A stretch of DNA of 64,000 nt from Myxococcota bacterium. GTDB lineage: Bacteria; Myxococcota_A; Bradymonadia; UBA7976; UBA1532. Below the pieces are notes generated by a model, which ran no database searches, was not told where the DNA came from, and saw nothing but the letters and a program-made list of their open reading frames with translations. Location: positions 310,001-374,000 of the forward strand of contig CAUJDF010000058.1 in NCBI GenBank assembly GCA_963169045.1. Reading direction: 5' to 3'. Every line of letters starts with the position of its first letter. Within the stretch, counting starts at the first letter, position 1. The translations under genes were made by a program, and so were the position numbers. Of the stretch, positions 1-64,000 are shown piece after piece.

Positions 1-2042
1 GGGTCGATCGTCACGCCGAGCAGGCCGTCGATGCGCTCGAGCAGCGGGCCGAGCGGCTTGATCACCGCGTCCTGCTGCCCGACGACGCGGTCGACGGCGA
101 GGATGACCGGGCCCTCCTCGGTGTTGAAGACGATGCCGGGGAAGGTGCCCTCGAACTCACGGGGCGTCAGACCGAGCAGGTGTCGCAGCGAGTGCAGGCG
201 CGTGCGCTGGTTGCGGTGGACGACGAGGGCGTGGCCGCGCTCGCGGTGGACGGCCTCGGCCGAGAACATCGCGGTGTTGGAGACCCGGCTCAGGGGCAGC
301 CCGAACACCTGCGCGTCGGCCTCGACGAGCAGCAGCTTGCTGATGCCGGGCGTGCGCGGCAGGCGCAGGCGGACGGTCGTGCCGGCGCCGAGCTCGCTGA
401 CCACCTCGACGCGGCCGCCGAGGCCCGTCACCGACTCGTGCACCGCGTCCATGCCCACGCCGCGGCCGCCGAGCGCGCCGGCCTCCTTGTGGGCGGACAG
501 GCCGGGCAGGCAGACGAGGCGCGTCAGGTCGCGCTCGGCGAGCGACTCGGCGCGCGAGCGCGGCATGATGCCGAGCTCGACGGCGCGATTCACCAATCGT
601 TTCCTGTCGATGCCGCGCCCGTCGTCCGAGAGCTCGACGACGATCTCGTCGCGCACGCGCGTGCAGGTGAGCGTGAGCAGGCCGGCGGCGCGCTTGCCGC
701 GGCTCGCGCGCTCCTCCATGGGCTCGAGGCCGTGGTCCACCGCGTTGCGCAAGAGGTGCGTCAGCGGCGAGTCGAGGCCCTCGATGATCGCGCGGTCGAG
801 CTGCTGGTCGTCGCCGTGTACGACCAGCGACGCGCTCTTGCCGCTCTGGCGCGCCATGTCGCGCACGACCCGCGGCAGCCGGTCGGTCAGCACCGACAGC
901 GGCATCATGCGCACCGAAAGCGCGTCGGCGTGGAGGGCCGAGAGCACCCGCGAGAGCTCCGAGAGCCCCTGCGTCACGTTCGGGTCGGGACGGTTCTGGT
1001 TCAGCGTCCACAGGCGCTGAGAGATGATGAGCAGGTCGCTCGTGCGGTCGAGGATGGTGTCGAGCCAGTCTGTGCGGACGCGGATGGTGCGGCTCGAGCG
1101 CTTGACGCGCAGGATCGCCGCCGCGGCGCCGCCGTCGTTGGCCGCGCTCTCGATGAGCAGCGACGGCGCGACCTCCTCGGAGTCGCCGGGCGCGAAGTCG
1201 TCCTCGGTGAAGGCGCTGCGGGCGCCGGGCTCCGGCTCCTCGAGCAGCGCCGCCACGAGGTCGGCGTCCCCGGAGGGCGCCGGCGTGGGCGCGCGCGGCA
1301 GCCGCTCCGGATCGCGCGGCGGCGGCGCGTGCGGGCGCGCCTCCACCTTGGCCACGTCGGGGATGAGGCGCAGGAAGGACTCGACCTGCTCCGCCGGCAC
1401 CTTGGTGCGCAGGACGAGGTGCAGCGGGCCCTCGAGGCGCCCGGCCCGCAGCGTGTCCACCGGCGGGTGGCTCGCCCGGATCTCACCGAGATCGTTGATC
1501 TTTCGGTACACCAGGAAGCCGCGGACACCCGGGTCCGGGCAGCCCTCGGCGATGCGCACGGTCACCAGCGTCTCGCCGGGGCCGGCGACGAGGGGCACCG
1601 GGCCCGTGGGGCGACGTGTGATCGGCGTCGGCGCGCGCGTGAAACCCGACGCGGACTCCTCGACCATCGACTGCACGCGGTCGAGCAGCGCCCGCGCGTC
1701 GGCGTCGACCGTCAGCGGCAGGCGCTCCGCCTCGACGTCTTGAACCCAGTGGCCCATGCGGTCGATGGCGGCGAGCAGCACGTCGGCCGCCGGCGAGTTC
1801 ATGGGCGCCTTCTGGCGCCGGAAGCGATCCATCAGGTCCTCGAGCTGGTGCCCGAGGTCGAACATGGGCTGGTAGCCCATCGTGCCGCTCATGCCCTTGA
1901 TGGAATGGGCCAGCCGGAAGACGGTGTCGATCGCCTCGCGGTCGTTGGGGTTGGCCTCGAGCGCCACCACGAGCTGCGCCATGCGCTCGAGGTTCTCCTG
2001 GGTCTCGGAGACGTAGAGGTGGCGGTACTTGGAGAGGTCCAC
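1..2042 (-). CDS. cheA: Chemotaxis histidine kinase CheA (3' end cut by window edge)
   Basis: CheA passes signals from chemoreceptors to response regulators by autophosphorylating a histidine. About 680 residues are visible. The N-terminal HPt domain has the H-box LAHSIKGMSG with phospho-acceptor His46. After a linker come the dimerisation helices, then an ATPase domain with the N-box LLRNAVDHGLE and the G-boxes DDGRGID and GGRGVGMDAV, then a CheW-like domain that runs off the left edge, so only a short C-terminus is missing. The GTG start at 2042 lies one base after the cheW stop, implying translational coupling. The gene is last in an MCP-cheW-cheA operon. No receiver domain is visible before the edge. 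Family assignment is very secure; whether it controls gliding, pili or flagella is not shown. Confidence 0.96.
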   Translation of the reverse strand, partial: MDLSKYRHLYVSETQENLERMAQLVVALEANPNDREAIDTVFRLAHSIKGMSGTMGYQPMFDLGHQLEDLMDRFRRQKAPMNSPAADVLLAAIDRMGHWVQDVEAERLPLTVDADARALLDRVQSMVEESASGFTRAPTPITRRPTGPVPLVAGPGETLVTVRIAEGCPDPGVRGFLVYRKINDLGEIRASHPPVDTLRAGRLEGPLHLVLRTKVPAEQVESFLRLIPDVAKVEARPHAPPPRDPERLPRAPTPAPSGDADLVAALLEEPEPGARSAFTEDDFAPGDSEEVAPSLLIESAANDGGAAAAILRVKRSSRTIRVRTDWLDTILDRTSDLLIISQRLWTLNQNRPDPNVTQGLSELSRVLSALHADALSVRMMPLSVLTDRLPRVVRDMARQSGKSASLVVHGDDQQLDRAIIEGLDSPLTHLLRNAVDHGLEPMEERASRGKRAAGLLTLTCTRVRDEIVVELSDDGRGIDRKRLVNRAVELGIMPRSRAESLAERDLTRLVCLPGLSAHKEAGALGGRGVGMDAVHESVTGLGGRVEVVSELGAGTTVRLRLPRTPGISKLLLVEADAQVFGLPLSRVSNTAMFSAEAVHRERGHALVVHRNQRTRLHSLRHLLGLTPREFEGTFPGIVFNTEEGPVILAVDRVVGQQDAVIKPLGPLLERIDGLLGVTID

Positions 2043-2043
2043 C

Positions 2044-2466
2044 CTAGAACGCCTCCTCGATGCCGTCGATCACGCGTCGCAGGTCCAGGTGCTGGAAATC
2101 GAGGTTGGGTGTGGACAGCGACTCGGTGATCCAGGCCGCGTGGGGCATGAAGTGCTTGACTTCCGTGATACGCACGGCGTGACGGGATTCGACGACCGCC
2201 ACCGAGCGCACCGCGAGCGCCACGTTGAGATCGGGGCGGTCGATCAGGACGACGCGCTCCGGCTCGGCCGGGTCGATGACCTCGAGGAAGCGGGCGAGGT
2301 CGACCACCGTGAACAGGCGCCCCTGGTGGTTGAACACCCCGCGCACCCAGGCCGGTCCCCACGGGACGCGCGCGCAGCGGGGCAGGTTGTGAACTTCGAG
2401 GGCCTGTTCGAGATCGAACCCGAAGTGCACCGAGCCCAGGTCGACGACCAGAAAGCGGGTCACCAT
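2044..2466 (-). CDS. cheW: CheW-like coupling protein
   Basis: This 140-residue protein is the length of a single CheW domain. CheW couples methyl-accepting proteins to the kinase CheA in the cytoplasmic array. Typical CheW features are the opening FLVVDLGSVHFGFDLEQALEV, the central GVFNHQGRLFTVVDLARFL and the glycine/proline turns around WVRG. It lies 5 bp after the MCP stop and 1 bp before cheA, so the three genes are almost certainly co-transcribed and stoichiometrically coupled. No catalytic residues are expected. The start is ATG with a modest purine-rich upstream sequence. Confidence 0.93.
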   Translation of the reverse strand: MVTRFLVVDLGSVHFGFDLEQALEVHNLPRCARVPWGPAWVRGVFNHQGRLFTVVDLARFLEVIDPAEPERVVLIDRPDLNVALAVRSVAVVESRHAVRITEVKHFMPHAAWITESLSTPNLDFQHLDLRRVIDGIEEAF

Positions 2467-2471
2467 TCAGA

Positions 2472-3797
2472 TCACGACAGGTGAAAACGGCCGGCGACCC
2501 GGTCCAGCTCCGCGGCCAGCTCGGCGAGCTGACGTGCCGACGCGCCGAGCTCGAGCGAGCGGCGGCGCTGCTCGGACGAGGCCTCCTCGACGCGGTGGGT
2601 GGCCGACACGGTGTGGTCCGCCACCTGGCGAACGTCCTCGGCGGCGTTGACCACCTCGTCGGCGAGGCCGAGCTGCGTGCGCGTGAGCTCCGACAGCGAG
2701 GTCACCTTCTCGGCCTCGCGGCGCGCCGCCTCGACGATCGTGTCGAGCGTGCGCGAGATCTCGTCGATCTCGCGGCGGCTCTCGGAGAGCTCGCGCGCCG
2801 AGTCGCGCATGGTGTCGGTGACGGCGCGGGTATGGTCGTCGATGCCCGACACGATGACGCGGATCTGTTCGGCGGAGCGCGCCGAAGAGTCGGCGAGGCG
2901 GCGGATCTCCTCGGCCACGACGGCGAAGCCGCGGCCCGTGTCACCGGCGCGCGCGGCCTCGATGGAGGCGTTGATCGACAGCAGGTGCGTCTGCTGCGCG
3001 ATCTGGCTGATCACCTCGACGATGTCGTGGATCTCGCCGGTGCGCGACGACAGGCGGATGACCCGGTCGGAGGCGCCCTCGACGCGCTCGAAGACACCGC
3101 GTACGCGGTCGAGCGCGTGCCGGGTCGTTGCGGTGCCGTGGGCGGCGGCCGCCGAGGTGTCGCGGGTCGAGCGGGCGGCCTCGTCGGCGATCTCGGCCGA
3201 GCGGCGGAGCCCGTCGACCATGCGCCCGATCACCTGGTCCTGGTGCTCGACCTGCTGGAACTGCTGCTTGGTGCTCTGCGCGATGCCGGCGACCTGCCCG
3301 AGCACGCCCTCGGCGTGGCGGCCGACGGCCTGCGTGGTGTCGACGAGGTCCTGCGAGGCGGCCTTGACGCGGGCGGCGGTGCGCTGCAGGTGCGCCACGA
3401 GCTCGCGCAGGTCGTCGAGCATGCGCGCCGTGGTGTGGGCGAGCGAGTCGATCTCGTCGGGCCAGTTGGCGCGCGCGTCGAAGGGCGGCGCCTCCGAGAG
3501 GTCGCCGGTCGAGATCGCCTGCGCGGCGCGGGTCAGATCGTCGAGGTTGCGCGTGAGCCGGCGCGAGATCAGCCATGCCATCGTGCTCGTGGTGACGAGC
3601 ACCGCGAAGAGCAGGACGACATCGCCGCCGGCCCCGAAGATGTTGGTGGTGCCCAGGCCGAAGACCAGCGCCATCGTGCCGATCACGGTGACGAGGTGGC
3701 CGAGGAAAATCTTGGTGGCCAGCGACAGACGGACGCCACCGCTGGGTACGGCGGGCGCTCTGACGGAAGTCACCGCTTCTTCGTGACCGGGGGACAT
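2472..3797 (-). CDS. Methyl-accepting chemotaxis protein without a periplasmic sensor domain
   Basis: A 441-residue chemoreceptor. Two transmembrane segments (about residues 27-50 and 58-77) are joined by a loop of fewer than ten residues, so there is no room for a ligand-binding domain outside the membrane. A HAMP region follows (about 76-130), then a long coiled-coil signalling domain whose hairpin tip contains [21 protein letters not shown] followed by [15 protein letters not shown], the standard MCP signature. It presumably senses the membrane, the cytoplasm or a partner protein. First gene of the MCP-cheW-cheA operon. A promoter (3806-3834) ends only 8 bases before the ATG, suggesting a leaderless transcript. 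Confidence 0.93.
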
Positions 3798-3805
3798 TGT
3801 CCCGC

Positions 3806-3834
3806 ATCATAGAGAGGCGCGGTCGCCGCCGCAA
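3806..3834 (-). promoter_or_regulatory. Predicted promoter of the chemotaxis operon, leaderless
   Basis: On the minus strand TTGCGG (3829-3834) and TATGAT (3806-3811) are separated by 17 bp. The -10 ends 8 bases before the ATG of the MCP gene, so transcription should start at or within a base or two of the start codon. No Shine-Dalgarno sequence is present in this interval. Confidence 0.5.
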
Positions 3835-3863
3835 AAACGACCCGGCAGGGGAGATTTTCCGGC

Positions 3864-3893
3864 TTGACTTCCGCAGAGAGCTTTGGCTAGGTT
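3864..3893 (+). promoter_or_regulatory. Predicted promoter of rho, with a 115-nt leader
   Basis: TTGACT (3864-3869), an 18-bp spacer, then TAGGTT (3888-3893). Transcription would begin near 3900 and leave a leader of about 115 nt before rho. Bacterial rho genes are often autoregulated in their leader, but no specific structure is claimed here. Confidence 0.45.
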
Positions 3894-4015
3894 GCCGACG
3901 TTCCGTTTCCGGAGTCGACCCGCGGACTTCCGCCGCGGCTCGTCGAACGTGCCCCCCGTCCACAGGTGACGAATCCCACCGAGAGCACGGTCGTGCTCGC
4001 CTTCAAGGGAAGACC

Positions 4016-5263
<1,248 letters not shown>

Positions 5264-5296
5264 TCCGGCCCGCCTCGCTCAAGACTTCATTTGCTT

Positions 5297-5333
5297 AAGA
5301 GCCGCGAGCTGATTACCCTCTCGCGGCTCTTTT
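5297..5333 (+). terminator. Intrinsic terminator or attenuator between rho and rpmE
   Basis: A perfect 12-bp stem (AAGAGCCGCGAG at 5297-5308 with its complement at 5320-5331) encloses an 11-base loop, and the descending arm ends in a short T-run. It lies 34 bp after the rho stop and 18 bp before the rpmE start. Because rpmE has no obvious promoter of its own, it may act as a partial terminator that sets rpmE-prfA expression relative to rho. Confidence 0.75.
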
Positions 5334-5350
5334 GCGTCAGGGGTTGCGTC

Positions 5351-5557
5351 ATGAAGGAAAACATCCATCCGAACTACCAGGAAGCCCAGATCACCTGCGC
5401 CTGCGGCAACGTGATCGAGACCCGGTCGGTCAAGGGCTCCTACTCGGTGGAAATCTGCTCGAGCTGCCATCCGTTCTTCACGGGCAAGGCCAAGCTGATG
5501 GACACCGCCGGCCGCGTCGACCGCTTCAACAAGAAGTACAAGCGCCAGGAGGCCTGA
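5351..5557 (+). CDS. rpmE: 50S ribosomal protein L31, zinc-binding type
   Basis: A 68-residue L31 beginning [10 protein letters not shown]. It has the four zinc-ligand cysteines of the C+ form (Cys16, Cys18, Cys36, Cys39) in CACGN and [10 protein letters not shown], then the typical tail [16 protein letters not shown]31 bridges the two ribosomal subunits. The frame is open upstream to 5291, but that part crosses the terminator hairpin; the ATG at 5351 matches the family N-terminus. It lies between rho and prfA, a common arrangement. Bacteria with the zinc form often carry a zinc-free paralogue used under zinc limitation; none is in this window. Confidence 0.96.
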
Positions 5558-5594
5558 GCCCCGCACCCGCGGGCGGCCCTCCCCGGATCCCTCC

Positions 5595-6671
5595 ATGTTC
5601 GCCCGGCTCGATGACATCAGCCGCCGTTATGACGAGCTCTCGGCCCGGCTCGCCGATCCCGAGGTGTATTCGCGTCCCGGCGAGTACCAGAAGCTCGCGA
5701 AGGAAGTGGCCTCGATCGAGCCGCTCGTGAAGGCCTGGCGCGAGCTGCGCTCGGTCGAACGGCAGCTCGAGGAGACGCGGGCCATGCTCGAGGATCCCGA
5801 CGCCGAGGTCCGCGAGATGGCACAGGTCGAGGCCGAGTCGCTCGGCGAGCGGCAAGCGGCGCTCGAGCTCGAGGTCAAGGTCCTGCTGTTGCCGAAGGAT
5901 CCCAACGACGACAAGAACGTCGTGCTCGAGATCCGCGCCGGCACCGGCGGCGAGGAGGCCGCGCTCTTCGCCGCCGACCTCTTCCGCATGTACACCCGCT
6001 ACGCCGACCGCCACGGCTGGAAGGTGGAGATCCTCTCGAGCTCGACGGCGGAAGCCGGCGGCTTCAAGGAGGTCATCGCCCTCTTCACGGGCGAGGCGGT
6101 CTTCGCCACGCTGAAGTACGAGGCCGGCGTGCACCGCGTGCAGCGCGTGCCCGCGACCGAGAACCAGGGGCGCATCCACACCTCGGCCTGCACGGTGGCC
6201 ATCCTGCCCGAGGCCGAAGAGGTCGAGCTGCACATCCCCGACAACGAGCTGCGCATCGACGTGTACCGCTCGAGCGGCCCCGGCGGGCAGAGCGTGAACA
6301 CGACCGACTCGGCGGTGCGCATCACCCACCTGCCCACGGGCCTCGTGGTCGTGTGCCAGGACGAGAAGAGCCAGCACAAGAACAAGGCCAAGGCGATGAA
6401 GGTGCTGCGCTCCCGGCTCCTCGATCGCATGCAGGCCGAGCTCGACGCCGAGCGCGCCGAGTCGAGGCGCGCCATGGTGGGCTCGGGCGACCGTTCCGAG
6501 CGCATCCGCACCTACAACTTCCCGCAGAACCGTCTCACCGACCACCGCATCGGCCTGACCCTCTACAAGCTCGACGCCATCATCGAGGGCGACCTCGAGC
6601 AGGTGGTGGTGCCCCTGCGCACGGCCTTCCAGGCCGAGCAGCTCTCGCGGCAGACGGAGAGCGCCCTCTAG
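5595..6671 (+). CDS. prfA: Peptide chain release factor 1
   Basis: RF1 recognises UAA and UAG stop codons and triggers peptide release. The 358 residues match the usual length. The RF1-type codon-recognition tripeptide PAT is at residues 186-188 within [15 protein letters not shown], and the catalytic GGQ loop is at 230-232 within [18 protein letters not shown]. The N-terminal coiled coil and the C-terminal [12 protein letters not shown] are also typical. It starts 37 bp after rpmE. Its TAG stop forms the edge of a large inverted-repeat element (6671-6832). No prmC gene follows it here. Confidence 0.97.
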
Positions 6672-6832
6672 TGGGGTGCCCCCGAAGTTCGCGCGCCCGA
6701 GGCGCGAGCCATCGGCCCCCAGGACAAGGCGGGCCGACGAACGCGTAGCCTTGTCCTACGCGGAGGAGGTCCAACGCAGACCTGGGGGCCGAGGGCCGCG
6801 ACGAAGCGTGCGGAACTTCGCGGGCACCCCAC
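6671..6832. repeat. Nested inverted-repeat element A in the prfA/Fis convergent gap
   Basis: Three nested inverted repeats form a cruciform-like unit of 162 bp. The outer arms (6671-6690 and 6813-6832) match at 19 of 20 positions; the middle arms (6712-6723 and 6781-6792) are perfect over 12 bp; the inner arms AGGACAAGGC (6721-6730) and GCCTTGTCCT (6748-6757) are perfect over 10 bp. The left edge is the last base of the prfA stop codon. Internal motifs CAAGGCGG and GTCCAACGCAG recur in the element at 59855-60049. No credible gene lies inside. It could act as a bidirectional terminator or be a short mobile palindrome. Confidence 0.75.
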
Positions 6833-6836
6833 CAGC

Positions 6837-7080
6837 CTCGAGTTTCACCATTTTCGGCTGCCTGCGGCCGGCCCCGACCGGCCGCCGCAGCTTGCTCCCA
6901 CAGGCGAAGCCGGCGTCTTGCGGTGGCGAGTCTGCCCGAAGGGGGTCGGTCGCTTGGCTGCGCGCGGCGCATTTCGGTCTCGACGTGCATCAAGCACGCC
7001 TTCGACCGGAACTCGCCTTGCTCCTTGCTGCGATTCGGCCGTTGCTCGGCCTCGTCGACGCCGAAATGGCGAAACCCGAG
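6837..7080. repeat. Nested inverted-repeat element B, tandem to element A
   Basis: Outer arms at 6837-6858 and 7060-7080 are complementary with two mismatches and one single-base gap. Internal hairpins include an imperfect GC stem at 6862-6890 and an arm pair around CGTGC-ATCAA-GCACG near 6984-6998. The right edge lies one base from the stop codon of the Fis-like gene. On the minus strand it carries AAGCGACCGAC, shared with the element at 59855-60049. Together with element A it fills the whole 410-bp stretch 6672-7081, in which I see no gene. Confidence 0.65.
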
Positions 7081-7081
7081 T

Positions 7082-7366
7082 CTATTCGCCCCGCGAGTCG
7101 AGGCCGAGGTCGCGCAGGCGCCTCGCCAGCGTGTTGCGGTTGATGCCGAGCATGCGCGCGGCGAGGCCGCGATGGCCCTCGGCGCGTTCGAGCACGAGGC
7201 GGTAGAGGGCGCGCTCGACGTGCGGCATGACGAGCGCGTGCAGATCCGCCGGATCGGCCTCGGACTGCTGCGCGAGGAAGGCGCGGAGCCGCAGGTAGAC
7301 GAGGTCCTCGAGGGGGATCGCGGCGATGGCCGCGTCGAGCTCGGTCTCGGTCGGGGGCACGGTCAT
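7082..7366 (-). CDS. Small Fis-family DNA-binding protein
   Basis: A 94-residue protein whose C-terminal 40 residues (ALYRLVLERAEGHRGLAARM, then LGINRNTLARRLRDLGL) form the Fis-type helix-turn-helix. Overall length and domain position match Fis (about 98 residues), so it is probably a nucleoid-associated regulator or local transcription factor, not a fragment of an NtrC-type activator. The N-terminus lacks any recognisable sensor. Its ATG overlaps the stop of the upstream metalloprotease gene by 4 bp, so it is last in a CPBP protease-metalloprotease-fis operon. Which genes it regulates is not shown. Confidence 0.82.
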   Translation of the reverse strand: MTVPPTETELDAAIAAIPLEDLVYLRLRAFLAQQSEADPADLHALVMPHVERALYRLVLERAEGHRGLAARMLGINRNTLARRLRDLGLDSRGE

Positions 7367-8361
7367 CGCTCGTTTGGACGTCGGGGGAGGATAGGGTCCG
7401 CGACCGCGACGCGCAACGGACCGGCGGCGACGACGATCTCCGGCTCGACGAAGGTGATCGTGGTGACGGCGCGGCGCGCGTAGGCGACGCCCGCGGCGCG
7501 GCCGCGGCGGGGGTCGACGGCGGCGTCGAGCAACGCGACGGCCCGGGCGGGATCGCCGGCGGCGGCGGCGAGCGCGGCGCGCGCCTGGCGGGCGCCCGGC
7601 GCGTCGGGCGCCGTGGCGAGGACGGCGTCCGCGGCGGAGAGGTCGCCGCGGGCCATCAGCGCGACGCCGAGCGTCGTCCGCAGGCGGTCGTCGCCGGGGC
7701 GGGCGCTCACCGCCTCCCGCAGGTGGGCGACGGCGTCCTCGAAGCGGCCGAGGCGGAGGCGCTCGCGGGCGACGCCGGCCTGCCAGTCCGGATCGCCCGG
7801 CACCGCCTGCAACGCGGCGAGCGCGCGGGCGCGGTGCGCGGGACAGAGGTCGTCGGCGAGGTGGTCGAGGTCACGGACGGTGCCGGCCGACGCCATCAGG
7901 CAGCCCGCCCGGCAATGACCCGCGCCGTGGGTGTGGCCGAGCTCGTGGGCGACCAGGCGGCGGGTGCGCGCGCGTCGTTCCGCCTCGTCCCCGCCCGGCG
8001 ACAGGGCGTCGGTCGAGTAGACGAGGGCGCGCTCGCCGAGGCGCGCGTAGCCGATGACCTCGCCCTCCTCGGGTGCGCCGAGCGGGCGGTCGGTCACGCC
8101 GACGACGCGGAAGGCGTCGGCGGGCGCCCCGAGCACGAGGCCGTCGAGCAACGCCCCGGCCGAGACGCGGCCGTCGGCACCCGGCGGGGGCGCGGGCCGC
8201 GCCGGCAGCACCCTCACCTCGCGCCCCGTCTCGCGGCCCGCGGCCCAGGCGGCGCGGGCGAGCTCCGCGGGCGAGGGCGCCCCGATCGGCACCACGTACA
8301 CCACCCCCGGCGCCGGCGGCGCGCAGCCGAAAAGCAAGAGGACGAGCAGCGCCCGCAGCAA
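7363..8361 (-). CDS. Archaemetzincin-like lipoprotein with TPR-like C-terminus
   Basis: A 332-residue predicted lipoprotein (lipobox LLFGC, Cys13) with an archaemetzincin-type zinc protease core. The catalytic motif HELGHTHGAGH begins at His139/Glu140, followed by Cys150, Cys154 and the Met-turn Met156. The family's second metal site normally ends in CXXC; here it reads CPAH, so the last ligand would be histidine, and the spacing between the first two cysteines is one residue short. The C-terminal half (about 185-300) is alanine-rich and helical with TPR-like repeats. Embedded in a minus-strand operon with a CPBP protease and a Fis-like protein. A second protein of this type is at 12498-13595. 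The substrate is unknown. Confidence 0.82.
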   Translation of the reverse strand: MLRALLVLLLFGCAPPAPGVVYVVPIGAPSPAELARAAWAAGRETGREVRVLPARPAPPPGADGRVSAGALLDGLVLGAPADAFRVVGVTDRPLGAPEEGEVIGYARLGERALVYSTDALSPGGDEAERRARTRRLVAHELGHTHGAGHCRAGCLMASAGTVRDLDHLADDLCPAHRARALAALQAVPGDPDWQAGVARERLRLGRFEDAVAHLREAVSARPGDDRLRTTLGVALMARGDLSAADAVLATAPDAPGARQARAALAAAAGDPARAVALLDAAVDPRRGRAAGVAYARRAVTTITFVEPEIVVAAGPLRVAVADPILPRRPNER

Positions 8362-8434
8362 CGCGGCCTCCCACGCGGATCCGGCTCCGAGGTCGGCGCC
8401 GGGGCGCGCGGGGTTGAGCCCGCTTCTGAACCCT

Positions 8435-9487
8435 CTACCCGTAGAAGGTGCCGGCGAGCTCGACGAGGATGTTGCAGGCAGCGTGGTACAGCACCGCCGC
8501 GAGGATGCCGCCGCTGGCGCGGCGCATCCAGCCGAAGAGCAGGCTGGGGAAGAACACCGCGAGGCGATGGGGCGAGGGGATCGTCGCGAAGTGCCCGAGG
8601 GCGAAGAGCGCGCTCGTGAGGAGCATGCTCGTCCAGTTGACGTCGACGCCGAGGAAGCGGCGGTCGCGACCGACGAGGCGGTCGAGGCGGGTCTGTAAGT
8701 ACCCGCGGTAGAACACCTCCTCCGGGAGCGCCACGAGCAGCAGTTGCACCAGGATCAGGTCGAGCAGCCACCAGAAGCCACGCTTCGCCGTGAACGGCAT
8801 CTCGTCGGCGGCCACGAGCGCGGTGCCGAGGCGCAGCCGCTCGCCGGGCAGGCGGTCGCCGCCGGCCTCGACGTCGAGCGTCAGCCGCGAGCCGGGGGCC
8901 TCGAAGCGCACGCGGCCGTCGCTCTGGCCCTGCACGTCAAGCCGCTGACCTTCGGCGCGGGCGAGGTGGCGGCCGCCGACGGGGACGAGGGCCGCGTCGC
9001 TGTCGACCGCCGCGCGGAACGGCTGGCCCGCGGGCAGGTGCCACTCGAGGACGAGGCCGTCGCCCTCGGTGAAGAGCCGCACCTCGCCGTCGCGGAGCTT
9101 CACGAGGCGCGGCGGATCGGCCATCTCCGCGGGCCAACGATCGAAACGCGCCGCCGCCGGCGCCCACGACTGGCGCAGCCACTGCGTCTGCCAGACGTGG
9201 AACCCCGCGAGATAAGGGGGAAAAGTGACGAGGACGACCAGCCCGAACACGGCGAGCGCGCGCCGCGGGTGGCGGCGGTGGATGCCGAAGTCCGCCGGGT
9301 CGAGGCCGCGCCGCTGCAGCACCTCGAGCGGCAGGTACAGGAACGTGGCCGCCACGAACACGAGCAGGTAGCCGCGCAGCCAGCCGACGCTGCCCTGCAG
9401 CAGCGTGAGCCCCACCGTCACCACGAGGGTCGCGGCGTAGAGCAGGACGAGCTCGCGCGCGTCCCGTCGGCGGTCGGATGCGGTCAT
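8435..9487 (-). CDS. CPBP (CAAX/bacteriocin-processing) family intramembrane metalloprotease
   Basis: A 350-residue membrane protein. The C-terminal CPBP/Abi domain carries the three hallmark motifs in membrane segments: EEVFYR (the EExxxR glutamates), FALGH and LYHAACN. The N-terminal part has two or three membrane segments (about 13-30, 37-55, 75-95), followed by an unusual soluble insert of about 150 residues rich in beta-strand-like sequence, probably extracytoplasmic. Bacterial members cut membrane proteins or prenylated peptides or confer bacteriocin immunity; the substrate here is unknown. The frame is open far upstream antisense to the export genes, but the ATG at 9487 sits 9 bases after a good -10, so that start is preferred. 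Confidence 0.85.
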   Translation of the reverse strand: MTASDRRRDARELVLLYAATLVVTVGLTLLQGSVGWLRGYLLVFVAATFLYLPLEVLQRRGLDPADFGIHRRHPRRALAVFGLVVLVTFPPYLAGFHVWQTQWLRQSWAPAAARFDRWPAEMADPPRLVKLRDGEVRLFTEGDGLVLEWHLPAGQPFRAAVDSDAALVPVGGRHLARAEGQRLDVQGQSDGRVRFEAPGSRLTLDVEAGGDRLPGERLRLGTALVAADEMPFTAKRGFWWLLDLILVQLLLVALPEEVFYRGYLQTRLDRLVGRDRRFLGVDVNWTSMLLTSALFALGHFATIPSPHRLAVFFPSLLFGWMRRASGGILAAVLYHAACNILVELAGTFYG

Positions 9488-9496
9488 GGGGGCGCC

Positions 9497-9525
9497 ATTC
9501 TTCCGGGCGCGCCGCGGCGGTGCAA
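9497..9525 (-). promoter_or_regulatory. Predicted promoter of the CPBP protease operon, leaderless
   Basis: On the minus strand TTGCAC (9520-9525), a 17-bp spacer and AAGAAT (9497-9502), followed 9 bases later by the ATG at 9487. No ribosome-binding site fits in the interval. Confidence 0.4.
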
Positions 9526-9650
9526 GGGCGCGCCCGGGATCGGGGCGGGTGGGGTGGGCGCCGCCCGACCCGGGGCGTCGCGCGCCACCCGCCGCCCGCC
9601 GAACGATCGCCCGTGACTCCTCGTCCCCAGCCTGTCGCGGGAGCGCGCCG

Positions 9651-9890
9651 TTGAGCGCCGGCGCGTTCCTCGTCGTGATCGGCCTGCTCGGCGCGTTCGT
9701 GGCGCTGAGCCTGGCCGTCCGGCGATGGGGGACGGGCCGCCCCGCGGCCGAGGCGCGCGTGCACGTCCTCGGCGCGCGCCGCCTCGACGCCCAGAACACG
9801 CTCTGGCTCGTCGAGGCCGAGGGCCGCCGGCTGCTGATCGGCACCGGCCGGGACGGCGCGCGGCTCGTCGCCGATCTGGACCCGCCGTGA
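9651..9890 (+). CDS. FliO-like type III export accessory protein
   Basis: About 79 residues: one N-terminal transmembrane segment (AFLVVIGLLGAFVALSLAV) and a small FliO-type domain (LGARRLDAQNTLWLVEAEGR, then RLLIGTG). FliO assists assembly of the FliP ring of the flagellar export gate. No ATG gives this length. The TTG at 9651 has GGGAG about 8 bases upstream and begins directly before the membrane segment, so it is chosen. The frame runs upstream to 9486 but that part is Arg/Pro-rich and unlikely to be translated. The gene overlaps fliP by 4 bp. FliO is poorly conserved, so the call rests partly on context. Confidence 0.65.
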   Translation: MSAGAFLVVIGLLGAFVALSLAVRRWGTGRPAAEARVHVLGARRLDAQNTLWLVEAEGRRLLIGTGRDGARLVADLDPP

Positions 9891-10501
9891 CATCGGGCAG
9901 CCCGCTCGTCTGGGTCGTCGCCGCCAGCGTGTTGCCGCTGCTGGCGGTGAGCGCGACCGCGTTCGCCAAGATCGCGGTCGTCCTCGGGATCCTGCGCGGC
10001 GGCCTCGGCGTGCCGGGGGCGCTGCCGGCGCCGGTCGTCGCCGGTCTGGCGGCGGTCCTGGCGGCGCTCGTCATGACGCCGGTGGCGACGCAGGTGGCGG
10101 CGGCGGTCGACGCGCCGGCGGAGCCCGCGGGCTGGACGGGGGCGGCGGCGCAGGCCTGGCCGACGCTCGCCGACTTCCTCGAGCGGCACACGCGCCCCGA
10201 CGACGCGGCCCTCGTCGCCGACGTGGCGGCGCGCCTCGCCCCGGACGCGGCCGCCGCGCCGACGCCGGCGATGCGCATCGCCGCCTTCATGGTGAGCGAG
10301 CTGACCGCCGCGTTCTCGCTCGGCGTCCTGGTGCTGCTGCCCTTCCTCGTCGTCGACCTGCTCGTCGCCAACACGCTGGCGGTCGTCGGATTCCACTTGC
10401 TTCCCCCCGCGCTCGTCGCCCTGCCGTTCAAGCTGCTGCTGTTCGTCGCCGCGGGCGGTTGGGGTCTGCTCGTGCGCGGCCTGGTGGGCAGCTATGCCTG
10501 A
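9887..10501 (+). CDS. fliP: Flagellar/type III export gate protein FliP (SctR)
   Basis: A 204-residue membrane protein. The N-terminal half has TAFAKIAVVLGILRGGLGV, and the C-terminal half SELTAAFSLGVLVLLPFLVV, then DLLVANTLAVVGFHLLPP and LPFKLLLFVAAGGW, the two FliP/SctR signatures. FliP forms the pentameric ring through which substrates are exported. The ending LVGSYA resembles injectisome SctR slightly more than flagellar FliP. GTG start at 9887 overlaps the fliO stop by 4 bp. It is shorter and much richer in alanine than typical FliP. No other flagellar or injectisome genes are visible in the window apart from this operon. Confidence 0.9.
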   Translation: MTSGSPLVWVVAASVLPLLAVSATAFAKIAVVLGILRGGLGVPGALPAPVVAGLAAVLAALVMTPVATQVAAAVDAPAEPAGWTGAAAQAWPTLADFLERHTRPDDAALVADVAARLAPDAAAAPTPAMRIAAFMVSELTAAFSLGVLVLLPFLVVDLLVANTLAVVGFHLLPPALVALPFKLLLFVAAGGWGLLVRGLVGSYA

Positions 10502-10736
10502 GCACGACCTCGTCCTCCGCGGCCTGTGGCTGGCGCTGCGGCTTTCGCTGCCCGCGCTGGCCGGCGGCCTCGCGGCGGCGGTCGTCGGCGGCCTGATCCA
10601 GAACCTCACCGCCTGGCAGGACGGGCTTCTGTCTTATGTTCCGCGGGTTTGTGGCGTCGCGGTGGCCTACGCCGTCGCCGCGCCCTGGCTCGGCGAGGAG
10701 CTGCTCGTCTTCGCGCGCCTCGCCTGGGGCGGCTGA
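10494..10736 (+). CDS. fliQ: Export gate protein FliQ (SctS)
   Basis: An 80-residue two-helix membrane protein. The motif LSLPALAGGLAAAVVGGL followed by IQNLTAWQDGLLSYVPR matches the FliQ/SctS signature (L-LPAL--GL-VG---GL-Q--T-IQE--LSFVPK), including the glutamine and the charged loop between the helices. FliQ packs around FliP in the export gate. It overlaps the end of fliP by 8 bp and shares one base with the next start, so the operon is fully overlapped. Confidence 0.9.
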   Translation: MPEHDLVLRGLWLALRLSLPALAGGLAAAVVGGLIQNLTAWQDGLLSYVPRVCGVAVAYAVAAPWLGEELLVFARLAWGG

Positions 10737-11347
10737 TGGACGGCGACTGGGCGGTGTGGGCGCGGGTCATGCCCGCGGTGGGCATGCTGCCGCTCGGCGG
10801 TCCGGCGCCGCGGCTCGTGCTCGGCGCGGGCCTGGCGGCCCTCCTCGCCGAGTGGACGTCGCCCCCGGCCGTCGACGCCTGGGGGTTGGCCGGCGAGGCC
10901 GCGCTCGGCGCTGCGCTCGGCGTGCTCGCCGCCGTGCCCGCCCACGCCGCCGAGGCGCTGCGCGGCGACGGCCCGGAGGCGCTCGGCTTCGCAGGGCGCG
11001 TGTGGACCTGGGCCATCTTCTTCGGCGTCGGCGGCCCGGCGATGTTGCTGCTGGCGCTGGCGGCGTCGTTCCGCGCGCTGCCCGCCGCCGCCTGGCCGGG
11101 CGTGGAGGCGATCGTCGCGGCGGGCGGCACGTTGCTGCACGCCGCGATCGTGCTCGGCCTGCCCGCGTGGCTGACGGGCCTGCTCGCGGGGCCGCTGGCG
11201 GCGCTCGTCGACCGGCTCGGCGGCGCGGGGAGCGCGCTCGTCCCGGTGCTCCGCCCGACGCTCGCGTTGGGCCTGCTCGCGGCGACGCTGCCCGCGCTGC
11301 TCGACGAGATGCGCGGCGACTGGCTGTCCGCGCTGGCGGCCCCGTGA
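10736..11347 (+). CDS. fliR: Export gate protein FliR (SctT), short form
   Basis: A 203-residue polytopic membrane protein with five or six hydrophobic segments. Its position between fliQ and an flhB-like gene and its general pattern (GxxPxLLLALAASFRALP, then a C-terminal LVPVLRPTLALGLLAATLPALL) fit FliR/SctT, although it is about 50 residues shorter than usual and sequence conservation is modest. ATG at 10736 overlaps the fliQ stop by one base. FliR completes the FliP5-Q4-R1 gate. The call relies heavily on synteny. Confidence 0.72.
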   Translation: MDGDWAVWARVMPAVGMLPLGGPAPRLVLGAGLAALLAEWTSPPAVDAWGLAGEAALGAALGVLAAVPAHAAEALRGDGPEALGFAGRVWTWAIFFGVGGPAMLLLALAASFRALPAAAWPGVEAIVAAGGTLLHAAIVLGLPAWLTGLLAGPLAALVDRLGGAGSALVPVLRPTLALGLLAATLPALLDEMRGDWLSALAAP

Positions 11348-12024
11348 GCCGGCTCGCTGCCGCCCGCCGCCGCGGCGACGTGCCCCGCGCCCCAGGCTAC
11401 GTCGGCCTCTGGGTGGCCTGCGGCGGCGCGGCGGGCACCGCCCTCGGCGCGTCGCTCGCCCCCTGGCACGCGCTGGCCGTCGCCGCCTGGGGGCTCGGGG
11501 ACGGCCCGTGGAGCGCCGCGCGCGCGGTCGTCCTGCCCGCCGGCCTCGGCGCGGTCGCCGGCGCCACGCTGGGCCTCGTCGCCGCCCAGGTGACCCTCGG
11601 CGCGTGGTCGCCGGGCCTGCGTTCGCGGCTCCCCCCGGCGAGCGCGCCACGGCCGAAGGCGCCGATCGCGATCGTCGCCGGGACGCTCGCCGGCCTCGCC
11701 GCCCTGCGGGCGCTGCCGCGGTGGGGCGAAGATCCCGGCCGCCTGCTCCTCGCGACGCCGCTCGTGGCGCTCGCCGCCGGGGCGCTGGCGCTCGCCGTCC
11801 CCGCGCTCGCCGAGCGGGCCGCGGCGCGCCGCCGCTGGCGACACCGCGTCGACCCGCAGCCGGCGCCGCGCCGCGATCCGGACGAGGCCCCGCCGATCCC
11901 GCGCGCCGAGATCCGGCAGCGCGGCGCGGAACCCGACCGGAGAGCCCCGCTGTCTCAAGATCGGGGCGCGGATCAGGCCGGCAGGCCGAGCTCGTGTTTG
12001 AGCGCCTTCACCAACCGGAAGTAG
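11344..12024 (+). CDS. FlhB-like (SctU) protein lacking the autocleavage domain
   Basis: About 226 residues, starting with SRLAAARRRGDVPRAPGY, which matches the FlhB/SctU N-terminus (EARKKGQVPRS type). Four hydrophobic segments follow (about 22-42, 60-85, 108-125, 136-155), then RRRWRHR. The cytoplasmic part stops just after PRAEIRQR, which aligns with the EGDP-vKaRIRq stretch that precedes the cleavage domain in FlhB; no NPTH site or cleavage domain remains. That domain switches substrate class in flagella and injectisomes, so this gate cannot use the standard switch. GTG start overlaps the fliR stop by 4 bp. The last 52 bp overlap the convergent Cys-rich gene. Confidence 0.68.
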   Translation: MSRLAAARRRGDVPRAPGYVGLWVACGGAAGTALGASLAPWHALAVAAWGLGDGPWSAARAVVLPAGLGAVAGATLGLVAAQVTLGAWSPGLRSRLPPASAPRPKAPIAIVAGTLAGLAALRALPRWGEDPGRLLLATPLVALAAGALALAVPALAERAAARRRWRHRVDPQPAPRRDPDEAPPIPRAEIRQRGAEPDRRAPLSQDRGADQAGRPSSCLSAFTNRK

Positions 12025-12389
12025 GTCTGTTTGTCATAAGGACGATTGAGGATGTGGAACTCTTTGCGCACGAGGCCGACGCACCCGAAGCAGTAGGTGC
12101 ACTCGGTGCAGTCCGTGCACTGGACGAGGTAGTGACTGTCGACGCACCGTTCGCACTCGGCGAGATGGCTCGAATGGTGGCACTCGCGACAGGCGCGGAC
12201 GTGGGTGCAATGCGTGCAGTGGTGGGCGTCGACGGCGTAGTTGCAGCGATGGCAGTACGTCGACGATGCCGAGAACATGCAGTACGTGCAGTTGTCGCAA
12301 GTCTCGGAGGCGTAGCTGCCGACGTTGCCGCGATCGCCGGCGTCGCGGCGCAGCTGCTGGAGCTCGGCGAGGTAGGTCCGTTTGTCCAT
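11973..12389 (-). CDS. Small 16-cysteine zinc-ribbon-like protein
   Basis: A 138-residue soluble protein with 16 cysteines and several histidines, arranged as repeated CxxC/CxxH pairs spaced 6-11 residues apart (CDNCTYC, CHRC, CTHC, CRECHH, CERC, CTDCTEC, CFGC). It ends with CFGCVGLVRKEFHILNRPYD and a short helical tail. From memory, this ending resembles a Cys-rich domain (CIGCVGLRNK-YCIFNKQY) common in proteins of candidate-phyla bacteria, sometimes misnamed CaiB/BaiF; I cannot confirm this here. Several zinc ions or Fe-S clusters could be bound. ATG at 12389 lies 8 bases after a promoter -10, suggesting a leaderless message. Convergent with and overlapping the flhB-like gene. Function unknown. 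Confidence 0.82.
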   Translation of the reverse strand: MDKRTYLAELQQLRRDAGDRGNVGSYASETCDNCTYCMFSASSTYCHRCNYAVDAHHCTHCTHVRACRECHHSSHLAECERCVDSHYLVQCTDCTECTYCFGCVGLVRKEFHILNRPYDKQTYFRLVKALKHELGLPA

Positions 12390-12397
12390 GGCGGCGC

Positions 12398-12426
12398 ATC
12401 CTAGGCCCCCGGCCCGGGGGAGGCAA
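12398..12426 (-). promoter_or_regulatory. Predicted promoter of the Cys-rich protein gene, leaderless
   Basis: On the minus strand TTGCCT (12421-12426), a 17-bp spacer, TAGGAT (12398-12403) and then 8 bases to the ATG at 12389. The arrangement is nearly identical to those at 3806-3834 and 45988-46016. Confidence 0.5.
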
Positions 12427-12452
12427 TGCGCCGGGGGGTTCCGTCCGACACG

Positions 12453-12482
12453 TTGACGGGGCCCACGCCCCGGCGGAACGAT
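12453..12482 (+). promoter_or_regulatory. Possible promoter of the second archaemetzincin gene
   Basis: TTGACG (12453-12458), 18-bp spacer, AACGAT (12477-12482); the start codon is at 12498, so the leader would be about 10 nt. The -10 is weak. A 6-bp hairpin (CGGGGC/GCCCCG) lies in the spacer. Confidence 0.3.
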
Positions 12483-12497
12483 GAGCGTGAGACGCCG

Positions 12498-13595
12498 ATG
12501 ACGAGGCGAGTGCGCCCACTCCTGACCTGCGTCGCCCTCCTCGCGACGCTCGCGGGCGTGGCGGGGGCGACGCCGCCCGAGCCGCCGACGGTCTACGTGC
12601 GCGCGCTCGGCGATGTCTCGTCGGCGCACACGCGCTGGGCGTGCCAGGTGGTGCGCGACGTGTTCCGCGTGCGTTGTCGCGTGCTGCGCGCGCAGCCGCT
12701 GCCGCACGACGCGCTGGACCGCGCCCGGCACCAGTACGACGCCGACCGGCTGGTCGACGCGCTGTTCCGCACGCTGCCCGACGACGGCCTCGCCCTCATC
12801 GGCCTCACCAACGCCGATCTCTTCGAGGGGGGTCGCAATCACTTCGTGTTCGGGCTCGGTCACCTGGTCGACCACGTCGGCGTGGTGTCGCTCGCGCGCT
12901 ACCGCAACGCCTGGTGGGGCGAGCCCGACGACGAGCGGCTGTTCCGCGAGCGCTTCTTCAAGGTGCTGGTGCACGAGGCGGGGCACACGCTCGGCCTGCC
13001 GCACTGCGCGAACCGCGGCTGCGCCATGCGCGACGACCGCTCGCTCGCCGATCTCGACGCGGGACCGACGACGTTCTGCGCCCGCTGCGCCGTGGCGATC
13101 CGCGACCGCGTCGCCGAGGCGCCGGGCTCCGCCCGCTGGCACTACACGCGCGGCCACAGCCACCTGAACCGCGGGCAGTTCGCCCAGGCGGTGATGCACT
13201 TCGAGCGCGCCGTCGAGCGGGCGCCCCGCGACGCGCGCTACCGCAACGACCTCGGCGTCGGCTGGCTGCGGCGCGGCGACGCGGCGCGCGCGCTCTGGTG
13301 CTTCCGCGAGGCGGCGCGCCTCGACCCGACCTTCCCGAACGCGCGCTACAACGAGGGGCTCGTCTTCCTCGGCGTCGGCGACGTGTCCATGGCACGGCGC
13401 GCCTTCGAGCGCGCGCTCGACGCCGATCCCGCCTGGGCGCTGGCCCATCGCCAGCTCGGCTACCTGTACCTCGAGGCGCTCGGCGACACCGACCGCGCCT
13501 ACGAGCACTTCGACCTCTATCTGGCCGCTCACGGCGAGGACGACTCGGTGCGCGAACAGATGCGCCTGATCAAGGGCGGGGCCGGCGCGCCTTGA
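12498..13595 (+). CDS. Secreted archaemetzincin-like metalloprotease with TPR repeats
   Basis: A 365-residue protein with an N-terminal signal peptide (about 1-24, cleavage near AGA-TPP). The zinc site HEAGHTLGLPHC starts at His159/Glu160 and includes His163 and His169. Cys170, Cys175 and Met177 follow, then Cys194 and Cys197 as CARC, giving all the ligands of the archaemetzincin double-metal motif. Residues about 210-340 form at least four TPR units (RWHYTRGHSHLNRGQFAQAV; ALWCFREAARLDPTFPNARY). Archaemetzincins are usually lone catalytic domains, so the TPR extension is unusual and is shared with 7363-8361. ATG at 12498 is chosen because it opens the signal peptide. Substrate unknown. Confidence 0.85.
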   Translation: MTRRVRPLLTCVALLATLAGVAGATPPEPPTVYVRALGDVSSAHTRWACQVVRDVFRVRCRVLRAQPLPHDALDRARHQYDADRLVDALFRTLPDDGLALIGLTNADLFEGGRNHFVFGLGHLVDHVGVVSLARYRNAWWGEPDDERLFRERFFKVLVHEAGHTLGLPHCANRGCAMRDDRSLADLDAGPTTFCARCAVAIRDRVAEAPGSARWHYTRGHSHLNRGQFAQAVMHFERAVERAPRDARYRNDLGVGWLRRGDAARALWCFREAARLDPTFPNARYNEGLVFLGVGDVSMARRAFERALDADPAWALAHRQLGYLYLEALGDTDRAYEHFDLYLAAHGEDDSVREQMRLIKGGAGAP

Positions 13596-13599
13596 CGAA

Positions 13600-13628
13600 T
13601 TGCGCCGCGCGGGGATGGGGCCTAATCT
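13600..13628 (+). promoter_or_regulatory. Predicted promoter of the FHA-GGDEF gene, leaderless
   Basis: TTGCGC (13600-13605), a 17-bp spacer and TAATCT (13623-13628), ending 7 bases before a GTG at 13636. This makes the GTG a likely leaderless start and argues against translation from the upstream in-frame ATG at 13615, which would lie inside the promoter. Confidence 0.5.
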
Positions 13629-13635
13629 TGGTGCC

Positions 13636-14517
13636 GTGCGCGGCACCCAGACACGCATCGTTCGCGATCCCGCCTTCGCGCGGCCCACGGGCCTCGCCCG
13701 CGAGAGCCTCGTCACGATCTACGGCGCCCGCCTCGGCACGAAGTTCGACCTCGAGCGGGAGCGCCCGCAGACGACCATCGGGCGCGACGTCACCGCCGAC
13801 ATCGTCATCGAGGACGACAGCGTTTCGCGCGTGCACTGCCGAATCATCCCCGAGGGCGACGACTGGCTCATCGAGGATCTCAACAGCACGAACGGCACTT
13901 ACGTGGCCGGGCACGCTGTCGCGCGCGCGTCGCTCCGCGACGGCGACCAGGTGAAGGTGGGCAGCACCATCTTCAAGTTCCTGGCCGGCCACAACGTCGA
14001 GGCCGCGTACCACGAAGAGATCTACCGCATGGCCATCTTCGACGGCCTGACCCAGCTGCACAACCGGCGGTACTTCGAGGAGTTCTGCGAGCGCGAGATC
14101 GCGCGCTGCCGGCGGCACGAGCGTCCGCTCGCGCTGCTCATGTTCGACGTGGACCACTTCAAGCGCATCAACGACGACTTCGGCCACCTCTCCGGCGACC
14201 ACGTCCTGCGCGAGCTCGCCTCGACGCTCGTCAAGCGCATCCGGCGCGAGGAGCTCTTCGCCCGCTACGCCGGCGACGAGTTCGTGGTCGTGGTGCCCGA
14301 GACCACGCCTGAGGCGGCCATGACGCTCGCCGAGACGCTGCGCATGCTGGTCAACACGACCGAATTCGTCTTCGAAACCGAGCCCTTGCCGGTGACCATC
14401 AGCATGGGCGTCGCCGGGGTGACGCAGGACGTGCACACCCCGGCCCAGCTCGTGGCCGCCGCCGACGCGGCGCTCTACCGGGCCAAGCAGAAGGGCCGCA
14501 ACACCGTCTCTCTCTGA
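13636..14517 (+). CDS. FHA-domain diguanylate cyclase (GGDEF)
   Basis: About 293 residues. An FHA domain (about 25-110; TIGRDVTADIVIEDDSVSRVHC, then LNSTNGTYV) should bind a phosphothreonine partner. It is followed by a GGDEF domain with the conserved opening FDGLTQLHNRRYFEEF, the metal-site FDVDHFKRINDDFGH and the signature loop AGDEF in place of GGDEF, a variant found in active cyclases, so c-di-GMP synthesis is plausible. No RxxD inhibitory site is seen immediately before the loop. Neighbours are envelope proteins. The start is set at GTG 13636 from the promoter; ATG 13615 or TTG 13600 are alternatives. Confidence 0.9.
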   Translation: MRGTQTRIVRDPAFARPTGLARESLVTIYGARLGTKFDLERERPQTTIGRDVTADIVIEDDSVSRVHCRIIPEGDDWLIEDLNSTNGTYVAGHAVARASLRDGDQVKVGSTIFKFLAGHNVEAAYHEEIYRMAIFDGLTQLHNRRYFEEFCEREIARCRRHERPLALLMFDVDHFKRINDDFGHLSGDHVLRELASTLVKRIRREELFARYAGDEFVVVVPETTPEAAMTLAETLRMLVNTTEFVFETEPLPVTISMGVAGVTQDVHTPAQLVAAADAALYRAKQKGRNTVSL

Positions 14518-14538
14518 GAGGCGCCCGCGGGGGGCGTC

Positions 14539-16707
14539 GTGCGTCGTGCCATCCGATTGCTGGTGCTCCTCGCCTTCGCGGGCTGCGGGGACGGCGGGTT
14601 CAGCTTCGGCATCCCCGGCTGCACCGAGACGAGCACGCGCCCGTTCGTCACCGCGCCCGAGAACACGACCGACCGCGGCGTGCGCGCCACGGTCACCGCC
14701 GAGGGCCTGAAGTTCCTCGTCGACCGGCGCGAGGCGCTCGCGCGCGCGCTGCTCGACGTCGGCCCCGACGGGCACGTGCGCGTCCCGTGGCCCGAGCCGA
14801 TCGCTATCGGCGATCTCGAGGGCGGCCTGGGCCTCGAGCTGCGCGACCTCGTGCTCGACTTCGACCTGCGCCGTGTCGAGGTCGACATCTCGTTCCTGCC
14901 GGATCCAGCGCGCATCCGCTTCGAGCTGCGCTACGCGCGGCTCGGCCTCGACGAGGGCATCGTCGCCGGCGCCATCGGCGTCGACGGCGCATGCCGCGTG
15001 CGCAACGGGCTCGACCCGGGCACGCCGGAGGCGGCGCTCATCGACGCCGACATCGCCTTCGACGTGGCGCTCGTCATCGACGAGAACGGCGCGTTCCGGG
15101 CCGACGTGGACGTGCTGCCGTTCACCGTGCACGACCTCGGGATCGAGCTCGAGCTCGACCGCAGCCTGCCCGAGTGCAGCGACGGCGTGACCGCCTCGGA
15201 GTGCACCATCGCCTGCAACGTCGCCAACGCCGCCTCCGACATCGGCGAGGCGCTGCGCGACGCGTTCAGCACGCAGCTCGACGACCTGCTGCAGCCGTTC
15301 ATCCAGGGGTTCGTCAACAACTTCCTGCGCAAGTTCAACGGCAAACCGCTCTGGATCGAGGGCGAGGTGCGGCCCCAGGTGCTGTCGGCGCTGCTGCCGA
15401 TCGCGAAGGACGCGCACCCGTTCCGCTTCCGCGTGGGGCCGTCGCCCGACGGCTTCGGCGTGCGCGCCCACGGCGACGAGGCCGACGGTCTCGACCTGAC
15501 GCTCTCGCCGGGGCTCGACGCCGACGACCACCCCTGCGCGCCCCCGGCGGACGGGGCGCCGGTGCTCACCGCGGGGCCGCCGCCGGCGCTCACCGGCCGC
15601 GACGCGCGCGGGGGGACGTACCACCTGGGCCTGAGCCTCGCCGAAGCGACGCTCAACCGCGCGCTGTGGGTGGCCTACCGCTCGGGCGCGCTCTGCCTCG
15701 CGCTCGACAGCGAGACGATCGAGCGCCTCACGGGACAGCGCGTCGACAGCGCGCTGCTCGGCAACCTGCTGACGGCGGTCGGCGAGCTGACCAACGGCGA
15801 GCCCGCGCCCGTCATGCTCGTCGTCGATCCCGACTTCCGGGCGGCGCAGTTCCCGCTGGTCGAGTTCCAGCCGGTGGCCGACGACGGTGGCGTGCCGCAG
15901 GCGCGCCTGGACGTGGCGCTGCCGGGCCTCGGAACGTCCTTCTACGTGCTCGTGGAGGGGCGCTGGTCCCGCGTGTGGCAGGGGCGCGTCGACGTCGAGA
16001 TCTCGGCGACCGCCCAGGCGACGCCCGACAACCGGCTGGCGCTCGCGCTGGCGCCGCCGACGATCACGAACCTGCAGACGACCTACGACGAGCTGCTGGC
16101 GGCGGTCGACCTGCCCGGGCTGCTCCAGATGATGGTGGATCTGGCCTCGAGCGGCCTGTTCCAGGACGGTTTCTCCTTGGATGTGGGGCTCGGCGGGCTC
16201 GTCTCCGAGCTGAGCGGGCTGCCGCTCGACGTGCGTGTCGTGGCGCTGAAGACCGAGGGCGAGGCGGGCGACTTCTTGAGCGTGCTGCTGTCGCTCGTCG
16301 ACGCGCGGGCGGGCGGCGCAGCCGTCGCCGCGGTCGAGACGCGGGCGGCGCCGGGGCGGGTGGACCTGCCCGCGGGACGCGCGGAGATCGCGGTGGCGGC
16401 CGAGGGCGCGGACGCGGCGCTCTTCCAATGGCGTGTCGACGAGGGGCCGTGGCGGCCGCTGGCGGCGGCACCCGGCGGCGTGCTGCGCGTCGACGATCCC
16501 CGGCTGCGCCTCGTGGGGCCGCATCGGGTGCACGTGCGCGCCGTCGCGCGCGGCGAGTACCGCTCGCTCGATCCCACGCCGGCGGTGGTCGAGCTCGAGA
16601 CGCCGTCCGCGGCGGCGGTCGAGTCGGGCGGTTGCGCGGCGGCGCCGGCGACGTCCTTCGCGCCCTGGGCGGCGCTGCTCCTCCTGCTGCGGCGGCGCCG
16701 CCGATGA
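14539..16707 (+). CDS. Large lipoprotein with C-terminal sorting-signal-like tail
   Basis: A 722-residue predicted lipoprotein (lipobox LAFAGC near residue 15). The body is rich in beta-strand-like sequence and recognisable domains are absent; amphipathic stretches such as LQPFIQGFVNNFLRKF suggest lipid or membrane contacts. A C-terminal Ig-like segment (about 590-690) is followed by a Cys near GGC, a hydrophobic stretch (FAPWAALLLLL) and terminal RRRRR, resembling the MYXO-CTERM type of anchor/sorting tail. A lipobox and such a tail in one protein is unusual. GTG start follows a GGGGGG stretch. It overlaps the next gene by 4 bp. Function unknown. Confidence 0.78.
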   Translation: MRRAIRLLVLLAFAGCGDGGFSFGIPGCTETSTRPFVTAPENTTDRGVRATVTAEGLKFLVDRREALARALLDVGPDGHVRVPWPEPIAIGDLEGGLGLELRDLVLDFDLRRVEVDISFLPDPARIRFELRYARLGLDEGIVAGAIGVDGACRVRNGLDPGTPEAALIDADIAFDVALVIDENGAFRADVDVLPFTVHDLGIELELDRSLPECSDGVTASECTIACNVANAASDIGEALRDAFSTQLDDLLQPFIQGFVNNFLRKFNGKPLWIEGEVRPQVLSALLPIAKDAHPFRFRVGPSPDGFGVRAHGDEADGLDLTLSPGLDADDHPCAPPADGAPVLTAGPPPALTGRDARGGTYHLGLSLAEATLNRALWVAYRSGALCLALDSETIERLTGQRVDSALLGNLLTAVGELTNGEPAPVMLVVDPDFRAAQFPLVEFQPVADDGGVPQARLDVALPGLGTSFYVLVEGRWSRVWQGRVDVEISATAQATPDNRLALALAPPTITNLQTTYDELLAAVDLPGLLQMMVDLASSGLFQDGFSLDVGLGGLVSELSGLPLDVRVVALKTEGEAGDFLSVLLSLVDARAGGAAVAAVETRAAPGRVDLPAGRAEIAVAAEGADAALFQWRVDEGPWRPLAAAPGGVLRVDDPRLRLVGPHRVHVRAVARGEYRSLDPTPAVVELETPSAAAVESGGCAAAPATSFAPWAALLLLLRRRRR

Positions 16708-18380
16708 AGCGCGCGCTCGTCCTGTGCCTCGCCCTGCTCGGGTGCGAGGACCGGCGTCCGGCCGCCGATCCCGCCTGCGCGACCACGAGCGACTGCCCCG
16801 GCGGCCTGATCTGCGCCGAGGCGCGCTGCGTCGTGCCCCAGGCGTGCGCCGAGACCGGCGAGTGCTGCCCGGGCGCCGTGTGCAAGGGCGGCGCGTGCGA
16901 GGCGCTGCCGGCGGAGTGCGACGGCGCCTGCGACGCGCTCCACCGCTGCGTGGACGGCCTCTGCCTGCGCGTGACGTGCGACGGCGGCTGTCCCGGCGGC
17001 GCGCAGTGCCTCGCCGGCACCTGCCACGCGGCGCCGCCTTGCGGCGGTCGCTGCGGCCCCGACGAGGCGTGCTTCGCGCACCGCGACGACTGCCGCCGTG
17101 CGCCCTCCGCCTGCGGCGAGACCTGCGCGCCCGGCTTCGCGCGCGTCGTCGAGGACCCGCACGACTACACCGGCCCCCTCTGCGACATGAGCGAGGCGCG
17201 CTGCGCCTGCGTCGCGGCGCCGCCGATCGTGCCCGCCGACTACGGGCGGCACGCCAGCATGGCCGTCCGCGGCGGCGAGGCGGTGTTCGCCGCCTACGAC
17301 GCCGACTTCGGCGACCTGGTGTTCATCGAGGGCGTGGAGCGCGGCGCGCCCCGGGTCACCTACCTCGACGGGGTGCCCGCCGGCGGCGCGGTCCAGGCCG
17401 ATCCCGACGGGCCGCGCGGCGGCCGCACCGACGCCGGCGACGACGTGGGGCGTCACGCCAGCCTCGGCCTCGACGGCCGCGGTCGCGCCCACGTCGCGTA
17501 CTACGACGCGACCCACGGCGATCTGCGTGTCATCGTCGGCGACGCCACCGGGCGCTGGGGCGCGCCGATCGTCATCGACGCCGCGGGCGACGCCGGCCGC
17601 GACGCCCGCCTGCGCGTCGACCGCGACGGCGGCGTGCACGTCGTGTATCGCGTCGAGGACGCGGGGCGCAGCGGCCTCAAGTACGCGTATTCATTGGGAG
17701 ATGGGGCCTACGAGGCCCTGCTCGTCTCCGAGGGCCCCGGCGCGGGGCACGGGACGGCGCCCTGCCTCGACCTCGGCCCCGACGGGCGCGCGTACGTGGC
17801 GTTCTACGACGCGGCGCTGAAGCGCCCGTTCCTGGCCCGCGGCGACGTCCGCGGCTTCGACGTGTACGCGCTCGCCGCCACGCTCGCGCCCGAGCTTGGC
17901 GACGACGCCCGCTACGCGAACGTCGGCGAGCACGACCTCGGGCGCACCTGCGCCATCGCCGCCGAGTCGCCGGAGGCCGTCACCGTGGCGCTCCTCGACG
18001 CCGACACCGGGGCCCTGCTCGCCTACCGCGGGCCGATCGAGGGCCACGGCGTCCTCGAGGTCGTCGACGCCGGGGCGCGGGGCCTGCGCCGGTTCATCGG
18101 CGGCGATCCGGCCATGGTGATCGAGGCGACCGGGCGTCCGGTCGTCGTGTACCAGGACGGCACCGAGAACGACGTGCTGCTCAACGTGCGCGGGGCCGCC
18201 GGGTGGGGCGTCGCGCCGCTGAACGTGGCCTCCGCGGGCGCGCTCGGGTTCTACAACTCGGTCGTCCTGGACGCGGAGACGAACGAGCTGATCATCGGGA
18301 CGCTGCAGCTGGCCACGACCCAGGTGGGGCAGGCGGCGCACCGGCTGATCGTGCTGCGCCAGGACGTGCCGGCGTTCTGA
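16704..18380 (+). CDS. Cys-rich lipoprotein with propeller-like repeats
   Basis: A 558-residue predicted lipoprotein (lipobox LALLGC, Cys14). Residues about 20-165 hold roughly 24 cysteines in short repeats (DCPGGLICAEARC, CCPGAVCKGGAC), like those in other Myxococcota surface proteins. The rest is a series of repeats with the pattern GRHAS-GLDGRGRAHVAYYDA and GRDARLRVDRDGGVHVVY, suggesting a beta-propeller of six or seven blades. ATG at 16704 overlaps the preceding stop by 4 bp, so the two surface proteins are co-translated. The stop is 7 bp from the convergent vWA gene. No enzyme motif seen. Confidence 0.78.
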   Translation: MKRALVLCLALLGCEDRRPAADPACATTSDCPGGLICAEARCVVPQACAETGECCPGAVCKGGACEALPAECDGACDALHRCVDGLCLRVTCDGGCPGGAQCLAGTCHAAPPCGGRCGPDEACFAHRDDCRRAPSACGETCAPGFARVVEDPHDYTGPLCDMSEARCACVAAPPIVPADYGRHASMAVRGGEAVFAAYDADFGDLVFIEGVERGAPRVTYLDGVPAGGAVQADPDGPRGGRTDAGDDVGRHASLGLDGRGRAHVAYYDATHGDLRVIVGDATGRWGAPIVIDAAGDAGRDARLRVDRDGGVHVVYRVEDAGRSGLKYAYSLGDGAYEALLVSEGPGAGHGTAPCLDLGPDGRAYVAFYDAALKRPFLARGDVRGFDVYALAATLAPELGDDARYANVGEHDLGRTCAIAAESPEAVTVALLDADTGALLAYRGPIEGHGVLEVVDAGARGLRRFIGGDPAMVIEATGRPVVVYQDGTENDVLLNVRGAAGWGVAPLNVASAGALGFYNSVVLDAETNELIIGTLQLATTQVGQAAHRLIVLRQDVPAF

Positions 18381-18387
18381 ACCGGAT

Positions 18388-20967
18388 TCAGGCGCGCCGG
18401 CGCCGCCGCAAGAGCCCGAGCAGCCACAGGCCCGCGAGGGAGCCGGGACCGCCGCCCGCGTCGCAATCGCAGCCGTCGGCGGCCGCCGTGCGCTCCTCGG
18501 CCGGGGGCGCTCCGCCGTCGGCCCGCGGCCCGGCGTCGAGCGTCGGGAACGCCATGTCCGGATCCGGCGCCGCGTCGGCGGGCGGCGGGCCGCCGTCGGG
18601 CGTCGGCCGCTGCGGGCCGTCGAGATCGGGCTCCACGCCGGGCGTCGAGTCGGTGCACGTCCCGTCGACGCAGGCCGTGCCCACCGGGCAGGCGATGCCC
18701 GCGCAGGGACCGTCGGCGCGGCAGGCGCCCTCGACGCAGGCCATGCCCGTCGGGCACGTCACGCGGGCGCAGGCATCCTCGACGCACGCGCCGTCGAGCG
18801 CGTCGCAGCGCTGGCCGCGCAGGCAACGGCCGCCGCACGGATCGGGCGCGCACTCGCCGTCGCGGCACACGCTGCCCGGGCCGCAATGCCGCTCGCGGCA
18901 CGCGGCGTGGCACGCGCCGTCCCGGCAGAAGCCGTCGGGACCACAGGTCACGCCGAGGCACGGATCGGGGACGCACGCTTCGCCGCGGCACAGCCGGCCG
19001 TCCGGGCAGCCCGCGTGGCGGCACGTCGCTGCGACGCACTCGCCGAGGTCGCAGCCTTCGCCGTCGGGGCAGACGACGCCGCGGCACGGATCCACGCAGG
19101 CGCGCGCCGCCGCGTCGCACGAGGTCCCCGACGGGCAGGCGGCGCCGGCGCACGCGTCGGGGTGGCACACGCGCAGGCCCGGGTGGACCGCGACGCACGT
19201 GTAGTCGCCGTTGCACTCGCCGCTGGCGTCGCAGGGCTGGACGCACTCGCCGTAGAAGCACAGGTGCCCGGGCGGGCAGGCGGCGTCCTCGTCGACGCGC
19301 CCGTCGCAGTTGTCGTCGACGCCGTTGCACGCCTCCGGCTGCTCGTCGCCGCACTGCCCGCACGCGTTGAACAGACCTTCGTCGGGCGCGCCGTCGCAGT
19401 CGTTGTCGAGGCCGTCGCAGACCTCTTCGCCCGGCCCGACTGCGTCGGGGCACGCCGTCGACCACCCCTCGGCGTCGCAGTCGGCCCCGCCCTCGGCGCA
19501 GCACACCTGGCGGCCGACGCGGCACTGCCCCACGTCGCCGATGTGGGCCGCCGGGCCGCAGGGCCGCGTCACCTCGTCGCTCAGGCCGTCGCAGTCATCG
19601 TCGCGCCCGTTGCAGACCTCGGCGACGGGCAGCACGCCGTCACAGGCCACCCAGTCGCCGCGCTCGCAGCGCTCGGATCCCGAACGGCACTCGCCGACGT
19701 CCATCCCGCACGGGCGCCGCAAGGGATCGCCGCCGTCGTTGTCGACGACGCCGTCGCAGTCGTCGTCGACGTTGTTGCACACCTCGGGGCGCACCGCGGC
19801 GCACCCACCGCAAGCGTTCACCACCTGCTCGTCGACCGCCCCGTCGCAGTCGTCGTCGACGTCGTTGCAGATCTCGACCGGCAGCGCGCCGCAGCCGCCG
19901 CACGCGTTGCGCACGCCCTCGTCGACGAGGCCGTCGCAGTCGTCGTCGTCGCCGTCGCACGCCTCGGCCGGCGGCGCGCCGCACTGCCCGCAAGCGTTGA
20001 GCACGCCCTCGTCGACGCGGCCGTCGCAGTCGTCGTCCTCGCCGTTGCAGTCCTCCTGCACGATGGCGTCGGCGAGGATGCGCGCGAACGCAGAGCGCAG
20101 GCCCGCCTGGTCGACCGCCTGGTAGGCCTGGCCGTTGATGAGGTCGACGCGGCCGTCGCGCCCCACCGCCGTGCCGCCGACGCGCGCCACGGTGTTCAGC
20201 AGGTTGATCTCGGCGGGCTCGACGCCGAACGCGACGACGTACGTCCGGACGTCCTTGCGCACGCCGCCGACCTGGAGCTCGCGCAGGGCGAGCGTGCGGT
20301 CGAGCAGCACCCGCTGCCGCTCGGCGGCCGGCTCCACGCACGACTCGCCGCCGTCCGTCAACAAGATCACGTAGTTGCGGCGGCAGCGCAGGACCGGATC
20401 CGCCGCGAGCACCTGCCGGTAGTACTCGGCCGACAGGCGCAGCGACTCGGCGATCGGCGTCGGCCCCTCGGCGCGCAGCTCCTTGTCGGCGGGGAAGCTC
20501 TCGTGGTGGTCGAGCCAGCTCAGGATCTCGAGCTCGTTGTCCTCGCCGAAGGGCACGAGCAGCGAGAACGGCGTGTCGGCGTCACGCCGCGCCAGCGTGC
20601 CGCCGCAGTAGCCGGCGTAGTTCAGCGGCCGCTGCCCGAGGCCCTCGTACGAGTTGAACGCGCCGCGGCCGAGGCCGTCGTTGATGCCGGCGCCCTCGAT
20701 CTGCGGATAACGCATGAGCGCGAAGCCCACCTCGGACGTCGTCTCGACGACCGACGCGATGACGTTCTTGGCGACGAACAGCCGGCTCTCGCCGCCGCTG
20801 CCGGGGTACTCCGCCGAGTTGTCGCCGAAGGTGAACTCGCCCGTGCGCACGTCGATGCCCATCGAGCCCGACGTGTCGAAGACGAGCAGGAGGCGCGGCT
20901 GGATGTCCTGGGCCGCCGCCGGACCACAGACCGCCGCCAGCATCAGGCCGCAAAGAAGCCACCGCAT
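18388..20967 (-). CDS. Surface vWA protein with MopE-type repeats and MYXO-CTERM tail
   Basis: An 859-residue exported protein. A signal peptide (1-19) is followed by a von Willebrand A domain with the MIDAS motif DTSGSMG starting at Asp31. Then come seven Asp-rich loops of the MopE/Ca-binding type (CNGEDDDCDGRVDEG, CDGLDNDCDG, CNGVDDNCDG), a region of EGF-like cysteine repeats (CPSGTSCDAAARAC, CPDGEGCDLGEC), a Pro/Asp linker and a C-terminal tail CDCDAGGG, hydrophobic segment, RRRRR. That tail matches the MYXO-CTERM sorting signal. A role in adhesion or metal binding at the cell surface is plausible. ATG at 20967 has AGGGGGTG upstream; a GTG 6 bp earlier overlaps that site. Confidence 0.9.
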   Translation of the reverse strand: MRWLLCGLMLAAVCGPAAAQDIQPRLLLVFDTSGSMGIDVRTGEFTFGDNSAEYPGSGGESRLFVAKNVIASVVETTSEVGFALMRYPQIEGAGINDGLGRGAFNSYEGLGQRPLNYAGYCGGTLARRDADTPFSLLVPFGEDNELEILSWLDHHESFPADKELRAEGPTPIAESLRLSAEYYRQVLAADPVLRCRRNYVILLTDGGESCVEPAAERQRVLLDRTLALRELQVGGVRKDVRTYVVAFGVEPAEINLLNTVARVGGTAVGRDGRVDLINGQAYQAVDQAGLRSAFARILADAIVQEDCNGEDDDCDGRVDEGVLNACGQCGAPPAEACDGDDDDCDGLVDEGVRNACGGCGALPVEICNDVDDDCDGAVDEQVVNACGGCAAVRPEVCNNVDDDCDGVVDNDGGDPLRRPCGMDVGECRSGSERCERGDWVACDGVLPVAEVCNGRDDDCDGLSDEVTRPCGPAAHIGDVGQCRVGRQVCCAEGGADCDAEGWSTACPDAVGPGEEVCDGLDNDCDGAPDEGLFNACGQCGDEQPEACNGVDDNCDGRVDEDAACPPGHLCFYGECVQPCDASGECNGDYTCVAVHPGLRVCHPDACAGAACPSGTSCDAAARACVDPCRGVVCPDGEGCDLGECVAATCRHAGCPDGRLCRGEACVPDPCLGVTCGPDGFCRDGACHAACRERHCGPGSVCRDGECAPDPCGGRCLRGQRCDALDGACVEDACARVTCPTGMACVEGACRADGPCAGIACPVGTACVDGTCTDSTPGVEPDLDGPQRPTPDGGPPPADAAPDPDMAFPTLDAGPRADGGAPPAEERTAAADGCDCDAGGGPGSLAGLWLLGLLRRRRRA

Positions 20968-20989
20968 CGCCACCCCCTGGAGTGACGCG

Positions 20990-21019
20990 AGCTTAGGAGC
21001 GCTGGCCTTCGCCGATCAA
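20990..21019 (-). promoter_or_regulatory. Predicted promoter of the vWA/MopE protein
   Basis: On the minus strand TTGATC (21014-21019), an 18-bp spacer and TAAGCT (20990-20995). The -10 overlaps the rsmA stop codon. Transcription would start near 20983 with a leader of about 16 nt that contains the ribosome-binding site AGGGGGTG. Confidence 0.45.
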
Positions 21020-21844
21020 GGCACGCCGCCGATGCCAGGCCCGGCTGACCGCGGCGATCTCGTCGAGCGTGAACGTTTCGCCCCGCCGTTGCGGGTCCAG
21101 GCCCGCCTCGCCGAGCAGATCGTCCGGCGTCAGGGCGCGCAGCGCATTGCGCGCCGTCTTGCGCCGCTGGCCGAAGAGCGCGGCGACGACGGCCCGGAAG
21201 CTGCGCGCGTCGCCGACGTCGGCGGCCGGCTCCGCGCGCCGCTCGAGCGCGAGCACCGCGCTGTCGACGTTGGGCGCCGGATGGAACGAGCCGCGCCCGA
21301 CGCGGAAGGCGATGCGCGCCTTCGTCCACAGGGCGACGAGCGCCGAGGGCGCGCCGCAGCCCCGCTCGCCGGGCGGCGTGGCGATGCGCTCGGCGAACTC
21401 GAGCTGCAAGAGGAAGCACGCGCGCCGCCACGCCGCCGGGTGCTCGATCAGGCCGAGGACGATGTCGGTGCTCAGGTGGTAGGGGATGTTGCCGTAGACG
21501 ACCAGCGGCCCGCCGAGCTCGGCGGCGAGCGCGTCCCAGTCCACATCGCGGACGTCGCCCTCGCGGATCTCGACGTGCGGCGCCGAGTCGAGCTCCGCCC
21601 GCGCCACCGGCACGAGCTCGCGGTCGTACTCGAGCGCCACCACCCGCCCCGCGACGCCGGCGAGCGCGCGGGTCAGCGTCCCGACGCCGGGCCCGATCTC
21701 GAACACCGTGTCGCCGGGCGCGACGCCGCCGGCGCGCACGATGCGCTCCGGCGCGCCGCGATCGACGAGGAAGTTCTGTCCGAACCGCTTCTTCGCCCAG
21801 AGATCATGGGCCTTCAGGACGCTGCGCGGGTCGTGCCAGTCCAT
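20993..21844 (-). CDS. rsmA: 16S rRNA dimethyladenosine transferase RsmA (KsgA)
   Basis: RsmA dimethylates two adjacent adenines near the 3' end of 16S rRNA during 30S maturation. The 283 residues contain the expected order: KKRFGQNFLVD, SAM-binding EIGPGVGTLTRAL, acidic EYDREL, catalytic NIPYHLST, then FHPAPNVDSAVLAL and FGQRRKTARNALR in the C-terminal domain. It lies 6 bp after tsaD on the same strand and ends a receiver/PATAN-tsaD-rsmA operon. Confidence 0.96.
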   Translation of the reverse strand: MDWHDPRSVLKAHDLWAKKRFGQNFLVDRGAPERIVRAGGVAPGDTVFEIGPGVGTLTRALAGVAGRVVALEYDRELVPVARAELDSAPHVEIREGDVRDVDWDALAAELGGPLVVYGNIPYHLSTDIVLGLIEHPAAWRRACFLLQLEFAERIATPPGERGCGAPSALVALWTKARIAFRVGRGSFHPAPNVDSAVLALERRAEPAADVGDARSFRAVVAALFGQRRKTARNALRALTPDDLLGEAGLDPQRRGETFTLDEIAAVSRAWHRRRALIGEGQRS

Positions 21845-21850
21845 CGGCGC

Positions 21851-22891
21851 TCAGGCGGAGAGCGCCCAGGTGGCGACGGCGTTCAGGCGGCGGTCGTGCG
21901 GGTCGTGGCCCGCGCCCAGGCGCCGCTCCGCCTCGGCGTCGGCGGCCCCCGCGATCATCGCCGCGTTGTCGGTGCACCAGCGCGGCGGCGGCACGTGCAC
22001 CTTCACGCCCGGCTCGAGGACCGCCCGCATGCGCGCCCGCAGCGCGCCGTTGCACGCCACCCCGCCGGCGAGGACGACGTCGCCCACCCCGTGCGCCCGC
22101 GCCGCGTCGGCGGTGCGCTGCACGAGCTGCTCGACCGCCGCCGCCTGGAACGAGGCCACGAGGTCCGCCATCGCGCGGCCCTGCGGCAGCGCGCCGAGCC
22201 TCTGGATGACGGTCAACACCGCCGTCTTCAGCCCGCTGAAGCTGAAGTCGAACGCGCCGCCGTCCTTGAAGCGCGGCAGCGGCAGGTCGTAGGCGGCCGC
22301 GTCGCCGTCGCGCGCGATGCGCTCGACGACCGGCCCGCCGGGATACCCGAGGCCCAGCATGCGCGCGACCTTGTCGAACGCCTCACCCGCGGCGTCGTCG
22401 CGCGTGTTCGCGATCTGCCGCACGCGCCCGTCGCCGACGAGGTACAGCGCGGTGTGCCCGCCGCTCACGCAGAGCGCCACGAAGGGCGTCGCCGGCGCCT
22501 CGGGCCGCGGCTCGCCGGGCAGGTGCAGCCGCACGCCGTGCAGGTGCCCCGCGAGGTGGTTGACCGGGACGAGCGGCTTGTCGTGCGCCCAGGCGAGCGA
22601 CTTGGCCACCTGCAGCCCCACGAGCAGCGCGCCGACGAGCCCGGGTCCGCGCGTCACCGCGATCGCGTCGAGCTCGGCGAAGCCCACGCCCGCCTCTGCC
22701 ATCGCCTCGCGCACCACCGGCACCACGTCGACGACGTGGTTGCGGCTCGCGAGCTCCGGCACCACGCCGCCCCACTTGCGGTGGATGTCGACCTGCGTGG
22801 CGACGCTGTTGCCGAGCACGAGGTGCCCGTCGCGGACCACCGCGGCGGCGGTCTCGTCGCAGCTGGATTCGAGGGCGAGGACGAGGGCCAT
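21851..22891 (-). CDS. tsaD: tRNA N6-threonylcarbamoyladenosine synthase subunit TsaD
   Basis: TsaD transfers threonylcarbamoyl to A37 of ANN-decoding tRNAs together with TsaB and TsaE. The 346-residue protein has the ASKHA/Kae1 fold signature: LALESSCDETAAAV at the N-terminus, the metal-binding HLAGHLHG, SGGHTALY, and DFSFSGLKTAV then LAGGVACNGALR near the C-terminus. It abuts the upstream response-regulator gene (0 bp) and is 6 bp from rsmA. tsaB and tsaE are not in the window. Confidence 0.97.
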   Translation of the reverse strand: MALVLALESSCDETAAAVVRDGHLVLGNSVATQVDIHRKWGGVVPELASRNHVVDVVPVVREAMAEAGVGFAELDAIAVTRGPGLVGALLVGLQVAKSLAWAHDKPLVPVNHLAGHLHGVRLHLPGEPRPEAPATPFVALCVSGGHTALYLVGDGRVRQIANTRDDAAGEAFDKVARMLGLGYPGGPVVERIARDGDAAAYDLPLPRFKDGGAFDFSFSGLKTAVLTVIQRLGALPQGRAMADLVASFQAAAVEQLVQRTADAARAHGVGDVVLAGGVACNGALRARMRAVLEPGVKVHVPPPRWCTDNAAMIAGAADAEAERRLGAGHDPHDRRLNAVATWALSA

Positions 22892-25132
22892 TCAGCGCAA
22901 CCGGTGCTCGACGATCCAGCGGACCTGCTCGGCGTAGCGGTCGTCGGGGGCGAGCTCGAGGTACTTGCGGTAGGCGGCGACCGCCGCGTCGCGATCGCCG
23001 GAGTCCTGACGCACGGTTCCGATGATCAGGTGGGCGCGCGCGTTCTTCGGGTTGAGCCGCGCGACCTTCTCGGCGGCCTTGAGCGCCTCGGTGCCGCGGT
23101 CGAGCTCGAGCAGCGAGTTGGCGAAGCCGAGCAGCGCCTCCTCGCTCGCCGGCCGCAGCCCGATCGCCTTCTCGAACCGGGAGGCGGCGGTCTGGTAGTC
23201 CCCCTTGCCGTGGAGCGCGACGCCCTCCTTCAGCAAGTCCTCGAATTGTTTGGCGTTTTCGGGACGGAGGGGCACGGCCTCCGCCGGAGGCTCCGAGGCG
23301 GGGGGCGGCGCCGCGGTGGTCGCCTCCGCCGCGTCCGGGGCCTGCCGCTCGTCGGGGGCGGGCGCCGAAGCGGGCGCCGCGGGCTTCACCGCCGCATCCG
23401 CGGCCTCGGCCGATGGCAGCGTCCAGGGGGCGTCGACCGGCGGGACCGCCGCCGGCGTCGCGCGCGCCGCGAGCGCCTTGTCGTGCCAGCCGGTGTTGAG
23501 CACGCCCCGCGGCTCCTCGCGCAGCTCCACCTGGTCGCGCAGGAACAGGAAACCGAGCCCCGCCAGGATCGCCGCCGCGCCGACGCCGAGCACCACGTAG
23601 GCCATTCGGGCCGGCGGCTCGTCGCGAATGGGGGCCTCGGCCTCCATCTGCTGGAGCGTGTCGCGGTCGTCGGAGGCGAAGAAGTGGTCGTGGCCGAGAT
23701 CCGCCGCGGGGGCGGCCGGCGGCGGCAGCGCGGGCCGGGCCGCGCCGTCGGCGGTGGCGCCGACCACCTCGACCGGCGCCGCGGGCCGGCCCGCTTCGGG
23801 GATCTCGCTGCTCTCGAGGCGCAGCGCGTCGCGCACGCGGCGCGTGTCCTCGTCGATGTCGGACGAGGCGACCGGCGCCGGCGCGGTGTCGCCCGACGGC
23901 GGCGCGAACGCCCCGCCTTTCGGCGCGAGGTCGAGGCTGGCGGGCAGCGCGCCCTCGGACGGCCGCACGCGCGGCATGGCCACCGCCGAGGTCAGCAGCT
24001 CGTCGACGAGGCCCGCCGAGGGCGGTGGCGGCGCCGTCTCGCCGAAGTCGGCGAGCTCCTCGTCGGCCACGTCGTCGGTCTCGCCGGGGGCCATCATCTC
24101 GGACAGCCAGGAGCGCAGCTCGCCTTTGTCGCTGGCGCCGGCGAGCCCGGGCCGCTCGACCGTGTCGCCGTCCTCCGCCTCGGGCGTCTTCGGCGCGCCG
24201 ACCTCGAAGATGATGCCCTCGAAGTAGAGCCGGCTGATCGCGGCGAGCGCGTCGAGATCGGACAGCGTCGAGTCGTCGATCGCATGCAGCGCCGTGCGGT
24301 GCCCGTCGAACAGGCGCAGCAGCGCGTTCACCTCGTCGGGCAGCTCGGCGAGGCGCTCGGCGAGCTCGCCGTAGTCGACCTGGAAGACCGTGTCGATCGA
24401 CGGGAGCTGCTCGAGCATGCGGCCCCACTCGTCGACGCGGCGCATGCCCTCCATCAGGAGCTGCTGGATGCCGGCGGTGACGCGGTGCGGCCGGTCGGTG
24501 GGGGCGAAGTCGAACTCGAAGGTGCCGTCCTCCCAGGTGAGCATGCGATAGACGGCGTCCTCGCCGGCGAGGCGCCCCGTCTCCGCGTCGATCACCCGCC
24601 CGTCGGCGAAGGCGATGGCGCCGCGCCGCCCACCGTGCTCGAGCTTGATCGTGCCCGTCTTGCGGCCGAGCTCGACGGTGGTCAGCAGGTCGACGACACC
24701 CATGTCCTCGAGCGAGCCGTAGAAGCGACGCTTCTCCTTGCGCTCGATCTGCGCGCGCTCGCGGCGCTGCAGCGCGATGCGGACGCGGGCGAGGACCTCC
24801 TTGATGTACATCGGCTTGGACAGGTAGTCGTCCGCGCCGAGCTCGAGGCCCCGGATGCGATCCTCGACCGACGTCTTCTCGGTGAGGAAGAGGAAGGGCA
24901 CGTCGCGGAAGCGCTCGTCGCCCTTGACGCGGCGGCAGAGCTCGTAGCCGTCGACGCCGGGCATGTCGGTGTCGGAGAGCACGAGCGCCGGCATCGCCGC
25001 CTCGATGCGGGCGAGCGCCTCGGTGCCGTCCGCGGCGGTGGCGACGGCGTACCCCGCGTTGCGCAGCGTGACCTCGAGCACGCGGCGGCTGCGCGGGTCG
25101 TCGTCCACCACCAGGAGGTTCTGTCGTGCCAT
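22892..25132 (-). CDS. Receiver-PATAN (DUF4388)-TPR membrane protein
   Basis: A 746-residue signalling protein. A response-regulator receiver domain (1-120) has acidic residues Asp11/Asp12, phospho-acceptor Asp54/55 in LSDTDMPGVDG and the conserved lysine in LSKPMY. A PATAN/DUF4388 domain follows (about 130-240; GSLEDMGVVDLLTTVELGRK then TGTIKL). A long Ala/Pro/Glu linker contains one transmembrane segment (AYVVLGVGAAAILAGLGFLF), after which three or four TPR units complete the protein. PATAN domains occur in motility and polarity regulators such as PatA and proteins of gliding bacteria. ATG at 25132 follows CAGGTG. First gene of the operon with tsaD and rsmA. Confidence 0.88.
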   Translation of the reverse strand: MARQNLLVVDDDPRSRRVLEVTLRNAGYAVATAADGTEALARIEAAMPALVLSDTDMPGVDGYELCRRVKGDERFRDVPFLFLTEKTSVEDRIRGLELGADDYLSKPMYIKEVLARVRIALQRRERAQIERKEKRRFYGSLEDMGVVDLLTTVELGRKTGTIKLEHGGRRGAIAFADGRVIDAETGRLAGEDAVYRMLTWEDGTFEFDFAPTDRPHRVTAGIQQLLMEGMRRVDEWGRMLEQLPSIDTVFQVDYGELAERLAELPDEVNALLRLFDGHRTALHAIDDSTLSDLDALAAISRLYFEGIIFEVGAPKTPEAEDGDTVERPGLAGASDKGELRSWLSEMMAPGETDDVADEELADFGETAPPPPSAGLVDELLTSAVAMPRVRPSEGALPASLDLAPKGGAFAPPSGDTAPAPVASSDIDEDTRRVRDALRLESSEIPEAGRPAAPVEVVGATADGAARPALPPPAAPAADLGHDHFFASDDRDTLQQMEAEAPIRDEPPARMAYVVLGVGAAAILAGLGFLFLRDQVELREEPRGVLNTGWHDKALAARATPAAVPPVDAPWTLPSAEAADAAVKPAAPASAPAPDERQAPDAAEATTAAPPPASEPPAEAVPLRPENAKQFEDLLKEGVALHGKGDYQTAASRFEKAIGLRPASEEALLGFANSLLELDRGTEALKAAEKVARLNPKNARAHLIIGTVRQDSGDRDAAVAAYRKYLELAPDDRYAEQVRWIVEHRLR

Positions 25133-25200
25133 CACCTGCCCCGAAGACGACCCATGATTCCTTCTGGGACTCCCGGCGTAAAGAAGTTATGCCCGCGGAA

Positions 25201-27207
25201 TCATTTGAGGAGGTCCTGCATGAAGTCGAAGGCGCGCGACGCGTGGGACTTGCGCTCCTCCTCGCTGGGGGCCGACGGCACGCCCTCGCGGCCGCCGTCC
25301 AGCAGGTGCTCGGGGATCTCCTCGAGGAAGCGCGAGGGCTTGCGCCGCTGCACGCGCCCGAACTTCAGGCGCATCTTCGCGCCGGTGAGCGTGAGGAGGC
25401 GCCGGGCCCGGGTGATGCCGACGTAGGCGAGGCGGCGCTCCTCGGCCAGGTCGCCCTCACCGTCGAGGACGCGCTGGTGCGGCATCATCCCCTCTTCGAC
25501 GCCGCAGAGATAAACGCAAGTAAATTCGAGGCCTTTGGCCGCGTGCAGGGTCATCATCGTGACCACGTCGGCGCCCTCGTCCTCGTCCTTCTCGTTGCGG
25601 GTGTCGAGCGACAGCCGGGCGAGGAAATCCTCGAGCCGGCCTTCGGGCTCGCGGGTGCGGAACGACGCCAGCGCGCTGGCGACCTCCTCGAGGTTCTCGA
25701 GGCGGCGGCGCAGCTCGCGGGTGTCCTTGCACGTCTTCGACAGGTCGTTTGCGAGGCGCAGGTCCTGGATGAGCGCGCGGCAGGCCTCCGAGGGCGCCTC
25801 GCTCTCGAAGCGCTGGCGGAAGCGCGCGATGAGCGCGTCGAGCGCCACGAGCGCCTCCCGCGCCTTGGGCGGCACCTCCGGCACCTTGGTGGGATCGGCC
25901 ACGAGCCGATGGAACGGCACCTGATGGGCGCGCGCGAAGTCGCCCAGGCGCTGGATGGTCGTGTCGCCCACGCCGCGCTGCGGGTAGTTGACGATGCGCC
26001 GCCACGCCGCCTCGTCGGCGGGGTTCGCGATCACGCGCAGGTAGGCGACGAGATCGCGGACCTCCTTGCGGTCGTAGAAGCGCGTGCCGCCGACGAGCTT
26101 GTAGGCGATGCCCGCCCGCCGCAGCGCCTCTTCCAGCACGCGCGACTGGGCGTTCGTGCGGTAGAGCACGCCGAAGTCCGCGTACTTCAGGTTGCGCACA
26201 TTGCGCACGCGCAGCAGATCGGTGGCGACCCAGTGCGCCTCGGCCTCGTCGTTGTCGGCCAGGAAGTAGCGGATCTTGTCGCCGTGGCCGTGCGCGCTCC
26301 AGAGGCGCTTCTCCCGGCGCGACTTGTTGTTCGCGATGACGTGGTTGGCCGCCTCGAGGATGTGGTTCGTCGAGCGGTAGTTCTGCGTGAGCGCGATGAC
26401 CTTCGCGCCGGGGAAGTGCTGCTCGAACTTCAGGATCTGGTCGGCCTCGGCGCCGCGCCAGCCGTAGATCGACTGGTCGTCGTCGCCTACGGCGCAGAGG
26501 TTGTTGAACCCCCGCGCCAGCAGCCGGATGAGCTCGAGCTGGGCGCCGTTCGTGTCCTGGTATTCGTCGATCATGAGGTAGCGGAAGCGCCGCGCCCAGC
26601 GCGCCCCCACCTCTTCGTTCGTCTTCATCGCCCGGACCGGCAGCCCGATCAGGTCGTCGAAGTCGACGCCGTTCATCGCCTTGAGGCGCTGGTCGTACAG
26701 CGGCATCACGCGGGCGACGGCGGCGTCGAGCGGGTGGCCGCGGCGTGCATCGGGCGTCTCGAGCCGGCCCTTGAAGTGGGAGACGCGGGCGTGCACGTCC
26801 TTCGGCTCGTACTGCTCGGTCGAGTAACCGAGCTGGCGCAGCGCCTGGCGCACGGCGTCGACCTGGTCGCCCTCGTCGAGGATGGTGAAGCGCGACGAGA
26901 GGCCGACCGACTCGGCCTCCTCGCGCAGGAAGAGCACGCCGAGCGCATGGAAGGTCGACAGGACGCAGTCCTTGCCGGCGCGGCCCACGAGCTGGACGAC
27001 GCGCTCGCGCATCTCGCCGGCCGCCTTGTTCGTGAACGAGACGGCGAGGATGCGCTCGGGCTGGACGCCGCGCGCCAGCAGGTGCGCGATCCGGACGGTG
27101 ATGACGCGGGTCTTGCCGGAGCCGGCGCCCGCCAGCACCAGCAGCGGCCCCTCGGTCGTCACGACCGCCTCGCGCTGCTCCGGGTTCAGAGAGGAAAGGT
27201 CCGGCAC
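25201..27207 (-). CDS. rep: UvrD/Rep-family DNA helicase, Rep-like
   Basis: A superfamily 1A 3'-5' helicase of about 668 residues, close in length to E. coli Rep (673). Motifs in order: Q-motif LNPEQREAV, Walker A LAGAGSGKT, motif Ia FTNKAAGEMR, Walker B DEYQDTN, motif III VGDDDQSIYGWRGA, motif IV QNYRSTNHILEAAN, motif V VTMMTLHAAKGLEF and motif VI AYVGITRARRLL. Phrases such as STFHALGVLFLREEAE and GVDFDDLI are nearer Rep than PcrA. GTG at 27207 is chosen because a -10 (TACCTT) ends 6 bases before it; the frame extends to 27282. It acts in fork restart or accessory unwinding. The last digits of the subfamily call are uncertain. Confidence 0.93.
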   Translation of the reverse strand: MPDLSSLNPEQREAVVTTEGPLLVLAGAGSGKTRVITVRIAHLLARGVQPERILAVSFTNKAAGEMRERVVQLVGRAGKDCVLSTFHALGVLFLREEAESVGLSSRFTILDEGDQVDAVRQALRQLGYSTEQYEPKDVHARVSHFKGRLETPDARRGHPLDAAVARVMPLYDQRLKAMNGVDFDDLIGLPVRAMKTNEEVGARWARRFRYLMIDEYQDTNGAQLELIRLLARGFNNLCAVGDDDQSIYGWRGAEADQILKFEQHFPGAKVIALTQNYRSTNHILEAANHVIANNKSRREKRLWSAHGHGDKIRYFLADNDEAEAHWVATDLLRVRNVRNLKYADFGVLYRTNAQSRVLEEALRRAGIAYKLVGGTRFYDRKEVRDLVAYLRVIANPADEAAWRRIVNYPQRGVGDTTIQRLGDFARAHQVPFHRLVADPTKVPEVPPKAREALVALDALIARFRQRFESEAPSEACRALIQDLRLANDLSKTCKDTRELRRRLENLEEVASALASFRTREPEGRLEDFLARLSLDTRNEKDEDEGADVVTMMTLHAAKGLEFTCVYLCGVEEGMMPHQRVLDGEGDLAEERRLAYVGITRARRLLTLTGAKMRLKFGRVQRRKPSRFLEEIPEHLLDGGREGVPSAPSEEERKSHASRAFDFMQDLLK

Positions 27208-27213
27208 GCGGCG

Positions 27214-27242
27214 AAGGTAACCGTCTCGGCTCGTCTCGTCGA
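27214..27242 (-). promoter_or_regulatory. Possible promoter of the helicase gene, leaderless
   Basis: On the minus strand TCGACG (27237-27242), a 17-bp spacer and TACCTT (27214-27219), followed 6 bases later by GTG at 27207. The -35 is weak but the spacing to the start codon repeats the pattern seen elsewhere in the window. Confidence 0.35.
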
Positions 27243-27275
27243 GGGCGTGCGCGCGGCCGCGGCGGACGCGCCTCC

Positions 27276-27305
27276 TTGACACCCGCGCGCGCGAAATCGT
27301 ACAAG
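27276..27305 (+). promoter_or_regulatory. Predicted promoter of the fadR-etfBA operon
   Basis: TTGACA (27276-27281), perfect to consensus, an 18-bp spacer and TACAAG (27300-27305). Transcription would start near 27312, at the left edge of the FadR-type operator, so bound repressor would block initiation. Confidence 0.5.
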
Positions 27306-27312
27306 GCTCGGC

Positions 27313-27338
27313 GCGCTGAATGATGATTCATTCAGCGC
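27313..27338. promoter_or_regulatory. FadR-type operator overlapping the fadR start
   Basis: A perfect 11-bp inverted repeat (27313-27323 and 27328-27338) with a 4-bp centre. Its core TGAATGA-TGAT-TCATTCA has exactly the half-sites of the B. subtilis FadR (TetR-type) operator TGAATGA-MTAN-TCATTCA. It sits at the predicted transcription start and spans the ATG codons at 27320 and 27323, consistent with autorepression relieved by long-chain acyl-CoA. Confidence 0.8.
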
Positions 27339-27994
27339 CGACACAGGAGGTCGCGGTCATCGCCCAGCCCCGCACCAACGGCACGACGGACAAGCGCCGC
27401 CGCATCCTCGAGGCGGCCGTCCACGTGTTCGCCGCACGCGGGTTCTACAACGCCCGCGTCAGCGACATCGCCAAGGAGGCGGGGGTCGCCGACGGCACGA
27501 TCTACCTGTACTTCAAGAACAAGGACGACCTGCTCATCAGCCTGTTCGAAGACCGCATGGAGGCCATCCTCGGCCGGTTCCGCGGGGAGCTCGCCCGCGT
27601 GCCCGACGCCGCCGGTCGCCTGCGCCGTTTCATCGAGCTGCACCTGGGCATGGTCGCCGAGGATCCCACGCTCGCCGAAGTGCTCACCGTCGAGCTGCGC
27701 CAGAGCGCGAAGTTCATGCGCGAGTACAAGGCGCCGAAGTTCGGCGAGTACCTCGACCTGCTCGGCCAGACGCTCGAGCTCGGGCGCCAGACGGGCGAGT
27801 TCCGGTCCGACGTCGACCCCGCGATGCTCAAGCGCGCCGTGTTCGGCGCCCTCGACGAGGTCTCGATGGTGTGGGCCAGCTCGCGCCGCCGCCCCTACGA
27901 GCTCGAGGCGGCCGCCGAGCAGCTCGCGCAGATGTGTACCCACGGCCTGCTCGCGCGCGACGCGTCCGGCAGGAAAACAGGAGAGAGCCCGTGA
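27320..27994 (+). CDS. fadR: TetR-family regulator, FadR-like (fatty acid degradation)
   Basis: About 224 residues. The N-terminal TetR helix-turn-helix (RRRILEAAVHVFAARGFYNA, then VSDIAKEAGVADGTIYLYFKNK) is followed by an acyl-CoA-sensor-like domain resembling FadR of B. subtilis. The genes fadR-etfB-etfA overlap or abut, as in the B. subtilis lcfA-fadR-fadB-etfB-etfA operon, and a matching operator lies at the start. Start is uncertain: ATG 27320 or 27323 falls within the operator and has no ribosome-binding site, while AGGAGG at 27345-27350 is followed 8 bases later only by an in-frame ATC (27359). A short-leader ATG start is preferred. It should repress its own operon until acyl-CoA binds. 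Confidence 0.88.
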   Translation: MMIHSAPTQEVAVIAQPRTNGTTDKRRRILEAAVHVFAARGFYNARVSDIAKEAGVADGTIYLYFKNKDDLLISLFEDRMEAILGRFRGELARVPDAAGRLRRFIELHLGMVAEDPTLAEVLTVELRQSAKFMREYKAPKFGEYLDLLGQTLELGRQTGEFRSDVDPAMLKRAVFGALDEVSMVWASSRRRPYELEAAAEQLAQMCTHGLLARDASGRKTGESP

Positions 27995-28740
27995 AGATCC
28001 TGGTCACCGCGAAGCGGGTCACCGATCCGAGCTCCAAGATCCGTCTCAAGCCGGACCGGAGCGGCATCGACACCAACAACGTCGACTACAAGATGAACCC
28101 CTTCTGCGAGATCGCCGTGGAAGAGGCGCTCAAGCTCGTCGAGGACGCCGGCGGCGAGGTCGTCGCGGTCGCCATCGGCGACGACGAGGCCACCAAGGAG
28201 ATCCGCACCGCGATGGCGATGGGCGCCGACCGCGGCATCCTCGTCGAGTACGACGAGGCGAAGCTCGACTCCGACCTGACGGCGCGCATCCTGCTGAAGC
28301 TCGTCGAGAAGGAGAAGCCGGACGTCGTCCTCATGGGCAAGCAGGCGGTCGACGGCGACAGCAACCAGGTGGCGCAGCTGCTCGCCGAGTACCTCGGCTG
28401 GCCGCAGGCGACCTTCCTCTACCGGCTGCAGCTGAGCGGCAACACGGCGACGGCGCGCCGCGAGGTCGACGGCGGCGTCGAGACGGTCGAGGTCACGCTG
28501 CCCGCGGTGTTCACCACCGACCTGCGCCTCAACGAGCCGCGCTACGCGAGCCTGCCCGGCATCATGAAGGCGAAGAAGAAGCCGCTCGCGACGATGTCCC
28601 CCGGCGATCTCGGCGTCGATACGTCGCTGAAGGTCGAGACGGTGGGCTTCGAGGCGCCCCCGGAGCGCAAGGCGGGCATCAAGGTGAAGTCGGTCGACGA
28701 GCTGGTCGAGCGCCTGGCCTCCGAGGCCAAGGTCATCTGA
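27991..28740 (+). CDS. etfB: Electron transfer flavoprotein beta subunit
   Basis: EtfB binds AMP and pairs with EtfA to carry electrons from acyl-CoA dehydrogenases to the quinone pool. 249 residues, usual length. It begins MKILVTAKRVTDP and contains NPFCEIAVEEALKL and the nucleotide-binding stretch LMGKQAVDGDSNQVAQLLAE, then EPRYASLPGIMKAKKKP, the recognition-loop region typical of EtfB. GTG start at 27991 overlaps the fadR stop by 4 bp and follows GGAGAG. Confidence 0.96.
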   Translation: MKILVTAKRVTDPSSKIRLKPDRSGIDTNNVDYKMNPFCEIAVEEALKLVEDAGGEVVAVAIGDDEATKEIRTAMAMGADRGILVEYDEAKLDSDLTARILLKLVEKEKPDVVLMGKQAVDGDSNQVAQLLAEYLGWPQATFLYRLQLSGNTATARREVDGGVETVEVTLPAVFTTDLRLNEPRYASLPGIMKAKKKPLATMSPGDLGVDTSLKVETVGFEAPPERKAGIKVKSVDELVERLASEAKVI

Positions 28741-28759
28741 GGCAGGGAGGCACAGGCAC

Positions 28760-29737
28760 ATGAGCAAGGTACTCGTTCTCGCGGAGCAGCAGGGCGGCAA
28801 GGTCGCCAAGGCCACCCTGAACGCGATCACCGCCGCCAAGGCCATCGCGCAGAAGACGGGCGGCTCGTTCGAGATCGCCATCGCCGGCAACGGCGTCGAC
28901 GGCGCGGCGGCGGAGCTCGCCGGCTACGGCGCGGCGGCGATCCACCAGCTGGAGCACGCGGCGCTCGCGCAGTACACGGCGCAGGCCTACGCGCAGGCGT
29001 TCGCCCAGGCGGCCAAGGCCAGCGGCGCGACGTTCGTCGTCGCCACCGCGACGGCGATCGGCAAGGACGTGACGCCGCGCGTCGCCGCGCGCCTCGACGC
29101 CGGCATGGCGAGCGACGTCGTCGGCATCGAGGGCGAGGGCGCGGCCCTCGTCTACAAGCGCCCGATGTGGGCCGGCAACGTGATCGGCAAGGTGAAGATC
29201 AACACGCCGGTCAAGGTGCTGACGGTGCGCGGCACCGACTTCGGCGCGGCGGCCCCCGCCGGCGGCTCGAGCCCGATCAGCAAGCTGGCGGCGCAGATCG
29301 ACGCCGGCGCGCTGCGCATGAAGTACGTCGGCCTCGAGGCGGTGAAGTCGGAGCGCCCGGCGCTGACCGAGGCGAGCGTGGTGGTCTCCGGCGGCCGCGG
29401 CCTCAAGGACGCGAGCAACTTCAAGCTCGTCGAGCAGCTCGCCGACACGCTCGGCGGCGCGGTCGGCGCCTCCCGCGCCATCGTCGACGCGGGCTGGGTG
29501 CCCAACGACTGGCAGGTCGGCCAGACCGGCAAGGTCGTCGCGCCCAAGCTCTACATCGCGGTCGGCATCAGCGGCGCCATCCAGCACCTCGCGGGCATGA
29601 CCGGCTCGAAGACGATCGTGGCGATCAACAAGGATCCCGACGCCCCGATCTTCTCGGTGGCGGACTACGGCCTCGTCGCGGATCTCTTCGAGGCGGTGCC
29701 CGAGCTCACCCGGCGCATCGCCGCCCGTAAGGGCTGA
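28760..29737 (+). CDS. etfA: Electron transfer flavoprotein alpha subunit
   Basis: EtfA carries the FAD of the ETF heterodimer. 325 residues. The C-terminal FAD domain shows [41 protein letters not shown] then [20 protein letters not shown] and [20 protein letters not shown], all family hallmarks. Starts 19 bp after etfB. Together with fadR this is a beta-oxidation electron-transfer unit; no acyl-CoA dehydrogenase is adjacent. Confidence 0.97.
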
Positions 29738-29740
29738 GTC

Positions 29741-29764
29741 CGCGAAAACCCACCCGATTTCGCG
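29741..29764 (+). terminator. Weak hairpin after etfA
   Basis: CGCGAAA (29741-29747) pairs with TTTCGCG (29758-29764), 7 bp with a 10-base loop, starting 3 bp after the etfA stop. It lacks a clean T-run, so termination may be partial. A second small hairpin (CGCCTC-GTT-GAGGCG, 29789-29803) follows. Confidence 0.35.
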
Positions 29765-29825
29765 CCCTTCCAAATTTTCCAGTCATTTCGCCTCGTTGAG
29801 GCGTCTCCCTACAAACTCCGACATA

Positions 29826-29855
29826 TTGACTCGCCTTCCGGGGCCCAACTATGGT
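29826..29855 (+). promoter_or_regulatory. Predicted promoter of the PqqD-like gene, leaderless
   Basis: TTGACT (29826-29831), an 18-bp spacer, TATGGT (29850-29855) and then 7 bases to an in-frame GTG at 29863. The ATG at 29851 lies inside the -10, so the GTG is the better start. The layout matches that of the FHA-GGDEF gene. Confidence 0.45.
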
Positions 29856-29862
29856 GCGCCAC

Positions 29863-30156
29863 GTGAAGGCAACCACCGCTTCCTTCGGGCCGGACTGGAT
29901 CCCCAAACCGGGGCGCCGGGTGGCGTCGCGCGTCATCGACGGGCGCGCGCTGCTGCTCGACCCCGCCGAGGACCGCGTCCACATGCTCAACGAGGTGGGC
30001 ACCTTCATCTGGAGCCTGGTCAACGAACGGCGCCACTCCGTGCGCGATCTCGCCGGCGCCGTCGCCGCCGAGTTCGAAGTCGACGACGCGACGGCCACGG
30101 CCGACCTGTACGAGTTCCTCGACGGGCTGCTCGCGCAGCGCTTCATCGACGGGTAG
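29863..30156 (+). CDS. PqqD-like peptide-recognition protein
   Basis: About 97 residues, the size of PqqD. The pattern RRVASRVIDGRALLLDPAED, then RVHMLNEVGTFIWSLV and LYEFLDGLLAQRFI is the PqqD/RRE winged-helix profile (Y-LNEVG--IW-L--G--S---L---L). Such proteins bind leader peptides and present them to radical SAM or other maturases. A SPASM radical SAM gene and a small Cys-rich peptide lie 7-8 kb downstream on the same strand, separated only by a giant lipoprotein gene, so this is a candidate recognition subunit for that pathway. Start placed at GTG 29863 from the promoter; ATG 29851 would add four residues. Confidence 0.82.
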   Translation: MKATTASFGPDWIPKPGRRVASRVIDGRALLLDPAEDRVHMLNEVGTFIWSLVNERRHSVRDLAGAVAAEFEVDDATATADLYEFLDGLLAQRFIDG

Positions 30157-30209
30157 GCGCGCGCCACGCCGTTCAAGCGACCGCACCGTTTCACCGAAGA
30201 GGGGTGGGG

Positions 30210-30226
30210 CGGTGGGAGACCCACCG
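30210..30226 (+). promoter_or_regulatory. Short hairpin in the leader of the giant lipoprotein gene
   Basis: CGGTGGG-AGA-CCCACCG, a perfect 7-bp stem with a 3-base loop, 24 bp before the ATG at 30250 and just upstream of GGGGAGGA. It could stabilise the message or modulate initiation; no T-run follows, so it is not a standard terminator. Confidence 0.35.
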
Positions 30227-30249
30227 TCGTTCGCGGGGAGGATGCCGAG

Positions 30250-33200
30250 ATGAGTCGTCTGCGCTGGGGCGCTCCGTTCGCCGCTGCGTTGTTGCTGAGC
30301 GCGCCGTTCGCCGGCTGCGACGACGGGGGAGGGGGCGGCTCGGCGCCGGACCTCTCGATCAACTTCGTCTCCCCCCTCGAGGGCGCGACGCTGGACTGCG
30401 GCGACGACCTCGACCGCGACACGGACGACGCGCTCGACTTCACCGTCGAAGCGCTCGTGGCGCTGAAGGGCAGCGATCCCGAGGGGCTCCGGGCGCGGCT
30501 CACCGCCGAGGGTCACGACGGGTTCGTCGTCACCGCGACGGTGCCCGCGTCCGGGCGCGTGCTCTTCGGCAGCGCGCCGTTGCCGCTCGACGACGAGCTC
30601 GTCCTGAAGCTGGCGCTCCTCGACGGCGACGACGAGGTCGCCACGGCGCAGCGCACGATCCACACCGGCATCGATCCGGCGAGCGACGAGTGCCGAACGG
30701 TGCCCGTACCGCCGACGCTCAGCTTCGAGCGGCCCACCGACGGCACGGTCTTCGGCGCCGCGGACGACGCGGACGGCAACCTCGGCAACGGCCTGCAGGT
30801 CGAGGTCGTGATCGGGGTGGCGGGCGAGGCGCCCGGGCGCATCGCGCTCGAGATCGACGGCGCGGCCACAGCCGAGGCCGACATCGCGAACGGCAAGGCG
30901 ACGTTCGCCGAGGTGACGCTGCCCGTCGGCGCGGAGCCGCGCGAGGTGCGCCTCGCGGCGACCGCGCCGGGCACCGCCGCCCGCACCGAGATCGGCGTCC
31001 GCGTCGAGATCGACGCCTGCACGCTGACGCTCTCGCCCCAGCCCGGCGGCGACGGCTGCGACGTGCTCGCCGCCGCCGATCTCGACCCGAACACGCCCGG
31101 CGTCCAGGCCGAGCTCACCGCCGAGACCAACTGCGCGCGCGTGACCTTCGAGGTCAACGGCGATCGCACCGAGCCGGTCGAGGTCGAGGGCGGCATCGCC
31201 CGCGCCGAGGTCACGCTCGTCGAGGGCGAGAACACGGTCGGCGCGACGGCGACCGGCGACGGCGGCCTGAGCGCCGAGGTCGAACCCTACATGCTCGTCG
31301 TCGACGCGGCGCCGCCGGTCCTCGGCCTCGAGCTCAGCGCGATCGGCGCCAACCTCATCGGGCACGAGGGCAACGAGCGGCTGCCGGACGGCGGCTTCCG
31401 CGCCACGCTGCGCGGGACGGCCGAGGGCCTGCCCGCCGGCGCCACGGTGCGCGTCGCCTTCGACCCGCCGCTGCCCGGCGCCGTCGACGACGAGGTGACC
31501 GTCGGGGCGGACGGCCGCTTCGCCATCGCCGCCGAGATCACCGATTTCGCTTGCGGTCGGACGCTGACCGTCTCCGCCGTGGACGACTGCGGCAACGAGG
31601 GCCGGAGCCCTGCCTACACCGTGTGCTTCGATCCGGTGGAGCCGCGGCTCACGATCGTCGAGCCCGCCGACGGCGCCGCCTTCCAGCCCTTGCAGGACGA
31701 CCTGCCGGAGGTGGACGGCAAGCAGATCACGGCGACGGTGGAGATCGAGGACCCGCGCCCGGCCGACGTCGATTACGACGTGTTCGTCGAGTGCCAGCTC
31801 CCCGGCCAGCAGTTCCTCGGCCGCTTCACCCGGCCCGAGCACCGCGTGCGGCGCGCCGACGCCGACGCCGAGGGCCGCGTGGCGGTGACGGTCACCTTCG
31901 CCGCGGCGGACCAGGGCCCCATCCGCTGCCGCGGCGCGGCCGAACTTTCGCCCAACGCCGCGATTCCGCAGGAGAATCCGCCCACCTGGACCGTGCTCTC
32001 CGACACGCCGGTCTTCGATCTCGCGCAGCCCGCCGACGGCCAGTGCTTCGGCGCCGGCGAGGTGGTGGTCGGCGGCAGCGGGCGGCGGCTGACGGCGAAC
32101 GGCGCCCGCCTCGAGGCGGTCGTCACCCCCGAGGGCGGCGCGGCCGGCGAGCCCGTCGCGCTCGAGCGACAGGGCGACGACGCGTACGCGGTGACGTTCG
32201 GCGGCGCCGCCGGCCCCGAGGCGCTCGCCGACGGGCGGTACCACGTGGCGGTGAGCGGCCGCGTCCAGGGCGACGCTCCCATCGCCGTCTCCCCCGCGGA
32301 GGGCGTCGACTTCGTCGTCGACACCACCGCGCCGTCCATCGAGCTGATCGCGCCCGCCGACGGCGCCGAGCTCGGCCCCGAGCAGGACGCCGACGGCGAC
32401 GCGAGCAACTGCGTGCAGACGACCCTCCAGCTGCAGCTGGCGGACCTGAGCGCGACGCGCCTCTGCTACACCATCAACGGCAGCGCCGAGTTCTGCGACG
32501 CGGTCGACGAGGACGGCGTGTTCGCGCCCGTGGTCGACCTGTTGGACGGCGACAACGTGATCGGCGTGCGCGCGGTCGACTGCGGCGGACGCGAGACCAC
32601 GCGCACGTTCCACCTCGGCGCGGTCGGCTGCCCGCCGCGCCTGCAGGTCGTGGCCCCGGTGGATGGCGCGCGCCTCGCGGCCGGCGCCGACGTCGATCCC
32701 GACACCGCCGGCCTGCAGCTCGACGTCCGCGTCGAGAGCGCCCTGGCCGAAGGCACGGAGATCGTGGTCGCCGTCGTGTCCGAGCTGCAGGACGCCACGT
32801 TCGGTCCGGTCGCCGTCGGTGCCGACGGCTCGACGACGGTGCGCGCGACCGTCGAGCTGCCCGCGGAGCCCGCCGGGCCCTTCGATTTCCGCCTGCAGCC
32901 GCGGCTCGCCGACGGCGCCGCCAGCGGCCCCGCGGCGCGCATCACCTTCCTCTTCACGCCGCCGACCATCGAGCTCGGCGCGCTCGGCGCCTGCCTGAAC
33001 GCCACCTACGTCGACGCGGCGGTGGCGCCCGGCTTCCAGCTCGCGGTGACCGCCACCGCACAGGGCGTCGATCCCGGCGCGGCGGCGAGGGTGACGGCGA
33101 CGTGCGGCGACGCCGAGCCGTTCGAAGCGCAGGGCGTGGTCGGCGACGGCGGGGCGATCGCGTTCGACCTGCTGACGCTGCCCGACGAGGCGGACTGCGA

Positions 33201-36200
33201 CCTCACCGCGCGCGTGACCGACGCCGCCGGCCAGGAGGGCGCCGACGCCCTCGCCGTGCGCATCGACCGGGTCGCGCCGCAGATTCGCGTGCTGACGCCC
33301 GCCCACGGGACCCAGATCACGGCCGCCGACGACGAGGTCCCCGGCGACGAGATCGAGAGCGAGGGCCTGCAGCTCACCCCGCAGATCGAGGTCTGCGGCG
33401 CCGCAGGTCAGATCCTCACCGTCGAGACCGCGCCGGCGCTGAGCGACGACGGCCAGCCCTTCGCGCTCGACATCGGCGAGGGCGACTGCGCCATCGCCAG
33501 CCTCGGCCAGCGGACGCTGCCCGCGGGCGACCTCGAGATCCGCGCCCGCGCCACCGACGCCTGCGGGAACGAGGCGGTGGCCGTGAGCGCCAGCGTCGTG
33601 GATCCCGACTCGTCGATCTCCATCCGCGAGCCGGCGGAGGGCACGAACATCCTCGCCGGCGACGACGAGGACGAGAACACCGCCGGCTGCCAGGTGTACC
33701 TGCGTGCCGTGATCGAGCAGCTCGGCGCCGAGGCCGAGTACTTCGTCTGCACCAGCGCCAACCAGGGCGCCGGTCCCGAGGCGTGCGACGGCCGCTCGTC
33801 GGCGCTCGCCCCCGCCGGCTGCAGCGTCGAGCAGGGCGCCGGCGGCCCCGAGCTCAACTGCCTGCTCAGCCTGCAGGACGGCCGCCACACCCTGTCCGTG
33901 GTCGGCGTCTTCGGCGAGCCCGTCGAGTCCGGCCCCATCTCCGTCCTCGTCGACTGCACCGAACCGACGGTCGAGGCCTTCGTCGTCCCGCAGGACGCCG
34001 ACGCCAATGCCTGCGTCAACCGCGTCGAGCGCCGCCGGCCCGAACGCATCAACGACCGCGCCGAGTTCGACCTGCGCGCGACGATCACCGGCATCGAGGA
34101 CGGCCGGAGCGTGACGCTGCTGCGCGCGCCCAACCGCGATCGCGTCACCTCCGCGATCATCGCCAACGGCCAGGTCCAGTTCCCGCTGGACCTCGACCAG
34201 GGCACCCACAACCTGTACCTGTCTTCTTCCGACGCGGCCGGCAACCGCCTGCCGGACTTCAACGACCCCGACGCGTTCGTTTATCGCTTGCAGATCGATA
34301 CGTTGCGGCCGCAGACCCAGCTCGTCGGTCTCGCGGCGGACGCCTGCCTCAACGGCGGCGCGGACGCTGATCCCGGCGCCGACGGCCTGCAGTACGCCGT
34401 GCGCGCCTCCGCCCTCGGTCAGCCCGACGAGGCGCTCACCGGCCGGCTCGCGATCGACGGCCGCGAGCCGGTGGAGCAGGCCGCGCTCGGCGGCCAGGTG
34501 GCCTTCCCGGCGCAGGCGATCGGCGAGGGGGCCCACGAGATCCGCGTGACCGTGCTCGATGCGTGCGGCAACGCGGCGAGCGTCGCGGGCTTCGAGCGCG
34601 TCGACAACCTCGACGACTGGAGCCGCCCGTTGCCGGTGTCCTTCAAGGTGGACACGGTGGCGCCGGTGCCGGTGATCGCCGGCCTCGATGACGGCCAGGT
34701 GCTCACCGACGACGACGACGCCGACGGCGACCCGGCGAACGGCTTCCAGAGCGACCTCGAGATCGACTTCGATCCGCGCGCCGGCATCGAGGCCGGACGC
34801 ACGGTGGAGCTCCGGGCGAACGGCCGGCCGCTCGCCACGCAGCCGGCGGCGCTGCTCGTGCCGCCGCAGTTCCAGGCGCCGATCGACGCCCGCGTCACGC
34901 TCGGCCCCGGCGATCAGGTCCTGACCGCCGTCGCCGGCGACGCCTGCGGCAACGTGGGCACCTCGGCGCCGGTGGCGGTCAGCGCCCGCCTGAGCGGCTG
35001 CCTGAGCGCGCTCGTCTTCGCCGAGGAGCCGGTGGTCTTCGGCCCGACCGACGGCGCGGTCGGCAACGGCACGCTCACCGTCGCGGGCATCGACGGCACG
35101 GTGGCGGTCGACATCAACGCCGACTGCGTAGGCACTCAGGCGGAGCTCGTCACCGGCCCGGCCGGCGGCGAGCAGGTGCTCGGCGCCGTCGCCGTCCCGG
35201 CGAACGGCGCCGTCCGGTTCGCCAACGTCGCGCTGCCGCGCGGCATCGACGACCTGCGCATTCGCATCGTGCTCAACGGCCGGACGACGTTCTCGCCGAC
35301 GGAGCGCGTCATCGTCGACCTCGACGTGCCGGCGGTCGCGATCTCGACGCCCGCCGCGCCCGAGCCGGCGCCGGTCCAGGCCGACACCGACGGCAACCCC
35401 GCCAACGGCCTGCAGACGACGGTGACCGCGCGCGTGACCGAGGCGAACATCGCCACGAACAGCGCGCGCGCCGCCACGCTCGAGGTCGACGGACAGCAGG
35501 TGGCGAGCCGCGACGCGCTCGATCAGACGAGCCCGCTCGACGTGACGTTCACCGACGTCACGCTCGCCGAGGGCCCGGCCACGCTGCGCATCTGCATCAC
35601 CGACGCCGCCGGCAACCAGGGCTGCGCGACGCGCCAGGTGCTCGTCGATCCCGCCGCGCCCGGCGCGCCGGAGCTCGAGTTCGAGATCGTGCACCCGCGC
35701 AGCACCGAGGTGGAGCTGACGTTCGCCGCCCCCGGCGACAACGGTGCCGCCGGGGCGCCGGTCGCCGCCTTCGAGGTGCGCCGCTCGAACGGCCCCATCG
35801 CCGACGACAACGCCTGGAACCTGGCGACGCTGATCGGCAACTACCCGAACACCGCGCAGGCGCTCGGCGCCGGGGCGCCCTTCCAGCCCGGCGCCCAGGT
35901 GGCGCTGTCGCTCGTCGACGCGGCGGCGCTGCCGCTGCACCAGAACCACTTCGTCGCGGTGCGCGCCATCGATGACGCGGGCCGTCTCGGTGGGATCGCG
36001 GCGGTCAACGTCGACCTCCGCCTGCGCACGGCGCAGTTCGACATCGGACCGGCGAACTTCTGGCCGAGCGAGACCTTCCTGAACCAGCGCTCGCTCATCC
36101 AGGGTCTCGGCGATCTCAACGGCGACGGCCACGGCGACGCGATCGTCAGCGCGCTGGCGTTCCTGCCGGTCGCGCCGTTCACCGAGTTCCGCCAGGTCGC

Positions 36201-37341
36201 GCTGATCCTGAGCGCGGGCGACGGTGAGCCGGCGAACGCGCAGGTGGTGCCGCTCGTGGTCCCGACGGTGAACGGCACGGCGCTCAGCGCGTTCGGCGGC
36301 TTCGCCGGGAGCGTGGGCGACGTCGACGGCGACGGCACGCCGGACTTCGCGGTCGTCGGCGTGAGCGGCGGAAACGGCGCGGTGGCGCTGTACTTCGGCG
36401 GCGGCAACGCGGCCCAGATCGCGGCCGCCGACGTGGTGATCCTCACGCCCGGGCGCTTCGTCACCTACGCGACGGGCATCGGCAACTTCAACCAGCTGGC
36501 GGGCGATCCGGCGGGCGGCTACGGCGACCTGGCGATCGGCGGCGCCAACGGCAACGCCAACAACTTCGTCAACGTCGTCGCCGGCCGCTCGCGGGCGGCC
36601 TGGACGGCGGCGGCGACGATCGACGCCTCGCAGTACAACGCCGCGACCGGCATCACGCGTCTCGTCGCCGGGGCCGCCGGCGCGACGGTGGCTGCCGCCG
36701 GCAAGTCGATCGCCGCGGGCGACATCGACGGCGACGGCCGCACCGAGGTCATCTTCTCGGGCGGCGGCAGCTTCGGCCGCGTCTTCCTGTTCGAGGGCGG
36801 CGACGCGCTCGCCGCGACGCTCACCCACCCGGTGGCGAACAACGGCTCGCGCGAGATCGCCGACCTGTGCCCGCCCGCGCCCGGCGGCGCGACCTCGTTC
36901 TGGGGCTCGAACATGTTCGGCGGCGTCGATCTCGACGGCCAGCCCGGCGAGGACTTCGCGATCGGCAACTACAACATCAAGAAGATCGTGACGGTGAGCG
37001 GCGGTCTCCTGCGCCTCGACTGCTTCGGCCGCAACCCGGCCTCGTACGGCGCGTACATGAACGACGTCGGCGACGTGAACGACGACGGCGCCCGCGACAT
37101 CATCGCCAGCCACCTCGACGATGGTCACGTCGAGGCACACATCTTCTACAACGATGGCGCCGGCCGGTTCGGCGGCGACGAGGTCGGCGGGCAGCGCTCG
37201 GCCGACATCACGCTGAACAGCTTCCCGCGCCGCAAGCGCGGGGTGGACGGCCTCGGCGACATCGATGGAGATGGCTTCGACGATTTCGGGGTCGTATACA
37301 AAGAGCCCGGCGGCGCGCTGCGGGCCGTGCTGTACTACTGA
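30250..37341 (+). CDS. Giant lipoprotein with Ig-like repeats and FG-GAP C-terminus
   Basis: 2,363 residues. A signal peptide ends in the lipobox SAPFAGC (Cys near 23), followed by a Gly-rich spacer. The bulk (about 30-1900) is more than ten Ig-like beta-sandwich repeats of about 130-180 residues, each opening with a phrase like 'I-P-DG--L---DD-DGD-ANG-Q' containing an Asp-rich loop (ADDADGNLGNGLQ, DDADGDPANGFQ, DTDGNPANGLQ). The C-terminal about 450 residues carry at least five FG-GAP/VCBS-type calcium loops (GDLNGDGHGD, GDVDGDGTPDF, GDIDGDGRTEV, GDIDGDGFDDF). It looks like a long calcium-stiffened surface stalk with a propeller head. The small peptide gene follows 8 bp later. Confidence 0.88.
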   Translation: MSRLRWGAPFAAALLLSAPFAGCDDGGGGGSAPDLSINFVSPLEGATLDCGDDLDRDTDDALDFTVEALVALKGSDPEGLRARLTAEGHDGFVVTATVPASGRVLFGSAPLPLDDELVLKLALLDGDDEVATAQRTIHTGIDPASDECRTVPVPPTLSFERPTDGTVFGAADDADGNLGNGLQVEVVIGVAGEAPGRIALEIDGAATAEADIANGKATFAEVTLPVGAEPREVRLAATAPGTAARTEIGVRVEIDACTLTLSPQPGGDGCDVLAAADLDPNTPGVQAELTAETNCARVTFEVNGDRTEPVEVEGGIARAEVTLVEGENTVGATATGDGGLSAEVEPYMLVVDAAPPVLGLELSAIGANLIGHEGNERLPDGGFRATLRGTAEGLPAGATVRVAFDPPLPGAVDDEVTVGADGRFAIAAEITDFACGRTLTVSAVDDCGNEGRSPAYTVCFDPVEPRLTIVEPADGAAFQPLQDDLPEVDGKQITATVEIEDPRPADVDYDVFVECQLPGQQFLGRFTRPEHRVRRADADAEGRVAVTVTFAAADQGPIRCRGAAELSPNAAIPQENPPTWTVLSDTPVFDLAQPADGQCFGAGEVVVGGSGRRLTANGARLEAVVTPEGGAAGEPVALERQGDDAYAVTFGGAAGPEALADGRYHVAVSGRVQGDAPIAVSPAEGVDFVVDTTAPSIELIAPADGAELGPEQDADGDASNCVQTTLQLQLADLSATRLCYTINGSAEFCDAVDEDGVFAPVVDLLDGDNVIGVRAVDCGGRETTRTFHLGAVGCPPRLQVVAPVDGARLAAGADVDPDTAGLQLDVRVESALAEGTEIVVAVVSELQDATFGPVAVGADGSTTVRATVELPAEPAGPFDFRLQPRLADGAASGPAARITFLFTPPTIELGALGACLNATYVDAAVAPGFQLAVTATAQGVDPGAAARVTATCGDAEPFEAQGVVGDGGAIAFDLLTLPDEADCDLTARVTDAAGQEGADALAVRIDRVAPQIRVLTPAHGTQITAADDEVPGDEIESEGLQLTPQIEVCGAAGQILTVETAPALSDDGQPFALDIGEGDCAIASLGQRTLPAGDLEIRARATDACGNEAVAVSASVVDPDSSISIREPAEGTNILAGDDEDENTAGCQVYLRAVIEQLGAEAEYFVCTSANQGAGPEACDGRSSALAPAGCSVEQGAGGPELNCLLSLQDGRHTLSVVGVFGEPVESGPISVLVDCTEPTVEAFVVPQDADANACVNRVERRRPERINDRAEFDLRATITGIEDGRSVTLLRAPNRDRVTSAIIANGQVQFPLDLDQGTHNLYLSSSDAAGNRLPDFNDPDAFVYRLQIDTLRPQTQLVGLAADACLNGGADADPGADGLQYAVRASALGQPDEALTGRLAIDGREPVEQAALGGQVAFPAQAIGEGAHEIRVTVLDACGNAASVAGFERVDNLDDWSRPLPVSFKVDTVAPVPVIAGLDDGQVLTDDDDADGDPANGFQSDLEIDFDPRAGIEAGRTVELRANGRPLATQPAALLVPPQFQAPIDARVTLGPGDQVLTAVAGDACGNVGTSAPVAVSARLSGCLSALVFAEEPVVFGPTDGAVGNGTLTVAGIDGTVAVDINADCVGTQAELVTGPAGGEQVLGAVAVPANGAVRFANVALPRGIDDLRIRIVLNGRTTFSPTERVIVDLDVPAVAISTPAAPEPAPVQADTDGNPANGLQTTVTARVTEANIATNSARAATLEVDGQQVASRDALDQTSPLDVTFTDVTLAEGPATLRICITDAAGNQGCATRQVLVDPAAPGAPELEFEIVHPRSTEVELTFAAPGDNGAAGAPVAAFEVRRSNGPIADDNAWNLATLIGNYPNTAQALGAGAPFQPGAQVALSLVDAAALPLHQNHFVAVRAIDDAGRLGGIAAVNVDLRLRTAQFDIGPANFWPSETFLNQRSLIQGLGDLNGDGHGDAIVSALAFLPVAPFTEFRQVALILSAGDGEPANAQVVPLVVPTVNGTALSAFGGFAGSVGDVDGDGTPDFAVVGVSGGNGAVALYFGGGNAAQIAAADVVILTPGRFVTYATGIGNFNQLAGDPAGGYGDLAIGGANGNANNFVNVVAGRSRAAWTAAATIDASQYNAATGITRLVAGAAGATVAAAGKSIAAGDIDGDGRTEVIFSGGGSFGRVFLFEGGDALAATLTHPVANNGSREIADLCPPAPGGATSFWGSNMFGGVDLDGQPGEDFAIGNYNIKKIVTVSGGLLRLDCFGRNPASYGAYMNDVGDVNDDGARDIIASHLDDGHVEAHIFYNDGAGRFGGDEVGGQRSADITLNSFPRRKRGVDGLGDIDGDGFDDFGVVYKEPGGALRAVLYY

Positions 37342-37349
37342 GGTTGACG

Positions 37350-37529
37350 ATGAGCGAGCGACACCCGACGAACCGGAACGAGGAACGCCGGCCCCCGCGC
37401 GAGCGGCGACCCTACTCGAAGCCGGGTTTCCTCACCCAGCAGGTGTTCGAGCGCCAGGCGCTGTCGTGCTCGGGCTGCGCGCTCGAGAGCGCCGGTCCGC
37501 CGCCGTTCGGCTGCTGCCTGCGCTCCTGA
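37350..37529 (+). CDS. 59-residue Cys-rich peptide, candidate RiPP precursor
   Basis: A small ORF directly between the giant lipoprotein and an HPr-kinase-like gene. The N-terminal half is highly basic and polar; Tyr22 and Pro25 form a YxxP motif (PYSKPGF) like the leader motif bound by PqqD-type recognition domains in lasso-peptide systems. The C-terminal part begins near VFERQAL and has Cys40, Cys43, Cys55 and Cys56, a Pro-Pro-Pro-Phe-Gly stretch, and ends in Ser59. Neighbouring genes encode a radical SAM/SPASM enzyme, a kinase-like protein and a Sec11-like peptidase, so I infer a ribosomally made, modified peptide. No homologue was looked up; the boundary between leader and core is a guess. 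Confidence 0.68.
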   Translation: MSERHPTNRNEERRPPRERRPYSKPGFLTQQVFERQALSCSGCALESAGPPPFGCCLRS

Positions 37530-37546
37530 GCCCCTCCCGCCTGCCC

Positions 37547-38407
37547 ATGGCCGCCGTCCACATCGCCGGCGTCCGGCTCGTCTTCGACGGGCCGCTGCCC
37601 GTCGGCGAGCTCGGCCCGTTTCTCGATCCCGCGCCCGCCGAAGCCACCCTCACCCTGCGCGCCGCGAAGGCCCCGGCGGCGCCGCCCGGGACGACCTTCG
37701 TGTATGCCCGCCACAACCTGCGCTTCGCGCTCGCCGGCGACGTGGCCCATGTCTGGACGGACGGCACGACCGGCCCGCTCTGGGCGGCGATGGAGCTCGC
37801 GCTGCACGCGGCGCTCGACCGGCTCGACGGCTTCGTGGTCCACGCCTCGGCGGGCCTCGTCGACGACGGCGCCTGGCTGGTGCCGGGGCGCTCCGGCGCG
37901 GGCAAGAGCACGGTGGCACGCGAGGCGGGCTTCGAGCGGGTGCTCGCCGACGAGCTGGTCGTCCTGCGTCGGCACGCCGGCGGCTGGCGCGCCTACGGCA
38001 CGCCGTTCTGGAGCCAGGGCCGCACGCGCCCGCTCGACGCGGGCCACGCGCCGCTCGCGCTCGTCGCCGACCCGGTCAAGAGCGACGCGGTCGCCGCCGT
38101 CCCGTGGCCGAAGAGCGACGCCGCCGCCGGCCTGCTCGCTTGCGTCACCAGCTACGATGAAACGCCGGCGGCGCGCCGGCGCGCGTTCGATCTCGCTTGC
38201 GATCTGGTCGAGGCGGTCCCCTGTGTCCGACTCGCCTTCCCGAAGGAGGGACCATGGCTGTCTGCGGCCCGGAGGGCGGTGCGCGAAGCTTCTTCCAGCA
38301 CGCCATCGAGCGCGCCATCCCGCTCTGGGTCCACTGGGACCTCACCTGGCGGTGCGACCACAAGTGCGTCCACTGCTACCTCACGGATCGCCACCAGCCG
38401 GAGCTGA
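37547..38407 (+). CDS. HPr kinase/phosphorylase-like protein (HprK-like)
   Basis: About 286 residues as read. The C-terminal half is an HprK-like P-loop kinase fold: VVHASAGLVDDGAWLVPGRS, then P-loop GRSGAGKST (Gly114-Ser121), LADELVVLRR and YGTPFWSQG, ending near PCVRLAFPKEGPW. Stand-alone proteins of this type accompany PqqD-like proteins in RiPP clusters; in paeninodin-type lasso clusters they phosphorylate the C-terminal serine of the precursor, and the peptide here ends in serine. The last roughly 40 residues are Ser/Thr-rich and lie wholly inside the next gene in another frame (154-bp overlap from 38254), so the true stop or an undetected frameshift near 38290 is open to question. Confidence 0.75.
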   Translation: MAAVHIAGVRLVFDGPLPVGELGPFLDPAPAEATLTLRAAKAPAAPPGTTFVYARHNLRFALAGDVAHVWTDGTTGPLWAAMELALHAALDRLDGFVVHASAGLVDDGAWLVPGRSGAGKSTVAREAGFERVLADELVVLRRHAGGWRAYGTPFWSQGRTRPLDAGHAPLALVADPVKSDAVAAVPWPKSDAAAGLLACVTSYDETPAARRRAFDLACDLVEAVPCVRLAFPKEGPWLSAARRAVREASSSTPSSAPSRSGSTGTSPGGATTSASTATSRIATSRS

Positions 38408-39477
38408 CGTACGAGGAGAGCCTCGGCGTCCTCGACGCGCTCGTCGAGGTAGGCACGCTCTTCCTGCTCTTCAGCGGCGGCGACCTCTTCTTGCGGCCGG
38501 ACGCGCTCGACATCCTGCGGGCGGCGCGCGCGCGCAACTTCGACGTGAAGATCATCACCCACGGCAACCACGTCACCGACGAGGTCGCCGACGCGCTCTG
38601 CGAGATGGGCGTGACGCGGGTGAGCATGTCGCTGTACTCGGACGACCCCGCCGAGCACGAGGCGATCACGCTCATCCCCGGCAGCCACCAGAAGACGATC
38701 GACGCCGGGCGCCGCCTCGCGGCCCGCGGCATGAAGGTGCAGTACAAGACGCCGGTGATGGTGCACAACCGGCGCGGCTGGGCCGGCGTGAAGCGGCTCG
38801 CCGCCGAGATCGGGGCCGACTGGGAGTGCGACGCCCACATCCAGCCCGACGACCAGGCGGACTTCGGCCTGTGCAGCATCGGCGCGCACTCGACGGAGCG
38901 CATCGTCGCCGTGATGAACGGCCTCGAGCAGGTGCGCGACATGGTCGTGCCCATCCCCGAGATGCCCGACACGCCGAGCCACTACCACACCTGCGCGGCG
39001 GCGAAGGGCAGCGCCTACATCACGCCGGACGGACGCCTGTGGCCGTGCATCCTGTGGCGCGACAGCCTCGGCAGCCTGCGCGAGCACACGTTCCGCGAGC
39101 TGTGGTACGACAACCCGAAGATCGAAGAGATGCGCGTGGTCCGGCGCTCCTCGTACCTCGGCGACTGCGCCGGCTGCGGCTATCACGGCAAGTGCGGCTA
39201 CTGTCCGGGGCTCTCGCACGCGGAGACCGGCGACCCGGGGCGGCGGAGCGCCTATGTCTGCGAGCGCACGCACCTGACGATGGCCGCGCTCGAGTACCTG
39301 CACCGGCTCAACGAGCGCGGGGCGCCGCTGCCGCTGCCCGGCGAGGAGGCGGCGCTCTTCGAGGAGGCGCCGACGTTCGCCGAGCGGCAGTGGGCGGCGC
39401 GCAAGGCAGGCATGGCGCGCCCCGCGGACCGCATCCGCCTCGTCCAGATCGATGAGCCCGAACGCGCGCGCCGCTGA
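38254..39477 (+). CDS. Radical SAM/SPASM maturase
   Basis: 407 residues. The radical SAM 4Fe-4S motif is CDHKCVHC (Cys34, Cys38, Cys41) after LWVHWDLTWR, followed by SGGDLFLRPD. The C-terminal SPASM region has TCAAAKGSAYITPDGRLWPC then CAGCGYHGKCGYCPG and a final YVCE, providing ligands for auxiliary clusters. SPASM enzymes such as PqqE, AlbA and anSME make C-C or thioether links in peptides or proteins. Context (Cys-rich peptide, PqqD-like and HprK-like proteins) points to peptide modification. ATG at 38254 follows AAGGAGGG. The frame is open upstream to 38197. It overlaps the peptidase gene by 26 bp. Confidence 0.92.
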   Translation: MAVCGPEGGARSFFQHAIERAIPLWVHWDLTWRCDHKCVHCYLTDRHQPELTYEESLGVLDALVEVGTLFLLFSGGDLFLRPDALDILRAARARNFDVKIITHGNHVTDEVADALCEMGVTRVSMSLYSDDPAEHEAITLIPGSHQKTIDAGRRLAARGMKVQYKTPVMVHNRRGWAGVKRLAAEIGADWECDAHIQPDDQADFGLCSIGAHSTERIVAVMNGLEQVRDMVVPIPEMPDTPSHYHTCAAAKGSAYITPDGRLWPCILWRDSLGSLREHTFRELWYDNPKIEEMRVVRRSSYLGDCAGCGYHGKCGYCPGLSHAETGDPGRRSAYVCERTHLTMAALEYLHRLNERGAPLPLPGEEAALFEEAPTFAERQWAARKAGMARPADRIRLVQIDEPERARR

Positions 39478-39907
39478 CCCGTTCGCCGGCGCCGCCGACG
39501 CGATGGCGCTCGAGCTGCTCGCGCGCGGCGCGGAGATCACCTTCGTCGCGCGCGGCGCCTCGATGTGGCCGTTCCTGCGCGACGGCGACCGGGTGACCGT
39601 GGCGCCGCTGTCCCGGCGGCCGCGCCGCGGCGACGTCGTCCTGACGCGCGGCGCCGCGCTCGGCGTCGTGCACCGCGTGATCGCGCTGCGCGGCGACCGC
39701 GTGCTCACCAAGGGCGACGCGCTCCCACGGACGGACGGCTGGCGACCGCTCGCCGACGTGCTCGGGCGGGTCGCCCGCGTCGAGCGCCGCGGTCGCGCCG
39801 TGGCGATGCCGCGCTGGCTGCCGCTCGCGGCCTCGCTCCTGGCCGGCGTCGCGCCGCGCCGGCTCGTGCGCTTCGCGTGCGCCGGCGTCCGTCACTCCCA
39901 GGGGTAG
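39452..39907 (+). CDS. S24/S26-type signal peptidase with Ser-His catalytic pattern
   Basis: 151 residues. The serine motif GASMWPFL (Ser37) is followed by GDRV, GDVVLT, VVHRVIAL with His74 and TKGDALPRTD with Asp89 and Asp95. In bacterial signal peptidase I the second catalytic residue is lysine; here it is histidine, as in the ER/archaeal Sec11 type. One C-terminal membrane segment (about 125-142). Such short peptidases occur in PqqD-containing clusters and could remove a leader. It overlaps the radical SAM gene by 26 bp and the convergent methyltransferase-like gene by 16 bp. Confidence 0.82.
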   Translation: MSPNARAADPFAGAADAMALELLARGAEITFVARGASMWPFLRDGDRVTVAPLSRRPRRGDVVLTRGAALGVVHRVIALRGDRVLTKGDALPRTDGWRPLADVLGRVARVERRGRAVAMPRWLPLAASLLAGVAPRRLVRFACAGVRHSQG

Positions 39908-40962
39908 CGCGCGGCCGGCGCGGGACGCCCGGCATCGACGCGCGCGCGGATCTGCAGGATTCCACTGCGTTTTCCGTCGCCGACGCGCAGATCGCGGTAC
40001 GTGCGCACGCGCCACTGCCCGACGACGGGACGCCCGCGCAGCGGCCGGAAGTCGTTCTCGGGGTAGGCGAACCACTCGAGGCCGTCGGGCGTGGCGAAGA
40101 CACCGGCGTACCCGGGGCGCCGGCCGCAGAAGCCCTCGGCGTCGAACGCGTAGACCACCACGTCCGGCTCGATCTCGTCGACCACGTCGCGGAAGCCGTC
40201 GCCGGTCGGCGGCCACGACATCAGCAGCGCCCGCGGCGCGCCTTCGATCGTGGCGCGCACGTCCCGCACCTGGCGGCGGACGCCCGCCGGCGTCGGGTAC
40301 GCGTCGCAGACGTCGACCACCGTCACGTCGAGGCCCTCGTCGGCGGCGAGCAGTCCGGCGAGCAGGCCGTTGCCGCCGCCGAGGTCCCACAGGCGTCCGC
40401 CGGCGGCGCGCACGGCGGCGCCGATGGCGGCGATGTGCCGGCGCTCCGGCAGCCAGTACTGCAGCGGCCGATTGCCCGCGAAGTCGGCGCGCGCATAGGC
40501 GTGGACCGGTCGCGCGACGTCCTCGAGCGGCAGGCGGTCACTGCCGAGTCCGGACCACGGCGCGGGATCGGCCCCCAGCCCCTGGCAGGCCATGCCCTGG
40601 TAGAAGACGCAGCCGTGGCAGTCGTGCGGGGTCGCGAAGGCGCCCATGGCCGAGAACTGCGAGCTGCCCGGCAGGCAGAAGGGCAGATAGGTCGAGACCC
40701 TGGCCGCGTGCCGCCGCGCGAAGTCCGCGTGGACCGCGGCCGCCTGGGAGCGAAGCTGCTCGGGTCGGTACACGACCTGGACGAGCGCCCGGCGCAGCGT
40801 CGGCGCCGCGAGCCAGGGTTCGAGCCGCGCCAGCGCGGGCGCCAGGTCCTCGTCGAACGCGACGCGGGCCCAGAGCGCGCGCAGCACCGGGGGCGGCCCC
40901 GCCGCCTGGACGAGGCCCTTGCTCGGCGGGGGCAGGTGCGCCGTCAGCGGATGGGCCACCAC
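39892..40962 (-). CDS. Methyltransferase-like protein with four-Cys insert
   Basis: 356 residues. The C-terminal half has a class I SAM-methyltransferase-type fold: GGRLWDLGGGNGLLAGLLA (motif I), VTVVDV (motif II acidic residue) and LLMSWPPTG near motif IV. The N-terminal half carries a Cys cluster, PFCLPG and then HDCHGCVFYQGMACQG, which could bind zinc or an Fe-S cluster. It reads towards the peptide cluster and overlaps its last gene by 16 bp; it overlaps the dehydrogenase gene by 19 bp upstream. Whether it belongs to the peptide pathway is unclear. GTG starts at 40962 and 40959 are both possible. Confidence 0.68.
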   Translation of the reverse strand: MVAHPLTAHLPPPSKGLVQAAGPPPVLRALWARVAFDEDLAPALARLEPWLAAPTLRRALVQVVYRPEQLRSQAAAVHADFARRHAARVSTYLPFCLPGSSQFSAMGAFATPHDCHGCVFYQGMACQGLGADPAPWSGLGSDRLPLEDVARPVHAYARADFAGNRPLQYWLPERRHIAAIGAAVRAAGGRLWDLGGGNGLLAGLLAADEGLDVTVVDVCDAYPTPAGVRRQVRDVRATIEGAPRALLMSWPPTGDGFRDVVDEIEPDVVVYAFDAEGFCGRRPGYAGVFATPDGLEWFAYPENDFRPLRGRPVVGQWRVRTYRDLRVGDGKRSGILQIRARVDAGRPAPAARYPWE

Positions 40963-42017
40963 TGCTTCGTGGCGTCACGGGGGCGCAGCAGCGCCTCGTC
41001 GGCGAGGCGGTCGGCGACGGCGCCCGGGGGCTCGCCCGTCGCGTCGGACTCCTCGAAGATGCGGGTCACCGTCTCGGCGATCTGCTCGGCGGCGACGAGG
41101 ATCGTCTCGCGCACGTCGGCGACGTGCTCGAGGTAGGTCTTTGCGGCGAGGATCATCGCGCCGGCGTTGACCGCGTAGTCGGGTGCGTAGCGAATGCCGC
41201 GCTCGAGCAGGTACCGGTCGGCGGTCGCGTCGCCGAGCTGGTTGTTGGCGGCGCCGACGACGGCCTTCACCCGCAGCCGCCCCACGTTGACGGCGTCGAG
41301 CACGCCGCTCGTCGCGCAGGGGCAGAAGACGTCGGCCGGCGCGTCGTAGATCTCGGCCGGATCGACGATCGTGGCGCCGAGCTCGCTCGCCGCCCACTCG
41401 GCGCGCCCGCGGTCGAGGTCGGATGCCACCACGCGGGCGCCCTCGTGCGCGAGGCGCCGCGCCACCCGTGAGCCCATCGTGCCCAGGCCCTGGACGGCGA
41501 CGGTGCGCCCGCTCAGCTCCTCACCGAGACCGGCGGCCGCCAGCGTGGCCCGCATCGCCGCGAGCACGCCGTCGGCGACGCCGCCCGCGAGGTCGAGCGT
41601 GCGCTCGTCGGGCACCGCGACGTAGCGCGTCGTCTGCCGCATGAGCGCGATGTCACCGGGCCCAAGGCCCAAGTCCCCGGACGTATAGAAACGCCCGCCG
41701 AGGCTCTCCACGTAGCTGCCCACGGCGCGGACCATCGCGCCGCGGTCCTTCACGCCGGGGTGGTCGATGAAGACGCCCTTGCCGCCGCCGGCGTTGAGGC
41801 CCGCGAGCGCGCACTTGCGTGTCATCGCCACTGCGAGCGCCGCGCCGTCGGCGAGCGCGGTCGCCGCGTCGGCGTAGGGCAAGAAACGGCAGCCGCCGAT
41901 GGCCGGCCCGCGCGTGGTGTCGTGGATGACGATGAAGCCGATCAGGCCGCTGGCCGGGTCGCTGACGGCGACCACCTCTTCGAGGCCGCGCTCCATCATC
42001 ACCTGCAACAGATCCAC
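40944..42017 (-). CDS. Leucine/valine/phenylalanine dehydrogenase family
   Basis: A 357-residue NAD-dependent amino-acid dehydrogenase of the Glu/Leu/Phe/Val family. Features: IGGCRFLPYADAATALADG, catalytic lysines in MTRKCALAGLNAGGGKGVFI, dinucleotide-binding VQGLGTMGSRVARRL, and CPCATSGVLD then VGAANNQL, typical of leucine dehydrogenase. It interconverts branched-chain amino acids and 2-oxo acids; in related bacteria this feeds branched fatty acid synthesis. GTG at 42017 is chosen because GGAGGT lies 5 bases upstream and the resulting N-terminus (VDLLQVMMERGLEEVV) aligns with LeuDH; an ATG at 42029 precedes the site. Substrate preference cannot be settled by eye. Confidence 0.9.
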   Translation of the reverse strand: MDLLQVMMERGLEEVVAVSDPASGLIGFIVIHDTTRGPAIGGCRFLPYADAATALADGAALAVAMTRKCALAGLNAGGGKGVFIDHPGVKDRGAMVRAVGSYVESLGGRFYTSGDLGLGPGDIALMRQTTRYVAVPDERTLDLAGGVADGVLAAMRATLAAAGLGEELSGRTVAVQGLGTMGSRVARRLAHEGARVVASDLDRGRAEWAASELGATIVDPAEIYDAPADVFCPCATSGVLDAVNVGRLRVKAVVGAANNQLGDATADRYLLERGIRYAPDYAVNAGAMILAAKTYLEHVADVRETILVAAEQIAETVTRIFEESDATGEPPGAVADRLADEALLRPRDATKQWWPIR

Positions 42018-42090
42018 GCACACCTCCATCGGTTCACGGGCACACGGCGGCGCCCCGCCTTGCTTGGCAGGCGCGCGATGATACGTCACC

Positions 42091-43665
42091 ATGCGCAACA
42101 TGCCCAATGCCCTCGTCCTCAACTGCACGCCGCACGAGACCCGCGTCGCGCTGCTCGAAGACCACCAGGTCGCCGAGATCTACATCGAGCGCCGTCGGGA
42201 CTCGTCCTTGGTGGGCAACATCTACAAGGGGCGGGTCATCCGGGTGCTGCCGGGCATGCAGGCAGCCTTCGTCGACATCGGGCTCGAGCGGGCGGCCTTC
42301 CTCTACGTGGCCGACGTGGCCGAGGCCGCGGTGCGCGGCGCGACGCGTCACGGCGGCGACCTGCCGACCATCCTCAACACGCTGAGCGAGGCCCGGCACG
42401 AGTCGAGCGGCAAGCCCATTCAAGACCTGCTGCAAGAAGGGCAGGAGGTCATGGTGCAGGTGGCCAAGGAGCCCATCGGCACCAAGGGCGCGCGCGTCAC
42501 CAACCACGTCAGCATCGCCGGGCGCCACCTCGTCTACATGCCGACCGTCGACCACATCGGCATCAGCCGCCGCATCGTCGACGAGGAGGAGCGGCGCCGG
42601 CTGCGCGGCATCCTCGAAGCGCTCGTGCCCGAGGGCGGCGGCTTCGTGGCGCGAACGGCGGCCGAGGGGCGCACCCCCGAGGAGCTGCGCGCCGACCTCG
42701 AGTTCCTGCGGCAGGTGTGGAACGACATCCTCACCCGCATGGAGAGCGGCCCGGCGCCGATGACGCTCTACGAGGACCTCGACCTCGTGCTGCGCGCCGC
42801 TCGCGACCTCGTCACGCCCGAGCTCGACGAGATCCACATCGACGACGAAGGCGAGTACGACCGCCTGACGCGCTTCATGCGCCGCTTCATGCCGCGCTAC
42901 ACCGACCGCGTGAAGCGCTACCCGGGCCCCGACCCGATCTTCGACGCGTACGGCGTCGAGATCGAGCTCAACCGGGCGCTCGGCCGCAAGGTGTGGCTCA
43001 AGAGCGGCGGCTACCTGATCATCGACCAGACCGAGGCGCTCACCGCCGTCGACGTCAACACCGGCCGTTACGTCGGCAAGCGCAACCTCGAGGACACCAT
43101 CCTCAAGACGAACCTCGAGGCCGTGGAAGAGATCGTGCGCCAGCTGCGGCTGCGCAACATCGGCGGCATCATCATCGTCGACTTCATCGACATGGAGAAC
43201 CAGGTCAACCGCGACCGCGTGTACACGGCCTTCGCCGAGGCGCTGAAGCGGGACCGGGCCAAGTCGAACATCCTCGAGATCAGCGAGCTCGGGCTCGTCG
43301 AGATGACGCGCAAGCGCGTGCGCGACTCGCTGTTGCGCACCGTCTGCGAGCCCTGCTTCTACTGCCAGGGGGCGGGCACGCTGAAGAGCCGCACCTCGGT
43401 GGCCTACGAGATCTACCGCGAGGTGGTGCGCGAGGCGGAGTTCGTCGACGAGCCGACGATCCGGGTGGCGGTGCACCCTCGTATCGCGCAGGTGCTGCGC
43501 GACGAGGAGTCGTCGCTCATGGCGACGCTCGAGACGAAGGTGGGCAAGCGACTGAGAGTCGAAGAGCGACCCGACTTCCACCTCGAGCACTACGAGCTCG
43601 GGGGCGACGAGAGTAGCGCCGACGCCGCGGGCGACGCGCCCGTGCTGCACGAGCGGACGGGGTGA
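42091..43665 (+). CDS. rng: Ribonuclease G (RNase E/G family)
   Basis: A 524-residue single-strand endoribonuclease. The S1 domain (SLVGNIYKGRVIRVLPGMQA, AFVDIGLERAAFLYVAD) is followed by the 5'-sensor/RNase H region, the catalytic Asp residues in AVDVNTGRYVGK and IVDFIDMENQVNRD, and the zinc-link CEPCFYCQGAG. It lacks the long C-terminal scaffold of RNase E, so RNase G-like is the better name. The family trims 16S rRNA 5' ends and turns over mRNA. Divergent from the dehydrogenase gene; the ATG at 42091 is 8 bases from GATGAT, a possible -10, though no matching -35 is seen. PilZ follows. Confidence 0.95.
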   Translation: MRNMPNALVLNCTPHETRVALLEDHQVAEIYIERRRDSSLVGNIYKGRVIRVLPGMQAAFVDIGLERAAFLYVADVAEAAVRGATRHGGDLPTILNTLSEARHESSGKPIQDLLQEGQEVMVQVAKEPIGTKGARVTNHVSIAGRHLVYMPTVDHIGISRRIVDEEERRRLRGILEALVPEGGGFVARTAAEGRTPEELRADLEFLRQVWNDILTRMESGPAPMTLYEDLDLVLRAARDLVTPELDEIHIDDEGEYDRLTRFMRRFMPRYTDRVKRYPGPDPIFDAYGVEIELNRALGRKVWLKSGGYLIIDQTEALTAVDVNTGRYVGKRNLEDTILKTNLEAVEEIVRQLRLRNIGGIIIVDFIDMENQVNRDRVYTAFAEALKRDRAKSNILEISELGLVEMTRKRVRDSLLRTVCEPCFYCQGAGTLKSRTSVAYEIYREVVREAEFVDEPTIRVAVHPRIAQVLRDEESSLMATLETKVGKRLRVEERPDFHLEHYELGGDESSADAAGDAPVLHERTG

Positions 43666-43670
43666 GGCCC

Positions 43671-43991
43671 ATGCAACAGGAGCGTCGGCGCGACAGCCGC
43701 GTCACCATCAACAAAGAGTTCGAGACGATCGACGAGTTCGTCGCCGAGTACGCGACCGACATCTCGAGCTCGGGCTGCTTCATCCGCTCCAAGCACCCGC
43801 TGCCGGTCGGTACCAAGGTCAACCTGCGCTTCACGGTGATCGCCGGCGACATGGAGATCATCGAGGGCACCGGCGAGGTGGTCCGCGTCGTGCGGCCGCC
43901 GTCCCCCAACGCCGGCATGGGCGTCCGCTTCACCCGCCTCTCCGACAACTCCCAGCGCTTCATCCGCGAGCTGACGCAGAAGCCCGCCTGA
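43671..43991 (+). CDS. PilZ-domain protein
   Basis: 106 residues comprising one PilZ domain. The c-di-GMP-binding residues are recognisable: RRRDSR near the N-terminus and DISSSGCFI (D-SxxG type), followed by PLPVGTKVNLRFTV and GMGVRFTRLS. The pattern matches the PilZ subgroup abundant in Myxococcus. It probably reports c-di-GMP to a motility or envelope target. ATG at 43671 is preferred; a GTG at 43662 overlaps the rng stop. It is likely co-transcribed with rng. The convergent J-domain gene ends 10 bp downstream. Confidence 0.9.
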   Translation: MQQERRRDSRVTINKEFETIDEFVAEYATDISSSGCFIRSKHPLPVGTKVNLRFTVIAGDMEIIEGTGEVVRVVRPPSPNAGMGVRFTRLSDNSQRFIRELTQKPA

Positions 43992-44001
43992 GTGCGCCGG
44001 C

Positions 44002-44445
44002 TCAGCCGCGCCGGGCCTCGCGGCCGGTGATCAGGGCCGTCAGCTCCTGGTAGGCGATGTTGATCTGCTGCGCGCGCGCGTGCGCCGCCGCCTCGGCCTT
44101 CTTGTCGTGGGCGAAGCGGTCGGGGTGGTTCTCGCGCATCTTCTTGCGGTAGGCGGCCTTCACCTCGTCGATGTTGGCGCCGGGCAGCAGGCCGAGGGTG
44201 CGGTAGTGCTCGGCGGAGCTCTGCTTGCGCTGCACCTGGCGCTGCCCCTTGCGCGCCTCCGCCTCGAGCTTCTGGATCCACGCCCAGAGGTCGGACTCGA
44301 CGTCGCCGAGGCGCTCCTCGATCTCCTCGCGAAGCTCGCGCGCCTTGGCCTGCACGCGCTCGACCCGGCGCCGGACGGCGGGTTGCTTCATCGCGGCGGA
44401 GGCGGCGGCCCGGCCGGCGTCCTTCAGACGGTCGATGAGGCTCAT
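44002..44445 (-). CDS. Small J-domain protein
   Basis: 147 residues. A coiled N-terminal region (about 1-75; RVERVQAKARELREEIEERL) is followed by a C-terminal DnaJ J-domain with the invariant HPD motif in RENHPDRFAHD and the opening HYRTLGLLPGANIDEVKAAY. J-domains stimulate DnaK/Hsp70 ATPase; there is no zinc or substrate domain, so it is a specialised co-chaperone. ATG at 44445 overlaps the upstream fused oxidoreductase gene by 4 bp. Confidence 0.9.
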   Translation of the reverse strand: MSLIDRLKDAGRAAASAAMKQPAVRRRVERVQAKARELREEIEERLGDVESDLWAWIQKLEAEARKGQRQVQRKQSSAEHYRTLGLLPGANIDEVKAAYRKKMRENHPDRFAHDKKAEAAAHARAQQINIAYQELTALITGREARRG

Positions 44446-45980
44446 CCGGCGGCGTCGAGCTCCCGGACGACGTGGCCCTCGCGGGCGTAGCGGCGGCCGC
44501 AGTCGGGGCAGACGCCCGCTTCGCTCTCGCCGGGGGAGGTGCCGAACGGCAGCGTGGCCCCGCAGAAGCAGGCCCAGCCGCGCAGGCGGGCGGGGTTGCC
44601 GTAGACGAGCGCGTAGTCCGGCACGTCGCGCGTGACGACCGCGCCGGCGCCGACGAAGCAGTAGCGGCCGAGCGTGTGGCCGCACACGACGGTCGCGTTG
44701 GCGCCGATGCTGGCGCCACGCTTCACGAGGGTGGTGGTGTACTGCCCCTTGCGCGGAAAGCCGCTGCGGGGGGTGCCGACGTTGGTGAACACCATCGACG
44801 GACCGCAGAACACGTCGTCTTCGAGGATCACCCCCGAGTACACCGACACGTTGTTCTGGATCTTCACGTTGTCGCCGACCGTCACATGCCGCTCGACGAC
44901 CACGTTCTGGCCGAACGTGCAGTTCTTGCCGATGCGGCACGGGCCGAGCAGCTTGCTGAAGTGCCAGATCGAGGTGCCTTCGCCGATGTCGACGTCCCCG
45001 TCGACGGCGACGGTGGCGTGGAGGCGGACGCCGGGCCGCTCGGTGGCCTTCTCGGGCGCCTTGGACGCGGGATGCACGGCGCGATCCTCGTCGAGCGAGC
45101 GTTGCGCGGCTTCGACGACCCGCAGGACGGCGACGTCGTGGCGGGCGTCGTCGCTGCGACCGCGCTCGAGCGCCTCGAGGAAGCGGGCGCACGCGGCGCG
45201 GGCCGCGTCGGGGGCGTCGACCGCGACCGGCGCCCCCTCGTCGCCGACGTAGCGGGTGACCAGGCCGTCCTGCAGCAGCACGGTGCCCTCGTCGCCCGTG
45301 GCGACGACGCGCAGCGAGCGGAGCGGGTGCATCCAGCTGACGTGCACGTGCGCCCGCAGCCCCGCCGGGAAGCCGAGCCCGGTGAACGTCACGTCGGCGA
45401 CGTCGCCGTCGCGGATGCCGGCGGCCTGGGTGCGGATCCACTCGGGCCGCTCGCCGGCCAGCGCCAGCACGAGGCCGACGAGCTCCGGGGCGAAGCTGAA
45501 GACCGCTGCGTCGTCGCGCCGCTCGCGCCGTGGCGCCAGCGCCTCGGCGTGCACGTAGCGCAACGCTCCGATCGTCGCCGCCGCCACCCGAAAGGCGACG
45601 AGCGCCGCATCGAAGCGCAGCCCGGCGCCGGCCTGCAGCACGCGCCCGCGCCGCTCGGCGAGCGCCACCAACTCGGCGGCGGCGTCGGCGTGCACGCCCA
45701 GCAGGCCCTCGACGAGCACGTGCTTGCCCGCCTCGAGCGCGGCCTGGGCCATGCCGTCGTGGCTGCCGGTCGGCGTCGCCAGCACGACCGCGTCGATGGC
45801 GGGATCGGCGAGCAGCGCGAGGTAATCGTCGGTGGTGCGGACGTCGGGGAAGCGCGCGCGGACGTCGGGATCGAGGTCGCAGACGGCGGCCAGCGCGCCG
45901 ACGTCGGCCAGCGCGCGCAGCAGCGGCTCGCCGCGGCTGCCGGCGCCCACGAGCGCGATGCGGGGGGTGGCGTCGCTCAC
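44442..45980 (-). CDS. Fused sugar oxidoreductase (Gfo/Idh/MocA) and hexapeptide acyltransferase
   Basis: 512 residues with two enzymes in one chain. Residues 1-310 form a Gfo/Idh/MocA dehydrogenase (Rossmann VGAGSRGEPLL, ATPTGSHDGMAQAALEAGKH, VLVEGLL). Residues about 330-480 form a left-handed beta-helix acyltransferase of the WbpD/WlbB kind (GEGTSIWHFSKLLGPCRIGK, NVSVYSGVILEDDVFCGPSM, GANATVVCGHTLGRYCFVGA). A C-terminal four-Cys zinc-ribbon-like segment (CFCGATLP, CPDCGRRYA) follows. WlbA/WbpB and WbpD/WlbB are consecutive enzymes in diacetamido-sugar synthesis, so the fusion couples oxidation and N-acetylation. In the dehydrogenase half the usual catalytic EKP motif reads VEGLL, so activity may be altered. 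GTG at 45980 lies 7 bases after a -10. Confidence 0.88.
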   Translation of the reverse strand: MSDATPRIALVGAGSRGEPLLRALADVGALAAVCDLDPDVRARFPDVRTTDDYLALLADPAIDAVVLATPTGSHDGMAQAALEAGKHVLVEGLLGVHADAAAELVALAERRGRVLQAGAGLRFDAALVAFRVAAATIGALRYVHAEALAPRRERRDDAAVFSFAPELVGLVLALAGERPEWIRTQAAGIRDGDVADVTFTGLGFPAGLRAHVHVSWMHPLRSLRVVATGDEGTVLLQDGLVTRYVGDEGAPVAVDAPDAARAACARFLEALERGRSDDARHDVAVLRVVEAAQRSLDEDRAVHPASKAPEKATERPGVRLHATVAVDGDVDIGEGTSIWHFSKLLGPCRIGKNCTFGQNVVVERHVTVGDNVKIQNNVSVYSGVILEDDVFCGPSMVFTNVGTPRSGFPRKGQYTTTLVKRGASIGANATVVCGHTLGRYCFVGAGAVVTRDVPDYALVYGNPARLRGWACFCGATLPFGTSPGESEAGVCPDCGRRYAREGHVVRELDAAG

Positions 45981-45987
45981 GGGTCGA

Positions 45988-46016
45988 ATGATGGCCGAGC
46001 GAGCCGCGCGTCGCAA
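45988..46016 (-). promoter_or_regulatory. Predicted promoter of the fused oxidoreductase gene, leaderless
   Basis: On the minus strand TTGCGA (46011-46016), a 17-bp spacer and CATCAT (45988-45993), then 7 bases to the GTG at 45980. Confidence 0.42.
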
Positions 46017-46086
46017 GGCGCGAGGGTCGCAAGCGGACCGTCGCGACGTCTGCGGGGCGTCGTGGCGATCGCCTCCGGCGGCGCGC

Positions 46087-46189
46087 GACGTCTTCGAGAC
46101 CGGAAGCACGGGCGCGGCGCAGGGCGACGACGTCTTCGAGACTGGAAGCGCGGGCGCGGCGCAGGGCGACGACGTCTTCGAGACTGGAT
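46087..46189. repeat. 42-bp tandem repeat, about 2.4 copies
   Basis: Units start at 46087, 46129 and 46171 with GACGTCTTCGAGAC and continue GGAAGC-CGGGCGCGGCGCAGG. Units 1 and 2 differ at two positions; unit 3 diverges after about 19 bp. It lies in the 239-bp gap between PBP1A and the fused oxidoreductase, just after the PBP1A stop. The length is a multiple of three, but neither strand shows a credible gene. Confidence 0.8.
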
Positions 46190-46219
46190 GGACGCGCGCG
46201 TCGCACCCGAGCGGCGCAG

Positions 46220-48673
46220 TCAGTCGGAGAGGTCGTCCTCGGGCGCGTCCTCGTCGTCGCCGGCACGCGCGGGCGCGGGCGCGGTCGCCTCGGAGGGCGG
46301 CGCCGGCGCCCCGCCGCCCAGCTCCTCGAAGAAGAAGTTGCCGGCGTCGATCTCACCCGCGGCCGGCGCCGTCTCCTTCGGCTCCGTCCCCGCGAGGTAC
46401 CACTCCTGCGCGCCCCCGGACGCGGCCAGCTGGCCGGTCTTCGGGTCGATGTTCGCCGACACGACGCCCTCCGGCGCCGGCGACCAGGCCGGCCCCTCCT
46501 TCGCCGTCGCCAGCGCGAACGCTCGCGCGACGGGCGCGGCCGCGCGGCCGCCCGTCTCCTTGCTGCCGAGCGTGCGCGGGTCGTCGAAGCCGATCCACGC
46601 CACCATCGCCACCTCCGGCAGCAGGCCGACGAACCAGGTGTCGCGCGCGTCGTTGCTCGTGCCGGTCTTGCCGACGACGGGCCGCGGCACATCCTTCAGG
46701 CGCGTGCCGGAGCCCTCGGTGACGACGCTGCGCATCATCGAGCGCAGCACCCACGCCACCGCCGGATCCACGACCTGCGCCGGCTCGGGCGGCGCGTCCT
46801 CGGAGACGCCGAGGCCGGGCACCCGCGCCCCGTCGGGACCGGACACCGCGAGCACCATCCGCGGCGCGTCGCGGCGCCCGTCCGCGGCGAATGTCGCGAA
46901 CGCGTTCGCCAGCTCGAGCGGGCTCACCTCGCTCGACCCGAGCGCCACCGTCAGGTTGTCTGCGAGCGGCGACGTGATGCCGGCGCCCTTCGCGAAGGCG
47001 TGCACGGCCGGTACGCCGACGTCGTTCGCCACGCGGATGGCGATCGAGTTGATCGACTTCGCCAGCGCCACCCGCAGCGACAGCGGGCCCTCGAACTTCG
47101 CCGAGAAGTTCTTGGGTTCCCAGAACTTGCCGTTGCCGAGCGGCAGGACCTCGGGCGCGTCGATCACCCGCGTCGACGGGCTGTACTTCCGGCTCGCGAG
47201 CGCCGCGCCGTAGACGAACGGCTTGAACGTGCTGCCCGGCTGGCGCCGCGCCTGGGTGGCGCGGTCGAACGGCTGCTCGAGGAAGTCCTCGCCGCCCACG
47301 AGCGCGAGCACGCGCCGCGTCTGCGGGTCGAGCGCGACGAACGCGCCCTGCGGACCGACGTGCAGCACCGCGCGCATCACCTCCGGGTGCTTCGGTCCGT
47401 CGTCGCGCACCGCCACCGGCAGCACCGCGCCCGGCGCCCAGGGCAGCTCGCCCTTGTCGCCGAGCCAGCGCTTCGTGCCCGCGGCCGCGATGCGCGCCCG
47501 CCCGACCCCGAGGTCGAGCTCGAGCGCGCCGTCCTTCACGGCGACGAGCAGCGCCGGCACCACGCGCCCCGCCGCCGGCGGCTGGCCGCCGAGCGCCTTG
47601 ACGCGCTTCTCGCGCCAGCGGTCCCAGCGCGCCTTGGGCTCGACCGGCACCTTCTCGGCGAACTTCTGGCGTGCGTCGATCTCGCGCAGCCCCTCGCGGA
47701 CCGCCGCCAGCGCCGCCCGCTGCCGCTCGAGGTCGAGTGTGGTCTCGATCTTCAGGCCGCCGTTGAGCAGCCGCTCGGAACCGACGACCGCCGCCACCTG
47801 CCGCCGCACCTCCTCGACGAACCACCCCGCCTCCGGCAGCGGCAGCTCCTCGACCTCCGCGAGCTGGAACCCGGCCTTCGCCGCCTCGTCCGCCTGGGCC
47901 TGCGTGATGTACCCGTTCTCCGCCATCTCGCGCAGGACGTAGGCGCGCCGATCCCGCGCCCGCTCCGGGTGCTTGCGCGGCGACAGTCGCTCCGGCGACT
48001 GGACGATGCCGGCGAGCACCGCCGCCTCGGGGACGGTCACCTTCTTCGCCGGCTTGCCGAAGTAGTACTGCGCGGCCTCCTCGACGCCGTAACGGCCGTG
48101 CCCGAAGTAGGCGGCGTTGAGGTACAGCGTCAGGATCTCGTCCTTCGAGAGCGAGCTCTCGAGCCGCCGGGCCAGGATGAGCTCCTTGGCCTTGCGCTCG
48201 AGTGTCTTCTCGGGCGTGAGCAGCAGCAGCTTCACCGTCTGCTGGGTGATCGTGCTGCCCGAGCCCGTCACGTGGCCGGCGCGGAAGCTGTTCCAAAGCG
48301 CGCGCAGCATGCCCGTGTAGTCGAGGCCCTCGTGCTTGTAGAAGTCGGCGTCCTCCGCGGAGAGCACCGCCTGCACGAGCACGTCGGCCATCTGCTCGCG
48401 GCCGACCACCGTGCGCCGCTCGGTGAAGAACTCGGCGACGACCGTCCCGTCGGCGGCGTGCACGCGGCTCACCTGGGGCGGCTGGTAGTCCTTCAGCGTG
48501 GTGAAGTCGGGCAGGTCGCGGGCGAACCACAGATAGCCCCCGACGAGCACGCCGGCCCCGAGGACCGCCCCGACGAGCAGCGAGACGAGGCCCCACTTCA
48601 GCACCCGGACCCAGGGCGAGCGGCGCTTCTTCTGCGGCTTGGCGCGGCCGCCCTTCGACTTCGGTGGGCTCAT
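46220..48673 (-). CDS. mrcA: Penicillin-binding protein 1A (glycosyltransferase/transpeptidase)
   Basis: A class A PBP of 817 residues that polymerises and cross-links peptidoglycan in the periplasm. A basic cytoplasmic tail is followed by one membrane anchor (about 28-50). The GT51 domain has EDADFYKHEGLDY and GSTITQQTVKLLL. The transpeptidase has SxxK in RQPGSTFKPF, SxN in KSINS and KTG in GKTGTSND. An insertion of about 130 residues (OB-like, about 300-420) lies between the domains as in PBP1A. The C-terminal tail is Pro/Ala/Asp-rich. ATG at 48673; a 41-bp gap separates it from a divergent small gene. Confidence 0.95.
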   Translation of the reverse strand: MSPPKSKGGRAKPQKKRRSPWVRVLKWGLVSLLVGAVLGAGVLVGGYLWFARDLPDFTTLKDYQPPQVSRVHAADGTVVAEFFTERRTVVGREQMADVLVQAVLSAEDADFYKHEGLDYTGMLRALWNSFRAGHVTGSGSTITQQTVKLLLLTPEKTLERKAKELILARRLESSLSKDEILTLYLNAAYFGHGRYGVEEAAQYYFGKPAKKVTVPEAAVLAGIVQSPERLSPRKHPERARDRRAYVLREMAENGYITQAQADEAAKAGFQLAEVEELPLPEAGWFVEEVRRQVAAVVGSERLLNGGLKIETTLDLERQRAALAAVREGLREIDARQKFAEKVPVEPKARWDRWREKRVKALGGQPPAAGRVVPALLVAVKDGALELDLGVGRARIAAAGTKRWLGDKGELPWAPGAVLPVAVRDDGPKHPEVMRAVLHVGPQGAFVALDPQTRRVLALVGGEDFLEQPFDRATQARRQPGSTFKPFVYGAALASRKYSPSTRVIDAPEVLPLGNGKFWEPKNFSAKFEGPLSLRVALAKSINSIAIRVANDVGVPAVHAFAKGAGITSPLADNLTVALGSSEVSPLELANAFATFAADGRRDAPRMVLAVSGPDGARVPGLGVSEDAPPEPAQVVDPAVAWVLRSMMRSVVTEGSGTRLKDVPRPVVGKTGTSNDARDTWFVGLLPEVAMVAWIGFDDPRTLGSKETGGRAAAPVARAFALATAKEGPAWSPAPEGVVSANIDPKTGQLAASGGAQEWYLAGTEPKETAPAAGEIDAGNFFFEELGGGAPAPPSEATAPAPARAGDDEDAPEDDLSD

Positions 48674-48714
48674 GCTGCTTGTGCGTCGGTTCGTTTCGTG
48701 CGAGCTACGTTCGC

Positions 48715-49005
48715 ATGGAACACGTGGTGCGCAAGCTGCGATTCCGCTTCTTCCACCGCGGACGTGTGCTCGAGGCCGAGGGCCGCACCGTGGAGTCGCC
48801 CGACGGGCAGGTCAAGATCCAGGCGTGGGTGCGCAGCGCCGAGCACCCGAACCAGGTGCTCGAGGTGGCGCCGGTGCCGCGGCTCGACGACGCCTGGCGC
48901 CTCTTCCACAAGCTCGGCAACCACGCCGGCTTCGAGCCGCGGGAGTACCGCGTGGTCGGTGATGACGGCAGCTTCGGCGACTGGAAGCCGGTGCCCGGGG
49001 CCTGA
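48715..49005 (+). CDS. Conserved-looking small protein of unknown function
   Basis: 96 residues. I do not recognise the family. The N-terminus (MEHVVRKLRFRFFHRGRVLE) is basic with alternating hydrophobic residues, suggesting a beta-rich fold. It has no signal peptide, membrane segment, cysteines or known motif. It is divergent from PBP1A and its stop abuts the end of the convergent lipoprotein gene (0 bp). The frame is open upstream to 48664, overlapping the start of the PBP1A gene, so ATG 48715 is preferred. Codon use is like neighbouring genes, supporting a real gene. Confidence 0.6.
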   Translation: MEHVVRKLRFRFFHRGRVLEAEGRTVESPDGQVKIQAWVRSAEHPNQVLEVAPVPRLDDAWRLFHKLGNHAGFEPREYRVVGDDGSFGDWKPVPGA

Positions 49006-49449
49006 TCACTCGGCGACGACGAACCGCGCCTCATAGTCGACGGGCAGGACGCGTCCTTCTGACGACTCGAGACCGCCGCGGACGAGCAGGCGCCAGGGGC
49101 CAGGCCCGATCGCCGTCCGCACCTCGGGGTCGAGCAGCACCCGCAGCGTGTACGTCTCGTCGTCATAGGCGACGTTGGTGCGGTCGGTGCGCACGACGGG
49201 CAGCGCGCCCTCGGGGCCGACGAGCTCGAGGAAGTCGCCGCTCTCCTCCCGCACGACGAACGCCTCGCCGAGGTCGTCGGAGAACGTCACCGCCACCTCG
49301 CGCAGATCGGCGTGCGCGATCGTCGCGCCGCTCGCGGGGTAGGCGTTGAACACGAACAGCGGGGTGTCGACCTCGAGCGCCGGCACGTCGGCGCAGCCCG
49401 CCCAAGCCAGCGCCGCGAGCGCGACGCCATTCACCAGCCAAGACGCCAT
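49006..49449 (-). CDS. Small Ig-like lipoprotein
   Basis: 147 residues with a signal peptide ending in the lipobox ALAWAGC (Cys19). One Ig-like domain follows, with the SbsA/Big_5 pattern VFNAYPASGATIAHADLREV then AVTFSDDL, typical of bacterial surface proteins. It is second in a two-gene unit: its ATG at 49449 lies inside the end of the upstream barrel-like gene (19-bp overlap). Probably an outer-membrane-attached partner of that protein. Confidence 0.75.
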   Translation of the reverse strand: MASWLVNGVALAALAWAGCADVPALEVDTPLFVFNAYPASGATIAHADLREVAVTFSDDLGEAFVVREESGDFLELVGPEGALPVVRTDRTNVAYDDETYTLRVLLDPEVRTAIGPGPWRLLVRGGLESSEGRVLPVDYEARFVVAE

Positions 49450-50177
49450 CCCGCCTCCAGGATCAGGCCCGACGCGCGGACGTCGCCGGTGCTGCGGTCG
49501 CCGCCGTCGGTGAGGATCTCCTGCCAGCCGAGCCCCACGACGAGCAGGCCCGGTCGCACGCTCCACGTCACGTCGACGCGCCCGAGCGCCATCAGATCGA
49601 TGGTGGTCTCCCGCTTCGTCGCCAGCGCGTATCCGCCGGGCGCCGAAGTGCGCAGCTCGGCATAGGTGATCGCCGGCCCGACGCCGGCCACGAGCCCGAA
49701 GCCCGCGCCGTCGTCGGGCTCCGCCTGGAGGCCGAGCCCCCCGAGCACCGGGACGGTCCATTGCTCGTGGTCCGCCCGCAGCGTGAGCGCGCCGCCCGGC
49801 ACCGGCACGTGGTCGATCAGCGCCGTGACCTTCGTCCGGTCCGCGCCGCTCTCGACGTGGAGCCAGAGCGGCCCGGTCAGGCGCTGCCGCCACGCCACGG
49901 CGAGGTGCAGGCTGGCCCCGTCGAGGAGCTGGCTCGGCACGAGCACCCCGCCGCGCGCCTCGATCGCCTGGTCGGCCGCCTCGACCTCGGGAGGCGCGGC
50001 CGGGAGGCGTGGCTCGGGCAGCGACGGCGCGGCGAGCGGGAGGGCCGGCGGGGTCGGCGCGCCCGGCCCGTGAGGTGCCCGGATGGCGGCCGCTTTCGCG
50101 GCGCGGACCTGGTCGAGCGGGGCCGCCGCGATCCCCCCCGGGGCCGCGAGAACCCCCGCCAGGACGGCGGCGGCCAT
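49431..50177 (-). CDS. Predicted exported beta-barrel-like protein
   Basis: 248 residues. Signal peptide (MAAAVLAGVLAAPGGIAAA), a Pro/Ala linker, then alternating hydrophobic strands with aromatic girdles (LHLAVAWRQRLTGPLWLHVE, VDVTWSVRPGLLVVGLGW) ending in aromatic Trp, as in outer-membrane barrels. No family is recognised. The ATG at 50177 opens the signal peptide; the frame runs upstream to 50288 but would bury it. Co-transcribed with the Ig-like lipoprotein. Divergent from the zinc-ribbon/GYF/TPR gene. Confidence 0.68.
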   Translation of the reverse strand: MAAAVLAGVLAAPGGIAAAPLDQVRAAKAAAIRAPHGPGAPTPPALPLAAPSLPEPRLPAAPPEVEAADQAIEARGGVLVPSQLLDGASLHLAVAWRQRLTGPLWLHVESGADRTKVTALIDHVPVPGGALTLRADHEQWTVPVLGGLGLQAEPDDGAGFGLVAGVGPAITYAELRTSAPGGYALATKRETTIDLMALGRVDVTWSVRPGLLVVGLGWQEILTDGGDRSTGDVRASGLILEAGWRLGW

Positions 50178-50180
50178 CTT

Positions 50181-50209
50181 TTGCCCGTCGTTCGGGCCGG
50201 TGCTAGGAT
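50181..50209 (+). promoter_or_regulatory. Predicted promoter of the zinc-ribbon/GYF/TPR gene
   Basis: TTGCCC (50181-50186), a 17-bp spacer, TAGGAT (50204-50209). The -10 is identical to that of the Cys-rich protein gene. The leader would be about 112 nt. Confidence 0.45.
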
Positions 50210-50328
50210 GCCGCAAGACCACGGGGGCCGCATACCTCGCGCGGGGCCTTTTGGGCCGGCGCTCGTCCCGCCGGTCGAATGCCCGCACCAGGAGTGTCGG
50301 CGGGGCCGCGCATCAGCATGAGAGACCG

Positions 50329-53300
50329 ATGAAGATCATCTGCCCGAAGTGCGGCGCGGACTACAACATCAACGACAGCAAGATCCCGCCGGAAGGCCTG
50401 CACATCAAGTGCCCGAAGTGCCTTCACAGCTTCGTGGCCACCCGCGATGGCGCGGCGCCCCTCGCGGCGGGTGCGCAGACCGGACAGGTGCCGGCGGTGC
50501 CGCCGCCCCCGGTCTTCGGTGACCCCCTCGCGTCGACGAGCGGCTTCGCGGTGCCACCGCCGCCGCCCCCCGCGCCGCCGCAGCGCCGGGCCTCGGCGCC
50601 GCTGCCGCCGGTGCCCCCGATCGCGTCCCGCCCGCCGGCGCCGCCCACCGGGCCGACGCGCGCGGCGAACGTCGACGTCTCCGTCGATCTGCTCGACGAA
50701 ATCGAGGACCTCGACGAGGGCGACGGCAACACCGTGGCCCAGGGGGCGGGCTGGCAGATCCGCGGCCTCGACGGGCGCCTTCTCGGCCCCTACGACGCCG
50801 AGGGCCTGCGCCAGCTCGCCGCGCAGGGCCGCCTGACCGGCGACGAGGAGGCCTCGATCGACGGCCGCACCTGGGTGCCGCTCTCCCAGCTGCCCGGCAT
50901 GGCCGGCCTCTTCAAGCGCACGCAGAGCTCGGGCCTCGGCGAGCTCGACTTCAGCTTCTCCGGCGGCTCCCACTCGAACGCGGAGCCCGACGACTTCGAC
51001 TTCAGCTTCAGCGACATGCCCAAGCCGCATGTGCAGGGGCTCGTGCCGCCGCCGCCTCCGCCGCGCCCGGCGCCGTCGACGCGTCCGCCCGCCAGCGCGC
51101 CGCCACCTCCGGGCGCGCCGCGCCCGCCGACCGGCAACCTCACGGATCTCTTCGACGATCTGCCCGAGGACCTGCCCGCGCCCAAGGCGCCGGGCGGCGT
51201 CGACCTGCCGGGCCCGCGTTTCGGCGGCGCCGACCTGCCCGCGCCCAAGTCGACGGCGCCGCGCGGCGCGGCGCCCGCCTTCGGCGACGACCTGCCGGCG
51301 CCGAAGGGCGACGTCGATCTGCCCGGTCCGCGCGAGGTCTCCGGTCTGCCCGGTCGCAAAGACGTCTCCGGCCTGCCGGGGCCACGCGGCATCGCCGACC
51401 TGCCGGGGCCGCGCGGGGTCAGCGATCTTCCTGCGCCGCGTGGCGTCAGCGACCTGCCCGGCCAGCGCGCCGACCTGCCGGGGCCGCGCGGGATCAGCGA
51501 TCTGCCCGGCCAGCGCGCCGACCTGCCGACTCGCAAGGGCGAGACCGGCCTGCCCGCGCCCCGGGGCGAGACGGGGCTGCCGACGCCGAAGGGACAGTCG
51601 GGCCTGCCCGGCCTGCGCGACGGCGAGCTCGGCGCGGGCCTCGACGGCGAGGAGTCGCTGCCGGGCCTGCCCGACGACGAAGAGGCCCGCGCCTTCGCCG
51701 CCGAGGCCGCCGCGACCGTCACCAAGGAGCGCAAGGGCATTCCCCGCGCCGGTCTGCTGATCGGCGGCGGGGTCGTCGCCGCCGGCCTGCTCGCGGTCGG
51801 CGCGATGATGGCCCTCGAAATCGGGCCCTTCGGTCCCTCCGACGAGCGGGACCCGCGCTCGTCGCCGCCCTCCGTCGCCCGGACGAAGAACCCGCCGTCC
51901 GTCGCGCCGAACCCGGCGACGGGCCCCGCGGGCACGTCGGCGTCCGCCGAGCCGGCGCTGCTGGCGCCGGCGGCGACGACGCTCGCCGAGGTGGCCGGCT
52001 ACCGCGAGGCGATCGGGCCGCTCGAGCTCAAGGGCGAGGCCCAGGGCGACGACGCGGTGCGGCTCGCCGAGCTGTATGCGTTCGGCGGTCTGGAGTTCCG
52101 CCAGCAGGAGTGGGTCCAGAAGGCGGGCGAGCTCGCCGGCAAGCTCGACGCGAACGCGCCGGCGGGCAAGCGCGCCGCCCTCGCCGCCGCGCTCGCCGGC
52201 AACCGCGCCGGCGTCCACGAGGAGATCGTCGCGTTCGCCGCGAAGAACGCCGCCGACGCGCGCGCCCAGTACCTGCTCGGTCACGCGTGGCGCCTGAAGG
52301 GCGACGGCGCTCAGGCGCGCCAGGCGTTCGAGAAGGCGGCCACCACCGACGCCGAGCTCGTCGGCGCGCGTCGGTTCGCCGGCGAGCTCGCGCTGCGCGG
52401 CGGCGACGTGGCCGGCGCCAGGGCCCACTTCGAGGCCGTGCTCCAGAAGGCCCCGGGCGCGCCGGGTGTCACCAATCACCTCGCGGCGATCGCCCTGAGC
52501 GAGGGCAAGAACGACGACGCGCGCAAGCTCGTCGAGGGCGTGCTCGCCCTCGACAAGGACCGCCTCGCCGGGCCCGATCGCTCCGCCGCGCTGACGTTGC
52601 GCGCCCGCCTGGACCTCGCCGCCGGCCAGGTCGAGCCGGGCCTCGCGGGTCTCGAGGAGGCCATCCGCGCCTGGCCGCAGAACCTCGACGCCGTCGATCT
52701 GCTCAGCCGCCGCCACTTCGCCGACAAGGCCTACGACAAGGCGCTCGCCCAGTTCGAGGCGCTGCGGACGGCCGGCGTGGAGAGCCCGGAGATCGCCATC
52801 CGCATCGCGGAGTGCCACGAGGCGCTGAGCCGCGAGGCCAAGGCCCTCGAGGAGCTACAGGCCGCCGCCGCGAAGTTCGCGACGTCGCCCGTCGTCCAGG
52901 GGGCGATCGGCGACCTGCACGTCCGCCAGCGTCGCTTCGCCGAGGCGCGCGCCGCCTACGACAAGTCGCTCGAGATCGACGGCACCTACGAAGAGGCGCA
53001 CCTGCGGATCGCCAACCTCCTCGTGAGCCAGTCGAAGGTGAGCGAGGCGGTCGATTACCTCAAGGCCGCCGTCGCCCGTCGACCGCAGAGCGCGACGCTC
53101 CACTACGGCCTCGGCGAGTTGCAGCAGCGGCTCGCCGACGTGAACGGCGACCCGGTCTACCGCGCCCAGGCCGAGGCCGAGTTCCGCAAGGCGCTCGCCG
53201 CCGATCCAGCGATGTCGCGGGCACGCCACCAGCTGGCGGTGTCGCTGATCGACGTCGGCAAGCCGGAGGCCGCCCTCAAGGAGCTCGAGGCGCTGCGCTC

Positions 53301-54228
53301 GCGCCCCGACTACCACCAGCCGCTGGACTTCGACTTCGGCCGCGCGCTCCACGCCATGAAGCGCTACGACGAAGCGATCGCGAAGCTCGACGCGGCACTG
53401 GCGCAGCAGCCCGAGAACGCGGCGTACCTGCTCGAGTCCGGCATCACGCGCTTCGACAAGGGCGACCTCGATTCGGCGCGCGAGCAGCTGACGAAGGCCG
53501 CGGCCATCGACACGAACCTGACGCTGGCGCATTTCTACATCGGGCGCGTCGAGCTCGCGGCGAAGAACCACTCCGAGGCCATCCGCAAGTTCAAGATGGC
53601 CATCGAAGAGGAGCAGCGGAACTTCACCTACCGCTACTGGCTCGGCGTGGCGCTGCAGGACTCGGGCGAGGCCGACATCGCGCGCGCCGAGTTCGAGACG
53701 GTCGCCGCCGAGGCGCGCAAGGACGCCCGGCTCGCCGCGCAGCTGTGCGACGTGTTCTTCCGGCTCGGCCAGATGCAGATGGGCGACGAGCGCCAGCTCG
53801 GCGGCGCCCTGCGCGACCTCCGGTCGGCCACCGAGTGCGACCCCAAGAACGCCGTGGCGTGGTTGTCGTTCGCCGACGTGCACATGAGCCTCGGCAAGGA
53901 CAGGGAAGCCCAGGGGTACTACGGCCAGGCGCTCAAGAACGCCGGCACCGTCGGGGAGGAGCAGGCGCGGCGCGCGATGCAGGCCGTCGCGCACTATCGC
54001 CTGGGCGAGCTCGCCATCCGCTTCGAGGACATGAAGGGCGCCCGCCAGCACTTCGAGCAGTCGCGCGAGGCGAAGAGCGACTACGCCGACGCGTGGTACC
54101 AGCTGTGCAGCGTCTACGCGGGCCAGAGCGACCGGGGCCGCGCGCAGTCGGCCTGCAAGAAGTACCTCGAGCTCGCGCCCGACGGGCAGTACGCCCGCGC
54201 CGTCAAGGACATCCAGAGCGACCTCTGA
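50329..54228 (+). CDS. Zinc-ribbon/GYF-like/TPR membrane protein
   Basis: 1,299 residues. An N-terminal MJ0042-type zinc ribbon has Cys5, Cys8, Cys28 and Cys31 (IICPKCGADYNIND, HIKCPKCLHSF). A Pro-rich linker leads to a GYF_2-like domain (about 142-190; WQIRGLDGRLLGPYDAEGLR), then about 15 short repeats of the form DLPGPRG/DLPAPKG (about 280-430), one transmembrane segment (about 475-500) and an array of some 15 TPR units to the end. The layout is like the large scaffold proteins of Myxococcus gliding motility (AgmX-like), but function cannot be assigned. The TPR part is probably periplasmic. ATG at 50329; serS follows 12 bp later. Confidence 0.87.
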   Translation: MKIICPKCGADYNINDSKIPPEGLHIKCPKCLHSFVATRDGAAPLAAGAQTGQVPAVPPPPVFGDPLASTSGFAVPPPPPPAPPQRRASAPLPPVPPIASRPPAPPTGPTRAANVDVSVDLLDEIEDLDEGDGNTVAQGAGWQIRGLDGRLLGPYDAEGLRQLAAQGRLTGDEEASIDGRTWVPLSQLPGMAGLFKRTQSSGLGELDFSFSGGSHSNAEPDDFDFSFSDMPKPHVQGLVPPPPPPRPAPSTRPPASAPPPPGAPRPPTGNLTDLFDDLPEDLPAPKAPGGVDLPGPRFGGADLPAPKSTAPRGAAPAFGDDLPAPKGDVDLPGPREVSGLPGRKDVSGLPGPRGIADLPGPRGVSDLPAPRGVSDLPGQRADLPGPRGISDLPGQRADLPTRKGETGLPAPRGETGLPTPKGQSGLPGLRDGELGAGLDGEESLPGLPDDEEARAFAAEAAATVTKERKGIPRAGLLIGGGVVAAGLLAVGAMMALEIGPFGPSDERDPRSSPPSVARTKNPPSVAPNPATGPAGTSASAEPALLAPAATTLAEVAGYREAIGPLELKGEAQGDDAVRLAELYAFGGLEFRQQEWVQKAGELAGKLDANAPAGKRAALAAALAGNRAGVHEEIVAFAAKNAADARAQYLLGHAWRLKGDGAQARQAFEKAATTDAELVGARRFAGELALRGGDVAGARAHFEAVLQKAPGAPGVTNHLAAIALSEGKNDDARKLVEGVLALDKDRLAGPDRSAALTLRARLDLAAGQVEPGLAGLEEAIRAWPQNLDAVDLLSRRHFADKAYDKALAQFEALRTAGVESPEIAIRIAECHEALSREAKALEELQAAAAKFATSPVVQGAIGDLHVRQRRFAEARAAYDKSLEIDGTYEEAHLRIANLLVSQSKVSEAVDYLKAAVARRPQSATLHYGLGELQQRLADVNGDPVYRAQAEAEFRKALAADPAMSRARHQLAVSLIDVGKPEAALKELEALRSRPDYHQPLDFDFGRALHAMKRYDEAIAKLDAALAQQPENAAYLLESGITRFDKGDLDSAREQLTKAAAIDTNLTLAHFYIGRVELAAKNHSEAIRKFKMAIEEEQRNFTYRYWLGVALQDSGEADIARAEFETVAAEARKDARLAAQLCDVFFRLGQMQMGDERQLGGALRDLRSATECDPKNAVAWLSFADVHMSLGKDREAQGYYGQALKNAGTVGEEQARRAMQAVAHYRLGELAIRFEDMKGARQHFEQSREAKSDYADAWYQLCSVYAGQSDRGRAQSACKKYLELAPDGQYARAVKDIQSDL

Positions 54229-54240
54229 CCAGGGCCCCCC

Positions 54241-55515
54241 ATGCACGACATCAAGGAGATCCGCCGGGATCCCGACGCCTACGCGCGTCGCCTCGGCCGC
54301 CGCGGTGACGCCGCCATCCTCGAGCCCGTCCTCGATCTCGACCGCCGGCGCCGCGAGCTGATCGCGCGCGCCGACGGTCTGCGCCACGAGAAGGCGAAGG
54401 CCGAGCAGGGGATGCGCACCGTCGACAAGAAGTCCTCGGAGTTCGCGGCCTTCCGCGACCAGATGCGCAGCGTCTCCGCCGAGATCAAGACGCTCGAGGA
54501 CGAGCGCGACGACATCGACCGCAGGCTCGACGACATCCTGCTGACGCTGCCGAACGTGCCCGACGACGAGGCGCCCGACGGGAAGAGCGAGCACGACAAC
54601 GTCGTCGCGCGCGTGTGGGGCGAGAAGCCGACCTTCGACTTCCCACCGAAGGAGCATTGGGAGATCGGCGAGCGGCTCGGCATCCTCGACTTCGAGCGCG
54701 CCGCGAAGCTCTCGGGGGCCCGCTTCGTCGCCTACAAGAAGGCCGGTGCCCGCCTCGAGCGCGCGTTGATGGCCTTCATGCTCGATACCCACACCGGCCG
54801 CAACGGCTACACCGAGATCCTGCCGCCGTTCCTGGTGAATGCCGCGTCGATGCAGGGGACGGGGCAGTTTCCGAAGTTCCGCGCCGACGCATTCGAGGCG
54901 AAGGAAGACGACCTCGTGCTGGTGCCGACCGCCGAGGTGCCGCTCGTCAACCTCCACCGCGACGAGATCCTGCCGGCCGAGGCGCTGCCGATCCGCTACA
55001 CCGCCTACACCCCGTGCTTCCGTCGCGAGGCCGGCGGTTACGGACGCGACACGCGCGGCCTCATCCGCATGCACCAGTTCCAGAAGGTGGAGCTCGTTCA
55101 GTTCACGACGCCCGAGACGAGCCGCGCCGCCCACGAGGCCCTCACGCGCCACGCCGAAGGCATCCTGCAGGCGCTCGGGCTCCACTACCGCGTCGTCGAT
55201 CTGTGCGCCGGCGACATGGGCTTCGGCTCCAACCGCACCTACGACCTCGAGGTCTGGCTGCCCGGACAGGACCGTTACCGCGAGATCAGCTCCTGCTCCA
55301 ACTGCGGCGACTTTCAGGCGCGCCGGGCTGCCATCCGCTATCGCGATCCCGAGACCGGCAAGCCGCGCCTGGTGCACACGCTGAACGGCTCGGGTCTCGC
55401 CATCGGCCGTACCGTCGTCGCCATCCTCGAGAACTATCAGCAGTCCGATGGCACCGTGCGCGTCCCCGAGGCGCTGCGCCCTTACATGGGCGGGCTCGAG
55501 ACCATTTCTGCTTGA
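54241..55515 (+). CDS. serS: Seryl-tRNA synthetase
   Basis: SerRS charges all tRNA-Ser species and tRNA-Sec with serine. The 424-residue class II enzyme has the N-terminal antiparallel coiled coil (about 28-105) that grips the long variable arm of tRNA-Ser, class II motif 1 near [20 protein letters not shown], motif 2 [20 protein letters not shown], and motif 3 [15 protein letters not shown]. All four tRNA-Ser genes lie within 1.2 kb downstream. Its TGA stop overlaps the -35 of a tRNA promoter. Confidence 0.97.
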
Positions 55516-55540
55516 CTTCCCTCGGGGCCAGCCTTATCTA
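55512..55540 (+). promoter_or_regulatory. Predicted promoter of the tRNA-Ser(TGA) unit
   Basis: TTGACT (55512-55517) overlaps the serS stop; 17 bp later is TATCTA (55535-55540). Transcription would start near 55547, 24 nt before the tRNA. The following GC-rich bases would suit growth-rate control, but that is inference. Confidence 0.45.
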
Positions 55541-55570
55541 TGCGGGGCTCCGACGAGGTGCAGGCCTCGT

Positions 55571-55658
55571 GGAGGAGTGGCCGAGTGGTCTAAGGCGGCG
55601 GTCTTGAAAACCGCTGCGGGGCAACCCGCCGTGGGTTCGAATCCTACCTCCTCCGCCA
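55571..55658 (+). tRNA. tRNA-Ser (anticodon TGA)
   Basis: 88 nt including CCA. Acceptor GGAGGAG pairs with CTCCTCC, the discriminator is G, CCA is encoded. Anticodon arm GCGGT-CTTGAAA-ACCGC gives TGA. The long variable arm (GCGGGGCAACCCGC) and TTCGAAT T-loop are typical of class II tRNA-Ser. Reads UCA and other UCN codons by wobble. Confidence 0.96.
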
Positions 55659-55675
55659 GCGCCACTTTCGGTTCG

Positions 55676-55705
55676 TTGACATGCAGCGCAGAGCGAGCGG
55701 AATTT
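55676..55705 (+). promoter_or_regulatory. Possible promoter of tRNA-Ser(GCT) and downstream genes
   Basis: Perfect TTGACA (55676-55681), 18-bp spacer, weak -10 GAATTT (55700-55705). The tRNA begins 21 bp later. Confidence 0.4.
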
Positions 55706-55725
55706 CGAACGCGCGCCTGATGTCT

Positions 55726-55818
55726 GGAGAGATGGCCGAGTGGCTGAAGGCACTCGCCTGCTAAGCGAGTATGCGGCCTAAAGCTGCATCGAGGGTTCGA
55801 ATCCCTCTCTCTCCGCCA
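55726..55818 (+). tRNA. tRNA-Ser (anticodon GCT)
   Basis: 93 nt with encoded CCA. Acceptor GGAGAGA pairs with TCTCTCC, discriminator G. Anticodon arm ACTCGC-CTGCTAA-GCGAGT gives GCT, which reads AGC and AGU. Long variable arm of class II type. Seven bases separate it from tRNA-Arg. Confidence 0.96.
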
Positions 55819-55825
55819 AAGACGT

Positions 55826-55902
55826 GCACTCGTAGCTCAGCTGGATAGAGCATCGGTCTACGGAACCGAGGGTCGCAGGTTCGAATCCTGCCGAGTGCGC
55901 CA
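55826..55902 (+). tRNA. tRNA-Arg (anticodon ACG)
   Basis: 77 nt with encoded CCA. Acceptor GCACTCG pairs with CGAGTGC, discriminator G. Anticodon arm TCGGT-CTACGGA-ACCGA gives ACG. A34 must be deaminated to inosine by TadA to read CGU, CGC and CGA; tadA starts 62 bp downstream on the same strand. Confidence 0.96.
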
Positions 55903-55964
55903 TTCACCGAAGCCCGGCGGCCATCCACCGCCGGGCTTCGTCGTTCTTTGCATCACGAGGCGAT

Positions 55965-56441
55965 GTGAACCCGGACGACGCTTTCATGGGCGTCTGCCTC
56001 GATCTGGCCGCCTGTGCGGCCACTCGGGGCGAAGTGCCCGTGGGGGCGGTCGTCGTCCGCGAGGGTCGTGTGATCGGACGGGGGTACAACCTCCGCGAGA
56101 CCACGGGCGATCCCACCGCCCATGCCGAGATCCTCGCGCTGCGCGAGGCCGCGGCCGAGGTCGGTTGGTGGCGCCTCCTCGACTGTACGCTCTACGTCAC
56201 GCTCGAGCCGTGTCCCATGTGCGCCGGTGCGCTGGTCAACGCCCGCGTCGCGCGCCTGGTCTACGGCTGCACCGATCCCAAGGCGGGGGCGGTCGACACG
56301 ATGTTCCACGTGCCGACCGAACCGCGCTTGAACCATCGGCTGCAGGTGACGTCGGGGGTCCGGTCCGAAGAGTGTGCCGAGGCGCTGCGAGCGTTCTTCA
56401 GGGCGCGCCGCAAGCCCCGCGCGAACGCGTCCCCGGTGTAG
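55965..56441 (+). CDS. tadA: tRNA-specific adenosine deaminase TadA
   Basis: TadA converts A34 to inosine in tRNA-Arg(ACG). 158 residues. The zinc site is HAE (His53, Glu55 as proton shuttle) and PCPMC (Cys83, Cys86), with NLRETTGDPTAHAEILAL and ARVARLVYGCTDPKAGAVDT as usual. GTG start at 55965 is used to match the family N-terminus (DDAFMGVCLDLA). It sits between its substrate tRNA and two tRNA-Ser genes, 8 bp before the next tRNA, so one transcript may carry tRNAs and mRNA together. Confidence 0.96.
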   Translation: MNPDDAFMGVCLDLAACAATRGEVPVGAVVVREGRVIGRGYNLRETTGDPTAHAEILALREAAAEVGWWRLLDCTLYVTLEPCPMCAGALVNARVARLVYGCTDPKAGAVDTMFHVPTEPRLNHRLQVTSGVRSEECAEALRAFFRARRKPRANASPV

Positions 56442-56449
56442 GGTCGTAC

Positions 56450-56537
56450 GGAGAGGTGGCCGAGTGGCCGAAGGCGCCTGACTCGAAATCAGGTATGGCG
56501 CAAGCCATCGTGGGTTCGACTCCCACCCTCTCCGCCA
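56450..56537 (+). tRNA. tRNA-Ser (anticodon CGA)
   Basis: 88 nt with encoded CCA. Acceptor GGAGAGG pairs with CCTCTCC, discriminator G. Anticodon arm CCTGA-CTCGAAA-TCAGG gives CGA, reading UCG. Starts 8 bp after the tadA stop with no room for a promoter, so it is probably processed from the tadA transcript. Confidence 0.95.
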
Positions 56538-56561
56538 ATTTCCATTTCGACTCGTTCATCC

Positions 56562-56649
56562 GGAGAGGTGACCGAGTGGTCGAAGGTGCACGACTGGAAA
56601 TCGTGTGTGCCCTTACCCGGCACCGAGGGTTCGAATCCCTCCCTCTCCG
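56562..56649 (+). tRNA. tRNA-Ser (anticodon GGA), CCA not encoded
   Basis: 88 nt to the discriminator. Acceptor GGAGAGG pairs with CCTCTCC, then G, but the next bases are CAT, so CCA must be added by nucleotidyltransferase, unlike its four neighbours. Anticodon arm CACGA-CTGGAAA-TCGTG gives GGA, reading UCC and UCU. Completes the serine set. Confidence 0.94.
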
Positions 56650-56700
56650 CATCGGTACGCGCCTCGCGCGCGTTCCACGGGGCGCGTAGCGCTCCTTATG

Positions 56701-56793
56701 GTGGCCGGGCCCGGCGACCGGAGACCGTGAACTCCGCCAGGGCCGGAAGGCAGCAACGGTAGCGGACCCTTCGGGGTGTCGGGCTCCGGCCAT
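56701..56793 (+). ncRNA. ffs: Signal recognition particle RNA (small bacterial 4.5S type)
   Basis: About 93 nt. The ends pair (GGCCGG at 56703-56708 with CCGGCC at 56786-56791). The middle holds the conserved SRP domain IV: GGCCGGAAGGCAGCAACGG with the GGAA tetraloop and the AGCA internal loop bound by Ffh. It ends 21 nt before the dnaX start codon. No separate promoter is clear; it may be cut from the tRNA transcript. Confidence 0.92.
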
Positions 56794-56814
56794 CTTCCAA
56801 TCCAGGGACCTTTC

Positions 56815-58911
56815 GTGTCTTACCTCGTGCTCGCCCGCAAGTGGCGTCCCGGCACCTTCGACGAGGTCGTCGGTCAGGAGCACGTCACCCGAACGCTCAA
56901 GAACGCCATCCTTCAGGATCGCGTCGCTCACGCGCTGCTCTTCACCGGCAGCCGCGGCGTCGGCAAGACGTCGTGCGCGCGCATCCTTGCCAAGGCGCTC
57001 AACTGCGCGAACGGCCCGACGGTCGATCCCTGCGGCAAGTGCCCCGCCTGCGTGGAGATCACCACCGGCGCTTCGGTCGACGTCTTCGAGATCGACGGCG
57101 CCAGCAACAACTCCGTCGATCAGATCCGCGAGATCCGCGAGTCGGTGAAGTTCCTGCCGACCCGCGGCAAGCGGAAGATGTACATCATCGACGAGGTGCA
57201 CATGCTGACCACCAGCGCCTTCAACGCCCTGTTGAAGACGCTGGAGGAGCCGCCCGCGCACGTCCTGTTCGTCTTCGCGACGACCGAGCCCCACAAGATC
57301 CCCGAGACGATCCTCTCGCGGTGCCAGCGCTTCGACTTCAAGCGCATCCCCGAGCTGCGCATCGTCGAGGCCATCGGCAAGATCGCGGCGGCCGAGGGCG
57401 TCCAGGTCGAGCCGTCGGCGCTGCACCACATCGCGCGCGAGGCCCAGGGCGGCATGCGCGACTCGCTGTCGCTGCTCGACCAGGTCATCGCGTTCTGCGG
57501 GACGAACATCACCGAGCGGCAGGTGCGCGAGGTGCTCGGCATCGCCGACCGCCGCATCCTGCACGACCTGACGCGCGCGGTGCTCGCCGGTGACGGGCCG
57601 GGCGCGCTGGGCCTCGTCGACGACCTGTTCCGCTTCGGGCTCGACCTGCAGAAGTTCGCCGCCGAGTTCGTCCAGCACCTGCGCGATCTGATGGTGGTGA
57701 AGGTGTGCGCCGATCCCGGGCGCCTCGTCGACCTGCCCGACGGCGAGGTCGAGGCGATGGCCGAGCTCGTGCGCGACGTACATCCCGCACGCATCCACCG
57801 GCTGTTCAACGCGCTGTTGCAGGGCGCCGACGAGATCAGCCGTTCGCCCTACCCGAAGCTCGTCCTCGAGATGAGCCTGCTCCGGCTGTGCCACCAGGGC
57901 GCGACGCTGCCGCTGGCCGAGGTGCTCGAAGGGCTGGCGCGGCTCGAGGCGAAGTTCGAGGACGGGGGCGGCGGATCGCCCTCGGCGCCGACCGGTGCCG
58001 GGCCGACCGTGACGCCGCGCGCGGCTTCGCCCGAGGGCGCGGCTGCTCCGCCGACGCCGAGCGGGGGCGACCGGTCGTCGGCGACCGAACCGGCACCTCG
58101 ACTCGCGCCCGCGCCGCCGGAGGCGCCGTCACCGATCACCGCGCCGACCCCCCCGACGTTCGCCGCGCCGACGCCACCCGCGCCACCGCCGGTCCCCGCC
58201 ACGGCGCCGGTCGTCGCGTCCGCCGCCGTCGCGCTCGTCGAGCACCGTCCGGCGACCGCCGCCCCGCCGGTGATCGACTTCTCGGCGGCGTCGACCGGCT
58301 TCGACGTTCCGCCGCCGCCGCTGCCGCCCGGGCAGGCCGCCATCGCGCGCGCGCTCGGTCTGATCGGCGCCGACGACACGGTGGTCGAAGCGGCGGCGCC
58401 GCCGCGCCCGGCCCCGGCTCCGCCGGTGACGCCCGTCGCGGCCCCATCGACCCCGGCGGTCGAGGTCGTGCTGGTCGAGCCGCCGGCGCCGCCCGCCGAG
58501 GCGAGCGGCGACGTCGGCGCGTTCGAGCGGCTGCTGGCGCGGGTGCGCGAAGGGGACCGCTTCTACGCAGCGCTCGTGGAGCACGCCGCGCGCCTGGTAC
58601 ACCTCGGCGACGACGCGCTCGTGGTCGCCGTTCCCGAGCGCGAGGTGGCGCAGGTCCGCGCGGAGGCCCATCAGATCGAGGCAACCGCCGTCGCGGTCCT
58701 CGGACGCCCCGTGTCGTTCCGCGTCGAGCCGTGCGCCGACGGCGATCCGCGCCTCGCCGTCGAGACGCTCGCCGAACGCCGTGAGCGCCTGCGCCGCGAG
58801 CTCGAGGCAGCGCGCCGCGAGGCGGCCCGGCAGGATCCGGTGGTGCAGGAGATCGTCTCGGCGCTCGGCGCCGAGATCGTCGGAGTCAGTGTCGGCGCCC
58901 CGGCGCGCTGA
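56815..58911 (+). CDS. dnaX: DNA polymerase III subunit tau/gamma
   Basis: Clamp-loader ATPase, 698 residues. Starts SYLVLARKWRPGTFDEVVGQ. Walker A GSRGVGKTS, zinc module CxnCGKCPAC, Walker B IIDEVHML, sensor FATTEPHKIPETILSRCQRF. After the collar domain (about 245-370) comes a long Pro/Ala-rich linker (about 385-560), then a short folded C-terminal domain (FERLLARVREGDRFYAALVE). GTG at 56815 matches the conserved N-terminus; the frame runs back into ffs. No AAAAAAG slip site is apparent, so a separate gamma form is not predicted. Confidence 0.95.
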   Translation: MSYLVLARKWRPGTFDEVVGQEHVTRTLKNAILQDRVAHALLFTGSRGVGKTSCARILAKALNCANGPTVDPCGKCPACVEITTGASVDVFEIDGASNNSVDQIREIRESVKFLPTRGKRKMYIIDEVHMLTTSAFNALLKTLEEPPAHVLFVFATTEPHKIPETILSRCQRFDFKRIPELRIVEAIGKIAAAEGVQVEPSALHHIAREAQGGMRDSLSLLDQVIAFCGTNITERQVREVLGIADRRILHDLTRAVLAGDGPGALGLVDDLFRFGLDLQKFAAEFVQHLRDLMVVKVCADPGRLVDLPDGEVEAMAELVRDVHPARIHRLFNALLQGADEISRSPYPKLVLEMSLLRLCHQGATLPLAEVLEGLARLEAKFEDGGGGSPSAPTGAGPTVTPRAASPEGAAAPPTPSGGDRSSATEPAPRLAPAPPEAPSPITAPTPPTFAAPTPPAPPPVPATAPVVASAAVALVEHRPATAAPPVIDFSAASTGFDVPPPPLPPGQAAIARALGLIGADDTVVEAAAPPRPAPAPPVTPVAAPSTPAVEVVLVEPPAPPAEASGDVGAFERLLARVREGDRFYAALVEHAARLVHLGDDALVVAVPEREVAQVRAEAHQIEATAVAVLGRPVSFRVEPCADGDPRLAVETLAERRERLRRELEAARREAARQDPVVQEIVSALGAEIVGVSVGAPAR

Positions 58912-58925
58912 AGCAGGAGTAGCCC

Positions 58926-59246
58926 ATGGCGAATCAAGGCGGTTACGGCAACATCATGCTGCAGGCCCGGCGAATGCAGGGCCAGATCAAGACGTTGCAG
59001 GACCAGCTCGCCGAGCAGACGTTCGAAGGCTCCGCCGGCGGCGGCCTCGTGAAGGTCGTTGTCAACGGCCGCCAGAAGGTCTCGCGCATCGAGATCAACC
59101 CCGAGGCGATCAACCCCGACGACCTCGCCGAGCTGTCAGACCTCCTCGTCGCCGCCTGCAACATGGCGATCGGCGCGAGTCAGGAGCACAGCCAGGCCGA
59201 GATGAAGAAGATCACCGGCGGCCTGCACCTGCCGGGCTTGTTCTGA
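58926..59246 (+). CDS. ebfC: YbaB/EbfC nucleoid-associated protein
   Basis: 106 residues. The helix-strand-helix fold is recognisable from MLQARRMQGQIKTLQDQLAE, GSAGGGLVKVVVNGRQKVSR and PDDLAELSDLLVAACNMA. The dimer binds DNA. It lies between dnaX and recR as in most bacteria, 14 bp after dnaX and 10 bp before recR, with AGGAG before the ATG. Confidence 0.95.
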   Translation: MANQGGYGNIMLQARRMQGQIKTLQDQLAEQTFEGSAGGGLVKVVVNGRQKVSRIEINPEAINPDDLAELSDLLVAACNMAIGASQEHSQAEMKKITGGLHLPGLF

Positions 59247-59256
59247 TCCACCCTCG

Positions 59257-59853
59257 ATGTCCTCCGAGCGCGACCCCATCCGCCGTCTGATCCACGCCTT
59301 CTCTCGCCTGCCGGGCATCGGGGAGAAGACGGCGACGCGCCTCACGTTCTTCGTCCTCGAAGCCGAAGAGGAGGTTGCGCGGGACCTCGCGAGCGCGCTG
59401 GCCGAGGTGCGCGAGCAGGTGCGTTTGTGCTCGGTGTGCTGCAACCTCACGCAGGAGGATCCCTGCCGCTTCTGCGCGGATCCCCGTCGTCAGGACGACG
59501 TGGTCTGCGTGGTGGAGTCGGTGCCGGGGTTGTTGGCGATCGAGCGGACGGGCGAGTTCCGCGGGCGCTACCACGTGCTGCACGGGGTACTGGCGCCGCT
59601 TGATGGCATCGGCCCGGAGCAGCTGCGCATCACCGAGCTCCTGCGCCGACTCGACGGCACGGTGCGCGAGCTGATCGTGGCGACGAACCCGAGCGTAGAG
59701 GGCGAGGCGACGGCACTCTATCTGAACAAGCTCGCGGCGCCGTTCGGCGTGCGCACGACGCGCATCGCCAGCGGCGTGCCCATCGGCAGCGATCTCGAGT
59801 ACGCCGACCAGGTCACCTTGACGCGCGCGCTCGAGGGACGGCGCGAGATCTAG
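59257..59853 (+). CDS. recR: Recombination mediator RecR
   Basis: 198 residues, usual length. Helix-hairpin-helix (FSRLPGIGEKTATRLTFFVL), C4 zinc finger (CSVCCNLTQEDPCRFC), then the Toprim domain (VCVVESVPGLLAIERTGEF, ATNPSVEGEATALYL). RecR with RecO/RecF loads RecA at ssDNA gaps. Its TAG stop is followed directly by a large inverted-repeat element (59855-60049). Confidence 0.97.
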   Translation: MSSERDPIRRLIHAFSRLPGIGEKTATRLTFFVLEAEEEVARDLASALAEVREQVRLCSVCCNLTQEDPCRFCADPRRQDDVVCVVESVPGLLAIERTGEFRGRYHVLHGVLAPLDGIGPEQLRITELLRRLDGTVRELIVATNPSVEGEATALYLNKLAAPFGVRTTRIASGVPIGSDLEYADQVTLTRALEGRREI

Positions 59854-59854
59854 A

Positions 59855-60049
59855 AGCGTGTTGCGCGTGGATGCCGTCGCGAGACTTTCGGCGCGCTCCG
59901 GCGGCAAGGCGGACGAAATCGGCGCAGGCGGAGCTGAGCCACGTCGAGCCGATTTCGCCGAGTCCAACGCAGCCGACGGAGCAGCGAAGCGACCGACTTG
60001 CGGGAGCGAGTCTGGGGAAGTCGCAGCAGGCGGATACGCGCAACACGCT
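59855..60049. repeat. Inverted-repeat element C after recR
   Basis: Outer arms AGCGTGTTGCGCGT (59855-59868) and its exact complement (60036-60049), 14 bp; inner arms CGAAATCGGC (59914-59923) and GCCGATTTCG (59948-59957), 10 bp. It begins one base after the recR stop and ends 21 bp before the mglB promoter. It shares CAAGGCGG and GTCCAACGCAG with element A, CGGAGCAGCG with element D and AAGCGACCGAC with the minus strand of element B. No gene inside. Confidence 0.65.
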
Positions 60050-60070
60050 CCCAGGCGGTCCCGGGCGAAC

Positions 60071-60099
60071 TTGTGTCGCACCGGGCCCGGTGTTACGGT
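60071..60099 (+). promoter_or_regulatory. Predicted promoter of mglBA
   Basis: TTGTGT (60071-60076), a 17-bp spacer, TACGGT (60094-60099). Transcription would start near 60106; a leader of about 26 nt carries GGAG before the mglB ATG. Confidence 0.42.
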
Positions 60100-60131
60100 C
60101 GGCAGCGCGCGACGGAGCAGGCGTTCGATCC

Positions 60132-60611
60132 ATGAATTCGCAGCTCGTTCTGTATGAGGAGGAGTTTCGCCAGATCACCGAGATCTGCGACATGCTCCAC
60201 CGGGACGCCAGCGCGAAGGCGGTCTTCCTCGTCGACAAGAACGGCCAGCTCCTGGCCAACAGCGGCGAGACGGCCCACCTCGACACCACCTCGCTCGCGA
60301 GCCTCACGGCCGGCAATATCGCCGCCACCGGAGGCCTCGCCCAGCTGCTCGGCGAGAAGGAATTCGCCATTCAGGTGCACGAGGGCGAGCGCGACAACAT
60401 CCACATCTCGCTGGTGGGTCAGCGCGCGATCCTCGTGATCATCTTCGACGAGCGCTCCTCGCTCGGGCTGGTGCGGCTGCGCGTCCGCAAGGCGGGCGAC
60501 GTGCTCTCGAAGATCTTCGACACCATCAACTCGAAGGCGTCGGAGCAGGGCTCGACCGTGTTCTCTGAGATCACCGACGACGATATCGACAATCTCTTCG
60601 GAGACATGTGA
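60132..60611 (+). CDS. mglB: Roadblock/LC7 protein MglB
   Basis: MglB is the GTPase-activating partner of MglA and helps set the lagging pole in Myxococcus. 159 residues with one roadblock domain (VLYEEEFRQITEICDMLHRD, AVFLVDKNGQLLANSG, IHISLVGQRAILVIIFDERS) and an acidic C-terminal helix (EITDDDIDNLFGDM), which in MglB contacts partners. ATG at 60132 chosen; mglA follows 23 bp later as in Myxococcus. Confidence 0.93.
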   Translation: MNSQLVLYEEEFRQITEICDMLHRDASAKAVFLVDKNGQLLANSGETAHLDTTSLASLTAGNIAATGGLAQLLGEKEFAIQVHEGERDNIHISLVGQRAILVIIFDERSSLGLVRLRVRKAGDVLSKIFDTINSKASEQGSTVFSEITDDDIDNLFGDM

Positions 60612-60634
60612 GGCGGGCGGGCCCGTAGAGCACC

Positions 60635-61222
60635 ATGTCGTTCATCAACTACAGCTCGCGCGAGATCAACTGCAAGATCGTGTACTACGGTCCCGGTCTG
60701 TGCGGTAAGACCACGAATCTTCAGTACATCTACGCCAAGACGAACCCCGAGGCGAAGGGCAAGATGATCTCGCTCGAGACCGAGACCGAGCGCACCTTGT
60801 TCTTCGACTTCCTGCCGCTGTCGCTCGGCGAGATCCGCGGGTTCAAGACGCGCTTCCATCTGTACACCGTGCCCGGCCAGGTGTTCTACGACGCGAGCCG
60901 CAAGCTCATCCTCAAGGGCGTCGACGGCGTCGTCTTCGTCGCCGACTCGCAGGTCGAGCGCATGGAGGCGAACGTCGAGAGCCTCGAGAACCTGCGCGAC
61001 AACCTCAAAGAGCACGGCTACGACCTGAACAACATCCCGTACGTCGTGCAGTACAACAAGCGGGACCTGCCCAACGCCGCCGACGTCGGCTACATGCGCG
61101 AGCTGCTCAATCCCACCGATGTGCCCGACTACGAGGCGGTGGCGACGACGGGCGCCGGGGTCTTCGACACGCTCAAGGCGGTGGCGAAGCAGGTGCTCAT
61201 CGAGCTGAAGCGCACCCGCTGA
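60635..61222 (+). CDS. mglA: Ras-like polarity GTPase MglA
   Basis: 195 residues. P-loop [10 protein letters not shown] (Gly19-Thr27), switch region [14 protein letters not shown], and the Walker B/switch [15 protein letters not shown], in which the canonical DxxG aspartate is replaced by threonine as in MglA. NKRDLP is the guanine-binding NKxD. MglA-GTP marks the leading cell pole and drives gliding and type IV pili. MglBA next to recR, along with PilZ, PATAN and Che proteins, supports surface motility in this organism. Confidence 0.96.
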
Positions 61223-61229
61223 TCCTTCC

Positions 61230-62255
61230 ATGGCCGTCGTCGACCCGCCCGGCGGGCGACCGGAGCCGCTCCCCGTCCGCGCGCCGCGTCCACTGCTGCC
61301 GCCCGCCGTGGGTCTCGGCGGGCACGTGCGCTACTCATTCGCCGCGATTCGCTTCCTGCTCGCCTGGCGCCGCCGCCTGCGCGAGCTGGACGAGGACCTC
61401 TCCCGCAACGCCCGCGAGCGAGATCTCCTGCTCGGGGCCCTCGGCGAGGCAGCGCGCAGCGCGCTGATCGAGGACGCTCGTGTCGCCGCCTTCGGCGCCA
61501 CCGCATCGGTCCTCGAGGAGGAGCGGGCGGCGGTGGACCGCGAGCGCGAGTCGGGGCAGTCCGAGCTCGACCGCACGCGAGCCGACTTGCGCCGCGACGT
61601 CCAGGCGCTCGAGGCGCAGATCGCCGAGGCGCAGCGTCTCTTGTCGCCCCACGCCGCCGAGCGCATCCGCACGGAGGGCCGGCACGAGGAGCTCGTTCGG
61701 CTGCGCGAGGCGGCGGTCCAGCGGGTGCGCGCGCTGCGAGACGCCCGGAACCAGGCGGCGGCGCCCGAAGACGCGGCGCGGCTCGCCGCGGAGGCGCAGA
61801 CGGCGAGCGCCGAGGTCGAGCGCCTCGACGCTGCCCTCGACGCCGCGGAGGCTGCCCTCGCCGCCGCCGAGACCGAGATCGCCCGCCATCGCCACCACCT
61901 CGAGGCGCTGCGCCGCAGACTGGACGACGTCCGCCGCGCCGGCGAGGGCCATATCGCCGAGCTCGAGGCTGCGGTCCGCCGACTGACGACCCGCGCCGAA
62001 GCCGTCGTCGCACGGCGCCGCGCGACGCTCGTCGATCTCGGGCATGAGCTCGCGCGGGAGCCGTCGCCGCGCCCGGGCCTCGCCGATGCATGGCGGGCGG
62101 CGCGCACCGGCCTCGAGCGCTACGAGCACTGCCGCACCACCCGCGAGCTCGTGTACGCCGAGGGCAGCGCCTTCGATCGCAAGCCGCTCCGGCGCACGCT
62201 GCTCGCCGCCGGCGCGCTCGTCGGCGCCCTGATCGTGGCCGCCAGCACCTTGTGA
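61230..62255 (+). CDS. Coiled-coil tail-anchored protein downstream of mglA
   Basis: 341 residues, family not recognised. Residues about 45-285 are continuous coiled coil rich in Arg, Glu and Ala (RERESGQSELDRTRADLRRD; AEVERLDAALDAAEAALAAA). A final hydrophobic segment (LLAAGALVGALIVAASTL) suggests a tail anchor in the inner membrane with the coil in the cytoplasm. It starts 7 bp after mglA and is probably in the same operon, so it could be a polar scaffold or effector of MglA. Codon use matches neighbours. A short basic patch precedes the anchor. Confidence 0.75.
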   Translation: MAVVDPPGGRPEPLPVRAPRPLLPPAVGLGGHVRYSFAAIRFLLAWRRRLRELDEDLSRNARERDLLLGALGEAARSALIEDARVAAFGATASVLEEERAAVDRERESGQSELDRTRADLRRDVQALEAQIAEAQRLLSPHAAERIRTEGRHEELVRLREAAVQRVRALRDARNQAAAPEDAARLAAEAQTASAEVERLDAALDAAEAALAAAETEIARHRHHLEALRRRLDDVRRAGEGHIAELEAAVRRLTTRAEAVVARRRATLVDLGHELAREPSPRPGLADAWRAARTGLERYEHCRTTRELVYAEGSAFDRKPLRRTLLAAGALVGALIVAASTL

Positions 62256-62302
62256 CCCCGCAAATTCGACCGTCCCGCGAGGCACTGTTAGTGTCGCCGG
62301 CG

Positions 62303-62782
62303 ATGCTTCGTGACACACGTGTCCGCGGCCTGCTCGACCGGGCTGAGGCCTTCACGCGCGGCGGCCGCCCGCTGCGCGCGATCGTCTCCTACCGCCGCGT
62401 CCTGGCGCTCACCCAGGACGGCGAGTTCGAGCGCGAGCTGGCCCACGCCCGTCTCGCCGACCTGCACCTGGCCCTGGGCGACGCTCACCGCGCCCTGCCG
62501 CACCTGCGCCGCGCGATGGCGCTCTCCGCCGGCGAGCCGCAATACGCGCTGATGCTCGGCCGCGCGCTCGTCGACCTCGGCCGCTTCGACGAGGCGGGGC
62601 CGCACCTCCTCGAGGCGGCGAGCTGGCCCGTCTACGCGGCCGAGGCCCTGGCGCTCACCGCCCGCTGCCTCGAGGCGCAGGGCGAGCGGCGCGCCGCCGC
62701 CGAGCTCGCGCGTCGGGTCGCCGAGCGGGCGCCCGACGACCCCGCCTGGCGCCGCCTCGCCCGCGATCTCGCCGACGCCTGA
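62303..62782 (+). CDS. Small TPR protein
   Basis: 159 residues made almost wholly of helical TPR-like repeats (RAEAFTRGGRPLRAIVSYRR; ARLADLHLALGDAHRALPHL; ALVDLGRFDEAGPHLLEAAS). No signal peptide or other domain. Starts 47 bp after the coiled-coil gene; ATG 62303 preferred over GTG 62291. The last A of its TGA stop is the first base of element D. Likely a protein-interaction module in the mgl operon. Confidence 0.78.
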   Translation: MLRDTRVRGLLDRAEAFTRGGRPLRAIVSYRRVLALTQDGEFERELAHARLADLHLALGDAHRALPHLRRAMALSAGEPQYALMLGRALVDLGRFDEAGPHLLEAASWPVYAAEALALTARCLEAQGERRAAAELARRVAERAPDDPAWRRLARDLADA

Positions 62783-63005
62783 CAGCGGCGGGCGTTCAAG
62801 TGGACGATGGATCGCGCCGGACGGCGAGGCGAGGCCAAGGCGCGAACCCGCAGTCATCGCCGAGCCGATGGCGAGGGGGGCGGAGCAGCGCGTAGCCCGC
62901 GTCCGCCCCGCGGGCGGCGCCGGGCAGGCGCCCGGCGAGCCGCAAGACACCGGCATCGCCTCGCCGGACAAGCGAGGCGTAGCCAACTTGAACGCCCGCC
63001 GCTGT
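62782..63005. repeat. Inverted-repeat element D in a convergent gap
   Basis: Outer arms of 20 bp (62782-62801 and 62986-63005) are perfectly complementary. Inside are GGCGAGGCGAGGCC-type arms near 62823 and 62955, an 8-bp stem (GGGGCGGA/TCCGCCCC) and a GCCGGGC/GCCCGGC hairpin. The left edge is the last base of the TPR gene stop. The right edge is 41 bp from the stop of the convergent GGDEF-like gene. CGGAGCAGCG is shared with element C and GCGTAGCC with element A. No gene inside. Confidence 0.72.
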
Positions 63006-63046
63006 GAGATGGGCGGGGCGTCGTGGGACCGGACGGCCCGCCGCCG

Positions 63047-64000
63047 TCAGTCGTCGGTGGGGACGGCGGCGCCGGTGGCGGCGATGGCGATCGTGCGCTC
63101 GCCTTCGCTGCTGCGCGCGACCGCGAGCGCCGCGCGCGCCGCGACGACGCTCGAGCGGCCGTCGAGCGCGCCGTTCACTGGGAAGGCGCTGATGCCGGCG
63201 CTGGCGCTGAAGGTCAGGCGGTCGTCGCCGACGCGGAACACCGTGCGGGCGAAGCGCTGCAGCACCCGCTCGGCTTGCGCGAAGGCGCCGCGATCGACGG
63301 TGCCCGGCATGACCATGAGGCACTCCGACGCGGAGAGGCGCCCCGCGTGGTCCGCGTCGCGGCACTCGGCGGCGAGCAGCTCGCCGAGGCCGGCCACCGC
63401 CTGCTCGAGCAGCTCGCGGCCGTACCGGCTCGCAACCGCCTCCGCGTGGTCGATGGCGTAGACCGCCACCGAATAGCCGAGCCCGTAGCGCTCTGCCGCG
63501 GCATGCACGTGCCCGAGCTGGCGGTACGTCTGCGTGACCGGATAGAGCAGCGCGCCGGACGGCGTCTCCCGCTGGCGGTCGGCGTGCAGACGCCACGCGT
63601 CGAGCGCGAGCGCAGAGGCGAGGAGCGGCGCCACGCGCGCCAGCAGCTCGCGGCGCGCGACGTCGGCGTCCGGCACGAAGAAGGCGTGCAAGAGGCCGAC
63701 CGGCCGCTCCTCGAGCAACAACGGGATCGACAGGGTCGACGTGTAGTGGCCCTGCATCGCCACGCTCGCGAGCGACGCCGTGCGCGGATCCACGTCGATG
63801 CCCTCGACGAGGACGGGCGCGCCGCACCGCAGCGCGTCGCGCAGATCGCCGGGCAGGTGGCTCACCGGACGACGCTCGCGGGGTGGAAACCGCCGGGGAT
63901 AGTCGATCGGCAGCGCATACGCGCCGAGCAGCGCCGCCTGGAGCTCGTCGCCCTGCAGCGCGAACAACGCCAGCCCACGCGCGCCGCCGATGAGCGCCAG
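63047..64000 (-). CDS. GAF and degenerate GGDEF protein (5' end outside window)
   Basis: 318 residues are visible; the start lies beyond the right edge. The first part is a GAF-like sensor (LSIPLLLEERPVGLLHAFFV). The second has the GGDEF fold outline (YSVAVYAIDHAEAVASRYGR, RLSASECLMVMPGT, LTFSASAGISAFP), but the signature loop reads SASEC instead of GGDEF and the metal-binding Asp residues are altered, so it is probably enzymatically inactive and may bind nucleotide or partners. Convergent with the mgl operon. The frame remains open to the window edge. Confidence 0.78.
   Translation of the reverse strand: MALIGGARGLALFALQGDELQAALLGAYALPIDYPRRFPPRERRPVSHLPGDLRDALRCGAPVLVEGIDVDPRTASLASVAMQGHYTSTLSIPLLLEERPVGLLHAFFVPDADVARRELLARVAPLLASALALDAWRLHADRQRETPSGALLYPVTQTYRQLGHVHAAAERYGLGYSVAVYAIDHAEAVASRYGRELLEQAVAGLGELLAAECRDADHAGRLSASECLMVMPGTVDRGAFAQAERVLQRFARTVFRVGDDRLTFSASAGISAFPVNGALDGRSSVVAARAALAVARSSEGERTIAIAATGAAVPTDD

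Follow-up and report, generated by a model that had tools for sequence, protein, structure and literature searches.

A putative RiPP maturation cassette of Myxococcota with a radical SAM/SPASM enzyme, an HprK-like kinase and an S26-type peptidase, linked to a giant lipoprotein

The window, by which we mean the whole stretch of 64 000 nucleotides that was analysed, contains a gene set that very probably constitutes a RiPP cassette. A precursor peptide, a PqqD-like protein, an HprK-like kinase, a radical SAM (rSAM)/SPASM enzyme and an S26-type peptidase are encoded together with a giant lipoprotein. The content and order of the genes, the co-occurrence of the parts where they are unlinked, the intact active sites, the folds and the single-copy conservation are established. 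A complete five-step explanation, in which the set serves RiPP maturation in Myxococcota, is favoured with moderate confidence. Searches of open-access literature on RiPPs with radical SAM and HPr kinase proteins, on SynChlorMet and on FG-GAP with PqqD gave no description of the cassette; this is weak evidence of absence, and the cassette is apparently undescribed there.

An initial annotation, made from the sequence alone, had proposed a RiPP-type pathway combining a YxxP leader, a PqqD-like protein, a SPASM enzyme, a kinase and an S26 peptidase, and had suggested that the lipoprotein might be connected with it. Every one of these elements was recognized in the sequence and the outline stands, but what had been said of the individual cysteines and of the C-terminal serine required revision.

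Locus and gene layout

The host genome is a 9.0 Mb assembly in 109 contigs, whose named relatives are uncultured Myxococcota assemblies. Around the cassette lie core genes, namely those for KsgA, TsaD, UvrD, RNase E/G and a penicillin-binding protein. All genes of the cassette are on the forward strand. The PqqD-like leader-binding protein (RRE) of 101 residues had been placed upstream, correctly, but its gene starts at 29851 and not at 29863 (29851–30156); it is kept in relatives.

The annotated span had also been carried as far as 40962. The methyltransferase-like gene at 39892–40962, on the minus strand, is not kept beside the cassette in relatives, nor is the ELFV dehydrogenase gene at 40944–42128, and neither is counted as part of the system. 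The ETF genes were set aside as lineage-local, and the M50 peptidase, TPR, LysM and FHA genes that recur near one group of loci as ordinary flanking synteny.

The precursor peptide

The precursor gene (37350–37529) lies in DNA of 73% GC, and its 59 codons sit inside an open frame of 220 codons. Long chance frames abound at such a composition, so the open frame alone proves nothing; one might suppose that it is fortuitous and that the enzymes have another substrate, such as the giant lipoprotein. It is the conservation across genomes that identifies a real gene. A profile built from 14 aligned peptides detects one copy and no more in all 13 same-family and all three sister-family genomes, the motif being conserved in these 16; across the phylum it matches 46 of 379 genomes. 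In the same-family relatives the peptide is encoded at the corresponding position beside the cassette genes, and it is kept with the kinase where the lipoprotein is elsewhere or absent. The ratio pN/pS is mostly reduced (0.34–0.7) when members of one genus or close neighbours are compared, with values of about 1 in some pairs; between the window peptide and those of other genera it is 0.8–0.9, uncorrected for saturation of synonymous sites, as in a fast-changing gene. A chance frame is extremely improbable. A small cysteine-containing precursor gene is thus conserved next to homologous modifying enzymes, one of the outcomes on which the initial annotation had made its proposal depend.

Relatives of the peptide occur across Myxococcota. 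The most distant group has weak E-values (~0.0001–0.2) and is supported by its position between lipoprotein and kinase. At three further loci (L151, L169 and L171) the corresponding slot is occupied by a peptide with YxxP or WxxP, which was picked by eye from a motif scan, and at the Nitrospinae-labelled locus L173 no YxxP peptide was identified.

The features first attributed to the peptide are present, namely Tyr22, Pro25, cysteines 40, 43, 55 and 56 and a C-terminal serine, Ser59. The leader carries Y22xxP25 and F33-E34, and the predicted core runs from Cys40 to Ser59. Tyr22, Pro25, Phe33, Glu34, Leu38 and Cys40 are invariant among the 14 aligned peptides and Ser59 is nearly so. A functional role for all four cysteines was rejected on the basis of the alignment: Cys40 and Cys55 occupy conserved positions, whereas Cys43 and Cys56 do not.

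The first core cysteine lies 18–20 residues after the Tyr or Trp of the YxxP motif in 45 of 53 peptides; this and the other residue counts are inflated by the relatedness of the sequences, and the distant peptides were partly found by use of the YxxP/WxxP motif itself. Ala, Ser or Gly occupies both position −1 and position −3 of this cysteine in 26 of the 32 peptides of the F-E type and in 34 of all 53, against some 9% expected from composition. Substrates of signal-peptidase-like enzymes show such a small-x-small pattern before the cut. Since the pattern is accompanied by an S26 gene next door, cleavage is predicted before Cys40, at the codons for Ser39 and Cys40 (37464–37469, forward strand), a reading from sequence to which we would give an even chance.

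The HprK-like kinase

The kinase frame starts at 37547 and meets no stop before 38407, so that it overlaps the rSAM gene; its conserved part ends near 38290. His99, the G114xSGxGK120(S/T)T motif and the acidic pair DE are kept. The His, Gly, Lys and Walker A Ser/Thr are invariant in all homologues, whereas the acidic pair is DE or DD in most of them and differs in a few; catalytic activity is predicted from these motifs. The structure model (pLDDT 93.4) has the PEPCK/HprK fold (Z 12.2, r.m.s.d. 4.3 over 224 residues), with Foldseek E-values of 4e-5 to PEPCK and 2e-3 to HprK. In a second structural comparison the 50 matches listed are all PEPCK, without HprK, whereas the Foldseek list includes HprK.

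The HprK-like kinases of lasso clusters are proven precursor-peptide kinases, aided by a PqqD-type B1 protein, and the earlier ones act on a C-terminal serine; the motif of the window kinase is close to theirs (PMC10368454). Of the 32 F-E-type peptides 26 end in Ser, compared with four of the 21 others, among which Thr, Gly, Phe, Glu and other last residues occur with the kinase motifs intact. Because Ser is mostly absent outside the F-E clade despite an intact kinase, C-terminal phosphorylation cannot be the general rule and was rejected as such. The serine phosphorylation suggested by the initial annotation would be confined to that clade, where Ser59 is a likely candidate by analogy with the lasso peptides; as an assignment of the site we judge it evenly balanced. 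No other invariant hydroxyl was identified in the peptides.

The intact kinase beside peptides that lack the serine, together with the variable acidic pair, might also mean that the enzyme acts on another protein, as in HPr-like regulation, or serves as a sensor, the peptide being only radical-modified and cleaved. This appears unlikely given that at least 30 of the 53 loci have the kinase gene immediately 3′ of that for the peptide and that the two stay together where the other genes disperse, and given the substrates of the lasso-cluster kinases (PMC10368454). Analogy with these kinases makes phosphorylation of the peptide itself rather probable.

The rSAM/SPASM enzyme, PqqD-like protein and S26 peptidase

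The rSAM gene (38254–39477, 407 residues) has its own strong ribosome-binding sequence, AAGGAGGG, just upstream of the start. PF04055 and PF13186 both score above cut-off. The CxxxCxxC cysteines (Cys34, Cys38 and Cys41) and seven SPASM cysteines (247, 265, 305, 308, 314, 317 and 336) are all invariant in the alignment. Among proteins of solved structure, PqqE and then SkfB are nearest to it in sequence; all the best NCBIfam matches fall far below cut-off. To judge from these sequence features, the enzyme is likely to make a cross-link in the peptide.

The PqqD-like protein matches PF05402 with 63 bits (cut-off 23.4) and its binding to the YxxP or WxxP motif of the peptides is predicted. The S26-type Ser/His peptidase (39452–39907, 151 residues), a predicted leader peptidase, matches PF10502 with 28.5 bits (cut-off 22.9), and its catalytic Ser37 and His74, as well as Gly88-Asp89, are invariant in 26 sequences. 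Its most hydrophobic stretch of 19 residues scores 1.39, which makes a membrane anchor doubtful and a soluble leader peptidase plausible.

Distribution and gene order

The rSAM gene is present in all 13 same-family and all three sister-family genomes, and tblastn searches of the same-family relatives gave the order (etfB-etfA-)pqqD-lipoprotein-peptide-hprK-rSAM-S26. As a query against named genome contigs the single rSAM protein gave no match; with the rSAM alignment 62 loci were obtained, and those with the better scores are nearly all from Myxococcota or loosely named proteobacterial MAGs. The order pqqD-lipoprotein-peptide-hprK-rSAM-S26 is found in 22 of the 53 peptide loci (18 directly and four, including the window, after correction of an over-long kinase start). 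A second order occurs in other families, with the kinase and PqqD before rSAM-lipoprotein-peptide-S26; the lipoprotein there has 1220–1377 residues with FG-GAP repeats and is encoded immediately 5′ of the peptide.

The sister family has the parts dispersed over three contigs, which carry peptide-hprK (L098–L100), rSAM (L039, L040 and L042) and pqqD. The last adjoins the lipoprotein gene in G013 and G014, and the two are on different contigs in the fragmented G015 assembly; one of the three genomes gave an S26 match. That the dispersed parts are retained in three genomes speaks for a joint function. Pairwise distances between the lipoproteins, kinases and rSAM enzymes correlate over 37 loci (Mantel r 0.80–0.88, the highest value being for lipoprotein against rSAM), as expected for joint inheritance, and shared ancestry alone can give a high Mantel r.

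A core-genome, single-copy distribution would also suit a cassette that matures a redox cofactor similar to PQQ or mycofactocin, with the ETF proteins and the propeller lipoprotein as its users. PqqD occurs with a SPASM enzyme, the nearest solved rSAM structure is PqqE, and etfB-etfA lie directly upstream in the window with matches to mycofactocin-associated ETF models, albeit below cut-off. The ETF neighbours are, however, limited to one family; they are absent beside the pqqD-lipoprotein pair of the sister family and do not recur elsewhere. The rSAM enzyme scores 76.4 bits against a cut-off of 265 for MftC and 76.9 against 381 for PqqE, the peptide cores vary in length and sequence without an invariant Tyr/Glu or Val-Tyr, and the propeller is integrin-like. 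We therefore consider a cofactor improbable.

The giant lipoprotein

The lipoprotein (30250–37341, 2363 residues) consists of Big_13 Ig-like repeats and FG-GAP repeats (Pfam). Its first-order homologues in the same slot have 1907–2613 residues, mostly 2350–2400. The last 533 residues were modelled (AlphaFold, pLDDT 86.3), and residues 1895–2363 form an integrin-α-type β-propeller, which superposes on an integrin αL headpiece with Z 30.3 and r.m.s.d. 3.0 over 343 residues. Identity to integrin α headpieces is 14%, and the predicted fold does not establish function.

The link between cassette and lipoprotein drawn in the initial annotation is borne out in that the lipoprotein gene directly precedes that of the peptide in most loci; it does so in both gene orders, and many families share this arrangement. 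At E 1e-30 no lipoprotein is found in G002, G007 and G009, three same-family genomes that keep the cassette, with pqqD adjoining the peptide. The lipoprotein is thus unneeded for production of the peptide and is at most a partner, not an enzyme of the pathway. These genomes are compatible with a product that is a secreted antimicrobial or signal, the lipoprotein being an unrelated surface protein that shares the operon by chance. Most characterized SPASM RiPPs are bacteriocins or signals, which also counts for such a product. Against it stand the position of the lipoprotein gene in two gene orders, the correlation of its distances with those of the rSAM enzyme, the single copy per genome and the lack of an exporter or immunity gene among the neighbouring genes examined. 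We regard it as a less probable explanation. The conservation of the cassette and its almost constant linkage to the lipoprotein suggest a basic role in these uncultured Myxococcota rather than an antibiotic one. The lipoprotein is probably the partner of the product, and we would favour, if modestly, a functional pairing of the two. The cassette includes no exporter that would bring a cytosolic peptide to a surface lipoprotein, and this counts against a partnership.

Proposed pathway

Our model has five steps. PqqD would bind the YxxP leader and present the peptide, as expected from its family. The SPASM enzyme would then cross-link the cysteine-containing core, most likely through Cys40 and Cys55. 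By comparison with phosphorylated lasso peptides, the kinase would phosphorylate a hydroxyl of the core, here probably that of Ser59. The S26 peptidase would cut after Ala37-Leu38-Ser39, consistent with the small-x-small pattern, and free a core of 20 residues that starts at Cys40. Finally, the product may work with the surface lipoprotein, plausibly as a ligand of the propeller; this is the weakest step.

Most SPASM RiPP clusters are sporadic and resemble weapons or signals. The present cassette contrasts with them: it is single-copy and retained across whole families of uncultured Myxococcota, its rSAM enzyme comes with both an HprK-like kinase and an S26 peptidase, and it is linked to a giant surface protein. 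If our model holds, it would point to a house-keeping or social role for a doubly modified peptide. A bolder and rather doubtful reading is that of a new RiPP class that is core to much of the uncultured Myxococcota; its peptide, radical-cross-linked and phosphorylated, would be a dedicated ligand or a stable component of the giant integrin-like lipoprotein, the two forming a self-made pair for adhesion or cell–cell recognition.

Comparison with known systems

PQQ and mycofactocin systems have PqqD and a PqqE-like rSAM enzyme in common with the cassette, in which the core is longer and variable and the kinase, the S26 peptidase and the integrin-like lipoprotein are additional. Sactipeptides and ranthipeptides (SkfB, PapB) share the rSAM/SPASM enzyme with seven SPASM cysteines and a short core containing cysteine; the cassette adds the kinase and S26 peptidase, has no exporter and scores below cut-off with all the subfamily models. 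SodX, of nickel superoxide dismutase maturation, is likewise an S26-type protease that trims a precursor, but its substrate is different and the window peptidase reaches 21.3 bits against a cut-off of 63.25.

The phosphorylated lasso peptides (paeninodin, and BsfK of Bradymonas) share the YxxP leader, a B1 protein and the HprK-like kinase, whose H-G-G-G-K-S-D motif is also found here, and the C-terminal serine was the site in earlier cases (PMC10368454). Unlike their clusters, the window has a radical SAM/SPASM enzyme and an S26 peptidase; Pfam searches of the neighbours at 18.4–50.3 kb gave no asparagine-synthetase-like cyclase or B2 transglutaminase-like peptidase.

In the SynChlorMet set (ScmC, ScmD, ScmE and ScmF), too, rSAM/SPASM proteins occur with an HprK-like protein, ScmC, and a PqqD-like one, ScmD; it is to these two, respectively, that the window kinase and PqqD have their best NCBIfam matches. 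Membership was rejected since the matches lie far below the curated cut-offs (25.6/125, 32.1/100 and about 65/400 bits) and none of 58 genomes exceeds that for ScmC. SynChlorMet has two rSAM genes, whereas the cassette has one, together with an S26 peptidase, a giant lipoprotein and a defined peptide. If our model is correct, enzymes that resemble the uncharacterized SynChlorMet set acquire defined precursor families, with about 50 natural peptide variants for probing such kinases and SPASM enzymes.

Genes flanking the cassette

Directly upstream of pqqD, a FadR-like TetR regulator and etfB-etfA are encoded (27320-29737, + strand), an arrangement beside the cassette that is conserved only within the source genome's own family. 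On the 3' side lies a gene (39892-40962, - strand) whose methyltransferase-like product includes a Cys-rich segment, CHGCVFYQGMAC; this gene overlaps that of the predicted leader peptidase, S26, tail to tail. Relatives of this gene adjoin S26 at one locus (L002) and a Glu/Leu/Phe/Val-type (ELFV) dehydrogenase at another (L033), but they do not generally accompany the cassette. The ELFV dehydrogenase of the window (40944-42128, - strand) has as its top NCBIfam match the tryptophan dehydrogenase ScyB, at 236.6 bits, below the cut-off of 600 bits.

Elsewhere in the window, the gene for an 861-residue protein with MopE-type copper-binding motifs (18388-20973, - strand) contains a 90 bp tandem repeat (19741-20049). 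The most extreme composition of the whole window occurs at 10001-12000 (GC 79.6%, with a strong AT skew of -0.387).

Cassettes in other genomes

A typical Myxococcota cassette (L158) is present in a MAG record titled Klebsiella pneumoniae, which is probably a mislabelled assembly. Two deltaproteobacterial loci, L159 and L164, display the order hprK-pqqD-rSAM-peptide-S26, and no lipoprotein gene adjoining that of the peptide was found at either. A second radical SAM gene, HxsC4-like, is located near both cassettes, and their peptide is of the WxxP type with the C-terminal end CPP.
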